A stretch of 64,000 bases of DNA, from the NCBI RefSeq assembly GCF_000353285.1, contig NZ_KB731324.1, forward strand, positions 1,444,577 to 1,508,576, given 5' to 3'. Origin of the DNA: Leptolyngbya boryana PCC 6306. GTDB taxonomy: Bacteria > Cyanobacteriota > Cyanobacteriia > Leptolyngbyales > Leptolyngbyaceae. The notes under the pieces were generated by a model. It did no database searches, had not been told where the DNA came from, and worked only from the letters and a program-made list of their open reading frames with translations. The translations under genes were made by a program, and so were the position numbers. Position 1 is the first letter of the stretch. Each line of letters begins with the position of its first letter. Shown here piece by piece: positions 1 to 64,000 of this stretch.

Positions 1-285
1 GCGGGGCATCGCCTCACTGGGGACGGCATTTACAAAATTGTGAGGGAAACGGCAGAGAAAGCGGGCATCAAGAAGATTCTTAGCCCTCACAGAATTCGGC
101 ACTCAGGGATTACAGAAGCGCTAGAACTCACGAATGGCGATGTTCGTAAGGTTCAAAAGCTCTCTCGACATGCTTCGGTGAATACTGTCCTTCTCTATGA
201 CGACTCTCGGAAGAATACTCAGGGTGAGATGAGCGAATTGCTTGCGCGATCGCTGAAAACTGGGCAAGACTCGACTTCGGCTTAA
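1..285 (+). CDS. Tyrosine recombinase (phage integrase), C-terminal part, cut by window edge
   Basis: The reading frame is open from base 1, so the gene starts outside the window. The visible 94 residues hold the end of the catalytic domain of a tyrosine recombinase: HRIRHS supplies the HxxR box, LSRHAS the second conserved His, and TVLLYDD the Tyr nucleophile. Such enzymes integrate and excise prophages and related elements, often at tRNA genes. The tRNA-Val 3' fragment at 20499-20552 fits as the far attachment site of the same element. The core and arm-binding domains cannot be seen, so integrity is unknown. Confidence 0.85.
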   Translation, partial: AGHRLTGDGIYKIVRETAEKAGIKKILSPHRIRHSGITEALELTNGDVRKVQKLSRHASVNTVLLYDDSRKNTQGEMSELLARSLKTGQDSTSA

Positions 286-319
286 TCGGCTATCATGCTT
301 GGGTCGATCGAGGGCAGAT

Positions 320-655
320 ATGCGAGACAACGATGAAATTATTCGGATTGCGGCTGAGATGCAATCGCAGATTCGAGACGGTTTGGTGAAATTGATTCAG
401 AACGGCGCGCCGATCGGAGTCATGCACCCACTGATCGAAACTTTGGATCGGCTAGAACGAGTTCCGAGTGACTTGGCTGAGCCTCGGCACGGGGAGATCA
501 GAGAGATTAGCCCTCCACATTTGGCGGAGTTCTATGTAGATCCGTGGCGGGAAAGAGCATTGCAGGCAGAGGCAGAATTGCAGCATCGCGTGGTGTTAGC
601 AGCAGTCGGGCAACCGCCTGAATCATTAGCGATCGCTGAAGAAGTAGGACATTAA
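320..655 (+). CDS. Hypothetical protein, 111 aa
   Basis: Not recognised. It is a soluble, mostly helical, acidic protein with no membrane segment. The ATG at 320 follows an AGGG-like ribosome site; an in-frame TTG at 299 would add 7 residues. It lies between the integrase and a perfect hairpin at 669-697, which separates it from the convergent Acb2-like gene. Confidence 0.6.
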   Translation: MRDNDEIIRIAAEMQSQIRDGLVKLIQNGAPIGVMHPLIETLDRLERVPSDLAEPRHGEIREISPPHLAEFYVDPWRERALQAEAELQHRVVLAAVGQPPESLAIAEEVGH

Positions 656-668
656 AAGCCGAGTTGCA

Positions 669-697
669 GATGTTACCGTAATTAGTTACGGTAACAT
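669..697. terminator. Perfect 13-bp hairpin between convergent genes
   Basis: GATGTTACCGTAA and TTACGGTAACATC form a perfect 13-bp stem with a TTAG loop. It sits between the stop codons of two convergent genes (655 and 708). There is no long T-tract on either side, so it may be a weak bidirectional terminator. A binding site for a dimeric regulator is the alternative. Confidence 0.5.
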
Positions 698-707
698 CCC
701 TCAAAGC

Positions 708-896
708 CTAGCCTAGCTTTGCTCTCACAAAGCAGTCTTTCGCTTCCAGAAGCTTTCGCATTCCTGTTGATTTTTCCGCTCCATCTGGAAGGGATTTGTC
801 CATTAGTTCCGCTAGTTCTGCGATCGGCTTGCTCACTTCTTGTAGATGCGGCGGCAAGTGCTCGAACGTAAAATACTTGTCAACATTGGTCGGCAT
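708..896 (-). CDS. Acb2/Tad1-like cyclic-nucleotide sponge family protein (putative anti-CBASS/anti-Thoeris)
   Basis: The 62-residue protein reads YFTFEHLPPHLQEVSKP, then ...LPDGAEKSTGMRKLLEAKD. This resembles the short helical-hairpin family of phage proteins that includes T4 Vs.4/Acb2 and Tad1-type sponges, with the pattern P.(G/A)EKS...RKLEEA near the C-terminus. Known members bind cyclic oligonucleotides or gcADPR and so block CBASS or Thoeris signalling. ATG 896 is chosen because GGAG lies 9 nt upstream; GTG 929 and ATG 902 are alternatives. It is transcribed against the neighbouring phage genes, as accessory genes often are. The family call is from remembered sequence pattern; the bound nucleotide is not predictable. 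Confidence 0.65.
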   Translation of the reverse strand: MPTNVDKYFTFEHLPPHLQEVSKPIAELAELMDKSLPDGAEKSTGMRKLLEAKDCFVRAKLG

Positions 897-954
897 AGCC
901 ATAAACTCCGAGTGATGGGTACGATCCACATTCTTCCTGCACTGTTGCCGCCTG

Positions 955-1037
955 TTGCATGGTGAGAATCGAACTCACGTCCTCTGCCATCCACAGTATC
1001 TAATCCCTTTCGGGGAGAATCCCTGAGCTGCACACAA
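955..1037 (-). ncRNA. tRNA-like element with T-arm and acceptor but no canonical D/anticodon arms
   Basis: Read on the reverse strand, TTGTGTG at the 5' end pairs with CATGCAA at the 3' end (7 bp, two G-U). Just inside the 3' strand is a perfect T-arm, GTGAG-TTCGATT-CTCAC. Total length is 83 nt. The interior starts with a D-stem-like GCTCA, but I cannot fold a normal anticodon arm; it holds a CCC-GAAA-GGG mini-hairpin and the string GGATTAGATAC. It may be a degenerate phage tRNA or a tRNA mimic. It lies just upstream of the Acb2-like gene on the same strand. Confidence 0.45.
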
Positions 1038-1170
1038 CAGATAATCAATGCCCAGTATCATTAATCTTTCGAGATGGTCTCTCGCTAGCAAAGAATTTGA
1101 TCCCTCCATCGTTCAGGAGCGCGGCTTGCCACTGGTGAAGAATGCGATCGCCCAAATATTCTAACCACGA

Positions 1171-1199
1171 TCGACATTTCCGAAGCACGGCACTATAAT
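1171..1199 (+). promoter_or_regulatory. Sigma70-type promoter for the HU gene
   Basis: TCGACA at 1171-1176 and a perfect TATAAT at 1194-1199 are separated by 17 bp, ending 25 bp before the HU start codon. The boxes match the vegetative consensus at 5/6 and 6/6. Confidence 0.6.
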
Positions 1200-1224
1200 T
1201 CAGCGCAGAATTGGATTTCAACAA

Positions 1225-1500
1225 ATGAATCGAGCAGAATTGATTGATGCAATCTCAGCAAAAGTAGACGGGACAAAGAAAGATATTGACGCGATCGTGG
1301 GAGCAGCGATCGACACGATCGCGGGTGCTGTTGCCGATGGGGATAAGGTCACGATCGTTGGGTTTGGTACGTTTGAGGCGCGAGATAGACAAGCTCGTGA
1401 AGGTCGCAATCCGAAAACAGGCGAGGCACTGAAAATCCCTGCTACCCGCGTTCCTGCTTTCAGTGCTGGAAAAGCATTTAAAGAGCGAGTCGCGAACTAG
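1225..1500 (+). CDS. HU family histone-like DNA-binding protein
   Basis: The 91-residue protein has full HU length. It begins MNRAELIDAIS, carries VTIVGFGTFE at the start of the beta-arm, and ends with FSAGKAFKERV. The DNA-intercalating arm tip is GRNPKTGE (the N-P motif). HU bends DNA and supports recombination, replication and repression. It is monocistronic, with its own promoter at 1171-1199. Because it lies inside the integrated element, it is probably a phage-borne paralogue that could help integration or packaging rather than the host's main HU. Confidence 0.93.
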   Translation: MNRAELIDAISAKVDGTKKDIDAIVGAAIDTIAGAVADGDKVTIVGFGTFEARDRQAREGRNPKTGEALKIPATRVPAFSAGKAFKERVAN

Positions 1501-1650
1501 AATGACTCGAAAGGAGCTAAGCTCCCTTCCAACTGCGCGTTCTGGGGGATCAGGACGCGATTTTTTGCTTGATTTTTGGGAGTGCCCGATCGATACTGTA
1601 CGGGTTAATCCATGACGGATTCTCGACTTGGGAACAGTACGCCAATGTTT

Positions 1651-1677
1651 AAGCCTCTGCCCGTTGGGTGGGGGCTT
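1651..1677 (-). terminator. Possible terminator of the 3597-1682 reverse operon
   Basis: An imperfect 12-bp stem (AAGCCTCTGCCC / GGGTGGGGGCTT, three G-U pairs) with a GTT loop lies just beyond the stop codon of the last gene in the reverse operon. There is no clear U-tract, so the call is weak. Confidence 0.35.
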
Positions 1678-1681
1678 TGCT

Positions 1682-2155
1682 CTAGCGATGCTCTCCACAC
1701 ATCGTTTTCCCGATCGCGACTTCTGCCACCATCGGCACAACAATATCACCGATCCACAAATGCCCTTGCTGCTTATTTGGCATCGTAATCGGCGCACGTT
1801 TGGTCGGATTAATCTCGGTTGGATAGCCTAGCTGCATCAAAATTCCCCGCTGATTAATCCTGTCTGGCACGGAAGGAATCAGCGATCGTACATCCGCCGT
1901 CAACTGAATCAAACCATCGCGGCATGAGCCAAACGACTCGTAAGACGAGACAATCCAGAAGTTGAACTTGATCGATTCGCGTTCGTTGCGCTCCTCTGGT
2001 GTGCCCGACCATCCGGTAAAGTCGCAGATTCCGAAGCGCTGACCAGGGACAGTGCAATCATCCTGAAATGCAGCCGTGAAGCCTAGCTCCGTGGCGAACA
2101 GTTGCTCGATGTCTCCGAACAGTTGAGAGATTAGCGCGCCGTATCGAGAAGCCAT
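1682..2155 (-). CDS. Hypothetical phage protein, 157 aa
   Basis: Not recognised by family. It is a soluble mixed alpha/beta protein, last gene of a five-gene reverse operon that starts with an HK97-gp10-like protein, and only 4 nt separate it from the gene before. In tailed phages the genes after gp10-type proteins usually encode head-tail completion or tail-terminator proteins, so a neck/tail role is possible by position only. Confidence 0.6.
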   Translation of the reverse strand: MASRYGALISQLFGDIEQLFATELGFTAAFQDDCTVPGQRFGICDFTGWSGTPEERNERESIKFNFWIVSSYESFGSCRDGLIQLTADVRSLIPSVPDRINQRGILMQLGYPTEINPTKRAPITMPNKQQGHLWIGDIVVPMVAEVAIGKTMCGEHR

Positions 2156-2159
2156 GTTC

Positions 2160-2504
2160 CTATGAACCCTCGATCGTGACCTTGAAGCCTGGGCGAGGCT
2201 GCAAGATGCCCACTGCCAAGCCTTCTAAATCTTCTTCTGTTACGCCAGTTGTGTTGAAAATTGGTTGCGATGGCGGATTCGCTTCTTCTGTTGCCTTAGC
2301 TTCCTCTCTCGCTTTGTGGATATACGCTCTCAATAATTCTGTAGCGTCCTCGCTCAAAACGTTGATTCGCCCCAAGTTAAACCCTGTCTGTTCTGGGGTT
2401 GTATCTGAGTTCAGGTTAGCTCGCTGTGAAAGCTGTCGAATCGCAAAGACATGTTGAAACGCCTGTTCAAGGTCGGCTAAACCCTTGCATTCATTCGTGG
2501 TCAT
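2160..2504 (-). CDS. Hypothetical phage protein, 114 aa
   Basis: Not recognised. The N-terminal half is helical (DLEQAFQHVFAIRQLSQRA) and the C-terminal half resembles a short beta domain (GLAVGILQPRPGFKVTIEGS). Its start overlaps the stop of the upstream gene by 4 nt (ATGA), showing translational coupling within the reverse operon. One copy of the GTTCTGGGG motif (2390) lies inside it. Confidence 0.6.
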   Translation of the reverse strand: MTTNECKGLADLEQAFQHVFAIRQLSQRANLNSDTTPEQTGFNLGRINVLSEDATELLRAYIHKAREEAKATEEANPPSQPIFNTTGVTEEDLEGLAVGILQPRPGFKVTIEGS

Positions 2505-2896
2505 TGATAGTTAACTCCTGTTTCAACAGTGTTTAGTTCCAGTAGATCCAGCGATACATAGGTTCCATCGTCAGTCATGGTATCCCCTTCAACCGCACAT
2601 GGCACAACAGGCTGATCATCTCGAACTTGAATCGAATAGGTTCCGTGGCTCGATCCCTGAGCCATCCACCAATCTGCCGAAACCTTCACCGAATGCCGAT
2701 GACCTGCGACCTCTGATCCAGTTTTCCAGTTCTTCTGGCTCCATCCCTTGTCATCGTGAGCAAAGATTTCAACAGGCTCGATCGCTCCATTTGCAGGCTG
2801 GAAGTAGAGTTTTGTCGTGAGAAATCCTAAGCGTCGGAAAATCTTCGACACTCGAGAATCAACCTTAGTCAGCCGATCGGGAATTCGCCGCTTCAT
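2501..2896 (-). CDS. Hypothetical phage protein, 131 aa (possible head-tail connector-type)
   Basis: Not firmly recognised. The protein is beta-rich in its middle (TTKLYFQPANGAIEPVEIF, GTYSIQVRDDQ) and starts with a basic helix. It overlaps both neighbours by 4 nt. Its place directly after the small membrane protein and the gp10-like protein suggests a virion assembly role, but no signature residue proves this. Confidence 0.55.
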   Translation of the reverse strand: MKRRIPDRLTKVDSRVSKIFRRLGFLTTKLYFQPANGAIEPVEIFAHDDKGWSQKNWKTGSEVAGHRHSVKVSADWWMAQGSSHGTYSIQVRDDQPVVPCAVEGDTMTDDGTYVSLDLLELNTVETGVNYQ

Positions 2897-3078
2897 CGCA
2901 TCGCCCTCTCTTCAATCAGTGCAGGAAGCCAAACCGCGATCGCAATGAGATAGCAAATCAGCCAGTCTTGATCGCTCTCGGCTCCAGACATCAGGCAGGA
3001 TTGCTCGAATTCTTCTTTTCGCAGCAGCACAAACAGAATCCCACCAAGCAAATAGAGTCCAACCAATAGGCTAATCAT
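2893..3078 (-). CDS. Small membrane protein, 61 aa
   Basis: Two hydrophobic segments are visible: residues 1-18 (MISLLVGLYLLGGILFVLL) and about 37-53 (DWLICYLIAIAVWLPALI). The family is unknown. The start codon lies inside the end of the upstream 38-aa gene (8-nt overlap) and the stop overlaps the next gene by 4 nt. Holin-like or accessory membrane roles are possible. Confidence 0.5.
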   Translation of the reverse strand: MISLLVGLYLLGGILFVLLRKEEFEQSCLMSGAESDQDWLICYLIAIAVWLPALIEERAMR

Positions 3079-3187
3079 GTCTCACCCATTTGATTCGATA
3101 GGCGATCGCGTCCACAATCGTTTCGTTCGTCGCCAAAGACAGCGCCGCGATCGACAACACCAAAACTGAAAACCCTAGAAGAATCAT
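3071..3187 (-). CDS. One-helix micro-protein, 38 aa
   Basis: ATG at 3187 opens a 38-codon frame that starts MILLGFSVLVLSIAALSLA, a single transmembrane helix, followed by a polar tail. Its end overlaps the start of the next small membrane gene by 8 nt (ATGATTAG), and it starts 17 nt after the gp10-like stop, so it is placed like a real operon member. There is no known family. Confidence 0.45.
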   Translation of the reverse strand: MILLGFSVLVLSIAALSLATNETIVDAIAYRIKWVRHD

Positions 3188-3204
3188 AGTTACGGGGAAC
3201 GACA

Positions 3205-3597
3205 TCAGCTTAAAGATTCCCCGATCGCTTGCTCAACATTCGCCCTCAACCGATCCTCAACGCCTTGCATATCGACTTCCGAGGGAGCTAGTACCCCGAT
3301 TCGCGTTGTTCTGGGGGAAAAGAGTGAAGGGGACGGATAACCGTTTGGATAGCGCTTTGAGGAATAGAGCTTGTAAGGGTATTGCTCGCCAGAGTAACTG
3401 ACAGAATTTGTGACCTGTCCAGACAGCTTTTCGGGAGATGCGCGTTGACTAATCCGATACCGACTCGCAAGCAGCCCTGTTTTGCGGGGTGCATTCAGCA
3501 CCAAATCGGCAAGCACATCGTCTAGGGTCCGATTGACCCCACTTGCCGCTGCCTTGAGAATACGGGCTTGAAGTGCTGAGATTGCAGAGATTGTCAC
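3205..3597 (-). CDS. HK97-gp10-like virion morphogenesis protein
   Basis: The 130-aa protein has the layout of HK97-gp10/tail-completion proteins: an N-terminal helix, then LADLVLNAPRKTGLLASRYRI. The phrase 'aP.ktG.L..s' is the family's best-conserved patch. A beta section with NSVSYSGEQYPYKLYSSKRYPNG (short Tyr/Pro loops) follows, then a C-terminal helix. Such proteins join head and tail. It is first in the reverse operon, and the divergent promoter region is 3598-3691. Confidence 0.6.
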   Translation of the reverse strand: MTISAISALQARILKAAASGVNRTLDDVLADLVLNAPRKTGLLASRYRISQRASPEKLSGQVTNSVSYSGEQYPYKLYSSKRYPNGYPSPSLFSPRTTRIGVLAPSEVDMQGVEDRLRANVEQAIGESLS

Positions 3598-3691
3598 CGT
3601 TGTGTAAAAAAGGACTTAGGATTTTCTTAAGAATTCCCGAATCCGCTTAACTCCCCCACCTACAAGGTTTGCCAGCTCTCCGGAGGCTCTT

Positions 3692-3907
3692 TTGAAAATC
3701 GACTTCTCAATGATGACGATCGACCCCAGCGATCCAACCACTGTATTCCTGTTCTGTCCTAACCTCGAACCGATTAACTACGCGATCGCGCATCCAGACG
3801 ACGCGCTGAAACAGGCACAGGAATCTTATCCAAAAGTCGAGAGAATTATCGTTCGATACCGAGAGTTTAGCTGTCCAATCACAGCGAAATGTATGGATTT
3901 GGTATAG
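3692..3907 (+). CDS. Hypothetical protein, 71 aa
   Basis: Not recognised. A TTG start at 3692 is preceded by CGGAGG with good spacing; ATG 3707 or 3710 is possible. The protein looks like a small alpha/beta fold (TTVFLFCPN, HPDDALKQAQESYPKVERIIVRYRE). It is the first gene on the forward strand after the divergent region. Confidence 0.5.
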   Translation: MKIDFSMMTIDPSDPTTVFLFCPNLEPINYAIAHPDDALKQAQESYPKVERIIVRYREFSCPITAKCMDLV

Positions 3908-3977
3908 TTGCGGGCTTTTCGGATGTCTCGATCGTGCTTTGCGTATAGAAGCGAATCACCCTAACCGTTCTCAGAAA

Positions 3978-4289
3978 ATGTCACGCCAGCCTGTCTCTGC
4001 TCGCGCACGAATGCTTGAACAATTCAGGCAAGAAACGAAGAGGCGATCCATAATCCATCGCTTTAAAGTTGGAGATTTCATTCGCCCTCGCTGTCCTGAA
4101 TCAAGACTCAACGATCGACGTGCCTCGATCGAGGTGATTGCCACTTCCTTCGATCGCATGACTGTCAAAGCCACTTACCCCAATGGCTACGTGATCGAAA
4201 TTCCGCTCGCAAAAATGTCTTCCTATGTACCAGAACCCCAAAGAAGACGCAAGATCGGGAATGCTGGAAAGAAGGAAGTCCGTGCCTGA
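3978..4289 (+). CDS. Hypothetical basic protein, 103 aa
   Basis: Not recognised. A basic N-terminal helix precedes a compact beta-rich part (FKVGDFIRPRC, IEVIATSFDRMTVKATYPNGYVIEIPLAKM) that looks like a small SH3-like or KOW-type barrel. ATG 3978 is preferred over TTG 3939. It lies just upstream of the terminase-small-like gene. Confidence 0.5.
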   Translation: MSRQPVSARARMLEQFRQETKRRSIIHRFKVGDFIRPRCPESRLNDRRASIEVIATSFDRMTVKATYPNGYVIEIPLAKMSSYVPEPQRRRKIGNAGKKEVRA

Positions 4290-4311
4290 GTCGGAAGAAC
4301 CGCTATTTTGA

Positions 4312-4989
4312 TTGAGTGTGGATCAGTCTTGGGCACAGCAACCGAATGAGAATGACGTGTGGTTCGCTAGATTCACACACTATCGACTCATGGGCGAGAA
4401 GCGATCTCTTCTGGGTTGCTACAACGATGAAATCGTCCGATCGAATCCCGAAAAACGCGATCGCGCCAAATCGATTCCGAAGTCTTGGAGTGAAGCTGCT
4501 AAGCGCTTTTCGTGGAAAGAGCGCGCAGAAGCTTGGGACAAGTGGGGAGCGATCGAACTCGAAAGTAGCGTGATCGAGGCGCGATCGAACCACTGGCAGA
4601 AGCGGATCGCGCTAGAGGATAAATGGCTCTCGAAAGAAGCAGCTTTGCGCGATCGGGCTTATCAATGGGTTGAAGACTATCTCTATGGACGGGTGCAAGA
4701 ATCCCGTGTTACCAAAAAAGAGAAGTTCAGCGACGAAAAAGGACATAGCTCTGAGGAATCAACTGTAGAGATTCCCCAAGCTCCGCCCCAATGGGTGCTA
4801 GAGCGCTTTGTGGGTAGACGGAACTATGAGAAGCACTTGAATGCGTTGTATGGGCTTGCTCAACAGCTATTGCAACTAGAAGGCACGTCAGAGGATTTGC
4901 AGCGGGTCAAGGCACTGACTCAAGCAACACTCGAGAGTCTCTTACTCTCAGAAGGTGCGGAAGAATTGCGGGCATTTTTGAACAAGTAG
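4312..4989 (+). CDS. Putative terminase small subunit-like protein
   Basis: The 225-aa protein starts with a region typical of small-terminase-like phage proteins: NENDVWFARFTHYRLMG, a Ser-rich turn, then SWSEAAKRFSWKERAEAWD. Long helices follow (residues about 85-120 and 165-220). Small terminases recognise phage DNA for packaging. No large terminase follows in this window, which is unusual. There is no ATG at the start; TTG 4312 or GTG 4318 must be used. Confidence 0.45.
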   Translation: MSVDQSWAQQPNENDVWFARFTHYRLMGEKRSLLGCYNDEIVRSNPEKRDRAKSIPKSWSEAAKRFSWKERAEAWDKWGAIELESSVIEARSNHWQKRIALEDKWLSKEAALRDRAYQWVEDYLYGRVQESRVTKKEKFSDEKGHSSEESTVEIPQAPPQWVLERFVGRRNYEKHLNALYGLAQQLLQLEGTSEDLQRVKALTQATLESLLLSEGAEELRAFLNK

Positions 4990-5034
4990 TTAAAATGCAG
5001 GGTACTTTTCAGACATCTGAATCAACCTGTTGCT

Positions 5035-5148
5035 ATGCCTCCATATCCCGTCATTCTTCTTGCTCGACTAACCTTGTCAGGATTACTGCTCTCGACTCTG
5101 ATTGTTCTGGGGGCGATCGCGCTCAAGGCTTTGGGGATAGGACGATGA
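5035..5148 (+). CDS. One-helix micro-protein, 37 aa
   Basis: ATG 5035 opens a frame encoding MPPYPVILLARLTLSGLLL and a further hydrophobic stretch ending KALGIGR, a single membrane helix. Its stop overlaps the next ATG in an ATGA tetranucleotide (5145-5148). This coupling supports a true gene. Holin/antiholin-like or unknown function. One GTTCTGGGGG motif (5104) lies within it. Confidence 0.45.
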   Translation: MPPYPVILLARLTLSGLLLSTLIVLGAIALKALGIGR

Positions 5149-5339
5149 GAAATCGCAAGCGAGATCGCGTCCCTAGTCGAAGCCAGTTGAGAACGAAACC
5201 GGGAAACATCTGTCCACTGTGCAAAAATCGCGTCTCGGCTCCTCCAAGAAATCCACGCAATTGGCTCGAAAACGGGATTATTTCAAGATTTTGTCATCCT
5301 AATTGCATTGCGCCGATCGACCCAGAGGAAATTCGATGA
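5145..5339 (+). CDS. Small zinc-ribbon-like protein, 64 aa
   Basis: A basic N-terminus (MRNRKRDRVPSRSQLR) is followed by CPLC and, about 30 residues later, FCHPNC. This is a Cys4 or Cys3His arrangement likely to bind zinc. It is coupled to the preceding micro-protein by ATGA and to the following gene by another 4-nt overlap. A DNA- or RNA-binding role is inferred from the basic tail only. Confidence 0.5.
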   Translation: MRNRKRDRVPSRSQLRTKPGNICPLCKNRVSAPPRNPRNWLENGIISRFCHPNCIAPIDPEEIR

Positions 5340-5695
5340 AGCGATTTAGAACACAGTATCGAGACGAACTAACCCAGTGGACAGGACCTGACATTGAGGC
5401 AGAGACTTGGGACAAAGCACAGTCGATCGCGCATTCTCTGAGTGTGATTGAGCAAGCAATCCAGAATCGCGCCTTGTATCTCCAAGTGGTTGCTGAGAAT
5501 CCACCGCTCGATATGATCGCGATCGAGGTCACACTCGACAGCGGCAAATCGTTCAAGATCGTTTCTGAGGTTCCCACCATTGCGGCGGCATATCTACTTG
5601 TAGCAACGCATTGCAGCCAACACGGGTTAATTCCTCTCGAAATGCGACTGCTACTAGAGCACGAACCAATCGTGGAGCCGCCCGAACTATGGTGA
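5336..5695 (+). CDS. Hypothetical protein, 119 aa
   Basis: Not recognised. It is an acidic alpha/beta protein without membrane segments. ATG 5336 overlaps the zinc-ribbon stop by 4 nt. The C-terminus overlaps the next start by 7 nt. Part of the tightly packed forward phage operon. Confidence 0.55.
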   Translation: MKRFRTQYRDELTQWTGPDIEAETWDKAQSIAHSLSVIEQAIQNRALYLQVVAENPPLDMIAIEVTLDSGKSFKIVSEVPTIAAAYLLVATHCSQHGLIPLEMRLLLEHEPIVEPPELW

Positions 5696-6087
5696 AGTAT
5701 GCCAGTATCGTGATCCGTATGGTGAGCAACCCGCTTACAGGAGAAAGTTACATCGATCGATATGTTTGGGATGGTGAGCCGCACTTGCCTGTACAGCTTG
5801 ATTTTTGGGCTAGAGCGGATATCAAGAACATGCCGTGGACACTCGAAATTATCAAGCAGGACTACATGCGGTTAAACGCGATCGCAGTTCGTACTGATAT
5901 TGTTGTGCCGTGGTATGCCTACTATCGGTTTGAGCGCGATGTTTTAGCGATCGTAGATGCAATCAAGAATCTTTTGCGGCGGCTGATTTTAGTTGCAATG
6001 GTTTTTGGGTTTGCTGATGTGCCCATGGCAGAGATTCCATCATGGCGGCATTTAGGAAGAAAACAAAAATGGCGTGATGCCCGTTGA
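5689..6087 (+). CDS. Hypothetical protein, 132 aa
   Basis: Not recognised. ATG 5689 overlaps the end of the previous gene. There is one hydrophobic segment near the C-terminus (LLRRLILVAMVFGFADV), and the N-terminal part is a soluble beta-rich domain. It could be a membrane-associated accessory protein. A short intergenic region with a palindromic operator-like site follows. Confidence 0.5.
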   Translation: MVKYASIVIRMVSNPLTGESYIDRYVWDGEPHLPVQLDFWARADIKNMPWTLEIIKQDYMRLNAIAVRTDIVVPWYAYYRFERDVLAIVDAIKNLLRRLILVAMVFGFADVPMAEIPSWRHLGRKQKWRDAR

Positions 6088-6116
6088 GATCAGCCGTTTT
6101 CTGATGCAACAATAGC

Positions 6117-6132
6117 TCTAGAACGTTCTAGA
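6117..6132. promoter_or_regulatory. Perfect 16-bp palindrome, operator-like
   Basis: TCTAGAACGTTCTAGA is a perfect palindrome ending 12 bp before the start codon at 6145. A near copy, TCTAGAACGTTCTGAA (14/16), lies inside that gene at 6432-6447. Such a position fits an autoregulatory repressor site. Confidence 0.45.
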
Positions 6133-6144
6133 ACGACCGAAACC

Positions 6145-6699
6145 ATGCAAATTCATCGGCACTTCTGCAAAGATCTCTACGGTGAAGCGGGTGAATATCG
6201 CAACTCGGACGGATCGCCGTTGAGTAAAACGATGTTCTACACGAAATACCTGAAAGATTTGGACATTGAGCCATCAAAGGACGATCAGAACCTGGCATTC
6301 GTAACCCATGAAGAGAAACAACTGCTCGATCGCTATCACTCAGCCCGGTTAGCGGGAAAAGCCGCGCTACAAGCGTTCTTGGCTGAGTTAAAGGGTGCGA
6401 TCGTTCCCTCTGAAGTCAAAGTCTCACCTGTTCTAGAACGTTCTGAAACGAATCCGAACGCAATCACCATCACGGTGATGCCGCCTGAACCTAGCCCGAT
6501 CGCGAAGTTGAGAGAACGTATCGAACTGCTCTCGGATTTATGCGATCAACAAATTCTGATTCCAACTTCGGACGTGAAATTATTGCTCGATCGCAAGTCA
6601 ATTTCGGGGTCTGAGCTTTCAGCCTATGGGTTTAGCGTTATTCGTACCGACCTGAGCCAGTCAGGGCAATCACTGTGGAAGGTCAAACGGGCATCCTGA
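6145..6699 (+). CDS. Hypothetical protein, 184 aa (possible DNA-binding regulator)
   Basis: Not recognised by family. Residues about 50-80 are helical (THEEKQLLDRYHSARLAGKAAL), a Pro-rich linker follows, and the C-terminal half has LRERIELLSDLCDQQILIPTSDVKLLLDRKSISGSELSAYGF, which looks like a winged-helix or HTH module. Together with the palindrome at 6117-6132 just upstream, and its near copy inside the gene, this suggests a regulator controlling its own expression. That is inference. Confidence 0.5.
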   Translation: MQIHRHFCKDLYGEAGEYRNSDGSPLSKTMFYTKYLKDLDIEPSKDDQNLAFVTHEEKQLLDRYHSARLAGKAALQAFLAELKGAIVPSEVKVSPVLERSETNPNAITITVMPPEPSPIAKLRERIELLSDLCDQQILIPTSDVKLLLDRKSISGSELSAYGFSVIRTDLSQSGQSLWKVKRAS

Positions 6700-6755
6700 A
6701 TCGTAGGACAGTCCGCGCCTGAAGACGGAATGCGATCGATAATCTCTTCCGTCCC

Positions 6756-8513
6756 ATGCCCACCGTTAAGGCTCTCAAACAGCAAGCCAAAGCGCGAAAA
6801 GTCCCGAAATATTCCCGCATGAATAAGTCTCAGCTGCTCTCTGCTTTAGGCATGAGCAGTGAGGCAAAGGCGCAAAAATCGCAGTCAACGAAGCGCAAAG
6901 CGATCGAGGTTCACAGCCGTACTCTATCTGAGGGCAATGCCACCAAACGGGCACAAATCAAGGGCAGAATCACCCGTGCCGTGAAACGTGAACTTGATGC
7001 CGCGAAGAAATCTGGCAAAGAACTCAGTCAGGATGAGAAAAGAGCAATCGCAGCAAAGGCACTGGCAAAAGAAGTCAAGGCGATCAAAGCGGGTAAACCT
7101 GAGAAGCAGAAGCCTTTCGGTATTCAGAAGCCGCCACATATGAGCGTGGCAGAGTATCGCGAACATTTACGCCGCAAATTTGATCCCAACAGTTCAGGTT
7201 CTCGTGTGGAGTCGATCGCGAAGAAAGAGAAGCAACGCTCTGAGATTGGTTCAGGAGAATTTGAAGGGCGATCGACGGCTGAGAACTTGCGACAAATGGA
7301 ACAGCAAGGCAAGGTGAGCTATGGCAAGTCGGGAGAGCAGCAATCTAAACCTAAGACGCTAGGAGAGGGAATCAAGGCGTATGCAGAGAAAGTGAATGAG
7401 CTTCGTCGAGAAAGTGCTCGTAGAGGAGTATCGATCGCGCTCGAATCCGACGTTTTGACTCACCTGAAGGATCAAGGCTACTCACAATCGCAAATCAAAG
7501 CAATTCAGGGTGCAACCGACAAGTTGATGGGCAAGATTTCAGGGCGACACGGAACAGTAATTCATCACGATCCTGATCACCCTGGATTTCAGAAGGCGAT
7601 TCGAGACAAGACTCCACTAGAAAAAGGCAAGGTGAGCTATGCGAAGGAAGAATCGAAACCCAAGCCAATCAAGATTGGAGGTAAATCCTACGATATTCCA
7701 GCCGGAAAGCCTGTTAAAGCGGGAACCGACCTCGACACGCTAAGCATGTCTTCAGGGCAGTTTTACGTCGTTCACGGTGCGGATGGATCGTTAATTCGAG
7801 AAACCCGCGATCCGAAAACCGGACGGATGCCCGTTGCGCGATTCAGATCTCAATCCGCAGCAGAAAATCTAGCGGCAAAAATCAATAAAAACCTCGATCG
7901 CCAACCTGAGCGCCTCACAGATAAGAAGCTCAAAGATCCTGAGCTGAATGAGATGTTTCGGCAAGCTCAAGAGATCTCCGATCAAGGCGATCGTAAGTCT
8001 CGTGAAATCAAGAAGGGAATTCGAGAGCTTCGCAGTGCAGCAGAAGGACTACACCAAGATTCGGGCAACTTCGCCGCTGAAGTGACTGAGCAGACTGGAG
8101 GTATTAAACGCAAGCAGGATGAGATCAAGCCGTTCCAGCGGAAACAGAGTGAAGATCATGCTTCTTCACCCCGCCAGAAACTTGAGGCTGAAGCCGCAAA
8201 AGACCCCAAACTGAAGCAATTCTTAGGCTTGGTTGCAGGTAAAAAACTGTCTGACAAGCAGATGCGAGAAAAGCTAGGAGTCTCGCAGGATGAATTGCTT
8301 CAACTGGGAGAGCGATCGCGAAAACTACTTGGCATCACAGCGATGAGTACCTTCAAAGAAGGTTTGGCTCGAATGTATGGCGACACTGGCTCTAAATCTC
8401 GCAGTACTACCCCCAAACCCTCACCCCGCCTAATCGAAAAGACTGTGGATGGACGCAAGCGCTACTACAACAGATCCGGTTCTGAAGTTGTACGTGGGAG
8501 GTCGATCGACTAA
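6756..8513 (+). CDS. Large basic phage protein with Rho-N/SAP-like N-terminus, 585 aa
   Basis: Residues 1-32 (TVKALKQQAKARKVPKYSRMNKSQLLSAL) match the short two-helix Rho N-terminal/SAP-like module that binds nucleic acids. The rest is Lys/Gln/Glu-rich and largely coiled or disordered, with repeated stretches (GKVSYGKSGEQQSKPK about residues 187-202, GKVSYAKEESKPKP about 292-305) and a C-terminal helical part (LGVSQDELLQLGERSRKLLG). Size and composition resemble phage internal or scaffold-like proteins. Its stop overlaps the next start by 1 nt (TAATG). Confidence 0.55.
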   Translation: MPTVKALKQQAKARKVPKYSRMNKSQLLSALGMSSEAKAQKSQSTKRKAIEVHSRTLSEGNATKRAQIKGRITRAVKRELDAAKKSGKELSQDEKRAIAAKALAKEVKAIKAGKPEKQKPFGIQKPPHMSVAEYREHLRRKFDPNSSGSRVESIAKKEKQRSEIGSGEFEGRSTAENLRQMEQQGKVSYGKSGEQQSKPKTLGEGIKAYAEKVNELRRESARRGVSIALESDVLTHLKDQGYSQSQIKAIQGATDKLMGKISGRHGTVIHHDPDHPGFQKAIRDKTPLEKGKVSYAKEESKPKPIKIGGKSYDIPAGKPVKAGTDLDTLSMSSGQFYVVHGADGSLIRETRDPKTGRMPVARFRSQSAAENLAAKINKNLDRQPERLTDKKLKDPELNEMFRQAQEISDQGDRKSREIKKGIRELRSAAEGLHQDSGNFAAEVTEQTGGIKRKQDEIKPFQRKQSEDHASSPRQKLEAEAAKDPKLKQFLGLVAGKKLSDKQMREKLGVSQDELLQLGERSRKLLGITAMSTFKEGLARMYGDTGSKSRSTTPKPSPRLIEKTVDGRKRYYNRSGSEVVRGRSID

Positions 8514-9007
8514 TGACCCCTGAATTCCCAAGACTTCTGATCGAATGCCCGTCTGATCTTTATGAGGTTGGTGGTCGTGAGTGCGACTGGGAAACGTTTA
8601 ACAGCGTTCCCTGCCTCAAGTTGCTCGTTTCTCCGGGCGAATACACTCCAGTCATCAACTATCCCAATAGTGAGCCGGGATACGTGCGATCGCTCTCTTC
8701 CCCGCAATACTCCAGACGTGCCTACAAAGGCGGATTTGAACTGAAAGTCTCAGACGAGCGAGACTTTCTCTTCTACACAATGCAGTCGATCTGTACGCGA
8801 TCGAGTACAACTCAATTCAAGCGAGAAACGAGAGTGTTTGATTTTGTCTTGCCTGAAGTTGAAGATCGCACGATCGGCTACAGCTTGAGAGTCGGAGCCT
8901 TTCAGCCACCGAAGGCGCAAGGTGGGCGAATCCTTCTAGAAAGTGAGGGCTGGATCAAAGACGGATTCTCGATCGCGTTTGAGGAAAAGAGACTGAGGAT
9001 TCGATAG
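8513..9007 (+). CDS. Hypothetical phage tail-module protein, 164 aa
   Basis: Not recognised. It is beta-rich and soluble (GYVRSLSSPQYSRRAYKGGFELKV, RVFDFVLPEVEDRTIGYSLRVGAF). Genes on both sides overlap it by one base (TAATG and TAGTG), so it is co-translated with the 923-aa tail protein. A distal-tail or tail-adaptor role is possible by position. Confidence 0.55.
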   Translation: MTPEFPRLLIECPSDLYEVGGRECDWETFNSVPCLKLLVSPGEYTPVINYPNSEPGYVRSLSSPQYSRRAYKGGFELKVSDERDFLFYTMQSICTRSSTTQFKRETRVFDFVLPEVEDRTIGYSLRVGAFQPPKAQGGRILLESEGWIKDGFSIAFEEKRLRIR

Positions 9008-11778
9008 TGTTTCGATTACTGAATGACCAACTCCCTGAAACCGCTTCCCCACCATCCAAGGGCGCGCCCGCTTGGGGAATCGACCTTGATCAAAGCCTTG
9101 CACCTCTAGCCCGCATTGACTTTCAGAATCAATATGTTCTGCCTGGAATTCAGCAAACGGCAGAACCCACAAGCCTCACAGCCGTTACCCCCCAGAACAC
9201 GGATGAACCATTCACGATCGACGTTCCCGAAACATTGGTGCAGGTCGATGCGGTGCAGATCGGCAGCCAAGCCTACACCCTTGCCCTGTCTAATCCTCAG
9301 CCAGGGCAATTTACCTTTGATGCAGGCATTTTGACGATTTACCCCAAACCTCGCACCCCCCAGAACAGCCCGATCGTGATTTTGGGAGGAACCGAATCAA
9401 CTCCGACTGATTGGGTTGATCCGTCGATTCTCAGTCTGTTCTACGGCTTGCCCGTGGTCGCACAAGTTCAATGGTCGATGACGGCTGAGGCTCATCCGTC
9501 TGGCTCAATTAATTTGCGCGTTCTGGGGGACATGGCAGAGAGCCAAGTTGCACGTCGATTTCGTAAAGGCACTGAAATCACGTTTGCGGGTGTGGGCTTC
9601 TCAGTCAGTTCCTACAGCAAGAAACTTTTAAACACGTTGGAGTGTCCCGATCGCGAATTTGAAGTTTCAATCTCTCTCGCTGGCAAGTGGGAGCGACGCA
9701 AATACAATCAACCGACAACGATACTACCGCCTGAGTACCGCGATCCCCTGTTCCCGCGCTATCAAGACCCCGATTGCCAACTTGGTGCAGACGGCAAGAC
9801 CAAAATTCGCACCAATAAGCCTGAAGTTGTCTCAGTGCAGACATTGGCGCGTCGTGTGGGTGCAAGCTTTACGGGTGGATCACCTGGATCAGTCAGCGTG
9901 GCTGGAGATTGGGAGATTCCCGTCCCCAAAGATGCCACGCAGCGCGATACCACGTCATTTTTTGAGGTCGCAGATCAGCTAAAGCGGCAAAATGGCACGC
10001 TGATGGACTTCAATAGTCCGATCGCAGTCAGGGCGCGATCGATTAACTCGGGTGCGAACTGGAGTTATCGAGTGCCTGAAATTTCGATTAGCTACAAAGG
10101 CGACTGCCAGAACGTTTCAGGCGTTGAAGGTTACGCCGTCGAGTATCGAGCGGTGAAACTCACAGGCAAATTCTCAGAGCCATCTGACCCCGAAACAGGC
10201 GAAGACACCCAAGGGGCAAAGACCCCGCCCAAAGTCAAATGGAAGAAACGCGAAGTCAAAGTCAAGACGTTTAAATCCGGCGATAAGAATCCGATGTTTC
10301 CACCGGAAACATTCCCGCTGATTCGCAACATGAACATGACGATCGATACTTCGGGACCATCCAAAGAAGAAGTGATCGTTACGACGCACGACGGCATTGA
10401 AATGCTGAAGATTCGTCGAGTCTACGGTGCAGTGTTCAACTCTGATCAAGTCATGGAAGACTCTGAGCAGGGAACGCCGATCGGCAACTCTGGGCGAAAG
10501 AGAGGTCCAATCATTGCAGATTCGCTTTCGTTCTGGGGGCTAACGACCTACGAGCGCACCGAAACGCTGTTCGATGAGAAGACGCGCTACATTCTGGGAT
10601 CTCGCACTACAGGCAATCGATCGGGCAGATTCATGCAGGAATCCGATAAGCTCGAAATTCTCGACTTTATTGGACCGAGAGAAGCAGGCGAGAGTGACGA
10701 GGATTATAACGATCGAATCTATCGTGAGTCTCTGTACCGGTTTAAACAATTTCCGATTTACTCAGTCGATCAGAAAAAACTGATCACGTTTGGCTCAATC
10801 TACGAAGATGCGAGCAAGGAGCCGATTCCGGTCGATTATGAGAAACGCTGTAACCCTGATGGCACTTCCGAAATCGTGCCCGTGGCAAATCCGAACTTTG
10901 CAGAGCCGATGTTTGCGATCGCGCATCTCACCTACTCGAATAGTTTTGAAAACACGCGCAATCCTGACTCAACGCCTGAAGAACCTTTACCCGACTTGAC
11001 CCAGGGCGAGGAACGCCAGACTTACAAAACGATTCAGATTTTGCCGTCTCAGAAGACGATCGCCGATCGTTTCTTGCGTCCGTTCAAAGAAATTGTGCTT
11101 GATTACGACTCGTTTATCGAGCATACTTGGGAGTCTTCAACTCAGGGTGCGGCATTCGGGGAGTACACCTCCCGTCGCACCTTTTCCACAAACGACGGTC
11201 GTCCTCCTGTTGCTCAAAGACTGCCAGATTTGTACGAGAAGGAAGAACCAGAGAAGAAAGAAGGCGATCCGAATATCTTCCAGAAAGACGAATTTGAGTA
11301 TATTCTCTGCACACCTGGACACGATCAGTTTGATCCGTCTGCTGGCTCGCTTAACTTCCCTCATGCGAAATATCTGCGTCAGGCGTTGCGCGGTGCAGAA
11401 ACCGATTTGAAGTATCGAGATGTGATGGAATCGATCGAGTATTCCGCGACGATTCCCACCAATTTTGCGATCCGACCGTTCGATCTCGTTTCGTTGCATG
11501 ATGGACACCGAAGCCACCAAACACGGGTAATCAGCGTTGAGAATACCATCCTGATTCAAGGGCAAGTCAACGACTATCCCGAAATCGTTGCCCCCCAGAA
11601 CACACAAATTCGAGCAGGTATCGATCGCACAATTCCAGTGACAAATTACCGTCGCAAACTGCCCAAAAAGCCAGAGCCGCCGAAGCCGTCGAAAGCGAAT
11701 AACAACGATCGTCGGGATTTCGAGCTAACGCTAGGGCAAGTTCTACCAAGAAGCATGAAAGGGAGAGGGAATTATTGA
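9007..11778 (+). CDS. Putative tail hub/minor tail protein, 923 aa
   Basis: A very large beta-rich protein with a GTG start that overlaps the previous stop. It lacks membrane segments and has an acidic central insertion with many charged loops. Its C-terminus ends in a Pro/Lys-rich tail (KLPKKPEPPKPSKANNN). Size and position before the fibre gene fit a tail hub or baseplate protein of a siphovirus-like phage. No catalytic motif was seen, so enzymatic activity is not claimed. Five GTTCTGGGG(G) motifs fall inside it. Confidence 0.55.
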   Translation: MFRLLNDQLPETASPPSKGAPAWGIDLDQSLAPLARIDFQNQYVLPGIQQTAEPTSLTAVTPQNTDEPFTIDVPETLVQVDAVQIGSQAYTLALSNPQPGQFTFDAGILTIYPKPRTPQNSPIVILGGTESTPTDWVDPSILSLFYGLPVVAQVQWSMTAEAHPSGSINLRVLGDMAESQVARRFRKGTEITFAGVGFSVSSYSKKLLNTLECPDREFEVSISLAGKWERRKYNQPTTILPPEYRDPLFPRYQDPDCQLGADGKTKIRTNKPEVVSVQTLARRVGASFTGGSPGSVSVAGDWEIPVPKDATQRDTTSFFEVADQLKRQNGTLMDFNSPIAVRARSINSGANWSYRVPEISISYKGDCQNVSGVEGYAVEYRAVKLTGKFSEPSDPETGEDTQGAKTPPKVKWKKREVKVKTFKSGDKNPMFPPETFPLIRNMNMTIDTSGPSKEEVIVTTHDGIEMLKIRRVYGAVFNSDQVMEDSEQGTPIGNSGRKRGPIIADSLSFWGLTTYERTETLFDEKTRYILGSRTTGNRSGRFMQESDKLEILDFIGPREAGESDEDYNDRIYRESLYRFKQFPIYSVDQKKLITFGSIYEDASKEPIPVDYEKRCNPDGTSEIVPVANPNFAEPMFAIAHLTYSNSFENTRNPDSTPEEPLPDLTQGEERQTYKTIQILPSQKTIADRFLRPFKEIVLDYDSFIEHTWESSTQGAAFGEYTSRRTFSTNDGRPPVAQRLPDLYEKEEPEKKEGDPNIFQKDEFEYILCTPGHDQFDPSAGSLNFPHAKYLRQALRGAETDLKYRDVMESIEYSATIPTNFAIRPFDLVSLHDGHRSHQTRVISVENTILIQGQVNDYPEIVAPQNTQIRAGIDRTIPVTNYRRKLPKKPEPPKPSKANNNDRRDFELTLGQVLPRSMKGRGNY

Positions 11779-11975
11779 TGAATCGGTTTTTTGGGAGAGC
11801 AACGGGCTATTCCTTGCTCTTGACATCTTTTCTATTTATGGGTGCATACTTTCGCCCTTCAAACGTGATAGGTTTCGCGCTGCTGTTCAGCTTCGTAATC
11901 GCTGCTGTTATTGAGGGATACAACCCGACTGCGAGATGCTTGCGACGATGGCTCCATGCTAATTTTTGGATCTAA
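11778..11975 (+). CDS. Small membrane protein, 65 aa
   Basis: Two hydrophobic segments (YSLLLTSFLFMGAYF and VIGFALLFSFVIAAVIEGY) with short basic ends. ATG 11778 overlaps the preceding stop by one base. No family known; holin-type proteins have this size and layout. Confidence 0.5.
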   Translation: MNRFFGRATGYSLLLTSFLFMGAYFRPSNVIGFALLFSFVIAAVIEGYNPTARCLRRWLHANFWI

Positions 11976-11978
11976 AAC

Positions 11979-12158
11979 ATGAGAGTTGCAACGATCGAAG
12001 AAGTGCGCGACTTGTTCAAAGACCTTTACAAGCCACCATCGATCGAGGTTCGTAAAGGTGGGCAACAGGTACAGATTCAACCGCAATCCGGGGATATGAT
12101 TAAGCTCGATCGTGCGCCTGCGGTGAGTGCACGATCTTCGTTGCATTCATTGAGGTAG
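11979..12158 (+). CDS. Hypothetical micro-protein, 59 aa
   Basis: ATG 11979 starts 3 nt after the previous stop and the frame ends 3 nt before the next ATG. The protein begins MRVATIEEVRDLFKDLY and continues with a Gln/Val-rich strand region. It has no membrane segment. The perfect fit between its neighbours supports translation; function unknown. Confidence 0.5.
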   Translation: MRVATIEEVRDLFKDLYKPPSIEVRKGGQQVQIQPQSGDMIKLDRAPAVSARSSLHSLR

Positions 12159-12161
12159 TGC

Positions 12162-12650
12162 ATGAGTCGAGTCAAGATTGGTGTGAGAAACGAAGTTGAG
12201 TCGGTTACTTGGTACAACGCGATCGAGCTAAATGAACCCAAGTCGTTAGATTTCTGGGAATGGCTTAATGCTGACTGGAAAGAATGGCTTAATTGCTTCT
12301 CGATTTGGTGGCTAAAGCGTAGAGAACTACTACAGGAAACCGCTCACAAGAAAGTCAGTCTTGCATTTGAAGCAATTGAATTTGATGATCGGCAAATCAT
12401 CAAGCAGATTCGTCATCACATGGATGCCTTGTGCTACCGATACGGTGAGTATCCTTCAGTGGTCTATATTGGCAGAGACTTGCACGCCCAAGTGATTAGG
12501 TTCCACCTCGATCTGCCCGTAATGCGTCCCAGTCTTCACCCTGATTCTAGAATCCCTCATCCAATTACAACTTTATTGGGAGTTGACGTTGTATTTGTCC
12601 CGTGGATGGATGGGATTTTTGCATGGAATCCAAACTACGCTTCGCGGTAA
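12162..12650 (+). CDS. Hypothetical protein, 162 aa
   Basis: Not recognised. A Trp-rich N-terminal helix region (FWEWLNADWKEWLNCFSIWW) may lie at a membrane surface. The C-terminal half is alpha/beta (YPSVVYIGRDLHAQVIRFHL, TTLLGVDVVFVPWMDGIFAW) and resembles small Rossmann-like domains seen in some phage capsid-associated proteins, but I cannot name one. Its end overlaps the convergent DUF6464 gene by 16 nt. Confidence 0.5.
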   Translation: MSRVKIGVRNEVESVTWYNAIELNEPKSLDFWEWLNADWKEWLNCFSIWWLKRRELLQETAHKKVSLAFEAIEFDDRQIIKQIRHHMDALCYRYGEYPSVVYIGRDLHAQVIRFHLDLPVMRPSLHPDSRIPHPITTLLGVDVVFVPWMDGIFAWNPNYASR

Positions 12651-12919
12651 TCTGAGCATCGATCGCAAGTCTTCGCCATTGGATGTACCGCGCACCAAAG
12701 ATACCGACTATGGGCATTGTATCGACAGTCAGACGTATTGATAGGCTTGGCTTTTCGGAGTTGCCGAACAAGCGATCGATGCTTCAAAAACTCGATCAGA
12801 TTCGGGATGAGGATGGAAGCAACGATCGCGATCGGGACGAGTAGCAAGAGCATAGAAAAAGCGGCTATTTGCCGCCTGAACCTGAAAATCCATGAATGAA
12901 TACCGAATCTTAGCCGCAA
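12635..12919 (-). CDS. DUF6464-like small membrane protein, 94 aa
   Basis: A TM helix (FSMLLLLVPIAIVASILIPNLI) is followed by a Cys-rich tail: DCRYNAHSRYLWCAVHP then CDRC. The 'CxYN..S.YL.CAV.P...C..C' pattern is shared by small proteins common in cyanobacteria (DUF6464). The TTG start overlaps the GT2 stop by 10 nt, so it is the last gene of the GT2 operon. A host-derived family inside the element suggests past gene capture. Confidence 0.55.
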   Translation of the reverse strand: MRLRFGIHSWIFRFRRQIAAFSMLLLLVPIAIVASILIPNLIEFLKHRSLVRQLRKAKPINTSDCRYNAHSRYLWCAVHPMAKTCDRCSDYREA

Positions 12920-14421
12920 TCTTCTAGCTCAGTGCGAATTTCTCGCAAAACTAACCAGGACAGAACGACCTGTAAGCTCATCCATAGCAACGGAACTGTT
13001 TCAGATCGCCAAGGCACATCATGAATTGCTAAACCTAAAACCATCAAGGCTAATAGTGCAGGCGGAATGAATGCAATCATGCGAATAAAGCGATCGTACT
13101 TTGTCGATTTTGCCCCAGTCGCCCCCGTTGGAACCCATGGTGCAACATTGCCCCCCAGAACATCGATAATCCCGGATAGATGCGCGTAGCTTGCCGCGAT
13201 CGAGGTTGTTAGCACTGGCAACCCCCATCGATTCTTTGCCCACACCCCGCGAGCAATAATGGAAACCGCGATCGCTGGAAACACCAAACTGTAGTTACCT
13301 GCACTTAAATCCTGCGGATAGAACCACACATTGATCAGTGAGGGCAAGGGAAAGCAGAGAATTCCTAGTCCTGAAGTCGAATAGTAGAGGATCGAGAGAA
13401 CATAGGAGAATTTCGTCAGTAGATTGACGTTTGGCTGAGTCCAGAACTGACGAGATGTAATCAGATGTTTTGAGCCTGAGCACCATCTGTATTGTTGGTT
13501 GAAGAATCCCTTCACCGTATCGGGTGAGAGTCCTTTCGCGAGGCATAGCGGCAAATACTCGATCGTCCAACCATCTCTCAGTACCATCATTCCCGTGTTC
13601 ACATCCTCACTGCGCTCGACGGCAGCCGCGCCACCGTGAGGGGCAAGAGCCTCGCGACGGTAAATTGCATTCGAGCCACAGCACACTGATGCACCCCAAG
13701 CATTTCTAAAGTTCTGAATCAGTCTGTAGAACACTTCTTGCAGGAACGTTGCACCATTGGCGATCGCTGTTTGTTCTGGGGTGGATTGAAAGTACTGCGG
13801 TGTTTGCAGGATCGCTAGTTTGGGATTACGAGCGAAATAAGCAACGGTTTCAGCGAGAAAATCAGGGCGCGGGGCGAAATCCGCGTCAAACACCAAAATC
13901 AATGCTCCTTGAGAGCGGGCGAATGCGTGGCGCATATTGCCCGCTTTTTTTAGCTCTCCCTTGTTTGGACGAGACATATATTCAAAGCTGTGTAGCTCTG
14001 CTGCGATGCGAACTTCATCGCGTCCAGCATCATCGAGAACGTAAACTTTGAAATTCGGATAGTCAAGCTGCTTTACAGCCTTGAACTGATTGACCAAAAC
14101 CTGAATGTCTTCGCCGCAGTTCGGCAGATAGACATCGACAGTCGGAACATAATCAGAAAAACGCGATCGTACTTGCTCATGTTCAAGGGCGTTGAAGTTT
14201 CGAGCAAACCATGCACCAATCGCGCAAAATCCCACATTGGCAAAATAAATCAAACAAAACACGCCATAGCCTAGTAAGGCTGGATGCTTCGAGATGAACG
14301 AGATCGAGGTTACGGCAAAAGTCGTTAGCCCGATCGCGCCCACAAACCCTATCCACCGACCGTTCGGAGTGGAATAGGCGTATTTCTCGTCGTCACTCGG
14401 AACGGTGGGTAGATAGGTCAT
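12910..14421 (-). CDS. Membrane glycosyltransferase, family 2, cellulose-synthase-like
   Basis: The 503-aa protein has two N-terminal TM helices, then a processive GT2 domain: VDVYLPNCGED, VYVLDDAGRDE (first Asp), LVFDADFAPRPDF (DxD), and QQYRWCSG (the QxxRW box for processive transfer). Several C-terminal TM helices follow. Such enzymes polymerise and extrude beta-linked glycans from UDP-sugars at the inner membrane. ATG 14421 directly follows the 55-aa membrane gene with a 1-nt gap. Two prophage-type GTTCTGGGG motifs (13152, 13773) lie in it. In a prophage it could alter the host surface and exclude other phages (inference). Confidence 0.85.
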   Translation of the reverse strand: MTYLPTVPSDDEKYAYSTPNGRWIGFVGAIGLTTFAVTSISFISKHPALLGYGVFCLIYFANVGFCAIGAWFARNFNALEHEQVRSRFSDYVPTVDVYLPNCGEDIQVLVNQFKAVKQLDYPNFKVYVLDDAGRDEVRIAAELHSFEYMSRPNKGELKKAGNMRHAFARSQGALILVFDADFAPRPDFLAETVAYFARNPKLAILQTPQYFQSTPEQTAIANGATFLQEVFYRLIQNFRNAWGASVCCGSNAIYRREALAPHGGAAAVERSEDVNTGMMVLRDGWTIEYLPLCLAKGLSPDTVKGFFNQQYRWCSGSKHLITSRQFWTQPNVNLLTKFSYVLSILYYSTSGLGILCFPLPSLINVWFYPQDLSAGNYSLVFPAIAVSIIARGVWAKNRWGLPVLTTSIAASYAHLSGIIDVLGGNVAPWVPTGATGAKSTKYDRFIRMIAFIPPALLALMVLGLAIHDVPWRSETVPLLWMSLQVVLSWLVLREIRTELEDCG

Positions 14422-14422
14422 C

Positions 14423-14590
14423 TTACTTGCCCACGTACCACGAAACAATCAGCAAGACGACATCAGTGATGACGGATTGCGCGTCTAGCGTGGGAGTCTG
14501 CCCCGTGAGCACCCTGATCAACAGAAAAGCAAGCGGCATCGCACCTGTGATCGAAGTCACAAGGTCGGTATTTTTAACTTTGAGAGACAT
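14423..14590 (-). CDS. Small holin-like membrane protein, 55 aa
   Basis: ATG 14590 opens a 55-codon frame with two hydrophobic stretches (SITGAMPLAFLLIRVL and ITDVVLLIVSWYV) separated by a short polar loop. It ends one base before the GT2 ATG, so the two are probably co-translated. Small two-helix proteins of this kind are often holins, but a GT2 partner is equally possible. Confidence 0.45.
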   Translation of the reverse strand: MSLKVKNTDLVTSITGAMPLAFLLIRVLTGQTPTLDAQSVITDVVLLIVSWYVGK

Positions 14591-14649
14591 GAAAATTAAT
14601 TGAATTCTGCGGGCATCCCGTCTTGCGTGGCGCGGGCGTTCCAGTCCGA

Positions 14650-14832
14650 CTATGAATTCATTTGATAGGCTCGAAAAATCACGAAACCTGAGAGTAAAAC
14701 CGTAGCAACTGCACTACCCAAAGCAACCGTATAAAACAGTGTTGGAAGCGCTAAGAAGTCCGAAACAACCAGCGCGATCGCACATAAAAGAAGCGCGATC
14801 GACACAATAAATGAAAGAGCGATCGCAGTCAT
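14650..14832 (-). CDS. Two-helix membrane protein, 60 aa
   Basis: Nearly the whole protein is hydrophobic: TAIALSFIVSIALLLCAIALV, a short loop, then LFYTVALGSAVATVLLSGFVIF. No family recognised. It lies between the Cys-rich secreted-type protein and the holin-like gene on the reverse strand. A lysis or envelope role is possible. Confidence 0.5.
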   Translation of the reverse strand: MTAIALSFIVSIALLLCAIALVVSDFLALPTLFYTVALGSAVATVLLSGFVIFRAYQMNS

Positions 14833-14889
14833 GATTCTGCTGAATAAGGGCTTGCTGCTAGGATTCCCGCGAAATTCGTTGATGTTCTC

Positions 14890-15219
14890 TCAAGGCAAAA
14901 ATCGAAGCGTGATGTCGCAATAGTATCCTGCTCTGCATTCTGGAAGCCCTTCTGTGTCGCGACAGCTTGAGCAAGAAGTAATGACATCTTTATTGGTCGA
15001 TCGTTTTGCATATTCTTGGCACTGCCCAGTCGCATCCGCCTCAGAATCGGTATCAAAATATCTCCAAAAGCTCTGAACAGGTTCCGTCGCTGCAAGCTCA
15101 AGCGGGCATTGCTCACGCGAGGCTTCTCGAACAAACTGAATTGAGACGGCACTTAGAACAGAGATTGTCACGATAAGCAGGGCTATTCCAGCTTTTTTGA
15201 CCCACTGACTGATATCCAT
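14890..15219 (-). CDS. Signal-anchored Cys-rich protein, 109 aa
   Basis: A basic N-terminus and a hydrophobic segment (AGIALLIVTISVLSAVSIQF) form a signal anchor. The outside part has seven Cys (EQCPLEL, GQCQEY, SCSSCRD, PECRAGYYCDI), probably disulphide-bonded. It is promoter-proximal in the reverse cassette that ends with GT2 and DUF6464. ATG 15219 is preferred over TTG 15234. Function unknown. Confidence 0.5.
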   Translation of the reverse strand: MDISQWVKKAGIALLIVTISVLSAVSIQFVREASREQCPLELAATEPVQSFWRYFDTDSEADATGQCQEYAKRSTNKDVITSCSSCRDTEGLPECRAGYYCDITLRFLP

Positions 15220-15289
15220 ACGATGATTTTGCAACGATTTGAAGCTTTAAGGCTATCGTGATCAGCGAATCAGTCACGACTCTTCATAG

Positions 15290-18200
15290 ATGCTTCTTCA
15301 ATACGCTAACGGCAGATCTCAACTTCCCGCGCCCACAGTCACCGTCACATCTGGCGGTGAGGTTACTACCCCCAGAACACTATGGTTCGCAATCCAAGGA
15401 TGCAACCCGATCGGGTGCAACCTGCTGAGTGATCCGATCCAAGCCACGATCGCGGCAAATCAAAAAGCAACTGTGACCCTACCAGCAATCCTAGATGGCG
15501 AATCGTGGGATTCATTTGTGCTGAGTGCATCCGAGACAAATACGCCATCATCCTTTGTTGCGATCGCTCGAATTGAACCAGGAACAACGATCGAGCTATC
15601 GACCGACGCACATTTAAGCCTGAGCGAGATTGTTCTGAATCCCGCTGCACTGCCTACTGCAAGCCTAATCCCCGGCATGAGGCGCGGAGTGTCAAGCCTT
15701 GCTCAAGTCTTTGAGTATGACCCTACTTCACTTCTCCCCCAGAACAATCAGACCGTGCTATCTGCTGCGCCCGCTCCTGGAAACTGGCTGATTGTTGCTG
15801 GATTCTCGACTTATGTTGTCAACACTGACGATCCAGGTGGATGCGCTCAAGATGTCAGATCGATCGATGAATCCGTCGTCAATCTCAAAACCTATAACTG
15901 CAATGGCTCAAGCGGTGATGGCTTCAGGTTTTGGCTGATTAATGATTCCGACGATGCGATCGCGGCAGGTAAGCGCGTCATGATTGCGGTCACGCTCAAC
16001 GAAATGCCCAGATCGGGTTTATTTGAAGGGCTGTTGCGCTGTGTGTTTCGAGGCTACGTCAACACAATTACAGGTGCGCTCAGAGTCGAAGATAGCAACG
16101 GCAATCCGATGCGCGGGATTGATACCGAGGTGCTATTCGAGAACCAGAAAACTGATTTGATGCTCGAAGACGATTTGCAGCCGGATGAAGCTTACGCGAT
16201 CGATGTCTTCCCGAACTTCACCCCAGAACAACTCGATAATCAAATCCTCAATGGCTCACTGATCAAAATCAATCTCGGCTTGGCAGTGCAGGCGGGTGCA
16301 TACGTGGAGGGCGGATTTGCCAAGGGTGATCAAATCTATCCAGAGTACGATCGCGGAATCGTAATTCCTCAAGCGAGTGGTGCGAAGTGCCTCAAGCGAT
16401 CAGGCTTAGTCAATTCGCGATCGTTCCTTGCGGTTTCTCCCTCGCTTGTTCTGGGGTTAGCGCAAAACACGCTGAATCAACCGCTCTACATCAACTCCAA
16501 CGGTTCGGTTTATCTCAAGCCGCTGGATGAACCACAAGATGATACCGAGGCAATTCGAGCCAAGATCGGCACAGCAGCAGGGATTTCGAGCGCTTCAGAC
16601 TGGTCTGATCCTGTGACCTTTAGCGCGGGTGCGGGGTTAAAAGTGACCTGCTCCTATCCGTCCAATGGCACAAACGCTACGATTCGGGCGAACTATCCAG
16701 ACTCACTCATTGCAGGGAACACACAAGCCGAATTCAATCCGCCGTTTGCCGTGGTCTATGTGCGATCGACGGTTGCAAGTGTTGCCACAATCAAGAAGTT
16801 TGATGGCTATCTCGTGATTGATGCCGCGACTCAAGAATTTACGATCGACAATTGGAGTGCGGGCGAAACGATTTCGTCAATTCCAGTTGCAGATGAAGAT
16901 TTCAGCTTATTTGAGGCAATTTCGGCAACGCCTGAAACGTTTGGTTCTGGCACAATTCCAGCGGGCACGATCGAGGTTTGCTTTGCTTACGAATACGACG
17001 GCGCGCAAGTCACACTGATTTCGCACAGTACCCTAGATGGATGCCTGCATACGCGCACACTTACCGATGCTGAGGTAGAGGCATCGTCGCGCTACTGGAC
17101 AGAACCGCTTGCGACTCGTGAAGCGCTGCGATCGACCGTTCAGGTGCGAGTCAGCCCGTATCAGGCGAGATACCTGAAAGAAACTGAATCGCCGTGGTGG
17201 TTCAATCCTGAATCAACAGAGGATGAATCAGACCGGGTGATTCGTCCAGTGTGGCGCACTCCAGAACAACCGGGGCGATGGATTGAATCTGCGAGTAATC
17301 GCATTCTCACGCCTGATACTATCCCCACGGGAACGGCAGGAATCGGAGATATCGCGATCGTCTTGAAAAACGACACCGAAGATCCGGACCACGGCAAGGT
17401 GTATGAGTTTGAATCCTCTGGATGGACGTTCAAGGCAATCCTCAGAGGTCAACGGGGCGCGGCTGGGGCAAGAGGTTCAATTATTATTTTTGAAACTCCT
17501 CCGACCTCAGAAACCCCCGGAGATTTAGACGAAATCGGCTTTGTCCTCAATCCAGATCCGGACTACATCCATAACGGCAAGGTTTATCGCAAAGAGGCGG
17601 GTGGATGGGTCGAAATCGGCAACCTGAGCGGCGGCAGTGGTTCTGGGGGAGGTGGAAGCAACGTTCTCAGTACCGACGCGATCGCGCCTGCATTGCAGCC
17701 CAACGAACTATTTTTGTCGATCGATACCGACGATGCCGGATTGTATCCATTTCTAGAAGACGAATTCGGCAACCGCAGACGCATTGCAATGCCCGATCGT
17801 ACTCAGCTTTGGACAAGTGCGCAGCAATACAGGCTGGGTCTTGAGTATGACGAATTCGCCTTTGAACCAGTAGACGGGATTCGTAAAACTGGCGATGTTT
17901 ACACGATCGATGCAGCTTACGCGAATATTTTCGAGTTGGAGCTACGTGGAGAGGATACCGATGTCTCGATCGCGGTGATTAACGGCGTAGCGGGAACGCG
18001 GTTTGAGTTGTATCTGACTTGGGACGATTCCGACGCTCCGCGATCGCTGTCGTTCCCGAACGATTTTCAGTGGCTCGATCGCCCACTTGCCCCCGACTTC
18101 ACGGCTGAGAATTCAGCGCGCTCCCGTGCCAGCGTTCTTTACACGGGTAACAACTGGATTGCAAGCTACACGCCGCTTTTAACGACCTCAGAACCATTTG

Positions 18201-18964
18201 AGCCTGAGACGATCGATCTACTCGATCGCTTCACTGGCTACTACTCCAACATTCAACAAAATCGGATCAATACGCTCATCAAAACTCTGAAGGAAGCGGA
18301 CATCTGGGCAAGTAGCACGCTGTTTATTTTCGCGGCAGCGCACCCAGACGATGCGCGCCAATTTTGGACGCAATCAAACTTGCTCAATTCAACCTCAAAC
18401 ACGTTTACTCAGTGGCGCGGCATTACGACAGACAACCCAATGCCAGTTTCGTTTACGTATAGCGGGGTGCAAACACTGGGGTTATGGACAACCTACAACG
18501 ATCCGCAATCAGGCACGGATTTAGGGGTCGAAATCGTCGATTCAAGCACATACGATCAGGCTTCAACTTTACGATTCAGAAATAACTTGGGGCAGGCTCA
18601 GGGACGAGCACTCGGACGGTCCGATGTTTCGATCGCTTCATCGATCAACTTCTTTGATCCCGCGTGGATTGCTGCAACTCGCTATCCGCAAGGCGCAAAC
18701 CAGACAAACACTCTATTTCTCAACGGCTCTGAAATCGCGTCTCAAACAGAGCTAGCGACAAGTTTTAGTGGAACAAGTCCTGAATTTGTTCTGGGGGGAA
18801 GTCGCCGCGTTGTCACCTCTCCCGCAAGTTCAACGATCGTTGACCCGATCGTGCGCGAGTATTCCGCTCTTTTTGCCTCAGATCAGGCGCTCACCCCAGA
18901 ACAGCACAAGACACTCTATCGAGCAATGCAGACCTATCTTTCCAGTCTGCCAGGAGGGTTTTAG
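15290..18964 (+). CDS. Large tail fibre / receptor-binding-type protein, 1224 aa
   Basis: The protein is made of many beta-rich modules joined by linkers. There is one short collagen-like stretch (RGQRGAAGARG, about residue 715), a GSGSGGGGS linker (about 782), and a C-terminal region of about 230 residues that looks like a concanavalin/LamG-type lectin fold ending EYSALFASDQALTPEQHKTLYRAMQTYL. These are typical of tail fibres or spikes that bind the host surface. It divergently abuts the Cys-rich protein gene and is coupled by TAGTG to the next tail gene. Seven GTTCTGGGG(G) motifs lie in it. Confidence 0.6.
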   Translation: MLLQYANGRSQLPAPTVTVTSGGEVTTPRTLWFAIQGCNPIGCNLLSDPIQATIAANQKATVTLPAILDGESWDSFVLSASETNTPSSFVAIARIEPGTTIELSTDAHLSLSEIVLNPAALPTASLIPGMRRGVSSLAQVFEYDPTSLLPQNNQTVLSAAPAPGNWLIVAGFSTYVVNTDDPGGCAQDVRSIDESVVNLKTYNCNGSSGDGFRFWLINDSDDAIAAGKRVMIAVTLNEMPRSGLFEGLLRCVFRGYVNTITGALRVEDSNGNPMRGIDTEVLFENQKTDLMLEDDLQPDEAYAIDVFPNFTPEQLDNQILNGSLIKINLGLAVQAGAYVEGGFAKGDQIYPEYDRGIVIPQASGAKCLKRSGLVNSRSFLAVSPSLVLGLAQNTLNQPLYINSNGSVYLKPLDEPQDDTEAIRAKIGTAAGISSASDWSDPVTFSAGAGLKVTCSYPSNGTNATIRANYPDSLIAGNTQAEFNPPFAVVYVRSTVASVATIKKFDGYLVIDAATQEFTIDNWSAGETISSIPVADEDFSLFEAISATPETFGSGTIPAGTIEVCFAYEYDGAQVTLISHSTLDGCLHTRTLTDAEVEASSRYWTEPLATREALRSTVQVRVSPYQARYLKETESPWWFNPESTEDESDRVIRPVWRTPEQPGRWIESASNRILTPDTIPTGTAGIGDIAIVLKNDTEDPDHGKVYEFESSGWTFKAILRGQRGAAGARGSIIIFETPPTSETPGDLDEIGFVLNPDPDYIHNGKVYRKEAGGWVEIGNLSGGSGSGGGGSNVLSTDAIAPALQPNELFLSIDTDDAGLYPFLEDEFGNRRRIAMPDRTQLWTSAQQYRLGLEYDEFAFEPVDGIRKTGDVYTIDAAYANIFELELRGEDTDVSIAVINGVAGTRFELYLTWDDSDAPRSLSFPNDFQWLDRPLAPDFTAENSARSRASVLYTGNNWIASYTPLLTTSEPFEPETIDLLDRFTGYYSNIQQNRINTLIKTLKEADIWASSTLFIFAAAHPDDARQFWTQSNLLNSTSNTFTQWRGITTDNPMPVSFTYSGVQTLGLWTTYNDPQSGTDLGVEIVDSSTYDQASTLRFRNNLGQAQGRALGRSDVSIASSINFFDPAWIAATRYPQGANQTNTLFLNGSEIASQTELATSFSGTSPEFVLGGSRRVVTSPASSTIVDPIVREYSALFASDQALTPEQHKTLYRAMQTYLSSLPGGF

Positions 18965-19959
18965 TGGATAAAACCCCGGATGAAGTCGCTTATCAACTCA
19001 GGGAGATCGCGAATTCTGCTCAAAACATCATTTCTGCTGTGACCTCCAGCGCGGCAAGCCCAGGCGGATCGATTACGTTCCGCTACACCGATCACAATGG
19101 AACGCGCAGTGTCACGGGAACGGCTCACACGGCGATCAGTCCAGGAAACGTGCAAGCAATGCGAACCAATGACGGACAGTGGATTGTGTTCGGAACACCG
19201 ACCAGTCCAAGCCGCGAAGCGCTGCATGAGTCTCGACGGCGACGGGCAAAACCGGACGAACCCGGAAAAGTTAAGATTCTCTGTTTCAAAGATGGCGCGC
19301 TTTGGATTGGCGGCGATCGCCCAAATCCGAAACGCATCTACACGATTCCCGAAGGGGCGCGGCTTGATTTTGATCAGAGTCGCATCGTCAACAAAGGGGG
19401 CGGGGATAAGTGGATCGTGACCTTTGTTTTAATCGGTAACGATCGCACAGGGATCGTGGTTCTTCAATCCGGGGTTGGTACGCTTTGGGAGATCTGGATG
19501 GATGATCCGCGACTGAGTTCCTTGGCTGGTCCACGACCAGTCTTGTGGACTCAGACGGGATTGTGGACTCTCTTCAGCGGTAGCGGCGATGACACTACCT
19601 TTATTTATGCGGGGGAGGTTTACGGTAGCCTCGGCGAAAGCCCGCTTAATTACATCAACGGGCGACCCGATTTTGTTGATCCCAAGGCTGGTACGGCGAT
19701 TTACACCCGATCCGTTGGACTAGATATTCAGGTTCTCTTTTGGGATGGCGCGACTGAGACGGAAGTTCCGCTTTTGGAGTCGTTTCCGCTCGGTGCGCCA
19801 ACATTTATCAAAGACACGCTCTATTCCTGCCTAACCGAGGGAAAAACAGCGACGATAACAAAAATATCGCTCCCGTCTGGGGACACATCAACTCGGAAAA
19901 CGAAAGTCTTTCCGATTCCCAATGGTTACACTCGGCTTGATGTCGGATTCCACCCTTGA
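18964..19959 (+). CDS. Phage tail-associated protein, 331 aa
   Basis: A GTG start overlaps the fibre gene stop by one base. The N-terminal 90 residues are helical then beta; the rest has repeated short strands with Trp/Gly (GALWIGGDRP, DKWIVTFVLIG, GTLWEIWMDD, TGLWTLFSGS), compatible with a beta-propeller. A fibre accessory or tip protein is likely by position; no enzyme motif seen. Confidence 0.5.
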   Translation: MDKTPDEVAYQLREIANSAQNIISAVTSSAASPGGSITFRYTDHNGTRSVTGTAHTAISPGNVQAMRTNDGQWIVFGTPTSPSREALHESRRRRAKPDEPGKVKILCFKDGALWIGGDRPNPKRIYTIPEGARLDFDQSRIVNKGGGDKWIVTFVLIGNDRTGIVVLQSGVGTLWEIWMDDPRLSSLAGPRPVLWTQTGLWTLFSGSGDDTTFIYAGEVYGSLGESPLNYINGRPDFVDPKAGTAIYTRSVGLDIQVLFWDGATETEVPLLESFPLGAPTFIKDTLYSCLTEGKTATITKISLPSGDTSTRKTKVFPIPNGYTRLDVGFHP

Positions 19960-19998
19960 TTCGGGGAACGCTGAAGAAAATATTAAGCTCCCTGAAAC

Positions 19999-20433
19999 AT
20001 GACTACGACGATCGCGACAATTGGGACATCAACCAATCAATCCACTACTGGTCAAATGCCTACCCTGTTTGAAGGGGGAGTCGCTCTCGCCTTGCTGTAT
20101 TTTGTGCTCAAGGAAGCGATCGAGTTTTTCAAGAAAAAAGACGATGCCGAGGGCGCATTGACGCAATCCTTAATCGACGACTTGAGGAAGGAGCGCAAAG
20201 AGGATCTGTTCAACATGAGTCAGATCATGCTGAAGATTGATGGCTCTAATCAGCAAATCGCGATCGCAATTCACGACATGTCGAAAGCGATTCACGACTT
20301 GAATGTATCGACGCAGCAAAATGCTCGAATTCATTCCGAAATTTTCGGACTACTCCGAGAGCAAGAGCGTGTGTTGCACAAAATCGAAGCGCATATTAGC
20401 GATCGAGAAGCCCCGAAAAGAGTGTCGGTTTGA
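19999..20433 (+). CDS. Holin-like / XhlA-type single-TM coiled-coil protein, 144 aa
   Basis: A polar N-terminus, one TM helix (LFEGGVALALLYFVLKEAIEFF) and a long C-terminal coiled coil (residues about 55-130) with many Glu, Lys and Gln. This layout resembles XhlA-like or tail-associated holin partners. It is the last gene of the element, 66 bp before the attR tRNA fragment. Confidence 0.5.
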   Translation: MTTTIATIGTSTNQSTTGQMPTLFEGGVALALLYFVLKEAIEFFKKKDDAEGALTQSLIDDLRKERKEDLFNMSQIMLKIDGSNQQIAIAIHDMSKAIHDLNVSTQQNARIHSEIFGLLREQERVLHKIEAHISDREAPKRVSV

Positions 20434-20498
20434 GGACAATTTGAGTACGAAATCAAATCAACTCTCGTAAAATCCTCCTTTATCAAGGTTTTTAAGCT

Positions 20499-20552
20499 TA
20501 GAGTGCATCCTTGACAGGGATGAAGTCACTGGTTCGAATCCAGTATCGCCCA
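20499..20552 (+). repeat. attR: 3' fragment of tRNA-Val(GAC), right end of the integrated element
   Basis: The stretch starts TAGAGTGCATCC, with an anticodon loop TTGACAG (anticodon GAC, Val) on a 5-bp CATCC/GGATG stem. It continues with a T-arm CTGG-TTCGAAT-CCAG and ends ATCGCCCA. The 5' half (acceptor strand GGGCGAT and D-arm) is absent. Such 3' tRNA remnants mark one junction of tyrosine-recombinase elements; the intact tRNA should be recreated at the other end, left of this window. Confidence 0.8.
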
Positions 20553-20720
20553 TCAATTTCAGGATACCGAGTTTCATAGCTCCCTAAAACATCCCTAAAA
20601 CCGAGTTACAACCGAATAAGTGAGACGCGATATCAAAGCGTATTCACAGCTTCTTAAGGGAAGAGAAACCTATGGGAAGTCTATGAATACCAAGACTGAT
20701 ACCGCTGTTTTTTTCGGTAT

Positions 20721-20763
20721 GTCCACAACTTGCAGTTTGATTTTATAAATGCAAGTTGTGGAC
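20721..20763. repeat. Perfect 14-bp inverted repeat in a non-coding region
   Basis: GTCCACAACTTGCA and its exact complement TGCAAGTTGTGGAC are separated by 15 AT-rich bases. The surrounding 20553-21023 region (about 470 bp) holds no gene I can support. The repeat may be a structured RNA or the remnant of a small mobile element; no U-tract follows on the plus side. Confidence 0.5.
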
Positions 20764-21023
20764 GTGCGTACTAAAGTTCAGTTGTATCAAGCGTGATCGA
20801 CACAATTTGCCTCTAGAAAACATAAGCCCGTTCCCTATTCCAGTGGCAATGGAAGGAATCGGTTTGATGATAAATTTCGAGTCTGCATCTGCGCCGATGA
20901 CGACCGCAGCATAGCTGATTCTAGCGATCGTGCTTCGGATCTACGCGGTACTAGCTTGGTTACGGTACGCTGAAGCATGGAGGCTTTTTCGTACCCATTT
21001 CGTTGAGCGATTGCTTTTATCCC

Positions 21024-21464
21024 ATGAATAGCGAATCTTCTCGTTCGTTGCCCTGGCTCTCGTTAGGACTGTTTTGGTGCGCTTATGCCATGCTCGGATG
21101 GTATCTTGCGGCGCATCATATTATCTGGCTTGTTGGAGCCGCCGCAATCCTTGCAATCGTGATCATTTCTGGAACGGGCAGGGCTTTGCTTGAGCAGTTG
21201 TCCGGAGTGATTTCTCGCACTTTATTGATCGTTGTATTCCTGAGCTTTTTGATTAGTGTCTGTGCATTTCTATTTGTCAGCAAGTTTGAGTTCTTGGGTT
21301 TAGTCTTTCTGCCACTTGTGACAGCGGTTCTAGCGGATCTCAGCCTGCGTTCTGCGGGGTTTGAGCAGCGTCAGATATGGATTTATCTTGTCGTTATCGC
21401 TGGATTAGGAATCGGTTTAGGCGAGGTGTTCGACCTTGTATTCCTTCCGAGCATGCGGTACTGA
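21024..21464 (+). CDS. Integral membrane protein, 146 aa
   Basis: Not recognised. About five hydrophobic helices are visible (LSLGLFWCAYAMLGWYLA, IIWLVGAAAILAIVII, TLLIVVFLSFLISVCAFLF, LVFLPLVTAVLADL, IWIYLVVIAGLGIGLG). ATG 21024 is chosen over the TTG at 21003. It is the first host gene right of the prophage. Confidence 0.55.
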   Translation: MNSESSRSLPWLSLGLFWCAYAMLGWYLAAHHIIWLVGAAAILAIVIISGTGRALLEQLSGVISRTLLIVVFLSFLISVCAFLFVSKFEFLGLVFLPLVTAVLADLSLRSAGFEQRQIWIYLVVIAGLGIGLGEVFDLVFLPSMRY

Positions 21465-21597
21465 AGAAGTCCAAATCATTAGAGCCGCGATCGTAACCGC
21501 TCTCTACACTGCCAGAAACTATAGCGAAGACGAAGCCTCGTATGAATGGGTAAATTTTCAATTAAAGCTGATCCCTCAATACTGGGAGGAGCCCTGA
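21436..21597 (+). CDS. Possible small or truncated ORF, 53 aa
   Basis: A TTG-initiated frame overlapping the membrane-protein end gives a protein-like sequence, EVQIIRAAIVTALYTARNYS then YEWVNFQLKLIPQYWEEP. There is no good start or ribosome site. It reads like the C-terminal tail of a larger protein whose front has been lost. Confidence 0.3.
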   Translation: MYSFRACGTEEVQIIRAAIVTALYTARNYSEDEASYEWVNFQLKLIPQYWEEP

Positions 21598-21622
21598 GTT
21601 AACCGAGGATTTTTGCAAACTT

Positions 21623-21907
21623 GTGAAGTCGCTTCGGCGGCGGCAGGAAGCTTACGCAAATCTTGAGGCACAACAGGGGAATTCTAAGCCCGTTCCCTCA
21701 AGATTTGCGCCAATGGAAAATCAATGGACAGCCCGACCCTGGAAAGTATTTCAAGGTGTGGGGATCTCATTCCTGCTGATCGTGGTTCTCGCCTTCATCT
21801 ATGGCAAGTTCATTCATCACCCGTTGCGTATCTGGCTGGCGGATGGGGAATGGTGCGTCAGATTTTCTCCAGATGGATCGGGAAAAGTCCTCTACGGCTT
21901 CGAGTGA
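21623..21907 (+). CDS. Single-TM hypothetical protein, 94 aa
   Basis: A basic soluble N-terminus (residues 1-40), one TM helix (GVGISFLLIVVLAFIYGKFI) and a short C-terminal tail ending VLYGFE. The start is a GTG at 21623; an internal ATG lies at 21713. No family recognised. Its last codons resemble the sequence at 22672-22700 (TCCTCTAYGGCTYCGAGTG), hinting at a local duplication. Confidence 0.45.
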   Translation: MKSLRRRQEAYANLEAQQGNSKPVPSRFAPMENQWTARPWKVFQGVGISFLLIVVLAFIYGKFIHHPLRIWLADGEWCVRFSPDGSGKVLYGFE

Positions 21908-22062
21908 GATCGTTAACAGATTGAGATAGTCCAGCCTTGTTTTTCTCTGGTTTGATAAGCTTGAGTAGCTCTGACGGGATCTCTATCAGTAGGATTGCAG
22001 CAGAGTTATGGAAAATGGGTGCCAGTCAAGCTTCTTCGATCTTCTTTGATAAGGAAACAGTG

Positions 22063-22632
22063 ATGAAATATCTCGCAGTGGCTCTCCTCTCTTGCATCGT
22101 TCTGTCCAGTGAGATGCTGGCTACTTCTAGAAATCAGGCAGCGATCGCCGCTCCCAAACCCCCTTTAGATAATCCGGCAATTGATATGCCAGGGTATTTG
22201 CGCGTTTCCTATGAAGCTGCAAAGCATCGGGAGACACGCCGAATTTCTGAGGACGACTTTATTCGCATGAGCCGTGAACCGAATACGATCATCCTGGATG
22301 CCCGGAGCCGCGAGAAGTATGATTTGCTGCATATCAAAGGGGCAATCAATCTGAGCTTTCCAGACATTACGGTTGAAAGTTTGAAAAAAACGTTTCCTGA
22401 CAAATCAGCGCGAATTCTCATCTATTGCAACAACAATTTCATCAACGCTGAAGAACCTTTTCCTTCAAAACTCCCAACGGCTTCCCTCAATCTCTCAACC
22501 TACATTGCCTTGTATAACTACGGCTATCGCAATATCTACGAACTGGCTCCCCAAATTGACCCAAAGGTGTCCAAACTTCCCTTTGAATCGGCTCCCGTCT
22601 CAACCTCGTCTCATGGAAGCATCGTTCCTTAA
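22063..22632 (+). CDS. Secreted rhodanese-like domain protein, 189 aa
   Basis: A signal peptide (MKYLAVALLSCIVLSSEMLA) is followed by a rhodanese fold: ISEDDFIRMS, TIILDARSREKYDLLHIKGAINL (the CH2A-like box) and ARILIYCNNNF, where the Cys is the likely active-site nucleophile. Rhodaneses move sulphane sulphur; a periplasmic location is implied here. ATG 22063 follows AAGGAAA. The gene ends 3 bp before a transposase remnant. Confidence 0.75.
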   Translation: MKYLAVALLSCIVLSSEMLATSRNQAAIAAPKPPLDNPAIDMPGYLRVSYEAAKHRETRRISEDDFIRMSREPNTIILDARSREKYDLLHIKGAINLSFPDITVESLKKTFPDKSARILIYCNNNFINAEEPFPSKLPTASLNLSTYIALYNYGYRNIYELAPQIDPKVSKLPFESAPVSTSSHGSIVP

Positions 22633-22635
22633 ATT

Positions 22636-23480
22636 ATGCGATCGCATTCTCCCTGTCTGGCACAAGAACAATCCTCTATGGCTCCGAGTGCGATCGCTAA
22701 ACCAAAGCTCATGCGCAAGGGGAAACGTGGCGGACAAGGCAAGTTTGGTGTCGAAGACCAACTGCTCATTGCGATGGCATATTGGCGAGAATATCGCACC
22801 ATCTTACTCAATTCCCTACGGAGGGAAATCCTCCTACAGGATTGAGCGCCAGTTCCACATCGGGCAAAGTTGGGGAATTCATGAAACGACGGTTGGACGC
22901 ATTGTCCGCAAGATTGAAAACATCTTGATTCAGTCGGGTGAGTTCTGCTTGCCAGGTAAAAAAGCGCTGCACTCAGCCCAGACCGAATGGAACATCCTCG
23001 TCGTCGATGTGAGTGAGAGTCCAATTGAACGCCCAAAAAAAACAACGACCTTACTACAGTGGCAAGCAGAAATGGCACACGCTAAAAGCTCAAGTGGTTG
23101 TGGACTATCTCAGCGGGATGATTATCTGTACTGCTTTTGACAAAGGGCGAAAACATGACTTTCGCATCTTCAAGGGTTCGCAACTTCCGACTCAACTTGA
23201 GCAACTCTGGGTCGCAGACCGAGGCTATCAAGGCATCGCCAAGTTTCATGCTTACAGGTGTACTCCAGTCAAAAAGTCGCGCAAGCGCTCCCTCTCCAAA
23301 GCGGAACGGCAATTCAATCGCCAATTAGCGCAAGTTCGCATCACGGTAGAACACACCTTTCGCAAGCTGAAGATCTTTCGCATCTTATCGGAGCGCTATC
23401 GCAATCGACGCAAGCGCTTTGGGCTACGCTTCAACCTGATTGCAGGCTTACTCAACTACGAGCTTACTCACTCAAACTGA
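22636..23480 (+). pseudogene. IS5-type transposase remnant (broken, N-terminally truncated)
   Basis: Three frames carry consecutive parts of one DDE transposase: FGVEDQLLIAMAYWREYRT (to about 22800), then FHIGQSWGIHETTVGRIVRKIE to SPIERPKK, then YYSGKQKWHTLKAQ to the end. Catalytic residues are seen as VVDVSE (D), VADRGYQG (D) and VEHTFRKLKIF (E). About 30 N-terminal residues usual in the family are missing. A 49-nt insertion after codon YRT breaks the first frame. The second switch lies at an A8 run (23033-23042 area) where programmed -1 frameshifting is common in this family, so only the first break must be inactivating. Confidence 0.8.
22807..22846. repeat. 40-nt foldback (small dispersed repeat-like) inserted in the transposase
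   Basis: CTCAAT and ATTGAG close a cloverleaf-like element with two internal hairpins: TCCCT-ACGG-AGGGA and AATCCT-CCTAC-AGGATT. It lies exactly where the transposase reading frame is interrupted between YRT and FHIGQ. Small dispersed repeats of this kind are known in cyanobacteria, including inside other mobile elements. Confidence 0.55.
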
Positions 23481-23660
23481 TTCGTGCAGGAGGTCTAATA
23501 GTGCGATGACTTCTGCTTGATTGGCTGTGGTTTTGAGTTGCTGTTGCAACTGTGCGTTTTGTAGCAATTCTTTGAGAGTTTGAAGCGTGGATGTTCCCCT
23601 AATTTGTGACTTGGTTCTGAATGTTATCGGTGGCAGCGTTAAGTTGTGTCTCCGTCGCAT
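23472..23660 (-). CDS. Nif11-like leader-peptide-type fragment, 62 aa
   Basis: Residues about 27-55 (LQTLKELLQNAQLQQQLKTTANQAEVIALL) resemble the Nif11/NHLP-type leader pattern 'L..LL..vq.d..Lq.qLk.A.n..EvialA'. Such leaders guide RiPP precursor modification in cyanobacteria. The C-terminal end runs into the IS remnant, and no Gly-Gly core region follows, so it is probably truncated. Confidence 0.35.
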   Translation of the reverse strand: MRRRHNLTLPPITFRTKSQIRGTSTLQTLKELLQNAQLQQQLKTTANQAEVIALLDLLHESV

Positions 23661-23860
23661 TCCTGAACTGATTTGAATTGAATCAATTTATCGGGGAGAA
23701 GCCGTGGAGAAACTTGCTCAAAAAGAGAATTTTCAGCACTCCGAAAAGACTCGCTCGCATAAAGTCAAATCGGGGAGAACTAGGGGACTTGTTGCATTCC
23801 GTAAGGCTTCCTCGCATCGTGAACCCGTACAATGCAATCAGCGTTGGATGTTGGGATTGG

Positions 23861-25759
23861 ATGCGGATTTTAATTGTTGAAGATGATGAGGCGATCGCGA
23901 ATTTAGTTGCGCAATCGCTCAAAGCACATCACTATGCAGTTGATATTGCTGATGATGGTTCGATCGGCTGGGAATGCGCAGAAAGCACCACTTATGACTT
24001 AATTCTGCTCGATGTGGATTTGCCCAAACTCGATGGCATTTCACTTTGTCAGCAACTTCGCGATCGCCGCTGTGAAACGCCAATTTTGTTGATGACCGCA
24101 AAAAATGCAACCGAACATCGCATTCGAGGATTGGATGCAGGAGCAGATGATTACTTAGTCAAGCCGATCGACTTGGGAGAACTACAAGCACGAGTTCGAG
24201 CACTCCTGAGACGCGGTGTTGTGGGAGCGTCGCTGTTAGAAGTTGGAGATTTGCGGCTTGATCCGCAATCGTGCCAAGTTACTTATGCCGAGGAACTATT
24301 ATCGCTGACCCCGAAGGAATATAGCCTTTTAGAGCTATTTCTGCGTCATCCTGCCCGTGTATTTAGCTGTGGAGACATTATTGAGCATCTATGGACGTTT
24401 GATGATCCCCCGCAAGAAGACAGCGTTAAATCCCATATCAAAGGCTTGCGACAGAAATTAAAAGCCGTCGGTGCAGTCAATTGGATTGAGAATGTCTACG
24501 GATTAGGCTATCGATTGAATCAAACCATCGGAAAAGAAGAGAAGAAAACGACGATCGATGACGCGAAAACAATCGCTTCTCCGGTTTCTGAACCCGAAGT
24601 CCCCGATTCTGAACCATACAATCAAGCGGTAGCGCAACTTTGGAATCAGTATCGTGGGTTAATGGAAGAACGCCTAACAGTGCTACAGCAAGCCGTTCAA
24701 GCGTTGAGGACTGAGACGTTAACCGAGGATATGCAGCAAGCGGCAGAACGAGCGGCGCATAAATTGGCGGGCGTATTGGGAATGTTCGAGCGTCCCGAAG
24801 GCACTCAGATTGCGCGTCAGCTTGAGGAACTTTTTTCAGGACAGCTAAATTCTCAACAGCACCCCGCACTCCAGTTGCTCGTTCAACAGTTGAGTCAAGT
24901 ATTGGAGATTGAGCAGTCGAGCATCGAGCAGATTGAAGTTCAAATTGAAGTTCAACCCATTACGACACCTGCTTCGATTCGATCGTGGAACATTCTCGCA
25001 GTCGATGATGATCCGATCATTCTCGCCACGTTAAAGCAACAACTTGAACCTTGGGGAATGCGCGTCACGGCGATCGAGAATCCCTTACAATTTTGGACGA
25101 TTCTACCCAGCGTTAATCCGGATCTGATGATTTTGGATGTGGAGATGCCGCAACTCAATGGAGTCGCACTCTGTCAAGCGATTCGAGCGAATCCAACTTG
25201 GCAAAGTTTGCCGATCGTCTTCCTCACTGCTCATCAAGACCCTGCAACGGTTCAGCAAATTTTTGCAGCGGGAGCCGATGATTATGTGGTTAAACCTGTG
25301 GTTGGGCACGAATTAATTTCACGGATTACCCAACGATTAGAGCGAATTCGATTGCTGCAAACATTGTCCACTAAAGATTCGATCACTGGACTTTCCAATC
25401 AATATCATTCGAGTCAAGTGATCGCGACGCTCATAACACAAACCCAATCGGGCTGTTTTGCGATCGCATATCTGCCAACACTCAGACAAATCAATATTCA
25501 ACAAGGTCACGCCGCTGGAAATCAAACCTTGAAACAATTAAGTCAACATTTAGAAATGACTTTTAACAACGCAGCAATCTTAGGATATTGGGGGAATGGA
25601 GAATTTGCGATTGCACTTTCTCACACTTCAAAAGAAGCCTTGCAAAAACAACTCTCAGCCATCCCAATGAGGTATGAATTTGCAATTGTGCAATATCCAG
25701 TCGATGGATTTACTGTACAAGCGCTGTATCAAGCTGCAAGTCTCTGCTTAGAAGGTTAA
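23861..25759 (+). CDS. Multidomain response regulator REC-wHTH-HPt-REC-GGDEF-like, 632 aa
   Basis: REC1 (residues 1-118, phosphoacceptor Asp51 in LILLDVDLP) is followed by an OmpR/PhoB winged helix (about 128-222: LTPKEYSLLELFL, VKSHIKGLRQKL, VYGLGYRL), an HPt-like helical domain (about 250-350, with AAERAAHKLAG), REC2 (about 378-495, LMILDVEMPQ) and a GGDEF-like domain (about 505-630) in which the signature reads WGNGEF, so cyclase activity is doubtful. It should bind DNA and also relay phosphate. ATG 23861 starts the REC domain. It lies 4 nt before the hybrid kinase gene, a likely cognate pair. Confidence 0.9.
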   Translation: MRILIVEDDEAIANLVAQSLKAHHYAVDIADDGSIGWECAESTTYDLILLDVDLPKLDGISLCQQLRDRRCETPILLMTAKNATEHRIRGLDAGADDYLVKPIDLGELQARVRALLRRGVVGASLLEVGDLRLDPQSCQVTYAEELLSLTPKEYSLLELFLRHPARVFSCGDIIEHLWTFDDPPQEDSVKSHIKGLRQKLKAVGAVNWIENVYGLGYRLNQTIGKEEKKTTIDDAKTIASPVSEPEVPDSEPYNQAVAQLWNQYRGLMEERLTVLQQAVQALRTETLTEDMQQAAERAAHKLAGVLGMFERPEGTQIARQLEELFSGQLNSQQHPALQLLVQQLSQVLEIEQSSIEQIEVQIEVQPITTPASIRSWNILAVDDDPIILATLKQQLEPWGMRVTAIENPLQFWTILPSVNPDLMILDVEMPQLNGVALCQAIRANPTWQSLPIVFLTAHQDPATVQQIFAAGADDYVVKPVVGHELISRITQRLERIRLLQTLSTKDSITGLSNQYHSSQVIATLITQTQSGCFAIAYLPTLRQINIQQGHAAGNQTLKQLSQHLEMTFNNAAILGYWGNGEFAIALSHTSKEALQKQLSAIPMRYEFAIVQYPVDGFTVQALYQAASLCLEG

Positions 25760-25763
25760 ACCT

Positions 25764-28700
25764 ATGAGTAACGCCTCTAATTCAGTTCCGCAACTCCAAC
25801 GCGACGATTTGATTACTGTTCTAGAGTCAGCCGTTGATTTGATTGGAATTGCCGATGCGGAAGGCAGAACGCTTTATGTCAACCCTGCAACCCGCCGAGT
25901 CATGGGGTTTGGAGAGACCGAAGACATTTTACAGAAACGCATTCTAGACTATCATTCCCCCGAAGCTGCTAAGTTTCTGATGGAAGAAGCTTTTCCGATT
26001 GCTTTACAACACGGAATTTGGATGGGCGAAACGCGCCTGCTGAGGACGGATGGACAAGAGATTCCAACGTCTCAAGTGATCATGACGCACAAAAATCCAG
26101 ATGGATCGTTGAAGTTCGTTTCTTCAATGATGCGAGACATTACCGAGCAAAAAGCGATCGAAGAACAACTTCGACGTAGTAATGCGTTGCTCAAGGCTCA
26201 GCAAGAAGCCTCGATCGATGGCATCCTAGTTGCAGACGAACACCGCAACATTGTTGATTACAATCAAAAGTTCTGTGAAATCTGGCGATTGCCACAAATT
26301 CTAACGGCTAGAAGCTCGCGTCAGATTGCAGAAATGGTTGCAGATCAGGTAGAAGACCCAGAAGCTTTTTTAGCAGACATCGAAGCGCTTTATCAGAACT
26401 TAGATGAAGTTCTGCACGATGAGCTTTTGTTGAAAGATGGACGAACGATCGAACGCCATAGTAAAGCAGTAAAGTCTCCAACAGGCGAATATTACGGGCG
26501 GATTTCGTTCTTTCGAGATATCACCGAGCGTAAGAGTGCTGAGAAAGCACTTCGTCGTAGTGAAGGTCGATATCGTGCCTTTGTCACCGCAACGGCTCAA
26601 GCGGTTTGGATGACCAATGCTCAAGGAGAAGTAGTCGAAGATATTCCGCTTTGGTGTGCGCTCACGGGACGCAGCGCCGAAAGTGCAAAAGGCTGGGGAT
26701 GGCTTGAAAGCGTTCATCCCGACGATCGCGCTCCTACCGCACAGGTTTGGTTAGACGCAGTCAATTCTGGAACAATCTATGAAGTTGAACAACGGGTGCA
26801 GATAGCATCGGGTGAATATCGATTGTTTGCGGTGCGAGGTGTCCCCATTTTCGATGAGCAGGGCAAGATTCAAGAGTGGATTGGAACGCAAACCGACATC
26901 ACTGAACAAAAACAAGCCGAAGAAGCATTGCGGCATCAGAATGCTTTACTCCAAGCGCAACAACAAGCCTTACAGCGCAGTGAACTCAAATATCGCAATC
27001 TGTTTGAAACCGCTCAAGTTGGCATCTACCGAATTCGCTTAGAAGATGGGCTAATTCTAGAAGCAAATCCGTATGCGATCGCGGCTCTTGGTTACGATTG
27101 CGCTGATGAAGTCGTTGCTAAGAAATACACGATCGATTTCTATGCCGATCTCAGCGATCGAGACATCATTCTCGATGAAATTCAAAAGCATGGCAAAGTC
27201 ACGAACTATGAAATGCAGTTTCGTTATCGGGATGGATCATTGCGATGGGGAATGTTTACTTTGTCGATCAATGCTGCCGAAAATGTTTTAGAGTCTGTCT
27301 TTACCGATATTACCTCCCGCAGACAAACCGAAGAAGCGCTGCGGCGGAGTGAACTGAAATACCGTCATTTGTTCGAGAATTCTCAAGTTGGGATTGGACG
27401 CACCCGCATCGAAGATGGTTTATTTCTCGATGCGAATCAACGCTGTGCGGATATTCTGCGGCTTGAATCGGCAAGCGACTTGATTGATAAACGCTACACC
27501 AGCGAGTTTCAGGTTGATCCGCAGGCACGGCAGTTGATGTTGAATGCTCTTCAGCAAAACGAAGAAGTACGCGATTTAGAAACGCAATTGCATCGAGCAG
27601 ACGATTCAACAGGTTGGGGCTTGTTTTCGCTGCGTCCGAGCTTAGAAGAAGGCTGCTTTGAGTTCGTGATTGTGGATATCAGCGATCGTAAAGCTGCCGA
27701 AGAATCACTGCAACGTCGCGCTGGACTCGATAACTTACTCAGTCAAATCTCTCGACAGTTCATTGACCAAGATGCAGAAACCGCAATTGGGGAAGCTTTG
27801 GAGCTGATTACTCGCCATATTGGTGCAGAGCGCGGCTGCATCTTCGAGTACTGGAACAATCACGGTGAATGTCAATTGTTGTACGAATGGTGTGGTGAGA
27901 ATATTGCTCCCTTAACTCCTGAAGCAAGAGGGTCGAGTGTTCCTGAATTTCCCGTTCTACACCAGCAGATTCTTTCAGGAGAAGCCTTATATACGACCAA
28001 TATCGCAATGATTCCGGACTCTCCAGAACGACGGTTATTTATGCAACAGTCGATTCAGTCGTTAATGGCAGTGCCCGTGATTTACCAGGGAAACGTAACG
28101 GGCTTTATGGGGGTGGACACGACTCATTTTCAGAAAGCTTGGAGTCAGGAGGATATTAACAGCCTCAGATTGGTGGGTGAACTCATTGCGATCGGACGAG
28201 CCAGATACAAAGCCGAAGCCGATTTACGTATCGCGAAAGAAGCGGCGGAAACAGCAAATCTCGCAAAGAGTACGTTTCTTGCCAACATGAGCCATGAACT
28301 GAGAACGCCGTTGAATGCAATTCTTGGATTTGCTCAATTGATGGAGCGTGAGGTTGCACTGTCCGATCGACAACGCAATTCGCTTGCCATTATCAATCGC
28401 AGTGGTGAACATTTGCTAGATCTGATCAATGATGTATTGGAGATGTCCAAGATTGAAGCCGGACGAACGACGTTAAACCTGGTTTCCTTTGATTTGCATC
28501 ATCTTTTGTACACGCTACAAGAAATGTTTTTAATGCGGGCAAAGGCAAAGCATCTTGCGTTGAATTTTACGATCGCACCTAATCTTCCGCAGTACATCCA
28601 AACCGACGAAAACAAGCTCCGACAAGTCTTGATCAATTTGCTCAGCAATGCGATGAAGTTTACAGACCACGGCAGCATTACGCTCGAAGCAACGGTGCAA

Positions 28701-29636
28701 TCCGAAACAATGCTCCAATTCAAAGTCCAAGACACGGGACAAGGCATTGCTCCCGAAGAATTTGACCAGCTATTTCGCACCTTTATTCAAACTCATAGCG
28801 GTTCCCAATTGCGAGAAGGTACTGGGCTTGGATTAACGATTAGTCGTCGCTTTGTGCGATTGATGGGCGGTGATATTCAGGTTGAATCGACAGTCGGACA
28901 AGGATCAACGTTTTCATTTGGGATTCAAATCGCGATCGCGAATCCCAAAGATGTTATACCCATGCTGAATTCAAAACGGGTGTTGCAGCTTACACCACAA
29001 CAATCGAGCTATCGAATTTTAGTCGTAGACGATCGCGCTGAAAATCGAGAATTCGTAGAACAATTGCTCACAATGGTGGGCTTTGAAACGAGATCAGCAA
29101 TCAATGGAGAAGATGCGATAGCACAATGGCAACACTGGCAGCCGCACTTGATTTTGATGGATATGCGAATGCCCATCATGGATGGCTACGAAGCAACTCG
29201 ACAAATTCGCGCGCTGGAATCGGCTCAGACTCGATCGAAGATCTTAGCGTTAACTGCCAGTGCCTTTGAAGAACAACGCGCTTCGATCTTGGCGGCTGGC
29301 TGTGATGACTTATTAGCAAAACCGTTTCGAGAAGCTCACTTATTTGAGAAATTAGCTCAGCATCTTGGTGTGAACTATGTCTACGAGGAAGAGACAACAC
29401 CCTCAACTGAACCAACGTTAGAACTAACTCGTGAGATGCTAGATTCGATGCCTTCTGCTTGGATTGCCCAACTACATCAAGCATCGCTCGCGGTAGATGC
29501 TGATCAAATTTTGCAATTAATTCAGCAAATTCCAAAATCTGAGCAGCAAATCGCGATAGCATTAACCGAGCTAGTTCAACAGTTTGGCTTTGACGAAATC
29601 GCCGAGCTTTCTCAATCCGAGAATCACACAATCTGA
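25764..29636 (+). CDS. Hybrid histidine kinase with five PAS domains, GAF and REC, 1290 aa
   Basis: Five PAS domains (about residues 12-130, 137-255, 268-385, 405-515, 525-640) with 'DITE/DIS' PAC endings are followed by GAF (about 655-815), HisKA with His844 (FLANMSHELRTPLN), HATPase (NLLSNAMKF, DTGQGIAPEE, GTGLGLTIS) and a REC domain with Asp1133 (LILMDMRMP), then a 90-residue helical tail. No TM segment is seen, so sensing is cytoplasmic; the ligands or chromophores are unknown. It is transcribed with the REC-wHTH regulator upstream. Confidence 0.92.
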   Translation: MSNASNSVPQLQRDDLITVLESAVDLIGIADAEGRTLYVNPATRRVMGFGETEDILQKRILDYHSPEAAKFLMEEAFPIALQHGIWMGETRLLRTDGQEIPTSQVIMTHKNPDGSLKFVSSMMRDITEQKAIEEQLRRSNALLKAQQEASIDGILVADEHRNIVDYNQKFCEIWRLPQILTARSSRQIAEMVADQVEDPEAFLADIEALYQNLDEVLHDELLLKDGRTIERHSKAVKSPTGEYYGRISFFRDITERKSAEKALRRSEGRYRAFVTATAQAVWMTNAQGEVVEDIPLWCALTGRSAESAKGWGWLESVHPDDRAPTAQVWLDAVNSGTIYEVEQRVQIASGEYRLFAVRGVPIFDEQGKIQEWIGTQTDITEQKQAEEALRHQNALLQAQQQALQRSELKYRNLFETAQVGIYRIRLEDGLILEANPYAIAALGYDCADEVVAKKYTIDFYADLSDRDIILDEIQKHGKVTNYEMQFRYRDGSLRWGMFTLSINAAENVLESVFTDITSRRQTEEALRRSELKYRHLFENSQVGIGRTRIEDGLFLDANQRCADILRLESASDLIDKRYTSEFQVDPQARQLMLNALQQNEEVRDLETQLHRADDSTGWGLFSLRPSLEEGCFEFVIVDISDRKAAEESLQRRAGLDNLLSQISRQFIDQDAETAIGEALELITRHIGAERGCIFEYWNNHGECQLLYEWCGENIAPLTPEARGSSVPEFPVLHQQILSGEALYTTNIAMIPDSPERRLFMQQSIQSLMAVPVIYQGNVTGFMGVDTTHFQKAWSQEDINSLRLVGELIAIGRARYKAEADLRIAKEAAETANLAKSTFLANMSHELRTPLNAILGFAQLMEREVALSDRQRNSLAIINRSGEHLLDLINDVLEMSKIEAGRTTLNLVSFDLHHLLYTLQEMFLMRAKAKHLALNFTIAPNLPQYIQTDENKLRQVLINLLSNAMKFTDHGSITLEATVQSETMLQFKVQDTGQGIAPEEFDQLFRTFIQTHSGSQLREGTGLGLTISRRFVRLMGGDIQVESTVGQGSTFSFGIQIAIANPKDVIPMLNSKRVLQLTPQQSSYRILVVDDRAENREFVEQLLTMVGFETRSAINGEDAIAQWQHWQPHLILMDMRMPIMDGYEATRQIRALESAQTRSKILALTASAFEEQRASILAAGCDDLLAKPFREAHLFEKLAQHLGVNYVYEEETTPSTEPTLELTREMLDSMPSAWIAQLHQASLAVDADQILQLIQQIPKSEQQIAIALTELVQQFGFDEIAELSQSENHTI

Positions 29637-29672
29637 TGCTCGATCAAGATCAGCAACGATCGCTACAGCAAG

Positions 29673-30434
29673 CTAATTGAGCCAAGTGATTGATTGCATA
29701 ATCTCAATCGCTTGATTTGGAGTAATCGTATTCTGGCACAGAGGTGATCCACCTTTGTAGTAAGCGTCCCGAGCAGTATCGCCTCCACTGATGCGATAGA
29801 ACGGACCCACACCTGCCCAATCCGTTAATAAATTGGGCTGTGGTGAATCAAGCTGCTCTGCTGAAGGCGTTTTGAATTCGCCATTTTCTTGACCAAATAG
29901 CAGCGAAGTTTCTCCCAACAACTCGGTCTTGACTTTCGCTGCATACTCTCTCGGCACACCACCCACTCCGCCGCCTGTCGCTTCGATGGCAAAGCAGCTA
30001 TTCTGTTCAGCATTGCGATAAACAATGCCGTATTGTGGCCCAAACCGACAAGTGCCTTTCTCTGAACGAGACGCATTTTCAGGGCAAGGTTCGGTATCAA
30101 CTTTGATGACCGTATAGCCTGCTGGAATCGCGCTTGGAACTGCGATCTCAATCCCTAACGATTTGAGTGAAGCTTGCTGAGACGGACTCAAGCCCCCGAT
30201 TTGCTCTGATTGAGAGTTGTCAGAACTAACATTACTCGCATCGTGAGAAACTTGTACCGATTGATTCGAGTTCTGTGCAACTTCAACCGAACGATTGCTC
30301 TTAGAGGGTGGAGCAGATGCTACTTCAACCGGACTGCTTTTAGAAGATGGAGCAGATGCATAAATGTTCAGACAGGCACTGGAGCCTAAAGCGAGAGCAA
30401 CAGTCAACGGCAGGAGAGCAAAATGGCGCTTCAT
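29673..30434 (-). CDS. Secreted lipoprotein-like protein, 253 aa
   Basis: A signal sequence with a possible lipobox (LPLTVALALGSSAC) is followed by a Ser/Val-rich low-complexity linker with repeated SKS-P/R-VEVA units (residues about 30-70), and a C-terminal globular domain with conserved Cys (EPCPENA, GTCRFG, NSCFAIE, PLCQNT). It resembles small secreted proteins common in cyanobacteria, with unknown function. It converges on the hybrid kinase gene. Confidence 0.6.
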   Translation of the reverse strand: MKRHFALLPLTVALALGSSACLNIYASAPSSKSSPVEVASAPPSKSNRSVEVAQNSNQSVQVSHDASNVSSDNSQSEQIGGLSPSQQASLKSLGIEIAVPSAIPAGYTVIKVDTEPCPENASRSEKGTCRFGPQYGIVYRNAEQNSCFAIEATGGGVGGVPREYAAKVKTELLGETSLLFGQENGEFKTPSAEQLDSPQPNLLTDWAGVGPFYRISGGDTARDAYYKGGSPLCQNTITPNQAIEIMQSITWLN

Positions 30435-30455
30435 AACGGTTGGGAAGGAGATACG

Positions 30456-31460
30456 TTAAAGTTTGACAGCTTCAATAATGCTGAGCATTGAAGGTGTGGG
30501 AATGACTCGTGTCAGTTCAAAGCCATTCGATCGCAGCAACGATCGATATTCTGCTTCAGTGCGTTCTCTTCCACCCGTCATCAATAACATAATCATGTCA
30601 ATCAACTTGGCTGGAGATGGTTCATTACCAGGTGGAAGAATGCTTTCAACTAGCAGCAATTTGCCGTGATCTGGCATGGCTCGATGACAATTGTTCAGAA
30701 TGATCGAGGACTTTTCATCATCCCAATCATGAATAATCCATCGCATCACATAAGCATCACCCCCCGTTGGAACAGACTCAAAGAAATTTCCAGCAATCCG
30801 TTGAAGATTTCTATCGTCCTCAATATTCCCAATCACTTCGGGTAAATCGAACAGAATGCCTTTAAGATGAGGATTCGCTTGCAGAATCGTAGAAATTAAG
30901 CTGCCTTGCGCTCCACCGACATCAACGATCGTATTGAACTGAGAAAAGTCATAGCTTGCAGTCACCGCTTGCGCGATCGCAATTCCCATACTCGACATCG
31001 ATTGTGAGAAGATGTGTCCATCTTCAGGATGTTGAGCGAAGTGCTGCCAAATGTTCATTCCCGCAGCCTGATCAAACGCAATCTCGCCTGTTTTCAAGCT
31101 GTGTAATCCATTGTTCCAGCCTAAAGAATGGTCGTATCCCATTTGCGCCATGACTGCATACCGCATTGAAGCTGGATGATCACTTTTGAGGGTTGCAGCC
31201 AGCGGAGTCAGCGCAAACTGTTGATCAGATACTTCAGTAAAGACACCAATACTGGCTAAAGCACGCAGAAGTCGATACAGCGATCGCGGATCAGTATTGG
31301 TTCCGGCGGCAAGTTGAGCGATCGTTTTCGGTTGGTCGTCAAATAAATCGGCAACTCCTAACTTGGCTGCAAGATAGAGCGATCGAGCAATCCAGAATCC
31401 ACTAATGAGATTGAGCATTGCTTCTTGAGGAGCAACTTCGATTCTTTCCATTGTCAACAT
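30456..31460 (-). CDS. SAM-dependent O-methyltransferase (acetylserotonin/hydroxyneurosporene type)
   Basis: The 334-aa protein has an N-terminal dimerisation domain (AKLGVADLFDDQPKTIAQLAAGTNTDPRSLYRLLRALASIGVF) and a Rossmann methyltransferase domain with VDVGGAQGSLI (SAM-binding motif I), LFDLPEVI, and IIHDWDDEKS with the catalytic HDW region. This family methylates hydroxyl groups of small aromatic or carotenoid-like substrates; the substrate cannot be told. ATG 31460 has TGGAG 9 nt upstream. The VOC-like gene lies 37 nt upstream in the same direction, likely an operon. Confidence 0.85.
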   Translation of the reverse strand: MLTMERIEVAPQEAMLNLISGFWIARSLYLAAKLGVADLFDDQPKTIAQLAAGTNTDPRSLYRLLRALASIGVFTEVSDQQFALTPLAATLKSDHPASMRYAVMAQMGYDHSLGWNNGLHSLKTGEIAFDQAAGMNIWQHFAQHPEDGHIFSQSMSSMGIAIAQAVTASYDFSQFNTIVDVGGAQGSLISTILQANPHLKGILFDLPEVIGNIEDDRNLQRIAGNFFESVPTGGDAYVMRWIIHDWDDEKSSIILNNCHRAMPDHGKLLLVESILPPGNEPSPAKLIDMIMLLMTGGRERTEAEYRSLLRSNGFELTRVIPTPSMLSIIEAVKL

Positions 31461-31497
31461 GATGTCTTTCACTCCAAGTAATGTTCAACAGTAATAG

Positions 31498-31974
31498 TTA
31501 AGCTTCAACGAGTTGGGCGGCAGCTTGATTGAAAAATGCCTCAAAGACACCTGGCTGTGCGAACTGTAAATAGTCCTTCGCCAGTTCAGGCGTGAGAAAT
31601 TCAAGCATTAACTTGTTTTCCACCCAGAATTCGATCACTTTGAAGGGGCCGCGATCGCACAGTCTAACCAGCCAGCCTTCCCGGTTTGCAATTTCTCCAA
31701 TCTGCTCTAAAGAAGTAGGAACGGAAATCGCTGCATGAATCGAAGTAAACGATTGAGCCATATTTCCAGTAGAGAATTCAACTTCTTCTAGCCCTGGAGT
31801 CAGTTGAGTATCCGCCGGATAAAGTTCGATTCCAGTTCCATACTCGTCTCCAACGACTACCATATAGCTTCCCGGATGCGGCGGAAAAGGAAAACAACGA
31901 CCTTGTAAAACTTCTGCTAGTACATTTCCAACGTGTAATGGCTGATTCACGGCAACCGAAATATGATGCAACAT
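31498..31974 (-). CDS. VOC/glyoxalase-fold-like protein, 158 aa
   Basis: It begins MLHHISVAV, a typical beta1 of the vicinal-oxygen-chelate fold (H at position 4), followed by a helix and a GIELYPA strand. Typical metal ligands after the first are unclear, so it may bind a ligand rather than catalyse. It is co-transcribed with the downstream O-methyltransferase, suggesting a joint small-molecule modification role (inference). Confidence 0.5.
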   Translation of the reverse strand: MLHHISVAVNQPLHVGNVLAEVLQGRCFPFPPHPGSYMVVVGDEYGTGIELYPADTQLTPGLEEVEFSTGNMAQSFTSIHAAISVPTSLEQIGEIANREGWLVRLCDRGPFKVIEFWVENKLMLEFLTPELAKDYLQFAQPGVFEAFFNQAAAQLVEA

Positions 31975-32082
31975 AATAACCTCTGAGAAAGTTCTGAATT
32001 GGATACATCAGCTTTAACTTGCTGATGACCCTTAAAGTAAGGAACGATCGAGGAAAAGTCGGGGAGATGCTGAAAAAAATCT

Positions 32083-32278
32083 ACCTGTAAATTTCGGTTG
32101 AACGTTGATCGCGCTCTCCCGCCCGTGATTGAAAATCACGGTCTAACCGTGCGAAGTCTCTAAAGAGACTGCCGGAATACAGCGATGCAGTCCCTTCAGG
32201 GACTTCGCACAGTTAGCACGGGGTTTTAAACCCTGTGCGGGAGAGCGCGATCAACAAATCAATCCGAAATTTGCAGGT
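32083..32278. repeat. 196-bp foldback (MITE-like) element
   Basis: The ends ACCTG-AAATTTCGG and CCGAAATTTGCAGGT are inverted. Inside them are 19-bp perfect arms GTTGATCGCGCTCTCCCGC (32104-32122) and its complement (32237-32255). Further nested hairpins (CCGTGATT/AATCACGG; GTGCGAAGTC/GACTTCGCAC) fill the middle. It has no ORF and occupies most of the 415-bp gap between the VOC gene and the REC-PAS kinase. The structure fits a non-autonomous mobile repeat. Confidence 0.65.
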
Positions 32279-32388
32279 GGAAAAAATTTGGAACAACATC
32301 GAGAAAAGAAATTTTGTTTTGATGAAGGTTCTTTGGAGACTTACGGTCACGTCATAAAATCTGATGAGCGTTCCACTGAAGTTGTGTA

Positions 32389-33873
32389 ATGACCGAGTCC
32401 GATTTGCCGAAAGCTGACATTTTAGTCATTGACGACACCCCGGAAAATCTCAATCTGCTCTCAACAATGCTGATCGATCGCGGCTACAAAGTTCGGAGCG
32501 TGACAAAGGGTTCCACGGGCATTCGAGGCGCACAGGTGATGCCGCCGGATCTCATTTTGCTCGATGTCAATATGCCGCAGATGAATGGATACGAAGTCTG
32601 TGAACAGCTTAAAGCCGACGATCGCACTCGTGACATCCCCATTATTTTTATCAGTGCTTTAGAAGCGGTCAACGACAAAGTAAAAGCATTTCAAGCGGGC
32701 GGCGTTGACTACATTACAAAACCATTTCAAATCGAAGAAGTGCTGGCTCGAATTGAAACACATCTAACACTGCGGCGATTACAAAATCAACTGCAATCGA
32801 AAAATGAACAACTCCAGCAAGAGATCCGAGATCGTCAACACGCAGAAGAAAAGTTTGCAACCATTTTTCGGCAAAGTCCAAACCCGATCGCGATCGTGAC
32901 CATTCCTGAAGGTCAATTCATCGAAGTCAACTCTAGTTTCTTAAGCATTAGCGGCTACTCGCTGGATGAAGTGATTGGTTGTACGATCGCGCAATTACAT
33001 CTAGGTCGTGATATTGATGCGTTCATGCGTCGGCTTCAAACCCGGACTGCTTTTCACAATCTAGAGTTTGAATTGCTCACTCGTTCTCAAACTAGAAAAA
33101 ATATTTTACTTTCGGTTGATCACATTGACCTCAATGGCACATCCTATGCGCTGCTGATTGCGAATGACATTACCGAACGCAAACGCCTTGAAAACGAATT
33201 CATTTCCTTGGTCAGCCACGAACTTCGGACTCCGCTAACTTCAATGATGGGTTCGCTGGATCTACTCGGCAGCGGACAGTTAGGCAACCTCACCGAACAA
33301 GGGCAACAGGTTCTCAATATTGGCATCAAGAATGCTGAACGATTGATTCGATTAATCAATGACATTCTCGATCTCGAACGAATTCGCTCAGGCAAAATCA
33401 CGATGAATCTACGATCGTGCAATTTAGCCGACTTAATGACACAAGCCACCGAAGAAATGCAATCCATGGCGAATGGCTCAAACATTCAACTGATCACAGA
33501 GCCGCTATCGTTGTTTCTCACAGTAGATCCCGATCGCATTGTGCAGACCTTAACCAATCTGCTCAGCAATGCGATCAAATTCTCACAACCTAACAATCAA
33601 GTTTGGATGCAGGCACGATCGACGATTTCAAGCATCTGTATTAGTGTTTGTGACCAAGGACGAGGCATCCCTGCTCATCAGATCCAGACCATCTTCGAGC
33701 GATTTCAGCAGGTCGATGCCTCGGATGCCCGACAAAAGGGAGGAACTGGACTAGGACTTGCGATCTGTCGCAACATCGTCGAGCAACATGGCGGCAGAAT
33801 TTGGGTTGAAAGCATCGTCAATCAGGGCAGTACATTTCATGTTGAATTGCCGCTTAGCGATGAAACGATTTAA
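32389..33873 (+). CDS. REC-PAS-histidine kinase, 494 aa
   Basis: An N-terminal REC domain (Asp59 in LILLDVNMP), a coiled-coil linker (residues 128-152), a PAS domain (about 155-265, ending NDITERK), HisKA with His277 (SLVSHELRTPL) and a HATPase domain (NLLSNAIKF, DQGRGIP, GTGLGLAI). The layout, receiver first, means the kinase is probably switched by another phospho-donor. The CheY-like protein 67 nt downstream could be its output. Confidence 0.92.
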   Translation: MTESDLPKADILVIDDTPENLNLLSTMLIDRGYKVRSVTKGSTGIRGAQVMPPDLILLDVNMPQMNGYEVCEQLKADDRTRDIPIIFISALEAVNDKVKAFQAGGVDYITKPFQIEEVLARIETHLTLRRLQNQLQSKNEQLQQEIRDRQHAEEKFATIFRQSPNPIAIVTIPEGQFIEVNSSFLSISGYSLDEVIGCTIAQLHLGRDIDAFMRRLQTRTAFHNLEFELLTRSQTRKNILLSVDHIDLNGTSYALLIANDITERKRLENEFISLVSHELRTPLTSMMGSLDLLGSGQLGNLTEQGQQVLNIGIKNAERLIRLINDILDLERIRSGKITMNLRSCNLADLMTQATEEMQSMANGSNIQLITEPLSLFLTVDPDRIVQTLTNLLSNAIKFSQPNNQVWMQARSTISSICISVCDQGRGIPAHQIQTIFERFQQVDASDARQKGGTGLGLAICRNIVEQHGGRIWVESIVNQGSTFHVELPLSDETI

Positions 33874-33940
33874 GAATAGCTCCCCGACTTCTCCTCGATT
33901 CATTGCTACTTTGTGAATATCAGACCTCCAAAGATTAGAA

Positions 33941-34321
33941 ATGAACAAGCAAATTTTGATTGTGGATGATGAAGAAGATGTGAGAGCGATCGCTACACTC
34001 GGTCTGCAAATGGGAGCAGGTTGGAATGTCTTAACGGCAAGTTCGGGTGCAGAAGGAATTGCGATCGCGACTCAACATCAACCGGATGCAATTCTGCTGG
34101 ATCTGATGATGCCGGATATGGATGGCTGTGCTACGTTACATCACCTTAAGCAAAATCCTGAGACCCAGCTTATCCCTGTCATTTTGATGACTGCTAAAGT
34201 GCAAGCTTCAGAGCAACATAATCTCCACGATTTAAAAATCGCTGCTGTGTTTACTAAGCCATTTCGTCCCCTCACGCTTGCCCAACAGATTGCTGATGCG
34301 TTAGCTTGGCATGATGATTGA
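33941..34321 (+). CDS. CheY-like single-domain response regulator, 126 aa
   Basis: Only a REC domain: acidic pocket VDDEED, phosphoacceptor Asp54 (AILLDLMMP), conserved Thr in ILMTAK, and Lys in FTKPF. No output domain, so it likely passes phosphate or acts by protein contact. It follows the REC-PAS kinase in the same direction. Confidence 0.9.
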   Translation: MNKQILIVDDEEDVRAIATLGLQMGAGWNVLTASSGAEGIAIATQHQPDAILLDLMMPDMDGCATLHHLKQNPETQLIPVILMTAKVQASEQHNLHDLKIAAVFTKPFRPLTLAQQIADALAWHDD

Positions 34322-34463
34322 AGCAACGCAACTTGAAATGTAGTATTTGCCCGATGTACTTAGGGAATTTTGACAGCTGAACTGTCATTATCCTCTGCGA
34401 ATTTTCTGAAATGCTCCTCAGTGTGTTTGTGTCTATGAAAGGCAAGCGATTTGGAACAATGCA

Positions 34464-35828
34464 ATGGCTGAACTTACTGGAAAAGTCATTTACGCAGGCG
34501 AAGCAGGGTATGAAGATGCGCGGCTGAACTTCAATGCGCGATTTGCTGCCTCGCCGCTGTTGATTGTCTTCTGTCAGTCTGTGCAAGATGTCGTCAACGC
34601 TGTAAATTGGGCGCAAATGAGTGGAGTTCCGGTACGAGTTCGGAGTGGACGACACAGTTATGAGGCGTTTTCGGTTGCAGATGATGCGCTGATTATTGAT
34701 CTCAACGATATGGAGCAGATTCGATTTGATCGCACTACAGGACAAGCTACCATCCAAGCTGGCGCAGAACTCGTTGCGATCTATGAAACTCTTGCGGCAG
34801 AGGGGGTCACAATTCCAGGTGGATCTTGTGCGACGGTAGGCATTACCGGATTAACGCTCGGAGGCGGCTATGGATTACTCGCTCGCTGGAAAGGATTGAC
34901 TTGCGATAGCTTGCAAGCCGTAGAAATGGTGACGGCTAAGGGAAAACTCATTGTTGCGGATGCGACTCAGAATGCTGATTTGTTCTGGGCGTTGCGGGGT
35001 GGCGGAGGTGGAAATTTTGGCATTGTGACTGCGCTCAAGTTTCAAACTCATGCGATCGATAAAGTCACCATCTATCAACTCAAATGGGATGCGACTGAGA
35101 TAGAACGGGTGATTCAACAATGGCAAGCTTTTGCACCAGACAGTGACGATCGTCATACGAGCATTTTGAAACTCACACCCGGAAACTCGGTCTATATCGT
35201 GGGTCAATTTGTGGGAACCGAAGCAGAATTACGCACTGTGCTCGCGCCTTTATTCGCGATCGCACCGAAAGAAACCGAGATCGAGACATTGCCTTACCTT
35301 GAAGCAGTCTATGCCTTTGCTGGATTAAAGCCAGATTATCCAAAACGCTTAGCTCATTGGCATGGTTCACAGACGAAATTTAAGAATGCTTCTGATTATG
35401 TTGTTCGTCCATTAAATGCAGAGGGCATTGCCACGGTTGTTAAATTCCTCAAGCAAGCACCCAGTCGAAATGTTGTGCTGCAATTTGATAGTTATGGCGG
35501 CGCGATCGCCAAAATTCCCCCTGATGCCACAGCGTTCTGCCATCGCCAAGTGAAGTGGAACATTCAATATCAAGCATATTGGACAAAACCGCAGGAGCAA
35601 GCTGCCCATATCAATTGGGTGCAAAATTTCCGCTCAGCCATGCAGCCGTATGTTACTGGGGGATGCTATGTGAATTACTGCGATCGCTCGATTAAAAACT
35701 GGCAAACCGCCTACTACGGAGGTAATTGGCAACGATTAAAGCGGGTGAAACAACAATACGATCCGGGTAATTTTTTCAGTTTTGAACAAAGTATTCCTGC
35801 GAATACCGGCGGTCGTGGATTGGCCTGA
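34464..35828 (+). CDS. FAD-linked oxidase, berberine-bridge-like, bicovalent flavin type
   Basis: The 454-aa protein has the PCMH FAD-binding fold with both covalent attachment residues: His64 in VRSGRHSYE and Cys122 in GGSCATVG. The substrate domain follows, and the C-terminal BBE segment is NYCDRSIKNWQTAYYGGNW then YDPGNFFSFEQSIP. The family oxidises sugars, alkaloids or other alcohols, reducing O2 to H2O2. No signal peptide. It is monocistronic, with a hairpin terminator at 35839-35887. Confidence 0.88.
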   Translation: MAELTGKVIYAGEAGYEDARLNFNARFAASPLLIVFCQSVQDVVNAVNWAQMSGVPVRVRSGRHSYEAFSVADDALIIDLNDMEQIRFDRTTGQATIQAGAELVAIYETLAAEGVTIPGGSCATVGITGLTLGGGYGLLARWKGLTCDSLQAVEMVTAKGKLIVADATQNADLFWALRGGGGGNFGIVTALKFQTHAIDKVTIYQLKWDATEIERVIQQWQAFAPDSDDRHTSILKLTPGNSVYIVGQFVGTEAELRTVLAPLFAIAPKETEIETLPYLEAVYAFAGLKPDYPKRLAHWHGSQTKFKNASDYVVRPLNAEGIATVVKFLKQAPSRNVVLQFDSYGGAIAKIPPDATAFCHRQVKWNIQYQAYWTKPQEQAAHINWVQNFRSAMQPYVTGGCYVNYCDRSIKNWQTAYYGGNWQRLKRVKQQYDPGNFFSFEQSIPANTGGRGLA

Positions 35829-35838
35829 GTAATACTCG

Positions 35839-35887
35839 CTTTCGCAGCAGTCTTAGGACTAGGTGTAGAAAGACTGCTGCAGCGAAA
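35839..35887 (+). terminator. Hairpin after the FAD oxidase
   Basis: CTTTCGC-AGCAGTCTT pairs with AAGACTGCT-gca-GCGAAA, a 15-bp stem with a 3-nt bulge, 11 bp after the stop codon. There is no clear U-tract, so termination strength is uncertain. Confidence 0.5.
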
Positions 35888-35940
35888 ACGACAAATCCTT
35901 ACCTTCGCTCAATGACGTTAGTAGTAGTCCACCACGTTGA

Positions 35941-36621
35941 TTATGAGGGTGAAATTTCTGGGTAAAGTCGCTTCAATTTAACCCTGGCATCCGTGCTGGT
36001 AAACTGCCAATCAATCGTTGCTTTTTGAGCATTGCGCTGTTGCTCCCAAGCTTGTACTTCCTGGCGCAAGGTTTCAAGGTCAGGTAAGCGACGGTCTAAG
36101 CATTGTCTGACCAGAATGGACAGTTCAATTTCGACCATATTCAGCCAACTGCCATGCTTTGGTGTGTAGTGCCACTCCAGTTTCTCCAAAATTCGACGTG
36201 CTTCTTGTGCTTCAAAGGTTTGATATAACGCAGCAGGCGAGTGAATGTTGAGATTGTCGAGGATTAACCGAATCTTCGTAGCCGTGGGGAACCACTCATC
36301 GACGAGTCGCTTGAGCCAGTGGGCAAAATCAGCATTAGTGCGGCGTTCGGTCACTTCTACATGCCGCCATCCCACGCGATGTTGGAAGGCAACAAACAGG
36401 TTGCAGGTGCCATTGCGTTCATATTGAAAGTCTTCGCGTTCTGGCTTGCCGGGTTCAGCAGGTATCGAGGGTTGTTTGTCGACCAGCAGTTGACAAGGAC
36501 GCTCATCGACACAAACGACCGGATGTTGTTCGTCGTAGGGTTGCTTGTACAACTCCAGTACATCTTCCATGCGCCAGACAAAATCAGCACCCACTTCGGC
36601 GATACACCACTGCTGCTTCAA
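35941..36621 (-). CDS. IS630 transposase, DDE catalytic part (ORF B)
   Basis: This frame carries the RNase-H-fold catalytic domain: VVCVDERP (D), LILDNLNIHS (D) and NMVEIELSILV (E). It lacks a good start codon of its own. It is expected to be made as a fusion with ORF A through a -1 frameshift on the A7C run (complement of 36637-36644), giving a 371-aa protein with LKPWLKQQWC at the joint. Confidence 0.88.
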   Translation of the reverse strand: MKQQWCIAEVGADFVWRMEDVLELYKQPYDEQHPVVCVDERPCQLLVDKQPSIPAEPGKPEREDFQYERNGTCNLFVAFQHRVGWRHVEVTERRTNADFAHWLKRLVDEWFPTATKIRLILDNLNIHSPAALYQTFEAQEARRILEKLEWHYTPKHGSWLNMVEIELSILVRQCLDRRLPDLETLRQEVQAWEQQRNAQKATIDWQFTSTDARVKLKRLYPEISPS

Positions 36622-37055
36622 CCACGGCTTAAGTTTGTTTTTTTCAGAATGCGCCGCACGGTTTCATCCGAAATGCTCTCGACTTTGTTCAAGGCGACTA
36701 AGCGATCTGCGAGCAGTTGCATCGTCCAGTTAGCACGTCCATCTGGTGCATCACTGCAAGCCGTGGCAATCAAAAAGGCTTCGGTTTTTCCGTCGAGTTT
36801 GCACGGCTTGCCAGGGCGAGGTTTCTCAGTGATTGCCTGATCAAGTCCCTGTTGCACGAACTTCTGACGGGTACGTTCCACCGTTGCCACACTCACACCC
36901 ACACGCTCAGCAATGATTTGGTCTTTGTACCCTTGTTCACTCAGCAGGAGAATTTGCGATCGTTTAAAGGTTCGGACAGCAACCTTGCCCTTACTGGTGA
37001 TCTCGACCAGACGTTGGCGCTGTTCATCAGTGAGTCGAATTTGACGTTTTGGCAT
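36618..37055 (-). CDS. IS630 transposase, DNA-binding part (ORF A)
   Basis: The 145-aa frame begins MPKRQIRLTDEQRQRL and has two HTH modules (AERVGVSVATVERTRQKF about residues 49-66; WTMQLLADRLVAL). It ends shortly after the slippery A7C site used for -1 frameshifting into ORF B. It probably binds the IS ends. Confidence 0.88.
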   Translation of the reverse strand: MPKRQIRLTDEQRQRLVEITSKGKVAVRTFKRSQILLLSEQGYKDQIIAERVGVSVATVERTRQKFVQQGLDQAITEKPRPGKPCKLDGKTEAFLIATACSDAPDGRANWTMQLLADRLVALNKVESISDETVRRILKKTNLSRG

Positions 37056-37126
37056 GACAATGTTTCAGAGTGTTCATTGCCTAATCTACCTGAAACAACC
37101 TCACCCTGCAAAATCAACGTGGTGAA

Positions 37127-37402
37127 CTAGTAGATTCTTCGGCGGCTGACGAAAGCATAGTAGAGCCACAAGGCAACGATAGCACCCATTACTGCAATCA
37201 ATAGTCCAGGCAGGGTGAAGCCTACTGCACTGAGGGATAACGTTCCTGTAGTCAACAAGGTGTACAAGGTGCCACCGATAAAAGCACCAACAATTCCCAA
37301 AAGCATTGTTCCTAAAATGTTGCTGTCTTGATAGCCAGGATAAATTGCTTTGGCGATCGCTCCAGCTAATAGTCCTAAAATAACCCAAGCCAGAATACCC
37401 AT
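37127..37402 (-). CDS. GlsB/YeaQ/YmgE-family stress membrane protein, 91 aa
   Basis: MGILAWVILGLLAGAIAKAIYPG, LGTMLLGIVGAFIGGTLY and LPGLLIAVMGAIVALWLYYAF are the three glycine-rich TM helices of this transglycosylase-associated family. ATG 37402 is preferred over an ATG 30 nt upstream. The IS630 element sits in its stop codon: the stop is now TAG made from the TA target plus the IS end; before insertion it would have read TAC TAA, one residue longer. Confidence 0.85.
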   Translation of the reverse strand: MGILAWVILGLLAGAIAKAIYPGYQDSNILGTMLLGIVGAFIGGTLYTLLTTGTLSLSAVGFTLPGLLIAVMGAIVALWLYYAFVSRRRIY

Positions 37403-37489
37403 AGTGATAATCTCCTGTTTAGACGTATTCAAAAATTAAATTAGGCAGAAAAAAGATGGTAGAACGGATTTTTTACCGCTCACCATCGA

Positions 37490-38389
37490 ATGAAAAACTT
37501 GTTTCATTATATCCAGACTTCTCCGCATCGCAGTCGCTCATTAATAGGAATTGAATATGAGCAATTGTCGCGATGACTGCGGTATCTCCAACAGTTAGAA
37601 GCAGAATCCATTGCCCAACAGAACAGCCGAAAGATTCGGGTCAATGCTGCTGGAGCAGGTCGCCCAACAACGCTGAGTGCTGAAACCGAGATTCTGTTGT
37701 GCTTATACTACTTGCGACACTATCCAACCTTTGAGATTTTAGGCTTAACGTTTGAGGTGAGTTCCAGCCAAGCTCATGCGGTAATGCACTATTGGGTGCA
37801 GTTTTTGCGCCAAGCTTTGCCAGCGAGCCTGTTTGAGGAATTTGAAGAGTGCGAGGTAGCTTGGTCTGTGGTTACAGAAATGCTGACCGAATGGGAATTG
37901 ATAGTCGATAGTACGGAGCAGGTGCGTCAACGACCCGGTGACTCAGACCAACAGACACAATACTACTCCGGCAAAAAGAAGCAAACGACTTACAAACAAT
38001 CGGTGATTGGCTTGCCCGATGGCAGCGATATCGTGGATGCCATCGTTGCCCATCCCGGTCCGAGTGCCGATATCACCTTGTTCCGGCAACAGCAGTCCCA
38101 GTTTCAAGACGTGCAAACGTTTGCGGGAGACAAAGCCTATCAAGGGGCAGACCGCACTCGCACTCCACACAAGAAGCCAAAAGGACGGGAACTGAGTGAA
38201 GCGCAAACCCAAGCCAATCGCATTTTTGCAGGAGAACGCATTTTGATTGAACACTTGATGCGTCATCTCAAAATCTTCCGTGCTGCCAAAGAGATTGTGC
38301 GGTTGAGAAAAGACAATTATGCACAAGTCATCTTAGCCATTTGTGGATTAGTTCGACTGCGATTAGGCGCGATTGAACTGCCCGTTTAA
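37490..38389 (+). pseudogene. IS5-type transposase with in-frame TGA
   Basis: ATG 37490 starts a 300-codon DDE transposase (N-terminus MKNLFHYIQTSPHRSRSLIG) interrupted at codon 29 by TGA (37574-37576). The downstream part is intact: LIVDSTEQV (D), FAGDKAYQGAD (D), LIEHLMRHLKIF (E). A TTG at 37697 would give 230 aa lacking the N-terminal domain. No convincing terminal inverted repeats were found. It differs from the other IS5-type remnant in this window. Confidence 0.75.
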
Positions 38390-38828
38390 GAAGTAGAAAA
38401 AACCGGAGGTGAGGGTGATGTAAGTCCTCGATCTTGATGGTTCATTGCTGATAGAAACTGCTGTAAACCCGCATGATTACGTCCGGCAACTATCCTGGTG
38501 AGATTGCCCTCAAAGCCAGGAACAGTATCGCTTGTAAATTTCTGGAAAGGTCTTTTGAATAAAGATAGAATTCTTCAGTAATTTGTTTTAACGGTTTCGT
38601 TCTGTCGTGTAGATGCTTGCCATCTATGTGCAATATATAGGATGTCTCTAGCTCAAGCGACCTTCCTTGAGAGAGAAGGTCACTCAGCTTTGAGAAGGAA
38701 AATCATTGAGAACTTGAAAACTTGGGGTAGAGTAACGGAATTCGAGAAAATGATCATTCTAGTGCGGGCGCAATCGCGAGGAATCTGCACTGCGAAACTG
38801 AGCAGTGCAGGTTTTAGTAAAGAAGAAG
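38390..38828. other. Non-coding 440-bp gap between IS remnant and Gdt1/Mnx gene
   Basis: No supported gene. One forward frame from 38642 reads protein-like for about 60 codons (REGHSALRRKIIENLKTWGR) but then runs antisense through the Gdt1/Mnx gene, so it is at most a decayed fragment. Confidence 0.4.
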
Positions 38829-39476
38829 TTAAGCAGGCTGTACCCAAGTTACGATCGCAAACACAAAGAACAATAAGCCCCCCACGATCGTCACTGTTCG
38901 CTCTGAAATTCGAGACGCGATCAATCGACCGCCAAATACGGCGATCGCACAACAGATCGCATGTCCCAAAATTGCACCGAGCGTCACTCCGATTAAATTC
39001 TTCGAGGCTCCTAGTGCCATCGTGGTAATTTGAGTGCGATCGCCCCACTCGGCAATAAAGGTCAGCGTAAAGGCTTCCAACATAATTGCAAGACGGGTTT
39101 TCTTCTTGAGATTTGCCTCTGCTTGGAAAACCGCTTCTATGGCTTCTTTCTCCGCCTCAGAAGCACATTCCGAGTTATCCAGCAGCGATTTGTCTTGGCA
39201 CTCCGGCTTCATTTTGCTGGCATCGTAGAGCATTTTGAATCCAAACACTGTGAATAACACGATCGTGCCGTAATGCACCCAACTTTGAGGCAAAACATTC
39301 GCAGCTTGTCCAAGTAGAACCGAAAGGATCGTCATGGTAGCTAATGCCAACATTGATCCCAGAAATACAAACCGCCGCGAATGTCGCATTGCTAAACACA
39401 TCGAGATAAAGAACGTCTTATCGCCCAATTCCCCGATCGTGATAAACAATAATCCAGCTGTAAATGCCTCTAACAT
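38829..39476 (-). CDS. mnx: Gdt1/TMEM165 (UPF0016) family cation exporter, Mnx-type
   Basis: The 215-aa protein has two copies of the family motif E-x-G-D-K/R-T: GELGDKTF (residues about 17-24) and AEWGDRTQ (about 143-150), each at the start of a three-helix bundle. A Cys/acidic loop (KPECQDKSLLDNSECASEAEKEAI) joins the halves. Cyanobacterial members export Mn2+ and protect photosynthesis from Mn overload. The yybP-ykoY riboswitch at 39567-39676 directly supports manganese as ligand. Confidence 0.9.
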   Translation of the reverse strand: MLEAFTAGLLFITIGELGDKTFFISMCLAMRHSRRFVFLGSMLALATMTILSVLLGQAANVLPQSWVHYGTIVLFTVFGFKMLYDASKMKPECQDKSLLDNSECASEAEKEAIEAVFQAEANLKKKTRLAIMLEAFTLTFIAEWGDRTQITTMALGASKNLIGVTLGAILGHAICCAIAVFGGRLIASRISERTVTIVGGLLFFVFAIVTWVQPA

Positions 39477-39523
39477 CAGGCTTCCTCTCAGTCAGTTGAT
39501 AATGAACTGAGCAAGCTTGATGA

Positions 39524-39576
39524 AAGACAAAAGACCTCACCAAGCTCACTGCAATTCGTGAACTTAGTGAAGGTCT
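39524..39576 (-). terminator. Riboswitch-controlled terminator before the Gdt1/Mnx gene
   Basis: On the reverse strand AGACCTTCACTAAGTTCAC pairs with GTGAGCTTGGTGAGGTCT (a few mismatches), followed by TTTTGTCTTT. Its 5' arm shares AGACCTTC with the 3' strand of the aptamer's P1 helix, so aptamer and terminator are mutually exclusive. Mn2+ binding should turn the gene on. Confidence 0.7.
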
Positions 39577-39676
39577 CGCTTCCAAGTAAAAAAGCTTCTT
39601 GTCGCTTGAACCAGGCTCATCGCCAGTATGTTGACTCAAGCGGGCTGAACAAATGTCAGCAGCTACTCCCCTTCAA
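39567..39676 (-). ncRNA. yybP-ykoY manganese riboswitch
   Basis: The reverse strand carries GAAGGGGAGTAGC at the 5' side and GCGAGACCTTC at the 3' side, which pair as P1. These, with the internal GTCAACATAC element, are hallmarks of the yybP-ykoY class, which senses Mn2+. It lies about 90 nt upstream of the Gdt1/Mnx start, a known gene partner of this riboswitch. A TATAAT box at 39686-39691 precedes it. Confidence 0.85.
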
Positions 39677-39685
39677 ACTGAATTG

Positions 39686-39691
39686 ATTATA
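39686..39691 (-). promoter_or_regulatory. -10 box of the riboswitch promoter
   Basis: A perfect TATAAT on the reverse strand, preceded by TG, lies about 10 nt before the start of the riboswitch. No good -35 box is visible, so it may act as an extended -10 promoter. Confidence 0.45.
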
Positions 39692-39702
39692 CAGGAGATG
39701 GG

Positions 39703-40464
39703 CTACCGCGCCCAATAAATTACTTTTTTCTCAACTAGAACGAAAAAGCCATACAGCAAAATTCCCATCAGTGCCAGAATCAGCAACGCTGCAAAGGCTA
39801 AGGGAACATTGAAATCCGAGGTGGCCTGCACAATCAAAAAGCCGAGTCCTGCATTGGAAGCCACGGATTCAGAAATGACCGTTCCAATAAATGCAAATGA
39901 AGCGGCAATTTTCAGCGATGCAAAAATGTAGGGTAGGGTGTGAGGCCAACCAATTTTCTGGAACGCTTCGACCTGATTTGCGCCTAATGCCCGCAGCACA
40001 TCTTTCATTTCTGGCTCAACGGTGTCTAATCCGAGCGCCACATTCACCGCGATCGGGAAGAAAGCCAGCAAAAATGCAGTTAACGTCGCTGGAATTGCAT
40101 TCGCGCCAAACCAAATGGCGAGCAGCGGCACTAATGCAGCTTTGGGAATCGTGTTAAATGCCACAAGCAGGGGGTACAGCGTCAGATAAGCTGTCCGTGA
40201 ATACCCAATAATGAATCCAAGTACCACTCCGACTGCAACGGCGATAATGAACCCTAGCATCGTTGTCCAAAGCGTGCGGATCGCATTGACAGTGAGCTGC
40301 GGTGCAAAATTGATCAAAGCATTGAGGATATTGGTGGGTGCAGGCAAGTTGAAGGGCGGGATCTTAAAAATGATCACGACCAATTCCCAGACGATGAAGA
40401 GGACAACAGTTGCAATGAAGGGCAACACAAAGCCTGCTGACTTTGATTTCAGAAATTTTTCCAT
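39703..40464 (-). CDS. ABC transporter permease, NitT/TauT (SsuC/TauC) type
   Basis: The 253-aa protein has six TM helices and the BPD_transp_1 'EAA' loop (VLRALGANQVEAFQKIGWPHTLPYI). It belongs to the nitrate/sulphonate/taurine/pyrimidine-precursor uptake class. It follows the ATPase gene with a 5-nt gap and is last in the three-gene operon. No terminator before the riboswitch promoter is evident. Confidence 0.88.
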   Translation of the reverse strand: MEKFLKSKSAGFVLPFIATVVLFIVWELVVIIFKIPPFNLPAPTNILNALINFAPQLTVNAIRTLWTTMLGFIIAVAVGVVLGFIIGYSRTAYLTLYPLLVAFNTIPKAALVPLLAIWFGANAIPATLTAFLLAFFPIAVNVALGLDTVEPEMKDVLRALGANQVEAFQKIGWPHTLPYIFASLKIAASFAFIGTVISESVASNAGLGFLIVQATSDFNVPLAFAALLILALMGILLYGFFVLVEKKVIYWAR

Positions 40465-40469
40465 CGGTG

Positions 40470-41297
40470 CTAGTTGTGCTGAATGTGTTTGCGAATGCTG
40501 GCAAAGTAGTGATTAAACTCGTCGCTTAGCTCCATTTCCAAGGTTCTTGGACGGGGGAGATCAATCTTGACTTCATAGATAATTGAGCTAGGACGCGCGC
40601 CCATCACATAGACGGTATCGGATAAAAAGACCGCTTCTCGTAAGTCATGCGTAATCAAAATACCGACGCATTTGACCTTCATCCACAGGTTTTGCAGCAT
40701 CCCCCACATTTCCTCGCGGGTAAAAGCATCTAATGCTCCGAACGGCTCGTCGAGGAGCAGAATTTCTGGGCTATGAATCAGCGATCGACACAAAGAAGCC
40801 CGTTGTCTCATCCCACCGGACAACTGCCAAGGATATTGCTTCTGAAAATCTTGTAAGCGCACCGTTGCCAGCAGATCTTGCGCCATGCGCACATACTCTT
40901 CTTTGCGCTGACGATAGTTTTTCTTGTACGAATCGACGATTTCGAGTGGCAGCATCACATTGTCGATCGTATTGCGCCACGGCAGCATGACTGGATTCTG
41001 AAAGGCAATTCCAGTATTGCGCAGGGGCTTTTTAATCGGTGTGCCGCGATAGCGAATTTCCCCGATCGGAGCCGGACTCAAGCCTGAGACCATCCGCAAA
41101 ATTGAAGTCTTCCCACATCCACTGGGACCGACAAACGACACAAACTCACCTGGTTGGATCGAGAGATTCACTTCTTGAATAATCCGTCGCATTTTCCCTT
41201 CAAACGGATACTCCAATCCAACCCGATCAAACTCCAATAATGGCTCTCCAGATGACGAACCAGAATTGACCGATAGAGAATCAACCTGTGGCTGCAT
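40470..41297 (-). CDS. ABC transporter ATP-binding protein, NitT/TauT type
   Basis: The 275-aa protein shows Walker A (GPSGCGKTS), Q-loop (FQNPVMLPW), signature LSGGMRQRA, Walker B with catalytic Glu (ILLLDEPFGALD) and H-loop (LITHDLREA). It drives uptake through the permease encoded just downstream. A strong terminator (41318-41342) lies between it and the binding-protein gene. Confidence 0.92.
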   Translation of the reverse strand: MQPQVDSLSVNSGSSSGEPLLEFDRVGLEYPFEGKMRRIIQEVNLSIQPGEFVSFVGPSGCGKTSILRMVSGLSPAPIGEIRYRGTPIKKPLRNTGIAFQNPVMLPWRNTIDNVMLPLEIVDSYKKNYRQRKEEYVRMAQDLLATVRLQDFQKQYPWQLSGGMRQRASLCRSLIHSPEILLLDEPFGALDAFTREEMWGMLQNLWMKVKCVGILITHDLREAVFLSDTVYVMGARPSSIIYEVKIDLPRPRTLEMELSDEFNHYFASIRKHIQHN

Positions 41298-41317
41298 AAT
41301 TCCTCAAGATGTAAATG

Positions 41318-41342
41318 AAAAAAGGGCTGAACAGTTCAGCCC
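41318..41342 (-). terminator. Intrinsic terminator between binding-protein and ATPase genes
   Basis: On the reverse strand GGGCTGAA-CTG-TTCAGCCC is a perfect 8-bp stem followed directly by TTTTTT. It should stop part of the transcripts, so that the binding protein is made in excess over the membrane parts. Confidence 0.8.
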
Positions 41343-41356
41343 TGGTGTGAACGAGG

Positions 41357-42481
41357 TTAGGACAACGGTTTACGATCGCTGGGCAAAGTCCGCTGCTCTT
41401 TCGGGGGCAAGAACTTGTCGGTATAAATATCTGCGACAGATGGCGTCGTTTTTAAGCCAAACCCTTCGGCGGTTTGCTTCAAGGTTTTCTCTAGCCGCGC
41501 CGGATCAACACTGCCTAGCCCGATTTGCTCCACTTCAGGACTGATAAACATCCGCTCCAAGGCAACTTGTAGTCGCACCTTCTCAGCTTCGCGATCCATC
41601 AGCTTTGAATCATCTGATGCCATGACCGCATCCAGTCCTGCCGTTGGGTCTTTCAGCACATCCTGCAAGCCACGCATGTAAGCTTTGACGAATGCTCTCA
41701 CGGTGTCAGGATTTTGCTCGACAAAGCTGGCTTTGGCTAAAATGGCGTTGCCATAAAAGTCCATGCCATTGTCGTTGTAGTAGAAAATATTGATGTCCTC
41801 TAGCTTCTTGCCGCCTTTGAGCAGACTGGGCAATGCAGAGGTTGAGAATCCACTGATCGCATCGACTTGACCTTGAAGTAAAAAGCTTTCCCGAAGTCGG
41901 GGTTCCATGGTCGTCCACTCTACAGATTTGGGATCAAAGCCGACTTCCTTGGCGAGCACGGGAAAGAGTTTGCGAGGCCCATCGCCGGTGGGTGCGCCTA
42001 GCTTCTTGCCAACGAGGTCTTTGGGAGAATTAATCCCTTTCTCCTTGAGGGTCAAAATTGCAAAAGGTGCTCTACTCTGCGTCACCGCCACCGCAATCAC
42101 TTTATCATTCGGGTTTTTCTCATTGAATTCCAGCGCGTTGTACATGTCGCTGAAAGACAGATCAAATTTTCCAGTCCCGAGTTTGCTAATGGTGTCTGCG
42201 TTGCCGAATCCTCGTTCATAGGAGACATTCAAGCCTTCTTGAGCGAAGTAGCCTTTGTTCATGGCAACAATCAAGGGAGCATCTAAGCTCTGTTTCAAAA
42301 ACGAAAGTTGCACGCGAACGGCTTTGAGTCCTTGCTGATTGGCGGCAGGGCTAGCCGAGTTAGCAGAACTGCCTGTTGGAGCCGTAGCCGTGGGCTGAGA
42401 GGCGCATCCTCCGAAAACCACGATCGATGCCGCAATTAAGGATAGGCTTGATAAACGTCTTGATATCTTACTCACAATCAT
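41357..42481 (-). CDS. ABC transporter substrate-binding lipoprotein, NMT1/SsuA type
   Basis: A lipoprotein signal (SLIAASIVVFGGC) and a Thr/Ser/Ala linker are followed by the NMT1-like fold: VQLSFLKQSLDAPLIVAMNKGYFAQEGLNV, SKLGTGKFDLSFSDMYNALE, and GAPTGDGPRKLFPVLAKEVGFDP. Members bind taurine, sulphonates, nitrate, riboflavin or pyrimidine precursors; the ligand cannot be read off. First gene of the operon, divergent from a GntR regulator. Confidence 0.88.
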   Translation of the reverse strand: MIVSKISRRLSSLSLIAASIVVFGGCASQPTATAPTGSSANSASPAANQQGLKAVRVQLSFLKQSLDAPLIVAMNKGYFAQEGLNVSYERGFGNADTISKLGTGKFDLSFSDMYNALEFNEKNPNDKVIAVAVTQSRAPFAILTLKEKGINSPKDLVGKKLGAPTGDGPRKLFPVLAKEVGFDPKSVEWTTMEPRLRESFLLQGQVDAISGFSTSALPSLLKGGKKLEDINIFYYNDNGMDFYGNAILAKASFVEQNPDTVRAFVKAYMRGLQDVLKDPTAGLDAVMASDDSKLMDREAEKVRLQVALERMFISPEVEQIGLGSVDPARLEKTLKQTAEGFGLKTTPSVADIYTDKFLPPKEQRTLPSDRKPLS

Positions 42482-42918
42482 TCTCCAGCGTTAAATGTCA
42501 GCGAAACCGCAAAATCCGCAAAGATGTATAAGATGGGTTGTAGGGTTAGGAAGATAGCGCGCTGAGTGAAGGCGTTGCGGATTGAGTACAGCATCGCTGC
42601 TCTTACGAAGCCCGTAAATAACAAGGCTTGTAGTGCATACAGGATACAAAACTTCCCTTAGAGCATTATTGAGATCATCTATCCTGCTTTCTGTATCTTT
42701 CGTTACTGGGTTTAGAGTTTCTTAAGCGCTTGGATGATTTCCAAACTAATATAAAAATTTTTATATACTTCCCTTTCCTGCCAGTTTGAAAGATGAATGA
42801 TGAAGAAACTCGACCATTCACGCTTTCAACGTTTACGAAGTAAATTTTTGTGGTTTAGCGTCGAAAATATTGCCCGATCGCTTATCAAGTTTTTTAGAGC
42901 GAGGACTCTATTGTGCTG
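42482..42918. promoter_or_regulatory. Divergent intergenic region with an 18-bp AT palindrome
   Basis: This 437-bp gap between the ABC operon and gntR start codons holds no gene. ATATAAAAATTTTTATAT (42749-42766) is a perfect palindrome about 150 bp before the gntR start. It may be a promoter element or an operator of the divergent GntR protein. Confidence 0.4.
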
Positions 42919-43623
42919 ATGTCTGGTCAATCTCTCCAACGTGCTCAATTGCTTCATGAACAGACCTATCAAATGTTGCGCAGTGCGATTCTGTCTGGGG
43001 AACTGGCTGCTGGCTGTCGTTTGATTGAAACCCAACTTGCCGACCAGTTGCAAGTGAGCCGAACGCCGATTCGAGAAGCCCTGCGGTTATTGCAACGCGA
43101 TCATTTGGTGACGACTGATGCTCAGGGAGCGATGCGAGTCGCAGTGTTATCGATCAAGGATGCAATCCAACTCTATGATTGCCGGATTGCGCTAGAGCAA
43201 TTATCGGTTTCTGCGGCGTGTGGAACTGCGAGTGATGAGCAAATTCAATGCATTGAAAGCGCCTTGCAACAAGCAGAAAAAGCAAGTTTGACTCCCGCAA
43301 ATTCGCTCACTCCGTATCAGCTTTTGCATTTGGATTATCAATTTCATCGCTCAGTTGCGGAGAGTTCTAGTAATACGTGGCTGGTGCAGATTTTAGATCA
43401 GGTGTTCGATAAGATGGCGCTGCTGAGATTGAGAACGATCGAGCATAACCCGAATGTTTTAGAAATTCGCGGGGAACATCGCCGCGTCTTAGAAGCGATT
43501 CGCCAGCGGGATGCTCTCGCCGCGATGCAAGCCATTCAGTATCACTTAATCGCGAGTAAGGAGCGAGTCGTACAAGAAATTCAAGAGTTAGAAGCCTTAC
43601 TTACGACAGAGGCGGAAAGTTAG
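42919..43623 (+). CDS. GntR/FadR-family (FCD) transcriptional regulator
   Basis: The 234-aa protein has an N-terminal winged helix (YQMLRSAILSGELAAGCRLIETQLADQLQVSRTPIREALRLLQRDHLV) and a C-terminal FCD effector domain with helices that carry metal-binding Asp/His (HLDYQFHRSVAESS, GEHRRVLEAIRQRDALAAMQAIQYHL). It is divergent from the ABC operon, so it probably controls that transporter in response to the transported metabolite. ATG 42919 is used; GTG 42913 is possible. Confidence 0.9.
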   Translation: MSGQSLQRAQLLHEQTYQMLRSAILSGELAAGCRLIETQLADQLQVSRTPIREALRLLQRDHLVTTDAQGAMRVAVLSIKDAIQLYDCRIALEQLSVSAACGTASDEQIQCIESALQQAEKASLTPANSLTPYQLLHLDYQFHRSVAESSSNTWLVQILDQVFDKMALLRLRTIEHNPNVLEIRGEHRRVLEAIRQRDALAAMQAIQYHLIASKERVVQEIQELEALLTTEAES

Positions 43624-43754
43624 GAAATGCTGTTCTCCAGCAAAAGTATGTATACAGCACTACAGAAGATTAAATTGTGCTCGCTGTATTTATTAGGTCA
43701 GTAATAAGTCTGTATACCGGATACGATCCGGGTGGTGGTGGAGTGAATAAATCT

Positions 43755-45533
43755 ATGAATAAGCGGCTTCTGTTAGCCCCGGCTGCTGCATGGATAGCGA
43801 GCCTTGGGTTCGCTTCGAGTGTGAGTGCAGAATCAGCGATCGAGCAAAAACCAGCAGCGGATGGAATGCAGCGCTTTGCTCCTCTTTCCCAGCTTGAGAC
43901 TTCTGAATCGAAGTCTGTGCCTGCAAGCGTGAGTCAGGTTACTTCTGTTTCGCAACTTTCAGACGTGAGACCGACCGATTGGGCGTTTCAAGCTCTGCAA
44001 TCCTTGGTTGAGCGATATGGATGTATTGCAGGCTATCCTGACCGAACCTATCGCGGCAATCGGGCATTGACGCGATACGAGTTTGCCGCCGGGTTAAATG
44101 CGTGTCTCGATCGAGTGAATGAACTGATTGCGGCTGCAACTGCCGATTTGGTCAAGAAAGAAGATTTAGCAAGACTACAGAAACTGCAGGAAGAATTTGC
44201 TGCAGAACTTGCAACGTTACGAGGTCGAGTCGATGCTTTAGAAGCAAAAGTAACGACGCTCGAAAAACAACAATTCTCAACCACGACAAAGCTCACCGGG
44301 AATGTCTGGTTTAATCTCACGGGCGCTTTTCCCAGTGGAGATATCACCGCAGAACGAAATCCCGCAGGCGGGGGAAATAGTGCTTTTGCGCCGCCTGTGC
44401 GAGGAGCGGGTGGAGTGCCTTCGCGGGTTCAGCGCCGCAATGTAAATCCGACATTTAGCTACTATACGTTCTTAAACTTAACCACTTCGTTTACAGGGCG
44501 AGATCAGTTAGTCACTCAGCTTGTTTCTGGAAACGGCAACTCCCCAGCCAATCAGTTAGTATCTTCGGGCTTTTTTAACTCTTGGGGAACTCCTTTCTTG
44601 GATCAAACCGGATTGCCTCCGAATTCAGGACTAGCAATTCGTGAGTTGTTTTACTCGTTTCCGCTCAATGATGCAGTTCGAGTTGTTGTTGGTCCGAGAG
44701 TCAACTTCTATCGCCACTTTGATCAAAATCGGTTTACCTTTTACTTGACAGGGACAAGTAGCTTTAACTCGAATGGAAGTACGTTGTCCAATGCAGTCGA
44801 TCGCGGTTCGGGAGCGGTCGTTGCTTGGAACATTAATAAACAACTACGCCTCACAGCAGCTTATTTAGCTGAGAATACAGAATTTCTCAACTCTGCTGCG
44901 GGGTTCAATACTTCGAGCAATCCGGCTAGAGGACTATTCAAGGGCACAAATACGCTCAGTGCTGAATTAGCTTATGCTCCGAGTCCTAGCTTTAATTTCC
45001 GGTTTTTGTATACACGATCGAATCTTGACCCGACGAATGGCTTTGCAGGAGGTTCAGCAGGTGAACCGTTGCCTTACGGTTTTGCAGATGATGGATTTGG
45101 GGGGCGAGTCCGAGAGTCAACTTCGGATGCGTTTATTGCAAACTTTGATTGGTTGATTACGCCGAGATTTGGAATTTTTGGGCGGTATTCTTATGGACGT
45201 ACCAACATCAATCCGGTGAATCCTGTGCGCGCGGGTGGTGATGTGAAGGTGCAATCTTTCCAAGCGGGATTGGGTTTCCCGGATTTGGGTAAGAAAGGGG
45301 CGTTGGGCGTGATTTCGTTTGTGATGCCACATGACTACATTGATGGTCGGGAATTTTTACTGTCAGGTGGAGGTGATGGTGGAACGCAGTACGATTTAGA
45401 AGTGTCTTACTACTATCCGTTGACGCGAAATATTGCGATCGTGCCTTCGTTCTATGCGATTTTTAACGCGAACAATTTCGAGAGTAATCCGACCGTGTTT
45501 GTAGGAAATGTTCGCACCCAGTTTAGTTTCTAG
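43755..45533 (+). CDS. SLH-domain outer-membrane porin (OprB-like), 592 aa
   Basis: A signal peptide (MNKRLLLAPAAAWIASLGFASSVSA) is followed by one SLH domain (about residues 72-125: VRPTDWAFQALQSLVERYG, TRYEFAAGLNACLDRV), a coiled coil (about 130-175) and a beta-barrel with many alternating strands ending in FSF. This is the standard cyanobacterial major porin layout; the SLH part binds the peptidoglycan-linked polymer. GTG 43743 is an alternative start. A 20-bp terminator hairpin follows. Confidence 0.92.
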   Translation: MNKRLLLAPAAAWIASLGFASSVSAESAIEQKPAADGMQRFAPLSQLETSESKSVPASVSQVTSVSQLSDVRPTDWAFQALQSLVERYGCIAGYPDRTYRGNRALTRYEFAAGLNACLDRVNELIAAATADLVKKEDLARLQKLQEEFAAELATLRGRVDALEAKVTTLEKQQFSTTTKLTGNVWFNLTGAFPSGDITAERNPAGGGNSAFAPPVRGAGGVPSRVQRRNVNPTFSYYTFLNLTTSFTGRDQLVTQLVSGNGNSPANQLVSSGFFNSWGTPFLDQTGLPPNSGLAIRELFYSFPLNDAVRVVVGPRVNFYRHFDQNRFTFYLTGTSSFNSNGSTLSNAVDRGSGAVVAWNINKQLRLTAAYLAENTEFLNSAAGFNTSSNPARGLFKGTNTLSAELAYAPSPSFNFRFLYTRSNLDPTNGFAGGSAGEPLPYGFADDGFGGRVRESTSDAFIANFDWLITPRFGIFGRYSYGRTNINPVNPVRAGGDVKVQSFQAGLGFPDLGKKGALGVISFVMPHDYIDGREFLLSGGGDGGTQYDLEVSYYYPLTRNIAIVPSFYAIFNANNFESNPTVFVGNVRTQFSF

Positions 45534-45562
45534 AAGTAACGATTGACTCGAAGTGTCAAAGA

Positions 45563-45608
45563 TATTCTGCTGCTCTCTTAACAGGATCGTTGAGAGAGCA
45601 GCAGAATA
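45563..45608. terminator. Strong bidirectional terminator hairpin
   Basis: A 20-bp stem (TATTCTGCTGCTCTC... with one G-U pair) and a 6-nt loop AGGATC separate the convergent porin and MbnH-type genes. The long, near-perfect stem should stop transcription from both sides. Confidence 0.75.
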
Positions 45609-45628
45609 AAGTCTTTCATTTGCAATCC

Positions 45629-46759
45629 TCAGGAATTTGGATTGCTAAACGCTGGATTTTGGATGAACGATTCATCAGTCAAGCTTTGCAGAAAAGCGAG
45701 GAGATCTTGCTTTTCTCGATCGCTCAATTGAAACCCTTTAACAAATGAACTTTTGAAAGGATTCTCGCTGCCGATCCCGGCAAATGCGCCTGCATGAATC
45801 GTTCGTCCGCCTGCTTTGTAATGTTCAATTACTTTTTCGAGAGATGCGATCGAGCCATCGTGCATATAGGGTGCAGTCAAAGCAATATTGCGGAGGCTCG
45901 GAGCCTTGAATCGACCCATATCAGAGGGTTTGAGTGTGATTTCCTGAATTCCAGTGTTATTGCTTGGATAAGCGCCTTTTCCATCTAGGTTGTAAAGCCC
46001 AGTATTGTGAAACGCAATCTCATGAAAAGCTAAACGCGAATGTTTTACAGAATCCGAGAAATTGATTCCCCCGTGACAGTGAAAACATTCGAGCCGTTCA
46101 CTTTCAAATAAGGCTGCACCCCGTTTTGCTGCATCTGAAATGGCGCGATCGTTGCCTCCATATCGATACTGATCGTAAGGCGAATTGAATGATACTAACG
46201 TGCGCTCGAAAGCTGCGATCGCTTTTGCCAAATTTTTAATGCTGACCTCTCCATCAAAAGCAGCTTTGAACAATTTGGAATACTTCGGATCGTTCTGCAA
46301 CATTGCTAGGATTTCTTGCTCTTTGCCGACCATGCCCATCTCGATCGGATGCTCTCCAAACAAGGGCACGAGCAATTGATCTTCTAAATTGATCAAGTTG
46401 GGATTTGCCCAAGTGAGTACCGAATTGTAGGCAACATTGGTTAAGCTCATCGCATTGCGAGGATGAGAATCCCCTGTTGCTCCGATCGAGACAGATTTCT
46501 TCTCGGTGAATGCTCTCGATTGTTCATGACACGTTGCACAAGAAAACTCACCTGTAATCGACAAGCGTTTTTCATAAAACAAGTGCCGTCCTAGCTCAAC
46601 CTTGGCATTGCTCATGGGATTATCTGCCGGGACAATAGGCGTGGGTGTCCAATCCGGCAGATTCCATTGATAGCGCTCGGTTGCAAGAGCCGAACTCAAT
46701 CCCACAGACAAGCAGAATGAGAGAACTGCCAGAACGATTAACGTGAGAAAGCGCTTCAT
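45629..46759 (-). CDS. MbnH/MauG-family di-haem protein
   Basis: The 376-aa protein has a signal peptide and two CxxCH haem sites: CATCHE (Cys74, His78) and CFHCHG (about residue 228). Regions PRNAMSLTNVAYN, FGEHPIEMGM and KAPSLRNIALTAPYMHDGSI are typical of di-haem cytochrome c peroxidase-like enzymes. In the MbnH group the enzyme oxidises a Trp of the partner MbnP to kynurenine. ATG 46759 overlaps the MbnP stop (ATGA). Confidence 0.88.
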   Translation of the reverse strand: MKRFLTLIVLAVLSFCLSVGLSSALATERYQWNLPDWTPTPIVPADNPMSNAKVELGRHLFYEKRLSITGEFSCATCHEQSRAFTEKKSVSIGATGDSHPRNAMSLTNVAYNSVLTWANPNLINLEDQLLVPLFGEHPIEMGMVGKEQEILAMLQNDPKYSKLFKAAFDGEVSIKNLAKAIAAFERTLVSFNSPYDQYRYGGNDRAISDAAKRGAALFESERLECFHCHGGINFSDSVKHSRLAFHEIAFHNTGLYNLDGKGAYPSNNTGIQEITLKPSDMGRFKAPSLRNIALTAPYMHDGSIASLEKVIEHYKAGGRTIHAGAFAGIGSENPFKSSFVKGFQLSDREKQDLLAFLQSLTDESFIQNPAFSNPNS

Positions 46760-47646
46760 TGTTTCGGAGCAACACGAAAGAAGGTTTGACGGGCAGGTTG
46801 TCCGTTCCAAGGTAAACCGAAGTTTCTCATCACTCCAGCACAATCGCCGTCTTTTGGATCAGACATGCAGCCGAGTGGTGTTTCAGGCTGATTTTTTGCA
46901 AGATTTGTATTGGCAACGAGCGCCATGATGTCGGCAGCAATTGCATCTTGTTCTGGATTGAAATTATTCAAAGTAATCGTTGAAGTATTGGGATTTTTGC
47001 AGCTTTCTGGTTTTTGTGCTCCACCCATACAGCCAGTACTTCCCAAGTGAATGATAAATCCAGCCCGATCGCGATGATGGGCAGGCGTTTTACCTGGAGC
47101 ATCATGCTTGGAATGTGCTGACATCGCAGGCGTGAAGTCAATTCGAGCGAATTTGTAGCCCGCTCGCCAATTCCACCAGAGCGAAGTCAGATTCAGCGGA
47201 GAAGGCGCGATCGCAGCATCATTGTGATTGAGATTAAACGGCACTCCTAAAGTAAACTTTACGCCTTTGTAAGTTCCTTTTGGAACTGTGCCAACAATGC
47301 GATCGTTGGTGTCGATCGTGCCATTAGAACACATGCCAGATTTGTTTTCAAAATCGATCAATGCCACATTCTGATACTGCCATTTCTGATCTTGTGTGAG
47401 GGTAACGGGCACTGTGCGACCCTGAGCATCAATCAATGCGGCTTCCGAGACATAGAACCGAAAATCAGTTGGGTTAACAGAAATCGCAGGTGTCCCAAGC
47501 GAGTAAGCGGCATCGCATCGAAAAACTTGCTGCCCCGCCATGCCGCGAAACTGAATCGTAATCGGCTGCGTTTCCTGCGCCGCTACACGTTGAGCCATCA
47601 AACAAGACGCGATCGAAAGTCCAAACAGAGAAACACCAATCTTCAT
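46756..47646 (-). CDS. MbnP-family copper-binding protein ('metallo-mystery pair' partner)
   Basis: The 296-aa exported protein (signal about residues 1-24) shows the family pattern: ITIQFRGMAGQQVFRCD, YVSEAALID, SLWWNWRAGYKFARIDF and two Cys pairs (MCSNG, GCMGGAQKPESC, GCMSDPKDGDC). Characterised MbnP proteins bind copper with help of a Trp-derived kynurenine made by MbnH. The pair is co-translated here and lies beside a porin gene, suggesting a periplasmic copper handling role. ATG 47646 is chosen over TTG 47673. Confidence 0.85.
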   Translation of the reverse strand: MKIGVSLFGLSIASCLMAQRVAAQETQPITIQFRGMAGQQVFRCDAAYSLGTPAISVNPTDFRFYVSEAALIDAQGRTVPVTLTQDQKWQYQNVALIDFENKSGMCSNGTIDTNDRIVGTVPKGTYKGVKFTLGVPFNLNHNDAAIAPSPLNLTSLWWNWRAGYKFARIDFTPAMSAHSKHDAPGKTPAHHRDRAGFIIHLGSTGCMGGAQKPESCKNPNTSTITLNNFNPEQDAIAADIMALVANTNLAKNQPETPLGCMSDPKDGDCAGVMRNFGLPWNGQPARQTFFRVAPKQ

Positions 47647-47849
47647 AAACTGCACGTTCACAGGTCGTTCCAACTCTAAAACAGGCGTAGCTTGGATTCA
47701 AAAGACGGCTTGTAGTACTCTATCGTTTCTCCATCACTCCACTCCCTACTACACTCGATCGCTGACCTAAAAATGCTTCGAGCATCTCCGTAAAACGCAA
47801 GTAGAATTTAGTATCTTTTTTATCCAAGCAGAAAACCGCTTTTGCTGCC

Positions 47850-50639
47850 ATGACTGATGTTTTTATCTCCTATTCTCGGAAAGATAAGCTCTTTGTGGAG
47901 CGGCTGCACAATGCGCTGAAAGACCAAGGACGCGAAACTTGGGTGGATTGGCAGGATATTCCACTGACCGCAGATTGGTGGCAGGAGATTGAGCGTGGAA
48001 TTGAAGGGACTGCGACCTTTGTGTTTATCTTGAGTCCAGATTCGATCGCGTCAGAAGTCTGCACTCGTGAAATCAATCATGCGGTCAAACATAACAAGCG
48101 ACTTGTGCCGATTGTGTATCGCGAAGGCTTTGGGCAAACTCATCCGGCACTCGCAAGACATAACTGGCTGTTTTTTCGAGAATCGGATGACTTCGATCGT
48201 GGGTTTCAGCAGTTAACAACTGCGATCGAGACGGATTTAGAGTACGTGAAATCGCATACTCGCTTGGAAGTTAGAGCGATCGAGTGGGAGCAACATCAGC
48301 GCAACGAGAGCTATTTGTTACGAGGAGCAGATTTAGAAGCCGCAGAAACCGCATTGCTGCGCGGGACAGGAAAGCACCCGCAACCGACCGAACGACAGGG
48401 ACAGTATGTGAATGCAAGCCGTGAGGCAGAGCGCAAGCAACGGCGCAAAGAAGCGAGACGGCAACAAGCATTTTTGACTGGGGTCGGAACATTCGCGTTA
48501 CTAGCATTAGGATCTGCGGGGGTTGCCTTTCAACAGCGACAAGAAGCGATCGAGCGAAAAGTCAATGCGGAGTTAAATGCTCAAAGCCTCAGCGCGTTAA
48601 ATCTGTTCTCATCTCATCTGGAGATTGAAGCTTTACTCGCAGGGCTGAAGGCAGGACAACAGATCAAACAAGCAAACCTTCAGATCGACAATACAGCAAT
48701 GCAGGTTGCGACAACGCTGCACCAGTTAATTTACGGGGTGAAGGAACGCACGCGACTGGAAGGACATAGCCTTGCTGTCAATAGTGTGAGTTTTAGCCCC
48801 GATGGCAACACGATCGCGACTGGCAGTGGAGACAATACAGCCAAACTCTGGAGCAAAGATGGTCAATTACTCAAGACCCTTGAAGGACATACTGGCTTTG
48901 TCCATAGTGTGAGTTTTAGTCCCGATGGTCAAACGATCGCGACTGCAAGTTGGGATAACACAGCTAAACTCTGGAATTTGAATGGACAATTACTCAAAAC
49001 GTTTGAAGGGCACGAATCTTATGTCAACAGCGTGAGTTTCAGCCCTGATGGTAAAACGATCGCAACAGGCGGTTTTGACAATACAATCAAGCTCTGGAGC
49101 AGAGATGGGCAATTACTCAAAACGCTCAAGGGTCATAGCAACCCTGTCTTCAGTGTGAGTTTTAGTCCTGATGGTCAAACAATTGCGACAGGCAGCAATG
49201 ATAAAACAGTGAAACTGTGGAGTAAAGATGGACAACTCCTTAAAACACTCAAAGGTCATAGTGGTACTGTACATAGTATAAGTTTTAGCCCTGACGGTAA
49301 AATTCTTGCCACAGGCAGTAGTGACAATACGGTTAAGCTGTGGAGCCTTGAAGGTCGAGTCCTGAGAACGCTCAATGGGCTGGGTCGGGGAATCTCTAGT
49401 GTGAGCTTTAGCCCCGATGGCAAGATGATTGCTGGCGCGAGTGAGAATGCTGCTCAATTGTGGAGCATTGAGGGGCAAGAACTGGGTGTATTCAATGGAC
49501 ATAAAGAGTATGTGCTGAGTCTCAGCTTTAGTCCTGATAGCAAAACGATCGCGACAAGCAGTAATGATGGTACAGCAAGAGTATGGAGCATTGAAGGTCA
49601 AGGGCTGAAAACTCTCAAAGGGCATGATGACCGCTTACATAGTGTGAGTTTTAGTCCCGATGGTCAGACGATCGCAACGAGTAGTCAGGACAACACAGTC
49701 AAGCTATGGAATAGAAACGGGCAAGTTCTCAGAACCCTCAAAGGACATATGTCCGGTGTCGTGTTTATCAGGTTTAGTCCGGACGGTACAACGATCGCGA
49801 CAGCTAGCTATGACGATACAGTCAAACTCTGGAATCGAGAAGGGCAAGAACTTAAAACCTTGAAGGGGCATGATTATACTGTGACCAGTGTGAGCTTTAG
49901 TCCAGATGGTCAAACGATCGCGACAGGCAGTGACGATAAGACCGTAAAGTTGTGGAATTTAGATGGGCAAGTTCTCAAAACCTTTAAGGGACACGATGAG
50001 TCTGTAAAAAGTGTGAGCTTCAGTTCCAACGGTAAAATGCTTGCCACAGGTAGCTATGACAAGACTGTAAAGTTGTGGAATTTGGATGGGCAAGTTCTCA
50101 AAACCTTTAAAGGTCATGACTGGTCTGTGGAAAGTGTGAGCTTTAGTCCTGATAGCAAGCTGCTTGTGACAAGTAGTGGTGACAAGACAGCAAGATTATG
50201 GAATTTGGACGGGCAACTTCTTAGAACTTTCAAAGGGCATAGTGGTTCTGTGAACAGTGTGAGCTTTAGTCCTGATGGCAAGACGATCGCGACGGGGAGT
50301 GAAGACAAGACGATCCGATTGTGGAATCTAGACGGACAAATGCTGAGTACCTTGAAAGGGCAGAACAGCCCGATCAAGAGTATCAGTTTCAGTCCAAATC
50401 CGAGTCATCTTCTGCTTGCTTCTGCGGGTGAAGATGGAGCAGCTATTCTCTGGAATTTCGACTTAGATGACTTGCAACAGCAAGGGTGTCAGTGGCTCGA
50501 TGGTTATCTTAAATACAATCCAAATGGCAAGCAATACCAAGACCTGTGCAGGGATGTTGTTCCGAAGTCTATCAGTGATGATCCGAATCCTTGGGGAAAA
50601 CCCCTCGCTTTTCTGACAAAGCTATTCCAGCGATCGTAA
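47850..50639 (+). CDS. TIR-TM-WD40 protein, 14 WD repeats, 929 aa
   Basis: An N-terminal TIR domain (about residues 1-135: DVFISYSRKD, WVDWQDIP, FVFILSPDSIASEVCTREI, with Glu at the position of TIR catalytic Glu) is followed by a helical basic linker, one TM helix (about 208-225: FLTGVGTFALLALGSAGVAF) and 14 WD40 repeats (about 302-875, 41 residues each, consensus LKGH...VNSVSFSPDGQTIATGS.D.TVKLWN.DGQ). Fourteen blades make two 7-bladed propellers. TIR domains in bacteria often cleave NAD+ in defence or death responses; WD40 arrays sense targets. Whether this one is active is unknown. Confidence 0.92.
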   Translation: MTDVFISYSRKDKLFVERLHNALKDQGRETWVDWQDIPLTADWWQEIERGIEGTATFVFILSPDSIASEVCTREINHAVKHNKRLVPIVYREGFGQTHPALARHNWLFFRESDDFDRGFQQLTTAIETDLEYVKSHTRLEVRAIEWEQHQRNESYLLRGADLEAAETALLRGTGKHPQPTERQGQYVNASREAERKQRRKEARRQQAFLTGVGTFALLALGSAGVAFQQRQEAIERKVNAELNAQSLSALNLFSSHLEIEALLAGLKAGQQIKQANLQIDNTAMQVATTLHQLIYGVKERTRLEGHSLAVNSVSFSPDGNTIATGSGDNTAKLWSKDGQLLKTLEGHTGFVHSVSFSPDGQTIATASWDNTAKLWNLNGQLLKTFEGHESYVNSVSFSPDGKTIATGGFDNTIKLWSRDGQLLKTLKGHSNPVFSVSFSPDGQTIATGSNDKTVKLWSKDGQLLKTLKGHSGTVHSISFSPDGKILATGSSDNTVKLWSLEGRVLRTLNGLGRGISSVSFSPDGKMIAGASENAAQLWSIEGQELGVFNGHKEYVLSLSFSPDSKTIATSSNDGTARVWSIEGQGLKTLKGHDDRLHSVSFSPDGQTIATSSQDNTVKLWNRNGQVLRTLKGHMSGVVFIRFSPDGTTIATASYDDTVKLWNREGQELKTLKGHDYTVTSVSFSPDGQTIATGSDDKTVKLWNLDGQVLKTFKGHDESVKSVSFSSNGKMLATGSYDKTVKLWNLDGQVLKTFKGHDWSVESVSFSPDSKLLVTSSGDKTARLWNLDGQLLRTFKGHSGSVNSVSFSPDGKTIATGSEDKTIRLWNLDGQMLSTLKGQNSPIKSISFSPNPSHLLLASAGEDGAAILWNFDLDDLQQQGCQWLDGYLKYNPNGKQYQDLCRDVVPKSISDDPNPWGKPLAFLTKLFQRS
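48756..50470 (+). repeat. Tandem 123-bp repeats encoding WD40 blades
   Basis: Fourteen consecutive units of about 123 bp within the TIR-WD40 gene share runs such as GTGTGAGTTTTAGTCC and AAACGATCGCGAC. The high similarity of several units suggests recent duplication or gene conversion. Confidence 0.8.
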
Positions 50640-50733
50640 TCGAACAGCACAGCAGCGAATGCAGAAATTCCCCATTCCCCCACTCCCCCAATCGCCCTAA
50701 GATAAAACTTGTTGTAAATTAGGCGCGATCGCG

Positions 50734-51660
50734 ATGCGAATTCTAATTATGGGTGGGACTCGGTTTATCGGAGTCTATCTCACCCAGCTTTTGGTGCAGC
50801 AAGGGCATGATGTGACTCTGTTCAATCGAGGCAATAAGCCCGCTCCAGTCGAAGGCGTAAAGCAAGTGACGGGCGATCGCACGAATGCAGATGATTTGAA
50901 ACAGTTGGCAAGCCTCGATTTTGATGCCGTGTTTGACAATAATGGGCGGGAACTCAGTGATACTCAGCCTTTAGCCGAACTGTTTAAAGGGCGGATTCAA
51001 CATTTTGTCTATATGAGTTCGGCGGGAGTCTATCTCAAATCCGATCAAATGCCCCATGTCGAAGGCGATGCCGTCGATCCGAAGAGTCGGCATAAAGGCA
51101 AACATGACACCGAATCTTATTTGGCGGATGCTGGAATTCCGTTCACGTCGATTCGTCCGACTTACATCTATGGGCCGCAAAATTATAACGATTTGGAAGC
51201 GTGGTTCTTCGATCGCATTGTGCGCGATCGTCCAGTTCCGATTCCTGGACATGGACAACATTTCACCCAATTTGGACATGTGAAAGATTTGGCGGCGGCA
51301 ATGGCGAAGGTGCTAGGGAATCAAACCGCGATCGGACAAATCTATAACGTGTCAGGTACACGAGAAGTCACTTTTGATGGATTGGCGCGAGCTTGTGCAA
51401 CAGCGGTTGGCAAAGATCCAGGCAGTCTTAAAATCGTGCATTACGATCCAAAATCGTTTGACTTTGGCAAGAAAAAAGCCTTTCCGATGCGGACGCAACA
51501 TTTCTTTGCAGATGTGCACAAGGCGATCACCGAACTCAATTGGACACCGGAGTTTGATCTGATTTCAGGGCTGAAAGACTCTTTCCAGAACGACTACTTA
51601 AAGACTGGACGCGATCGCAAAGAGATTGATTTCTCACTCGATGATCAAATTCTCGCTTAG
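50734..51660 (+). CDS. CSP41b-like NAD-dependent epimerase/dehydratase-fold protein
   Basis: The 308-aa extended-SDR protein begins MRILIMGGTRFIGVYL (NAD motif) and has FVYMSSAGVY, then RHKGKHDTESYL where the usual YxxxK catalytic Tyr is replaced (KGKHD), and IRPTYIYGPQNYND. These are features of CSP41-type proteins, which in plastids bind RNA/ribosomes rather than act as epimerases. Monocistronic. Confidence 0.85.
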   Translation: MRILIMGGTRFIGVYLTQLLVQQGHDVTLFNRGNKPAPVEGVKQVTGDRTNADDLKQLASLDFDAVFDNNGRELSDTQPLAELFKGRIQHFVYMSSAGVYLKSDQMPHVEGDAVDPKSRHKGKHDTESYLADAGIPFTSIRPTYIYGPQNYNDLEAWFFDRIVRDRPVPIPGHGQHFTQFGHVKDLAAAMAKVLGNQTAIGQIYNVSGTREVTFDGLARACATAVGKDPGSLKIVHYDPKSFDFGKKKAFPMRTQHFFADVHKAITELNWTPEFDLISGLKDSFQNDYLKTGRDRKEIDFSLDDQILA

Positions 51661-51741
51661 TGCAGTTCTGTTAACCCTACCTGTGTACTCTGGCGCTTCA
51701 GAGTACATTTAATGTAGTTTTTCCGAGTTGAGGGCAGCAAA

Positions 51742-52575
51742 ATGCTGACATTTCTTTTAGCGTTATTCGTTGCATTGGGTAGCTTCGGGCTTTACATGTC
51801 CGCGTTTTTTTACCCAGAAATTTATCGTAAAGGCGATCTAACTCTGGCAGGAGTGGGATTGTTTTACGCATTGGTGCTTTGGATTTGTGCCGATCGTATT
51901 ACCGGGGGGGTGTTGTTAGGACAGATGGCAAGTGTGACGCTGATTGGGTGGTTTGGCTATCAATCGCTGACTTCTCGATTGGGCTACACGCCTTCGACTG
52001 CTGAATTGCAAGCAAAATTTACAGAAGCACTCAACTCGGAAAAGACGGCGAAAGCAGTCGAGCAAGGAAAACAACTGTTCTCAACGGTGAAAGATCGCGC
52101 GCAATCCTTGTTGAATCGAGGAGAGCAAACGACGACCACAGCCGAACCCTATCAGCCTTTGACCCGCGAGGATTTTGGGAATCCCAATCCTGAAGTGGGT
52201 AAGCCGGATGTGATGGGAACGATCGGGGCAGTAGGCGGCGCGGTCGCTGGTTTATTTAAGAAGCCTGAGAAAAATAAAGAAGTCTACGTTCGCAAAGAGT
52301 TTCGCGAAGAATCGACAACTCCTGCAACTCCGGTTGAATCAACTCCTCCTGCAACTCCGGTTGAATCAGCAATTCCTGCAACTCCGACTGAAGTTGTGAC
52401 GGATGAAGATGATGATTTCGGATTTGAGGAAGACACGATCGCTGAAACACCAACGGTGATTTCTCCTGTAGAAGTGGCTGGCGTTTCTGATTCGGCAGTT
52501 ACAGCCGATGAGGTGATCGAAGAAGAAGTGGCGTATGAAGCCACGGAGCATGAGAAACAAGAGCCAGAGTCGTAG
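51742..52575 (+). CDS. ycf66: Ycf66 family protein, 277 aa
   Basis: Three N-terminal hydrophobic helices (LTFLLALFVALGSFGLYMSAFF, LAGVGLFYALVLWICADRI, LLGQMASVTLIGWFGYQSL) are the Ycf66 domain, found in cyanobacteria and some plastids. An acidic tail with a TPATPVES repeat (about residues 193-215) follows, coded by a 24-27-bp tandem repeat. Function unknown; conserved in the lineage. Confidence 0.9.
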   Translation: MLTFLLALFVALGSFGLYMSAFFYPEIYRKGDLTLAGVGLFYALVLWICADRITGGVLLGQMASVTLIGWFGYQSLTSRLGYTPSTAELQAKFTEALNSEKTAKAVEQGKQLFSTVKDRAQSLLNRGEQTTTTAEPYQPLTREDFGNPNPEVGKPDVMGTIGAVGGAVAGLFKKPEKNKEVYVRKEFREESTTPATPVESTPPATPVESAIPATPTEVVTDEDDDFGFEEDTIAETPTVISPVEVAGVSDSAVTADEVIEEEVAYEATEHEKQEPES

Positions 52576-52595
52576 ATCAGTTTTGAGAAGCTGAG

Positions 52596-52639
52596 AAAAT
52601 GAGGTTCTCTCCGGTACCAGGAGAAGAACCTCATTTTTT
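52596..52639. terminator. Bidirectional terminator between ycf66 and the next gene
   Basis: AAAATGAGGTTCT and AGAACCTCATTTTTT pair around a loop containing TCC/GGA. T-runs occur on both sides (AAAA...TTTTTT), so it can serve both convergent genes. Confidence 0.8.
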
Positions 52640-52650
52640 AAGCGAAAGAA

Positions 52651-53421
52651 TTACAATCCAGCGAACACACTGAAGCGATCAGCGATCGCTCGAATATTGG
52701 CTGCCAACTGTTCTTTCGTAATGCTTTGAGTCGCGCGAGCAGTAATATTGCGGCTAAAGCCACCCCCAGTGAAGAAGTCTCCGATCGATTGAGTCACCGT
52801 GCCGACGAGATTGGAACCGCGCACATCGAGATTGGTCGATCGAGCATTGAACGTATCAACTCGAATTGGACTACTAGAGTTATCCAAACTCAGCGTTAGG
52901 TCTAGCTCTAAATCGAAAAACACACGATACGACGGATCAGGTAATGCAAACACATTCGCAGAAGCGTTGACATTATTCCGAGGAGCAACGAGACGTACAC
53001 TAATTTGATTCGCTCCTGGACCAGCTTTCACCTCTTTGACCGCGAGATCTCGCAGATTGACTGAGACATTTTTCAGGTGAATGGTTTTGATGATTTTGCC
53101 AACGCGTTTTCCATCCAGCTCATCTTTGATTTGCTGCGCCAGTACGCCTTTGCCAAATTCGCTCCAAGCTGTATCGATCGTTTGTTGGATTTGACCGGAT
53201 CGAGCTAAAACTTGTTGCACGATGGGAGAAGGCGGAACTGGGGCAGGAACGGGTTTGGGCTTGGGTCTGGGTCTCGGTTCACCAGTGCATAAAGGGGCAT
53301 CTGGGGTTTTATCGCAATCAATCACAGCCAGTGCAGGACTAGCAATTCCTGCGAGTGTAATCAATCCGAGGCTGGCGATCGTGCTAATTGAACGAGAGGG
53401 AACACAGAATCGAGTCATCAT
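52651..53421 (-). CDS. Secreted hypothetical protein with Pro/Lys linker, 256 aa
   Basis: A signal peptide (TIASLGLITLAGIASPALA) is followed by two Cys, a PRPRPKPKPVPAPVPPSP linker (residues about 49-66) and a globular beta-rich part with repeated Asn/Val strands (VNLRDLAVKEVKAG, RVFFDLELDLTLSL, STNLDVRGSNLVGTVTQSI). No family named. ATG 53421 has AAGGAG upstream. Confidence 0.6.
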   Translation of the reverse strand: MMTRFCVPSRSISTIASLGLITLAGIASPALAVIDCDKTPDAPLCTGEPRPRPKPKPVPAPVPPSPIVQQVLARSGQIQQTIDTAWSEFGKGVLAQQIKDELDGKRVGKIIKTIHLKNVSVNLRDLAVKEVKAGPGANQISVRLVAPRNNVNASANVFALPDPSYRVFFDLELDLTLSLDNSSSPIRVDTFNARSTNLDVRGSNLVGTVTQSIGDFFTGGGFSRNITARATQSITKEQLAANIRAIADRFSVFAGL

Positions 53422-53521
53422 GAATCTCCTTGAGATCAACTTGCCAAATCAATTGCGGGTTGCGATTCATTTGGTCTTGGTTCTTCTCACGATTCAGCGG
53501 ATCGAATTATGCAAAGATGCA

Positions 53522-55207
53522 CTACCTGCGTGCGGATCGAGGGAGCATTTTTTTCGGTTTTTTCCTTGCCGTTACGGTGGTTTTGACCGCAGGATTTCGG
53601 CTCACCAGTACCCAATTCTCGGTCGTTCCCAACCACTGCATCTGTTTCTGCGGCAACTTCTTCAGGGCTTCCATGTCCAGTAACAAATGCGGATGAGCAT
53701 CTTCTTTCCAGCGTTTGAGTAACCCTTCAGGAGTTTCAGGGACGATCGTTCTCTGACTATAAAAATTCAAAGACGGACGGAAATAAGAATATGACGTATA
53801 GATGGTTTGCCCCTTCGGAGTTGCTCTCTGAATCATCACGCCTACGGGTTTTGCTGGAAACGTTTCTTGTAATTCCCATACCCAATGATTTGACATCATC
53901 AGCGCGAGCAGCGTCAGATACGTTCCCCAAATCAACACCACAATAAATTGAATATCCTGCCGTGCAACTAAAATCGAGGCTACGGTCAGCGTCAACGCTA
54001 AAGTCGAGAATACAAGCTGCACATCCGGCTGCGCTCTCATGCCGTAATAAATTGTGCCTGCCCAAGCCACGATCGATAAAACCAAAAACACTGCCATCCA
54101 AATCCGGGCTTTGGGAATCGGGCGCGGATCGGAAAACATTGCGGGTTGCCAGAATTCCTGAATCTGTGCGCCAATCATCAGCGCAAATGCAGGATAGAGC
54201 GGCATCGCATACCAAGGCAGCTTTGTCTGCATCACCGAAATCACAACGAAATACACGCCGCTCCAAACCAGTGCCAGTTTTGCCCAACTGAGATTGCGAT
54301 TTTCCCAAGCGTGCCGCAATCCAACGGGTAGAAATAACACCCACGGAACGCCATGTTTCAGAACTTCCAAAGCGTAATAGAAGACTGTGCCGCGATTATC
54401 TTCTACGGGGTCTGACACTCGTTTCAAAGACTGGTTCCAGAAATGGATGCCTAGAAATTCATTGCCATAGCGAACGATCTGCGCACCATTCCACAGCACA
54501 ACCGGGATGCACCCTAATCCAAATCCACTCCACAAATATGCCGATGTCAGCAATCGAGGCGTATCCCACGCGAGAAACGCTAGCGCGATCGCCACTAATA
54601 AAATTCCTAAAATTCCTTTCGTTAAACAAATGCAGCTAAAGGCAAGCCCAATGCCCAATCCCCAACGCAAGTCTCTGCGCGATCGTAAAACACACAAAAT
54701 CATTGCCAAGAAAAAGCAGAGAATGGCTCCATCGAGCATTGCCAAGCGTCCCTGCCGCACGACTGGCAGTGAGGTGAGATACACCAAAGCCGCAAAAATT
54801 GCGGGACTGCGTTGGAAAAAGATTTCGCGCCCGATTCCGTAGAGTAAGGGTACAGAAGTTGCGGTTAACAAGGCTCCTGGAAGGCGAGATGTCCATTCGT
54901 TCACGCCCCAAATTCGATAAAACAGCGCCACCATCCAATGCACTAGCGGTGGTTTATTCCAATAGGGTGCGCCATTGGGGTCAAGCGGAAAGAGCCAAGC
55001 CAGCGTATCAAATGGGGCTTTAGAAATTTCGCGGGCGATCTGCGCGACAATTCCTTCATCCCAATCGCGTAAGGGCAGTCCGCCTAAATTGATTGTGAAT
55101 AACAAGAGCGCGGCTGCCCAAAGCCCGATCGACCAAGCCGGATCAATCCAAGCTTGGTATTTTGTCGCAATCCCTGATTTTTGACCGGAGGAGATCTCAT
55201 GATCCAT
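53522..55207 (-). CDS. ArnT/PMT-like membrane glycosyltransferase (GT39/GT83 type)
   Basis: The 561-aa protein has about 12 TM helices and the family's catalytic loop motif DWDEGIVAQIAREI near residue 50, then GAPYWNKPPLVHWMVALFYRIWG. Such enzymes move sugars from polyprenyl-phosphate donors to proteins or lipids in the periplasm. The acceptor is unknown. The basic tail (TARKKPKKMLPRSARR) is cytoplasmic. Confidence 0.85.
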   Translation of the reverse strand: MDHEISSGQKSGIATKYQAWIDPAWSIGLWAAALLLFTINLGGLPLRDWDEGIVAQIAREISKAPFDTLAWLFPLDPNGAPYWNKPPLVHWMVALFYRIWGVNEWTSRLPGALLTATSVPLLYGIGREIFFQRSPAIFAALVYLTSLPVVRQGRLAMLDGAILCFFLAMILCVLRSRRDLRWGLGIGLAFSCICLTKGILGILLVAIALAFLAWDTPRLLTSAYLWSGFGLGCIPVVLWNGAQIVRYGNEFLGIHFWNQSLKRVSDPVEDNRGTVFYYALEVLKHGVPWVLFLPVGLRHAWENRNLSWAKLALVWSGVYFVVISVMQTKLPWYAMPLYPAFALMIGAQIQEFWQPAMFSDPRPIPKARIWMAVFLVLSIVAWAGTIYYGMRAQPDVQLVFSTLALTLTVASILVARQDIQFIVVLIWGTYLTLLALMMSNHWVWELQETFPAKPVGVMIQRATPKGQTIYTSYSYFRPSLNFYSQRTIVPETPEGLLKRWKEDAHPHLLLDMEALKKLPQKQMQWLGTTENWVLVSRNPAVKTTVTARKKPKKMLPRSARR

Positions 55208-55272
55208 GTTGGAAATATTGAATTGTTAGGCTAAATGTCACTGAGTCGATGCAATGTATCATTTATTCTGCA

Positions 55273-55734
55273 TCATTCTTCTTCATCTAGGTCATTTCGG
55301 CGGGAAACGATCGCGCGTTGTTCGACTTGTTTGACCCCAATTAAGATTAGCAGAGTCAATACCGTACCTAAGAGCGTCAATAGCCAAAGTCCTGCTCCTG
55401 AAGTGATTCCCAACGCGGCTGTGACCCAAATCGAGGCAGCAGACGTTAACCCTTTGACTTTAGGATTGCGTTGATCAGGGCGCGATTGATGCAAAATTTC
55501 CCCTGCGCCCAAAAATCCGACTCCAGTTGCAATCCCTTGAATTGCCCTGCTTAACTCCTCTCCCGAACCATTGATTTCGATCGGGACAAGCACAAACAAC
55601 GCCGCTCCCAAACTGACGAGCATATGCGTTCTCAGTCCACCTGCCTTATGTCGTTGTTCTCGATCCCACCCGATCATGCCTCCTGCAAGTATGGCAAGGG
55701 CTAATCGGATCACTAAATTGTCCCAGTTGTGCAT
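55273..55734 (-). CDS. MgtC/SapB family membrane protein
   Basis: The 153-aa protein shows the MgtC signature GGMIGWDREQRHKAGGLRTHMLVSLGAALF and GVGFLGAGEIL, with four TM helices. Members are linked to Mg2+ limitation and F-ATPase regulation. ATG 55734 follows directly on the U32 stop with no gap. Confidence 0.9.
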   Translation of the reverse strand: MHNWDNLVIRLALAILAGGMIGWDREQRHKAGGLRTHMLVSLGAALFVLVPIEINGSGEELSRAIQGIATGVGFLGAGEILHQSRPDQRNPKVKGLTSAASIWVTAALGITSGAGLWLLTLLGTVLTLLILIGVKQVEQRAIVSRRNDLDEEE

Positions 55735-58203
55735 CTAAGTCAAAGTTCCGCGCGTGACACCGAGTTGATTTTGGAGTTTGAGATCGCGCCAGAGTTGAGC
55801 ACCTGTGATTTCGTGATTGAGCAGTTGGCGATAGAGTGCGATCGTTTGTGTAATCTGCTGGCTCGATTCGTTCAGAAATTCTACTCTAAATCGTTGTGCG
55901 CCACTGTGAACGAGGTGATGCAGAAATTCTGCTCCGGTTTGTGCGGTTCCGTTGAATACAGTATTTCGACAGCCTGCATCTGCTTGAAGAATGTGTTCAA
56001 TGCCGGGATGTTTTCCTCCACTCATGCCAGAAGCAAGGCGAAGTTTCACTTCATGCTGCTCACAAGGTCGTCCGCAATTGGTGAAATCAGTTCCAGTCGA
56101 GAGAAATGCACAGAAAACGCAGTGCTCCATATGAAACATCGGCATGTGCTGGTGAATGGTAATCTCTAACCAATTTGAGGGGCAGCTTTTCAGCAGTGCG
56201 ATCAGTTGTTGGACGTTGAGATCGTAGGACGCGGTGAGATGTTCTAAGCCAAATTGTTTGAAGTAATTTGCGGTGATGGCGTTGGCGATGTTGAGAGAAA
56301 AATCGCCAATTTTGCGATCGTGTTCAAAGAATTTCAAATGATCATAGTTTCGGATTAGATATCCATCAGCGTTGGATTTGCGAACTTGCTCTAAAATCCA
56401 TTGCTCACTGGGTTTGGTAATGCGAGGGGGAGCAACCCAGATTTCTGCATCTGAGAGTTGGCGGGTGAGTTCAACGGCTTGGCGATAAGCGCGCGGGTCT
56501 TCAAATTCGCAGTAGACGGTTTGAATTCCGAGTTTGAGAACGGTTTCGAGTTGCTGGAGATTGCGAACTAGGATGGTGAGTTCTGGCTGCGGTTGAAGGG
56601 GGTTCTGCCCAGATTCGTTATCGATGCGAGGCAATAATTCTGAATGCGATCGCGATTCTTGCAACTGCCATTGTTTTGGTTGCATTCTGAGATTTTCTAA
56701 GCGATCGACAATTTCCCGGCGCATCCGATTCAATTCGCTCACGGGAATCATGGCTGCGTCCGTGAGATGGTTCTCGAATTTGCCTAAACAGAAAGGAGTG
56801 TTGCCTAATCTGCCGAATTGTTCTTGCAGTCGTTCTGTGGTTAACGGCTTGGAATGCGCTTCGATTAGGGGCATTTCAGATTCAATTCGCGTAATGTGCC
56901 CGATCGTATCTCTGGCGATCGCAATTAATTCTTTGCCAATTTCGCCATGAATTTCGATGTCGATCGGACGTTGGAATTTTGGCTGATCTCCTGCATAGGT
57001 TTGGCGAATTTGACGATCGAGTTCTGGGTCGCTGGTTTTCCAAACGCGATCGCCAATATCAATTCGTCTCAAATTCAACTGATCTCTGCCGAAGGTCAGC
57101 ACTGTTTGATTGCGATGTTGCTCGACGGCATAAATTCTGCCGCCTTCTTCTTTGGCTTCGGGATGTCCGCTGTCGAATACAACGCCATCACCGGGTTTGA
57201 CGGGGGCTTTGGTCGCGATCGTAATTTGCTCGTGCTGAATCTGGGTGACTTCGCCCAGATAAACGCCTCGTTTTTTCCCGAATCTGGCATGGACTAATTC
57301 TTGATTGTTAATGCCTTCAAACCATCCGGTATGCAATCCACGTGAAAATGCCATTTCTAAGTTGTATCGTTCAGCATTCACATCGGTGATCGCTTGATCG
57401 AGCGCATTGCGATAGACTCGCGTGACGTTTGCCACGTATTCAGGAGATTTCAGTCGTCCTTCGATTTTGAGGCAAGTGACTCCTGATTTTACTAAGTCTG
57501 GTAAAACGGCTAAGCCTGACAAATCTTGTGGACTGAGCAAGTATCGTCGATCGCCTAAATTCACAGCTTCGCCATCAGAGATTAATTCATAAGGCATTCG
57601 GCAGGCTTGAGCACATTCGCCTCGGTTTGCGGATCGACCGCCCAATGCTTCACTCGTCAGACATTGCCCTGAATAAGCAACGCACAACGCTCCATGCACA
57701 AAGACTTCCAGCGGCAATGTAAGATTGCTTTCCGTAAGTTGCTTTTGAATTTTATTGATCTCTTTGATCGAACATTCGCGCGCGAGAACGACTAACTGAC
57801 AGCCTAATTCTTTTGCAAACTCGACTCCTGCGGCACTGGTCACGGTCATTTGTGTCGAGCCATGAATCGGAAAATCCGGTGACAAATGGCGAATGAGACG
57901 ACAAATTCCGATGTCCTGAACAATGACAGCATCGACTCCGGCAGCAATAATTGATCGTAGATACTGTTCTGCTTCGACTAATTCATTTTGAAAGATTAAC
58001 GTGTTCAAAGTGACGTAACCTTTCACGCCGCGCCAATGCAGAAACTCCATTAGCTCTGGCAGATCGGATTCTGTAAAATTTTCTGCCCGCATCCGAGCAT
58101 TAAACCGCTCCAGTCCAAAGTAGATTGCATCTGCGCCATTCTCGATCGCTGCTTTGGCACAGTCCCAATTTCCCGCAGGTGAAAGAAGTTCTGGAGTGTT
58201 CAT
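55735..58203 (-). CDS. U32 family peptidase / RNA-hydroxylation protein (RlhA/TrhP-like)
   Basis: The 822-aa protein begins with the U32 domain (LLSPAGNWDCAKAAIENGADAIYFGLERFNARMRA) and has the signature EVFVHGALCVAYSGQCLTS with Cys pair, followed by RGECAQACRMPY; these Cys can bind a Fe-S cluster. A DUF3656-type insertion (about residues 380-500) and a C-terminal Cys set (EHCVFCAFLSTG...CGRPCEQH) follow. E. coli homologues hydroxylate rRNA or tRNA with prephenate. Coupled to MgtC downstream. Confidence 0.88.
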   Translation of the reverse strand: MNTPELLSPAGNWDCAKAAIENGADAIYFGLERFNARMRAENFTESDLPELMEFLHWRGVKGYVTLNTLIFQNELVEAEQYLRSIIAAGVDAVIVQDIGICRLIRHLSPDFPIHGSTQMTVTSAAGVEFAKELGCQLVVLARECSIKEINKIQKQLTESNLTLPLEVFVHGALCVAYSGQCLTSEALGGRSANRGECAQACRMPYELISDGEAVNLGDRRYLLSPQDLSGLAVLPDLVKSGVTCLKIEGRLKSPEYVANVTRVYRNALDQAITDVNAERYNLEMAFSRGLHTGWFEGINNQELVHARFGKKRGVYLGEVTQIQHEQITIATKAPVKPGDGVVFDSGHPEAKEEGGRIYAVEQHRNQTVLTFGRDQLNLRRIDIGDRVWKTSDPELDRQIRQTYAGDQPKFQRPIDIEIHGEIGKELIAIARDTIGHITRIESEMPLIEAHSKPLTTERLQEQFGRLGNTPFCLGKFENHLTDAAMIPVSELNRMRREIVDRLENLRMQPKQWQLQESRSHSELLPRIDNESGQNPLQPQPELTILVRNLQQLETVLKLGIQTVYCEFEDPRAYRQAVELTRQLSDAEIWVAPPRITKPSEQWILEQVRKSNADGYLIRNYDHLKFFEHDRKIGDFSLNIANAITANYFKQFGLEHLTASYDLNVQQLIALLKSCPSNWLEITIHQHMPMFHMEHCVFCAFLSTGTDFTNCGRPCEQHEVKLRLASGMSGGKHPGIEHILQADAGCRNTVFNGTAQTGAEFLHHLVHSGAQRFRVEFLNESSQQITQTIALYRQLLNHEITGAQLWRDLKLQNQLGVTRGTLT

Positions 58204-58282
58204 GGTTGGTCGATCGTCATTCGATAGAGAGGCTTTTCAATCCTAAGATGTTCTTACAAAGATTGGCTGAGAATTTCGCTCT

Positions 58283-60181
58283 TTATTCTCGATCGACAAG
58301 ATGGTGCAGAACGGACAGGGTGAGAATGGATTGGCTGAGAGATTGAAGGTTCTGATGGGGTGCAGTTAATTGAGAGGTAATCGGGTCGATCGTCGCCGTC
58401 AGTGTTTGAAATCCTAACTTGTGGCTGATCTCATTGATCTCTCGCCAAGTTTGTAAGGTCTGAGAATTGGATTGTTCGATGCCAATTAGGAGAAGATCCG
58501 CGATCGCATTCAACACGCTCTCTAAATAAGTCTCAATCGGATCAAGCTCGGTCGGGGTTGAATTTGCAATCAATGCACTTTCTGAGGCATGTTCAGCGAT
58601 CCAGGGTTGCAAAAAGGAATCCTCGAACACAAGTCCGATGGGCGAAATTGTCAGTTGATGACCAGAACGAATGTGACCGGAGACAAAGCGGAGAGGCTCT
58701 TGGGTGAGTTGGGTCAGCAGTGCTTCTGTGCCCGCTTGAGCACGATCGTGATAAGGAAAATTCAATCGAATCGCGTTTTGCTGAGCATCCCAGAGCGTTG
58801 CAGTTACAGCTTGTTCGATTGAGGAAAATTCGACCGAGGTTACTTTGTCGATCGCTAACACATACAGATTCTCAGTGAGGTGACGGGGGCGGAGATCAGC
58901 AGGAGGGAGAAGTTGTAAATGCGCGGAAAGTTCGGAAAAGTCTTCGACGAGCAGCGGGGAGCGGAGTTGGCTCCATTGGAAGGATTGAGGGTTGAGAGAG
59001 AGCGGAGAACGTCCGGGCAGAAGACGGAAATCGGGAGAGCGTTTGGCAGATTGGATGAGCAGTTGTCCTGAACCCAGTTCAGTGAACGTGTGCTGCTTGA
59101 GAACAGGTTTTTGAGCGAGATCGGAGAAGGAATCGGGAGCATCGGACTCGGTTGAGAATGCCGTCAGCATTCCAGTATTGGCATCTTGAAAGTAGCTGGT
59201 GAGTGTGGTGCTGTTCTGTTTAAGCTGGACACCGCAGCCTAGACCGATGAGGCGAGCAGTTCCAATTGCGGTTGTGCGATCGCGCTGTGTACCTGCGATG
59301 AAAAGACGAGGAACTTTGCCTGTGTTAGAGCGCAGAGCATCACTGCGGATACAGAGTTCAGCGATTAAAGCAATGACTTCGTGAGGAGAAAAGCGAGCAT
59401 CTCGGTTTTGATAGCGATCGCATTGTTCCAAGAGTTCGACGAGAATCTCAGCAAACCAGATCAAATTAGATTGACGACAGTGTTGTTCACAGCGCTGGAG
59501 TTTACTGAGTAAGCTTGAAGTGAGATTGTTCAGTCCTCGCTGGAGTAAGGTTTCGAGAACTGATTCGATGTCGTCGAGAAGCTGAGTTGGAGTCGTCAGA
59601 TCAGTTTCAGTGGAAATGATAGCGCTCGTTTGATCATGAAGTTGGCGGAATGCCCAAATTGCGAGAGGCACATGCTGACAAGGAGAAGGCTCGGAACAGT
59701 CGCAGTGGGTATATCGGAGATCATGAGGAACGAGAAAGCGGAGGGTGTGACCAAGAGAGTGCAGATATGCGATCGGCTTTGTACTCGATCGCACTTCAAT
59801 GACTTGATCGGTTTCAAATTGTTGTTTGAGCCGTTGCAGTTGTGAGGGTGTGAAATGGTTGGTCAGTTCTTCGTCTGAGATGCTGCCTGGGTTCCAGGGT
59901 TGAGGAGTAAAAGAGTTGGATTGCTGGTAGGCAAGAATTGAGCGGATGAGGTGGCGGCAAATTGTGTTTGCGGAACAGTTACACTGTCGATCGCTGACAG
60001 GTTCGCCATTCGGAAAGGTACATTCAACTGAATCTGACCATTTCAGACGCACGAAGTCATTTTTCTCGATGATCTCAACTGTAAATTGTTCGAGTTCTCG
60101 TTTAGCGCGATTGACAATGCCGCGATTGGTTAGGAGGGTCAGATCATCTGTGGTTAATGCAAGTAAATCTGTCCGAGACAT
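58283..60181 (-). CDS. SWIM zinc-finger domain protein, 632 aa
   Basis: Two CxC...CxH clusters are seen: CNCSANTICRH (residues about 67-77) and CDCSEPSPCQH (about 160-170), the second close to typical SWIM zinc-finger spacing. The rest is mostly helical/beta with no catalytic motif. The ATG is one base after the VWA stop. Last gene of the AAA+-DUF5682-VWA-SWIM operon; SWIM domains bind DNA or protein. Confidence 0.8.
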   Translation of the reverse strand: MSRTDLLALTTDDLTLLTNRGIVNRAKRELEQFTVEIIEKNDFVRLKWSDSVECTFPNGEPVSDRQCNCSANTICRHLIRSILAYQQSNSFTPQPWNPGSISDEELTNHFTPSQLQRLKQQFETDQVIEVRSSTKPIAYLHSLGHTLRFLVPHDLRYTHCDCSEPSPCQHVPLAIWAFRQLHDQTSAIISTETDLTTPTQLLDDIESVLETLLQRGLNNLTSSLLSKLQRCEQHCRQSNLIWFAEILVELLEQCDRYQNRDARFSPHEVIALIAELCIRSDALRSNTGKVPRLFIAGTQRDRTTAIGTARLIGLGCGVQLKQNSTTLTSYFQDANTGMLTAFSTESDAPDSFSDLAQKPVLKQHTFTELGSGQLLIQSAKRSPDFRLLPGRSPLSLNPQSFQWSQLRSPLLVEDFSELSAHLQLLPPADLRPRHLTENLYVLAIDKVTSVEFSSIEQAVTATLWDAQQNAIRLNFPYHDRAQAGTEALLTQLTQEPLRFVSGHIRSGHQLTISPIGLVFEDSFLQPWIAEHASESALIANSTPTELDPIETYLESVLNAIADLLLIGIEQSNSQTLQTWREINEISHKLGFQTLTATIDPITSQLTAPHQNLQSLSQSILTLSVLHHLVDRE

Positions 60182-60182
60182 G

Positions 60183-61382
60183 CTACTTCCTCACTGTTCG
60201 AGCAATCCATTCTGCAAGTTCTCCGGGAGTCATTGCACCAACGTGCATTCCCAGATTGACGAGCGCTTGGGCAGTTGTGCGATCGTAGTTCGGATTGGCA
60301 TCAGAATCGAGTGCGGCAAGTCCTAGCATCGTCACACCACTTTCAATTAAACGGCGAGTGGTACTAAACAGCGTTTCGCGAGGTGCGCCTTCATAGAAAT
60401 CAGTGATGAGAACAACGATCGTGTTGCGAGGATGATCAATCAGTGTTTCAGCATAGTTCAACGCTTGCCCAATGTTCGTGCCGCCTCCGAGTTGAACTTG
60501 CATTAAGGTTTCGACCGGATCACGGCATTGTTCGGTGAGATCGACGATCGAGGTATCGAAAATACAAAGATGAGTGCGGATCTGCTGCAATTGACAAAAG
60601 ATAGAAGCTGTTACTGCGGCGTGAATAATGCTATCGATCATGCTGCCAGATTCATCGACCAGAATGATTAACTGCCAGCGATCGAGATTTCGACGAATTC
60701 GAGAATAGAAGTGTGGGCTTTTGATGTAAAGCCGTTTTGTCTCAGGATCATAGGTGCTGAGATTATGGTGAATCGTGGCTTTTGGGTCGAAGTTTTTCGC
60801 AATTTTTAGGCAAGAGCGATGTTGTCGATCGAGCGTACCTAAGAACGGAGATTGAACCGCGCGCGCGAGTTTTTCGAGTAATTGATCAATCACTTTTTGA
60901 ACAAGCTGCCGCGCCATTGCTAGCACGGCTTGATTCATTAAATGCTTTGTTCGGAGAACAGCTTTGAGTAGAGTTAAGCTTGGTTCTGCACGACTCAGGA
61001 GATCTGGATCAGTGATCATTTCTTCGAGACGATAGCGCTCTAAGGCATCTTTTTCTAAACGCTCAATCGTCTTTTTCGGGAAGAGTTCATGAATTTCATT
61101 GATCCACTCTGGAATCGTCAATGCTGAGCTTGCAAGTCCGCCTTCGCGAGAATGCTTTGGATCAGATGGGTTTTGAGAGTTGCTCGGTCGATCTTTTTGA
61201 TTGATCCGAGAATTGCTTGAGTTGTGGCGAACATTGCGGGATTGGTATTCTCGATCGTACAAAAACGATAATGCTTCGGCTCGTCGCTGCCAAGTTTCTG
61301 AGGCATCTTGTCCGATGTTGGAATCTGGATGCGCCGATAAAATGACTTTCCAACGCATGGCTTGAGTGAGTGGATCATTCAT
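60183..61382 (-). CDS. VWA (von Willebrand A) domain protein, 399 aa
   Basis: The C-terminal half is a VWA domain with a complete MIDAS: LIILVDESGSM (DxSxS), GGGTNIGQAL (Thr) and VVLITDFYEG (Asp). The N-terminal half is basic and helical. Such proteins pair with MoxR AAA+ ATPases as metal-dependent adaptors. Start overlaps the DUF5682 stop (ATGA). Confidence 0.88.
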   Translation of the reverse strand: MNDPLTQAMRWKVILSAHPDSNIGQDASETWQRRAEALSFLYDREYQSRNVRHNSSNSRINQKDRPSNSQNPSDPKHSREGGLASSALTIPEWINEIHELFPKKTIERLEKDALERYRLEEMITDPDLLSRAEPSLTLLKAVLRTKHLMNQAVLAMARQLVQKVIDQLLEKLARAVQSPFLGTLDRQHRSCLKIAKNFDPKATIHHNLSTYDPETKRLYIKSPHFYSRIRRNLDRWQLIILVDESGSMIDSIIHAAVTASIFCQLQQIRTHLCIFDTSIVDLTEQCRDPVETLMQVQLGGGTNIGQALNYAETLIDHPRNTIVVLITDFYEGAPRETLFSTTRRLIESGVTMLGLAALDSDANPNYDRTTAQALVNLGMHVGAMTPGELAEWIARTVRK

Positions 61383-63703
61383 TCGCGGATACCTCGCAGT
61401 CCATATTGTGCGATCGTGCTCAGTAATCTGGCTTCTCGTGCTTTAATCTGAGCAATTTGTTCAGGTGAGATTTCCAAGATTGGCGCAGGGGATTTTGTCC
61501 AAAATTGAGTCAGCGTGTGTGAAAGCATGTGCTGTTCTCTGGGAGTGAAATAAGTAAACGCTAGTCGGAGCGAGGGCAGTGCTTCGAGAAATGCTTCGTC
61601 ATCAAACTGGGCAATGATGCGATCGATTTGATTTAACAGCTCTGGAGAACGCTGGATCATCTCACGCGCAATGCTGAAAAGCCCTGTTAAGAAATCGCCT
61701 AAGTGATTAGAAATCGCATATAAATCGGTTAAAACTTGCTCAGTGGGAGCTTCGTCTAGTACCCATAGTGCGCCAATGGTTGCACCTCGTAGAACTGGAT
61801 TTTGAGTTTGCTCCTGGCTCGTGCGGGCGAGAACGGCGATAAAGGTTTCACGATCGAGATTCAGTGTGCGATCGCATCTTTGCACTGTTTCAAGGAGCGT
61901 TTTGACTGCATTGAGAAGCTGTTGATCTTGATCTCGAACTTGTCCAAGACTTTCTAAAAGCCAAAGGCTGCGAGTAAAAGTAACCTGCAAGAGATAGCCA
62001 ATTTCTGCATGTTCTGCAATTCCCAGAAGTTCATCATAGCTATAGAGATAAAGTAAATGCGTTAATGTGCTAGTAACAGCAAAGAAATCACTATCAGATT
62101 GAATCAGCGTGAGAAGCTGCTGATAGAGAGGAGGAATCAGTGTTTGAACTCCCATTAAGCAAGCATCAAGTAAGAGTAAGGCAGCACTTTCAGATTGCTG
62201 CTCACATTGTTTTGCAAGCTCTAGCAATCGCATCTCAGCCGCTTCCAGTAAAGTAGACCCATAAATAGCAGCTTCAATGCAACTGCCTTCATAAGCAGGA
62301 CTCCACGCGATCGACCATTCCTCCCACTGAATCGAGAGATCCTGACGTGCAGCCAGATCGATTCCACCTGTGCGATTAAAGCCCGCAATTTGTAAGATTC
62401 GCAGTTGGTGCAAAAGTTGAGAGCAGGCGGGTTCTTCGAGTAGATTGAGTTGAACAATTCGCCCAATCGGTTGGGGTTCTAAATCATGCTGTTTTAATTG
62501 CTGCTTGATCTCTTGAACTAAAGGCGGAACAGAAATTCCCGCAGCAAGTTTCCCTCGTTCTGACCCGCGAAAAACTTCATGGACTGCCCGCAGTAGGGGG
62601 TGAGTGGTTGTCACTTCTTCTTTGATTAAAGAAGTTACGATCGCGTCAATGATATCCTGTCGCCAAATCTCTGCATGACTTCGCAAAGCAGCGAGAGCAT
62701 GGGCAGCAGATTCAACGGCGATCAAATCTGCCGCGCTGATCAGTTGTTGATGTGATCGTAATGCTGTCACGATTTGAGCAAACACTTCGCGATAGATCGC
62801 ATTGTGAGTGTAAGTGTCTTCTTGAGCGGAGCTTTGATAACGATGCTGCCAAACCTGATGATAGAAGCCTGGATTGGGCATTCCCGCATCATATCCAGTC
62901 AGGCTATCTAAGCGATCGTAAGAAAAAGGAGTCAGCGCAATGCCTTGCTGAACGATCGCAGGTTTAAGGCACTGTTCAAGATAGGAAAAGACTAGGCTTG
63001 CTTGTGGCTCAGTCGGTGGATTCAAAAGCTGAGTGTGAAGTGCATAACTATGAAAGCCACCCGTTACCACTAAGATTTGACCCCCGTATCGCGCGATCGC
63101 TTGCCGAATTTTCTCGGTCATAAAGGCTTCACGCTGCTGATCTTCGAGTGTGGGTTCGTCTAAAGCTCGACAGTGAAAACAAAACTGATGCGCTCGATCG
63201 AGATAAGTTTCCAAAGTCAGCGCTGGATCAATTTCAAATAAATGATCCCAGAGATGATCCAGCCCTTCAATTCCAAGCGTTTCGCATAATTGGCTGACGT
63301 ACTGACTTTGGCGAAGCTCTCGATCGCTATAACGATGATGAGCCGTTTTTGTCGTCGCCATTTTCGACCAGGGCAAATCAATGAATTCAGCCGGAATGTC
63401 TAATTCTTTGGCGATTTGTAGCGCTTGCCATTCTGGAGAATAGACACAGTAAGGATAGAACGCAGCTAAGCGAGTATTGTCTGAAAAATGCGCATAGCTA
63501 TAAACCGCGATCGGTAATTGGTGCAGTAAGTTAAGCTCGGAAATTTGATCATTAAAATCCGCAGGCCCTTCAATCAAAATTGCAGCAGGGCGAATCTTCG
63601 TTGCAAGTTCTCGAACAAATCGCGCACAAGCAGGACTATGATGGCGAACTGGAAAAAAGATCACCTTCGCATCTAAATTCAGAATTGAAGTATCAAAATC
63701 CAT
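61379..63703 (-). CDS. DUF5682 family protein, 774 aa
   Basis: The N-terminus (KVIFFPVRHHSPACARFVRELATKIRPAAILIEGPADFND) is the recognisable DUF5682 start, with a His pair that resembles TraB/EreA-type hydrolase folds. The middle and C-terminus are long helical repeats. No further catalytic residues are certain. ATG 63703 overlaps the AAA+ stop by one base (TAATG). Function unknown; the gene recurs next to MoxR/VWA/SWIM genes in other bacteria (recalled, not searched). Confidence 0.8.
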   Translation of the reverse strand: MDFDTSILNLDAKVIFFPVRHHSPACARFVRELATKIRPAAILIEGPADFNDQISELNLLHQLPIAVYSYAHFSDNTRLAAFYPYCVYSPEWQALQIAKELDIPAEFIDLPWSKMATTKTAHHRYSDRELRQSQYVSQLCETLGIEGLDHLWDHLFEIDPALTLETYLDRAHQFCFHCRALDEPTLEDQQREAFMTEKIRQAIARYGGQILVVTGGFHSYALHTQLLNPPTEPQASLVFSYLEQCLKPAIVQQGIALTPFSYDRLDSLTGYDAGMPNPGFYHQVWQHRYQSSAQEDTYTHNAIYREVFAQIVTALRSHQQLISAADLIAVESAAHALAALRSHAEIWRQDIIDAIVTSLIKEEVTTTHPLLRAVHEVFRGSERGKLAAGISVPPLVQEIKQQLKQHDLEPQPIGRIVQLNLLEEPACSQLLHQLRILQIAGFNRTGGIDLAARQDLSIQWEEWSIAWSPAYEGSCIEAAIYGSTLLEAAEMRLLELAKQCEQQSESAALLLLDACLMGVQTLIPPLYQQLLTLIQSDSDFFAVTSTLTHLLYLYSYDELLGIAEHAEIGYLLQVTFTRSLWLLESLGQVRDQDQQLLNAVKTLLETVQRCDRTLNLDRETFIAVLARTSQEQTQNPVLRGATIGALWVLDEAPTEQVLTDLYAISNHLGDFLTGLFSIAREMIQRSPELLNQIDRIIAQFDDEAFLEALPSLRLAFTYFTPREQHMLSHTLTQFWTKSPAPILEISPEQIAQIKAREARLLSTIAQYGLRGIRE

Positions 63704-64000
63704 TACAACACCTGATGATGAGCCGTGTAATAGTCTTGCCAAAGCTGGTCTTGGCGATTTTTTACTACATGATTAAAGTAATGCCGGAGCTTTTTCAAAT
63801 CATCGGTTGCATCTTTTAAAGCAGAACCGACTAAGCTGTGTAAAAGATTTTCAGGAGTGGGAGCGCGATCGCCATAATAATAAGCATGAATCACCGAAGC
63901 ATATCCGACTGAAACTGCCTCAGCGGTACTCATCACAGTTGTGAGCGGCTCAAATGTTCGACCATCTTCAGTTTGTCCGGTGCGAAGCTCGCGAAATGTG
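63703..64000 (-). CDS. MoxR-like AAA+ ATPase, C-terminal part, cut by window edge
   Basis: The open frame runs to the edge. The visible part reads RELRTGQTEDGRTFEPLTTVMSTAEAVSVGYASVIHAYYYG, the typical lid region ('STAEAVSV') of MoxR-type ATPases paired with SWIM and VWA proteins. Walker motifs lie outside the window. Confidence 0.75.
   Translation of the reverse strand, partial: TFRELRTGQTEDGRTFEPLTTVMSTAEAVSVGYASVIHAYYYGDRAPTPENLLHSLVGSALKDATDDLKKLRHYFNHVVKNRQDQLWQDYYTAHHQVL

Follow-up and report, generated by a model that had tools for sequence, protein, structure and literature searches.

Integration by tyrosine integrases into tRNA genes leaves a recognisable architecture, in which the gene is restored by the copy that the element carries and the displaced fragment comes to lie at the element's far end (PMC4383910). 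The Islander rule captures this as an intact tRNA, a downstream 3' fragment in the same orientation and a tyrosine integrase between them, over a span of 2-200 kb, and tandem islands in one tRNA gene are also described, with 125 tandems among 3919 islands (PMC4383910). That fragments of tRNA genes are mistaken for tRNA genes is a known problem (PMC9897764). All features of the islands mapped by that rule (PMC4383910) are also present in the prophage reported here, and we see no difference in principle from them as they are described there. What does set it apart is that its phage genes belong to a group without a close terminase relative among the 20 GenBank phage matches listed, the best of which reaches 43.9% identity over 63%.

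We analysed a window of 64 kb (the whole stretch, C1:1444577-1508576, of a 7.26-Mb source genome in five contigs; plain numbers below are window positions). With a probability of roughly 0.93, we conclude that 20499-20553 represents the attR of a prophage of 77.8 kb that sits in tRNA-Val(GAC), with what is probably the left end of an older element on its right. This stretch is one copy of a 55-bp repeat, 100% identical to C1:1387261-1387315, both on the + strand with a spacing of 77,814 bp. An intact tRNA-Val(GAC) (C1:1387243-1387314), ending 57.3 kb before the window starts, has the left copy as its 3' part. When the source genome was searched with 20499-20553, its sole 100% partner was C1:1387261-1387315, the next-best matches being parts of tRNA-Val(CAC) (81%) and of tRNA-Val(TAC) (74%), and an exact copy of 55 bp far exceeds what chance would produce. 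The intact tRNA and the fragment displaced from it thus share one replicon, with the 3' fragment downstream in the same orientation and within 2-200 kb, a tyrosine integrase lies inside and adjoins one att site, virion genes (terminase large subunit, portal and major head protein) lie between the ends, and four congeners (G002, G003, G006 and G007) carry the tRNA free of the prophage.

The original prediction had placed an attR in tRNA-Val(GAC) here and expected an intact copy of the gene left of the window with a 3' part equal to the fragment; both are borne out by the exact repeat and its intact partner on the same contig. Its details need some adjustment. The fragment was given as 54 nt (20499-20552) and is there, although the repeat runs one base further; it was said to lack the 5' acceptor strand and the D arm, which is right for the acceptor strand and most of the D arm, whereas the 3' strand of the D stem is retained. 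Its distance of 66 bp from the last phage-type gene is close to what we find (the final ORF stops at 20433, 65 bp before the fragment), but that ORF has no PHROGs match, leaving the term phage-type unsupported. Finally, calling it the right end of the element is correct for the prophage but not for all inserted DNA, as the left end of an older element probably follows. ARAGORN made zero tRNA calls in the whole window, the piece at 20499-20553 included. The Rfam tRNA family (RF00005) matches 20487-20552 on the + strand above its gathering score (33.5 bits vs 29), so that a model-based annotation could falsely label a tRNA there. The fragment resembles the mistaken tRNA fragments described earlier (PMC9897764) in passing the gathering score of a tRNA model, and is unlike them in that ARAGORN does not call it.

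Table 1. Features of the locus and of comparable elements in the source genome (window positions unless prefixed C1).
Feature	Position	Strand	Remark
Prophage, right 20.5 kb of 77.8 kb	1..20498	.	structural genes 9007-11778, 15290-18964; HU homologue 1225-1500; glycosyltransferase 12910-14448 (-)
Internal XerC/D-like tyrosine recombinase, C-terminus	1..285	+	whole gene C1:1443875-1444861
TTGAGTACGAA, candidate arm-type integrase site of the prophage	20441..20451	+	partner pair C1:1387443 and 1387454
Pseudo-tRNA, not a functional tRNA	20487..20552	+	tRNA covariance model, 33.5 bits
attR core, 55 bp: tRNA-Val(GAC) 3' part plus one base	20499..20553	+	partner attL C1:1387261-1387315, outside window
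Module starting immediately behind the tRNA 3' end	20553..20714	+	model R1 match, 137.8 bits
Probable older accreted island, attR to ancestral neighbour gene	20554..38843	.	right boundary inferred from synteny
CCCTAAA-N4-CCCTAAA direct pair, candidate arm-type sites of the older element family	20582..20599	+	
14-bp perfect inverted repeat, closing part of the module	20721..20763	.	
GDT1-family gene, orthologue of the direct follower of tRNA-Val(GAC) in four congeners	38844..39476	-	
tRNA-Lys interval, 29.6 kb	C1:5962617-5992335		
tRNA-Pro interval, 47.5 kb	C1:2745543-2793099		
tRNA-Ala interval, 9.1 kb	C1:2047767-2056917		

ORFs in C1:1380001-1470000 were called by a simple, crude script. Counting from the intact tRNA, the first one lies 153 bp on, outside the window, and encodes a tyrosine integrase of 354 aa (C1:1387468-1388532; PF00589, 56.4 bits; PHROGs integrase, E 6.9e-38). 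It is followed on the - strand by genes for the major head protein (E 1.3e-10), the portal (E 1.1e-20) and the large terminase (E 9.8e-100, also matching PF03237 and PF17289), and the prophage further encodes a ParA-like protein, an Erf/Rad52-like protein, an HU homologue and a 512-aa glycosyltransferase. Two window ORFs, 9007-11778 and 15290-18964, have PHROGs matches of unknown function over most of their length (E 1.9e-86 and 3.9e-86, respectively), and many of the ~48 distinct prophage proteins searched, including that of the last ORF before attR, had no PHROGs or Pfam match. The original prediction had relied on a second tyrosine recombinase, at the left edge of the window, to mark the boundary. 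This gene encodes 328 aa, is nearer to XerC (E 7.7e-35, under the curated cut-off) and lies 56.6 kb inside the prophage, so it cannot mark an end; being Xer-like and internal, with another integrase adjoining attL, it was rejected as the boundary integrase, and the boundary gene had been misassigned. We also noticed that this recombinase (C1:1443875-1444861) and the ParA-like gene (C1:1406070-1407512, - strand), present besides the integrase, make up a mix that would also be expected of plasmid-like maintenance.

Just inside the two ends, the prophage carries paired 11-bp repeats. The 77.9-kb element has exactly two copies of TTGAGTACGAA, at C1:1387443 and at C1:1465017 (window 20441), both forward and one near each end, against an expectation of 0.04 copies in the 64-kb window. 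The left copy is followed 11 bp on (C1:1387454) by TTGAGTACTG, so that two direct repeats stand between attL and the start of the integrase gene, and the right copy (20441-20451) stops 47 bp short of the core; TTGAGTAC alone is found at two further internal places in the prophage. The TTGAGTACGAA repeats are laid out like arm-type sites, and the integrase may bind them. Under this scheme, the attL-adjacent integrase would have recombined the phage attP, which carried the 3' part of the tRNA, with the tRNA gene, whereby the left-hand tRNA would have been completed with the phage copy and the 3' part native to the host displaced to the right end. The strand exchange point used, the binding of the repeats by the integrase and a prophage still able to excise are what we infer from this arrangement.

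Of 291 genomes of the class, six (counting the source genome) have portal homologues at E <=1e-10, with identities of 65% (G017), 47% (G117) and 23-24% (three others). At E 1e-10, the portal was not detected in the congeners G002, G003, G006, G007, G004 and G005, and G001 had a 24% match only. One contig, G017:C86, groups homologues of the head protein (65%), the terminase (53%), the integrase (32%) and window ORF 9007-11778 (38%) with others, gene 67 among them, and no tRNA was found on it. A 20-kb stretch of G117 carries the head protein, the portal and both large window proteins. In one scan of genome contigs the terminase gave a single match, at 29%, and viral contigs scanned with the portal and with 9007-11778 yielded no relative, in a weak scan that required exact short peptide matches. 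The closest relatives found are prophage contigs in these two other cyanobacterial genomes, G017 and G117. Integrase matches at E <=1e-20 occur in 36 of 58 genomes. Sixteen of the 20 integrase loci listed, the source locus being one of them, were scanned for tRNAs; in nine of the other 15 a tRNA in the same orientation ends 138-414 bp before the integrase (Ala-GGC in two, Val-GAC in three, Pro in four), one has a tRNA in opposite orientation, and five have none in reach. The analysis gives exact ends and size for a prophage in the genome of a filamentous-type cyanobacterium.

The attR itself is ordinary and of a common kind; its right-hand neighbour is less ordinary and more interesting. In G002, G003, G006 and G007, a convergent gene stands some 25-70 bp beyond tRNA-Val(GAC); its product in G003 belongs to the GDT1 family. 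The orthologue in the source genome occupies 38844-39476 (protein 74-77% identical to G002, G003 and G006; DNA 72% identical to G007), and is probably, judging from this synteny, the ancestral neighbour gene of tRNA-Val(GAC). It lies 18.3 kb beyond attR, on top of the prophage, and the sequence right of attR is thus probably an older element, not the ancestral chromosome. In G005, an intact tRNA-Val(GAC) is followed by a short form of the module described below, 7.2 kb of further DNA, a decayed tRNA-Val piece (tRNA positions 30-70, 83%) and, 26 bp on, the GDT1 gene. The module stands immediately behind tRNA-Val(GAC) in G001, where no GDT1 match beside the tRNA was among the matches listed, and in G004 the flank of tRNA-Val(GAC) resembles, by eye, a shortened module, the GDT1 gene and the tRNA being on different contigs with no tRNA piece before the gene. 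On the left, the neighbour of the tRNA in the source genome is an SppA-like peptidase gene. An 86% identical protein is encoded beside tRNA-Val(GAC) in G004, and the gene is missing from the 0.9-1.9 kb examined upstream in G001, G002, G003, G005 and G006. Because only G004 of the six congeners compared has this neighbour, the locus is rearranged on the left too, and the synteny argument stands on the right side only.

Between 20560 and 45000, no tRNA-Val piece better than 15 nt with 3 mismatches was detected, and no second CCCTAAA pair was seen where the older island is supposed to end on the right. The locus is like the described tandem islands (PMC4383910) in that a second inserted region directly adjoins the fragment, and unlike them in that the Islander rule as given there expects every tandem member to bring an integrase and a tRNA fragment of its own, whereas no such tRNA-Val piece was found for 20554-38843. 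Base composition (G+C of 0.493 for the prophage, 0.487 for the left flank, 0.468 for the island and 0.475 beyond it) does not distinguish these parts. Two minor observations concern the content of this region. A DDE transposase gene split into frame pieces occupies 22636-23480 (PF13359 at 23013-23480), part of which is 99% identical to C1:224027-224436. Moreover, the small-gene region at 20824-21464 and 21476-21940 recurs in pieces, 74-91% identical, behind other modules and in arrays such as C1:2789261-2792996, which looks like shuffled small gene cassettes.

The DNA directly behind the fragment is a conserved, foldable module of ~210 bp (20553-20768). It matches sequences that follow tRNA-Pro(TGG) and tRNA-Met(CAT) in the source genome and tRNAs in congeners. 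Eleven copies could be aligned with a mean column identity of 71%. The structure taken from one copy was kept by 69.7% of cells, vs 27.9-45.0% after sliding by 1-3 columns, with 26 pairs changed on both sides; none of 500 shuffles scored as high on any of the five measures. Some helices are weak (36-55% of cells paired), RNAalifold alone gave a modest consensus (covariation term -0.43), and two copies folded singly had z scores of -5.56 and -6.22. The module has U-rich, terminator-like tails. Searching Rfam over 19900-22100 with E up to 1 returned tRNA only, leaving the module without a family, and on this ground a known RNA was rejected as its identity. We recognised no paper, by title, as describing a module that trails tRNAs. 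Integron attC-like sites were dropped as a candidate, since the palindromes that end the module occur once per locus by the motifs tried. CRISPR-associated (type V-K) transposons insert downstream of tRNAs; these too were dropped, given the tRNA pieces at the far ends and the tyrosine-recombinase-like genes in the Lys and Pro elements described below.

A model (R1) built from 12 of the copies was searched against 58 genomes at E <=0.01, giving 44 rows in 9 genomes, 14 of which were repeats on the other strand, hence 30 places; a search of 42 genomes of the order at E <=1e-4 added one. Both searches ran with Infernal's stricter filters, so further copies may exist. All 31 places lie at a tRNA 3' end, 25 at intact tRNAs (23 within 3 bases, and two partial matches at the expected offset) and 6 at fragments, namely Val here, Lys in G007 and G001, Phe in G001, His in G005 and one in G009, the G005 His and G009 copies having been classed as tRNA 3' pieces by eye. 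The three weakest places are all at intact tRNAs. Nine tRNA kinds bear the module (Val-GAC, Val-CAC, Lys-CTT, Pro-TGG, Met-CAT, Phe-GAA, His-GTG, Ala-GGC and Cys-GCA), and no recombinase was seen directly after it in 13 loci.

Downstream of three of the module-bearing tRNAs of the source genome we found a 3' piece of the same tRNA: for Lys at 29.6 kb (100% over 44 bases), for Pro at 47.5 kb (93%) and for Ala at 9.1 kb (93%). None was found in the source genome for tRNA-Met. The Lys interval encodes a tape measure protein and a D5_N/DUF3854 protein, and the Pro interval a primase-polymerase. Adjoining both the Lys and the Pro fragment is an ORF of 364-365 aa with weak to clear similarity to integrases (PHROGs integrase, E 3.4e-4 and 7.2e-12, without Pfam or NCBIfam match). 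Queried with the two prophage recombinases, the Ala interval yielded no recombinase; the same queries also failed to find those of Lys and Pro. In the source genome and in G001, the short left-end module of the tRNA-Lys elements is followed by repeated motifs of the GGAGTCA type (such as cggagtcaccggagtcag), which are possibly iterons.

Within the module lies a direct pair, CCCTAAA-N4-CCCTAAA, that occurs once in the window (20582-20599) at up to 2 mismatches. Among 187 kb of source DNA chosen to hold these elements there were eight such matches, six at a module or right end and two elsewhere. Both ends of the tRNA-Lys and tRNA-Pro intervals of the source genome carry the pair, the right-end copy being placed at -134 (exact) for Lys and at -133 for Pro, where the 18-mer is identical to that of the Pro module. 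An exact pair also stands at -133 at the right end of the Lys element of G001, the left module of which shows CCCTAAATCTGCCCTAGA by eye. No clear pair was found at the right ends of the Lys element of G007, the His element of G005 or the Phe element of G001, and at tRNA-Val here it is present at the left end only. One contig each of G001 and G007 carries an intact tRNA-Lys with a module variant and, 23.5 and 32.8 kb away, a tRNA-Lys piece with a full module; this is the same stacking as at tRNA-Val(GAC) here.

These observations bear on whether an older element is needed at all. One could grant the attR of the prophage and regard the module as an inherited 3' flank, i.e., a structured trailer or terminator shared by several tRNAs of the genus. 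Its start right after the tRNA, its strong folding (z -5.6 and -6.2) and its U-rich terminator-like tails would all suit such a role, as would the diverse genes that follow it and the lack of a recombinase just behind it in 13 loci. Yet the module is missing between tRNA-Val(GAC) and the GDT1 gene in four congeners, and in G005 the 7.2-kb insert ahead of that gene is bordered by the module on one side and a decayed tRNA piece on the other. In addition, three elements repeat the module's pair towards their right end, at 133-134 bp from the tRNA piece. We therefore judge an inherited flank unlikely.

Two further readings dispute the prophage itself. If the 77.8 kb were a decayed or composite island, with the Xer-like recombinase and ParA belonging to a separate plasmid-like element inside it, then the two recombinases, the ParA-like gene and the strand change between the head genes (-) and the later structural genes (+) would fit. 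A composite of this kind nevertheless seems improbable to us, given that G017:C86 groups homologues of the integrase, head genes, terminase, gene 67 and 9007-11778, and that the att repeats agree at all 55 bp and the main ORFs are long and open. The fragment might also be a chance or duplicated tRNA piece with no tie to integration, since some relatives likewise carry short tRNA-Val 3' pieces; several of these relatives have an integrase of their own at a tRNA. We give this reading next to no credence in the face of an exact 55-bp copy in the same orientation, as a 3' piece downstream of its intact tRNA, with an integrase and phage genes between.

Returning to a prophage next to an older element, we suggest that an element of another integrase family used the same tRNA first, and that the prophage later wedged itself between the tRNA and this element. 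The displaced 3' part would then be the older element's copy, and the attR core would also be that element's former left junction. Both the order of insertion and the unity of 20554-38843 as one element are presumed here from the arrangement. For annotation, this would mean that the right neighbour of an attR can be the end of an older element, and that taking the first base after attR as host chromosome is wrong by ~18 kb at this locus.

More tentatively, and at somewhat under even odds, the module might belong to an undescribed family of integrative elements found in the genus and sparsely in its family. Its left end would be the ~210-bp foldable module behind at least nine tRNA genes; the core site would vary with the tRNA, while the CCCTAAA arm sites and the folded part would stay. 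The module might double as trailer or terminator of the rebuilt tRNA, and later arrivals would push older modules away. If true, orphan modules behind tRNA fragments would be a fossil record of earlier integrations, with each tRNA a stack. For the genus, the module is in any case an easily searched sequence mark by which hotspots of integration and the scars of old integrations can be found.

Two observations lie apart from these elements. At C1:3023884-3026733, twenty tRNA model matches fall on one strand within 2.85 kb, forming a tRNA array. The source is assigned to the cyanobacteria on the strength of the octamer GCGATCGC, which we take to be a cyanobacterial marker and which has 57 sites in the 64-kb window vs 2.28 expected.
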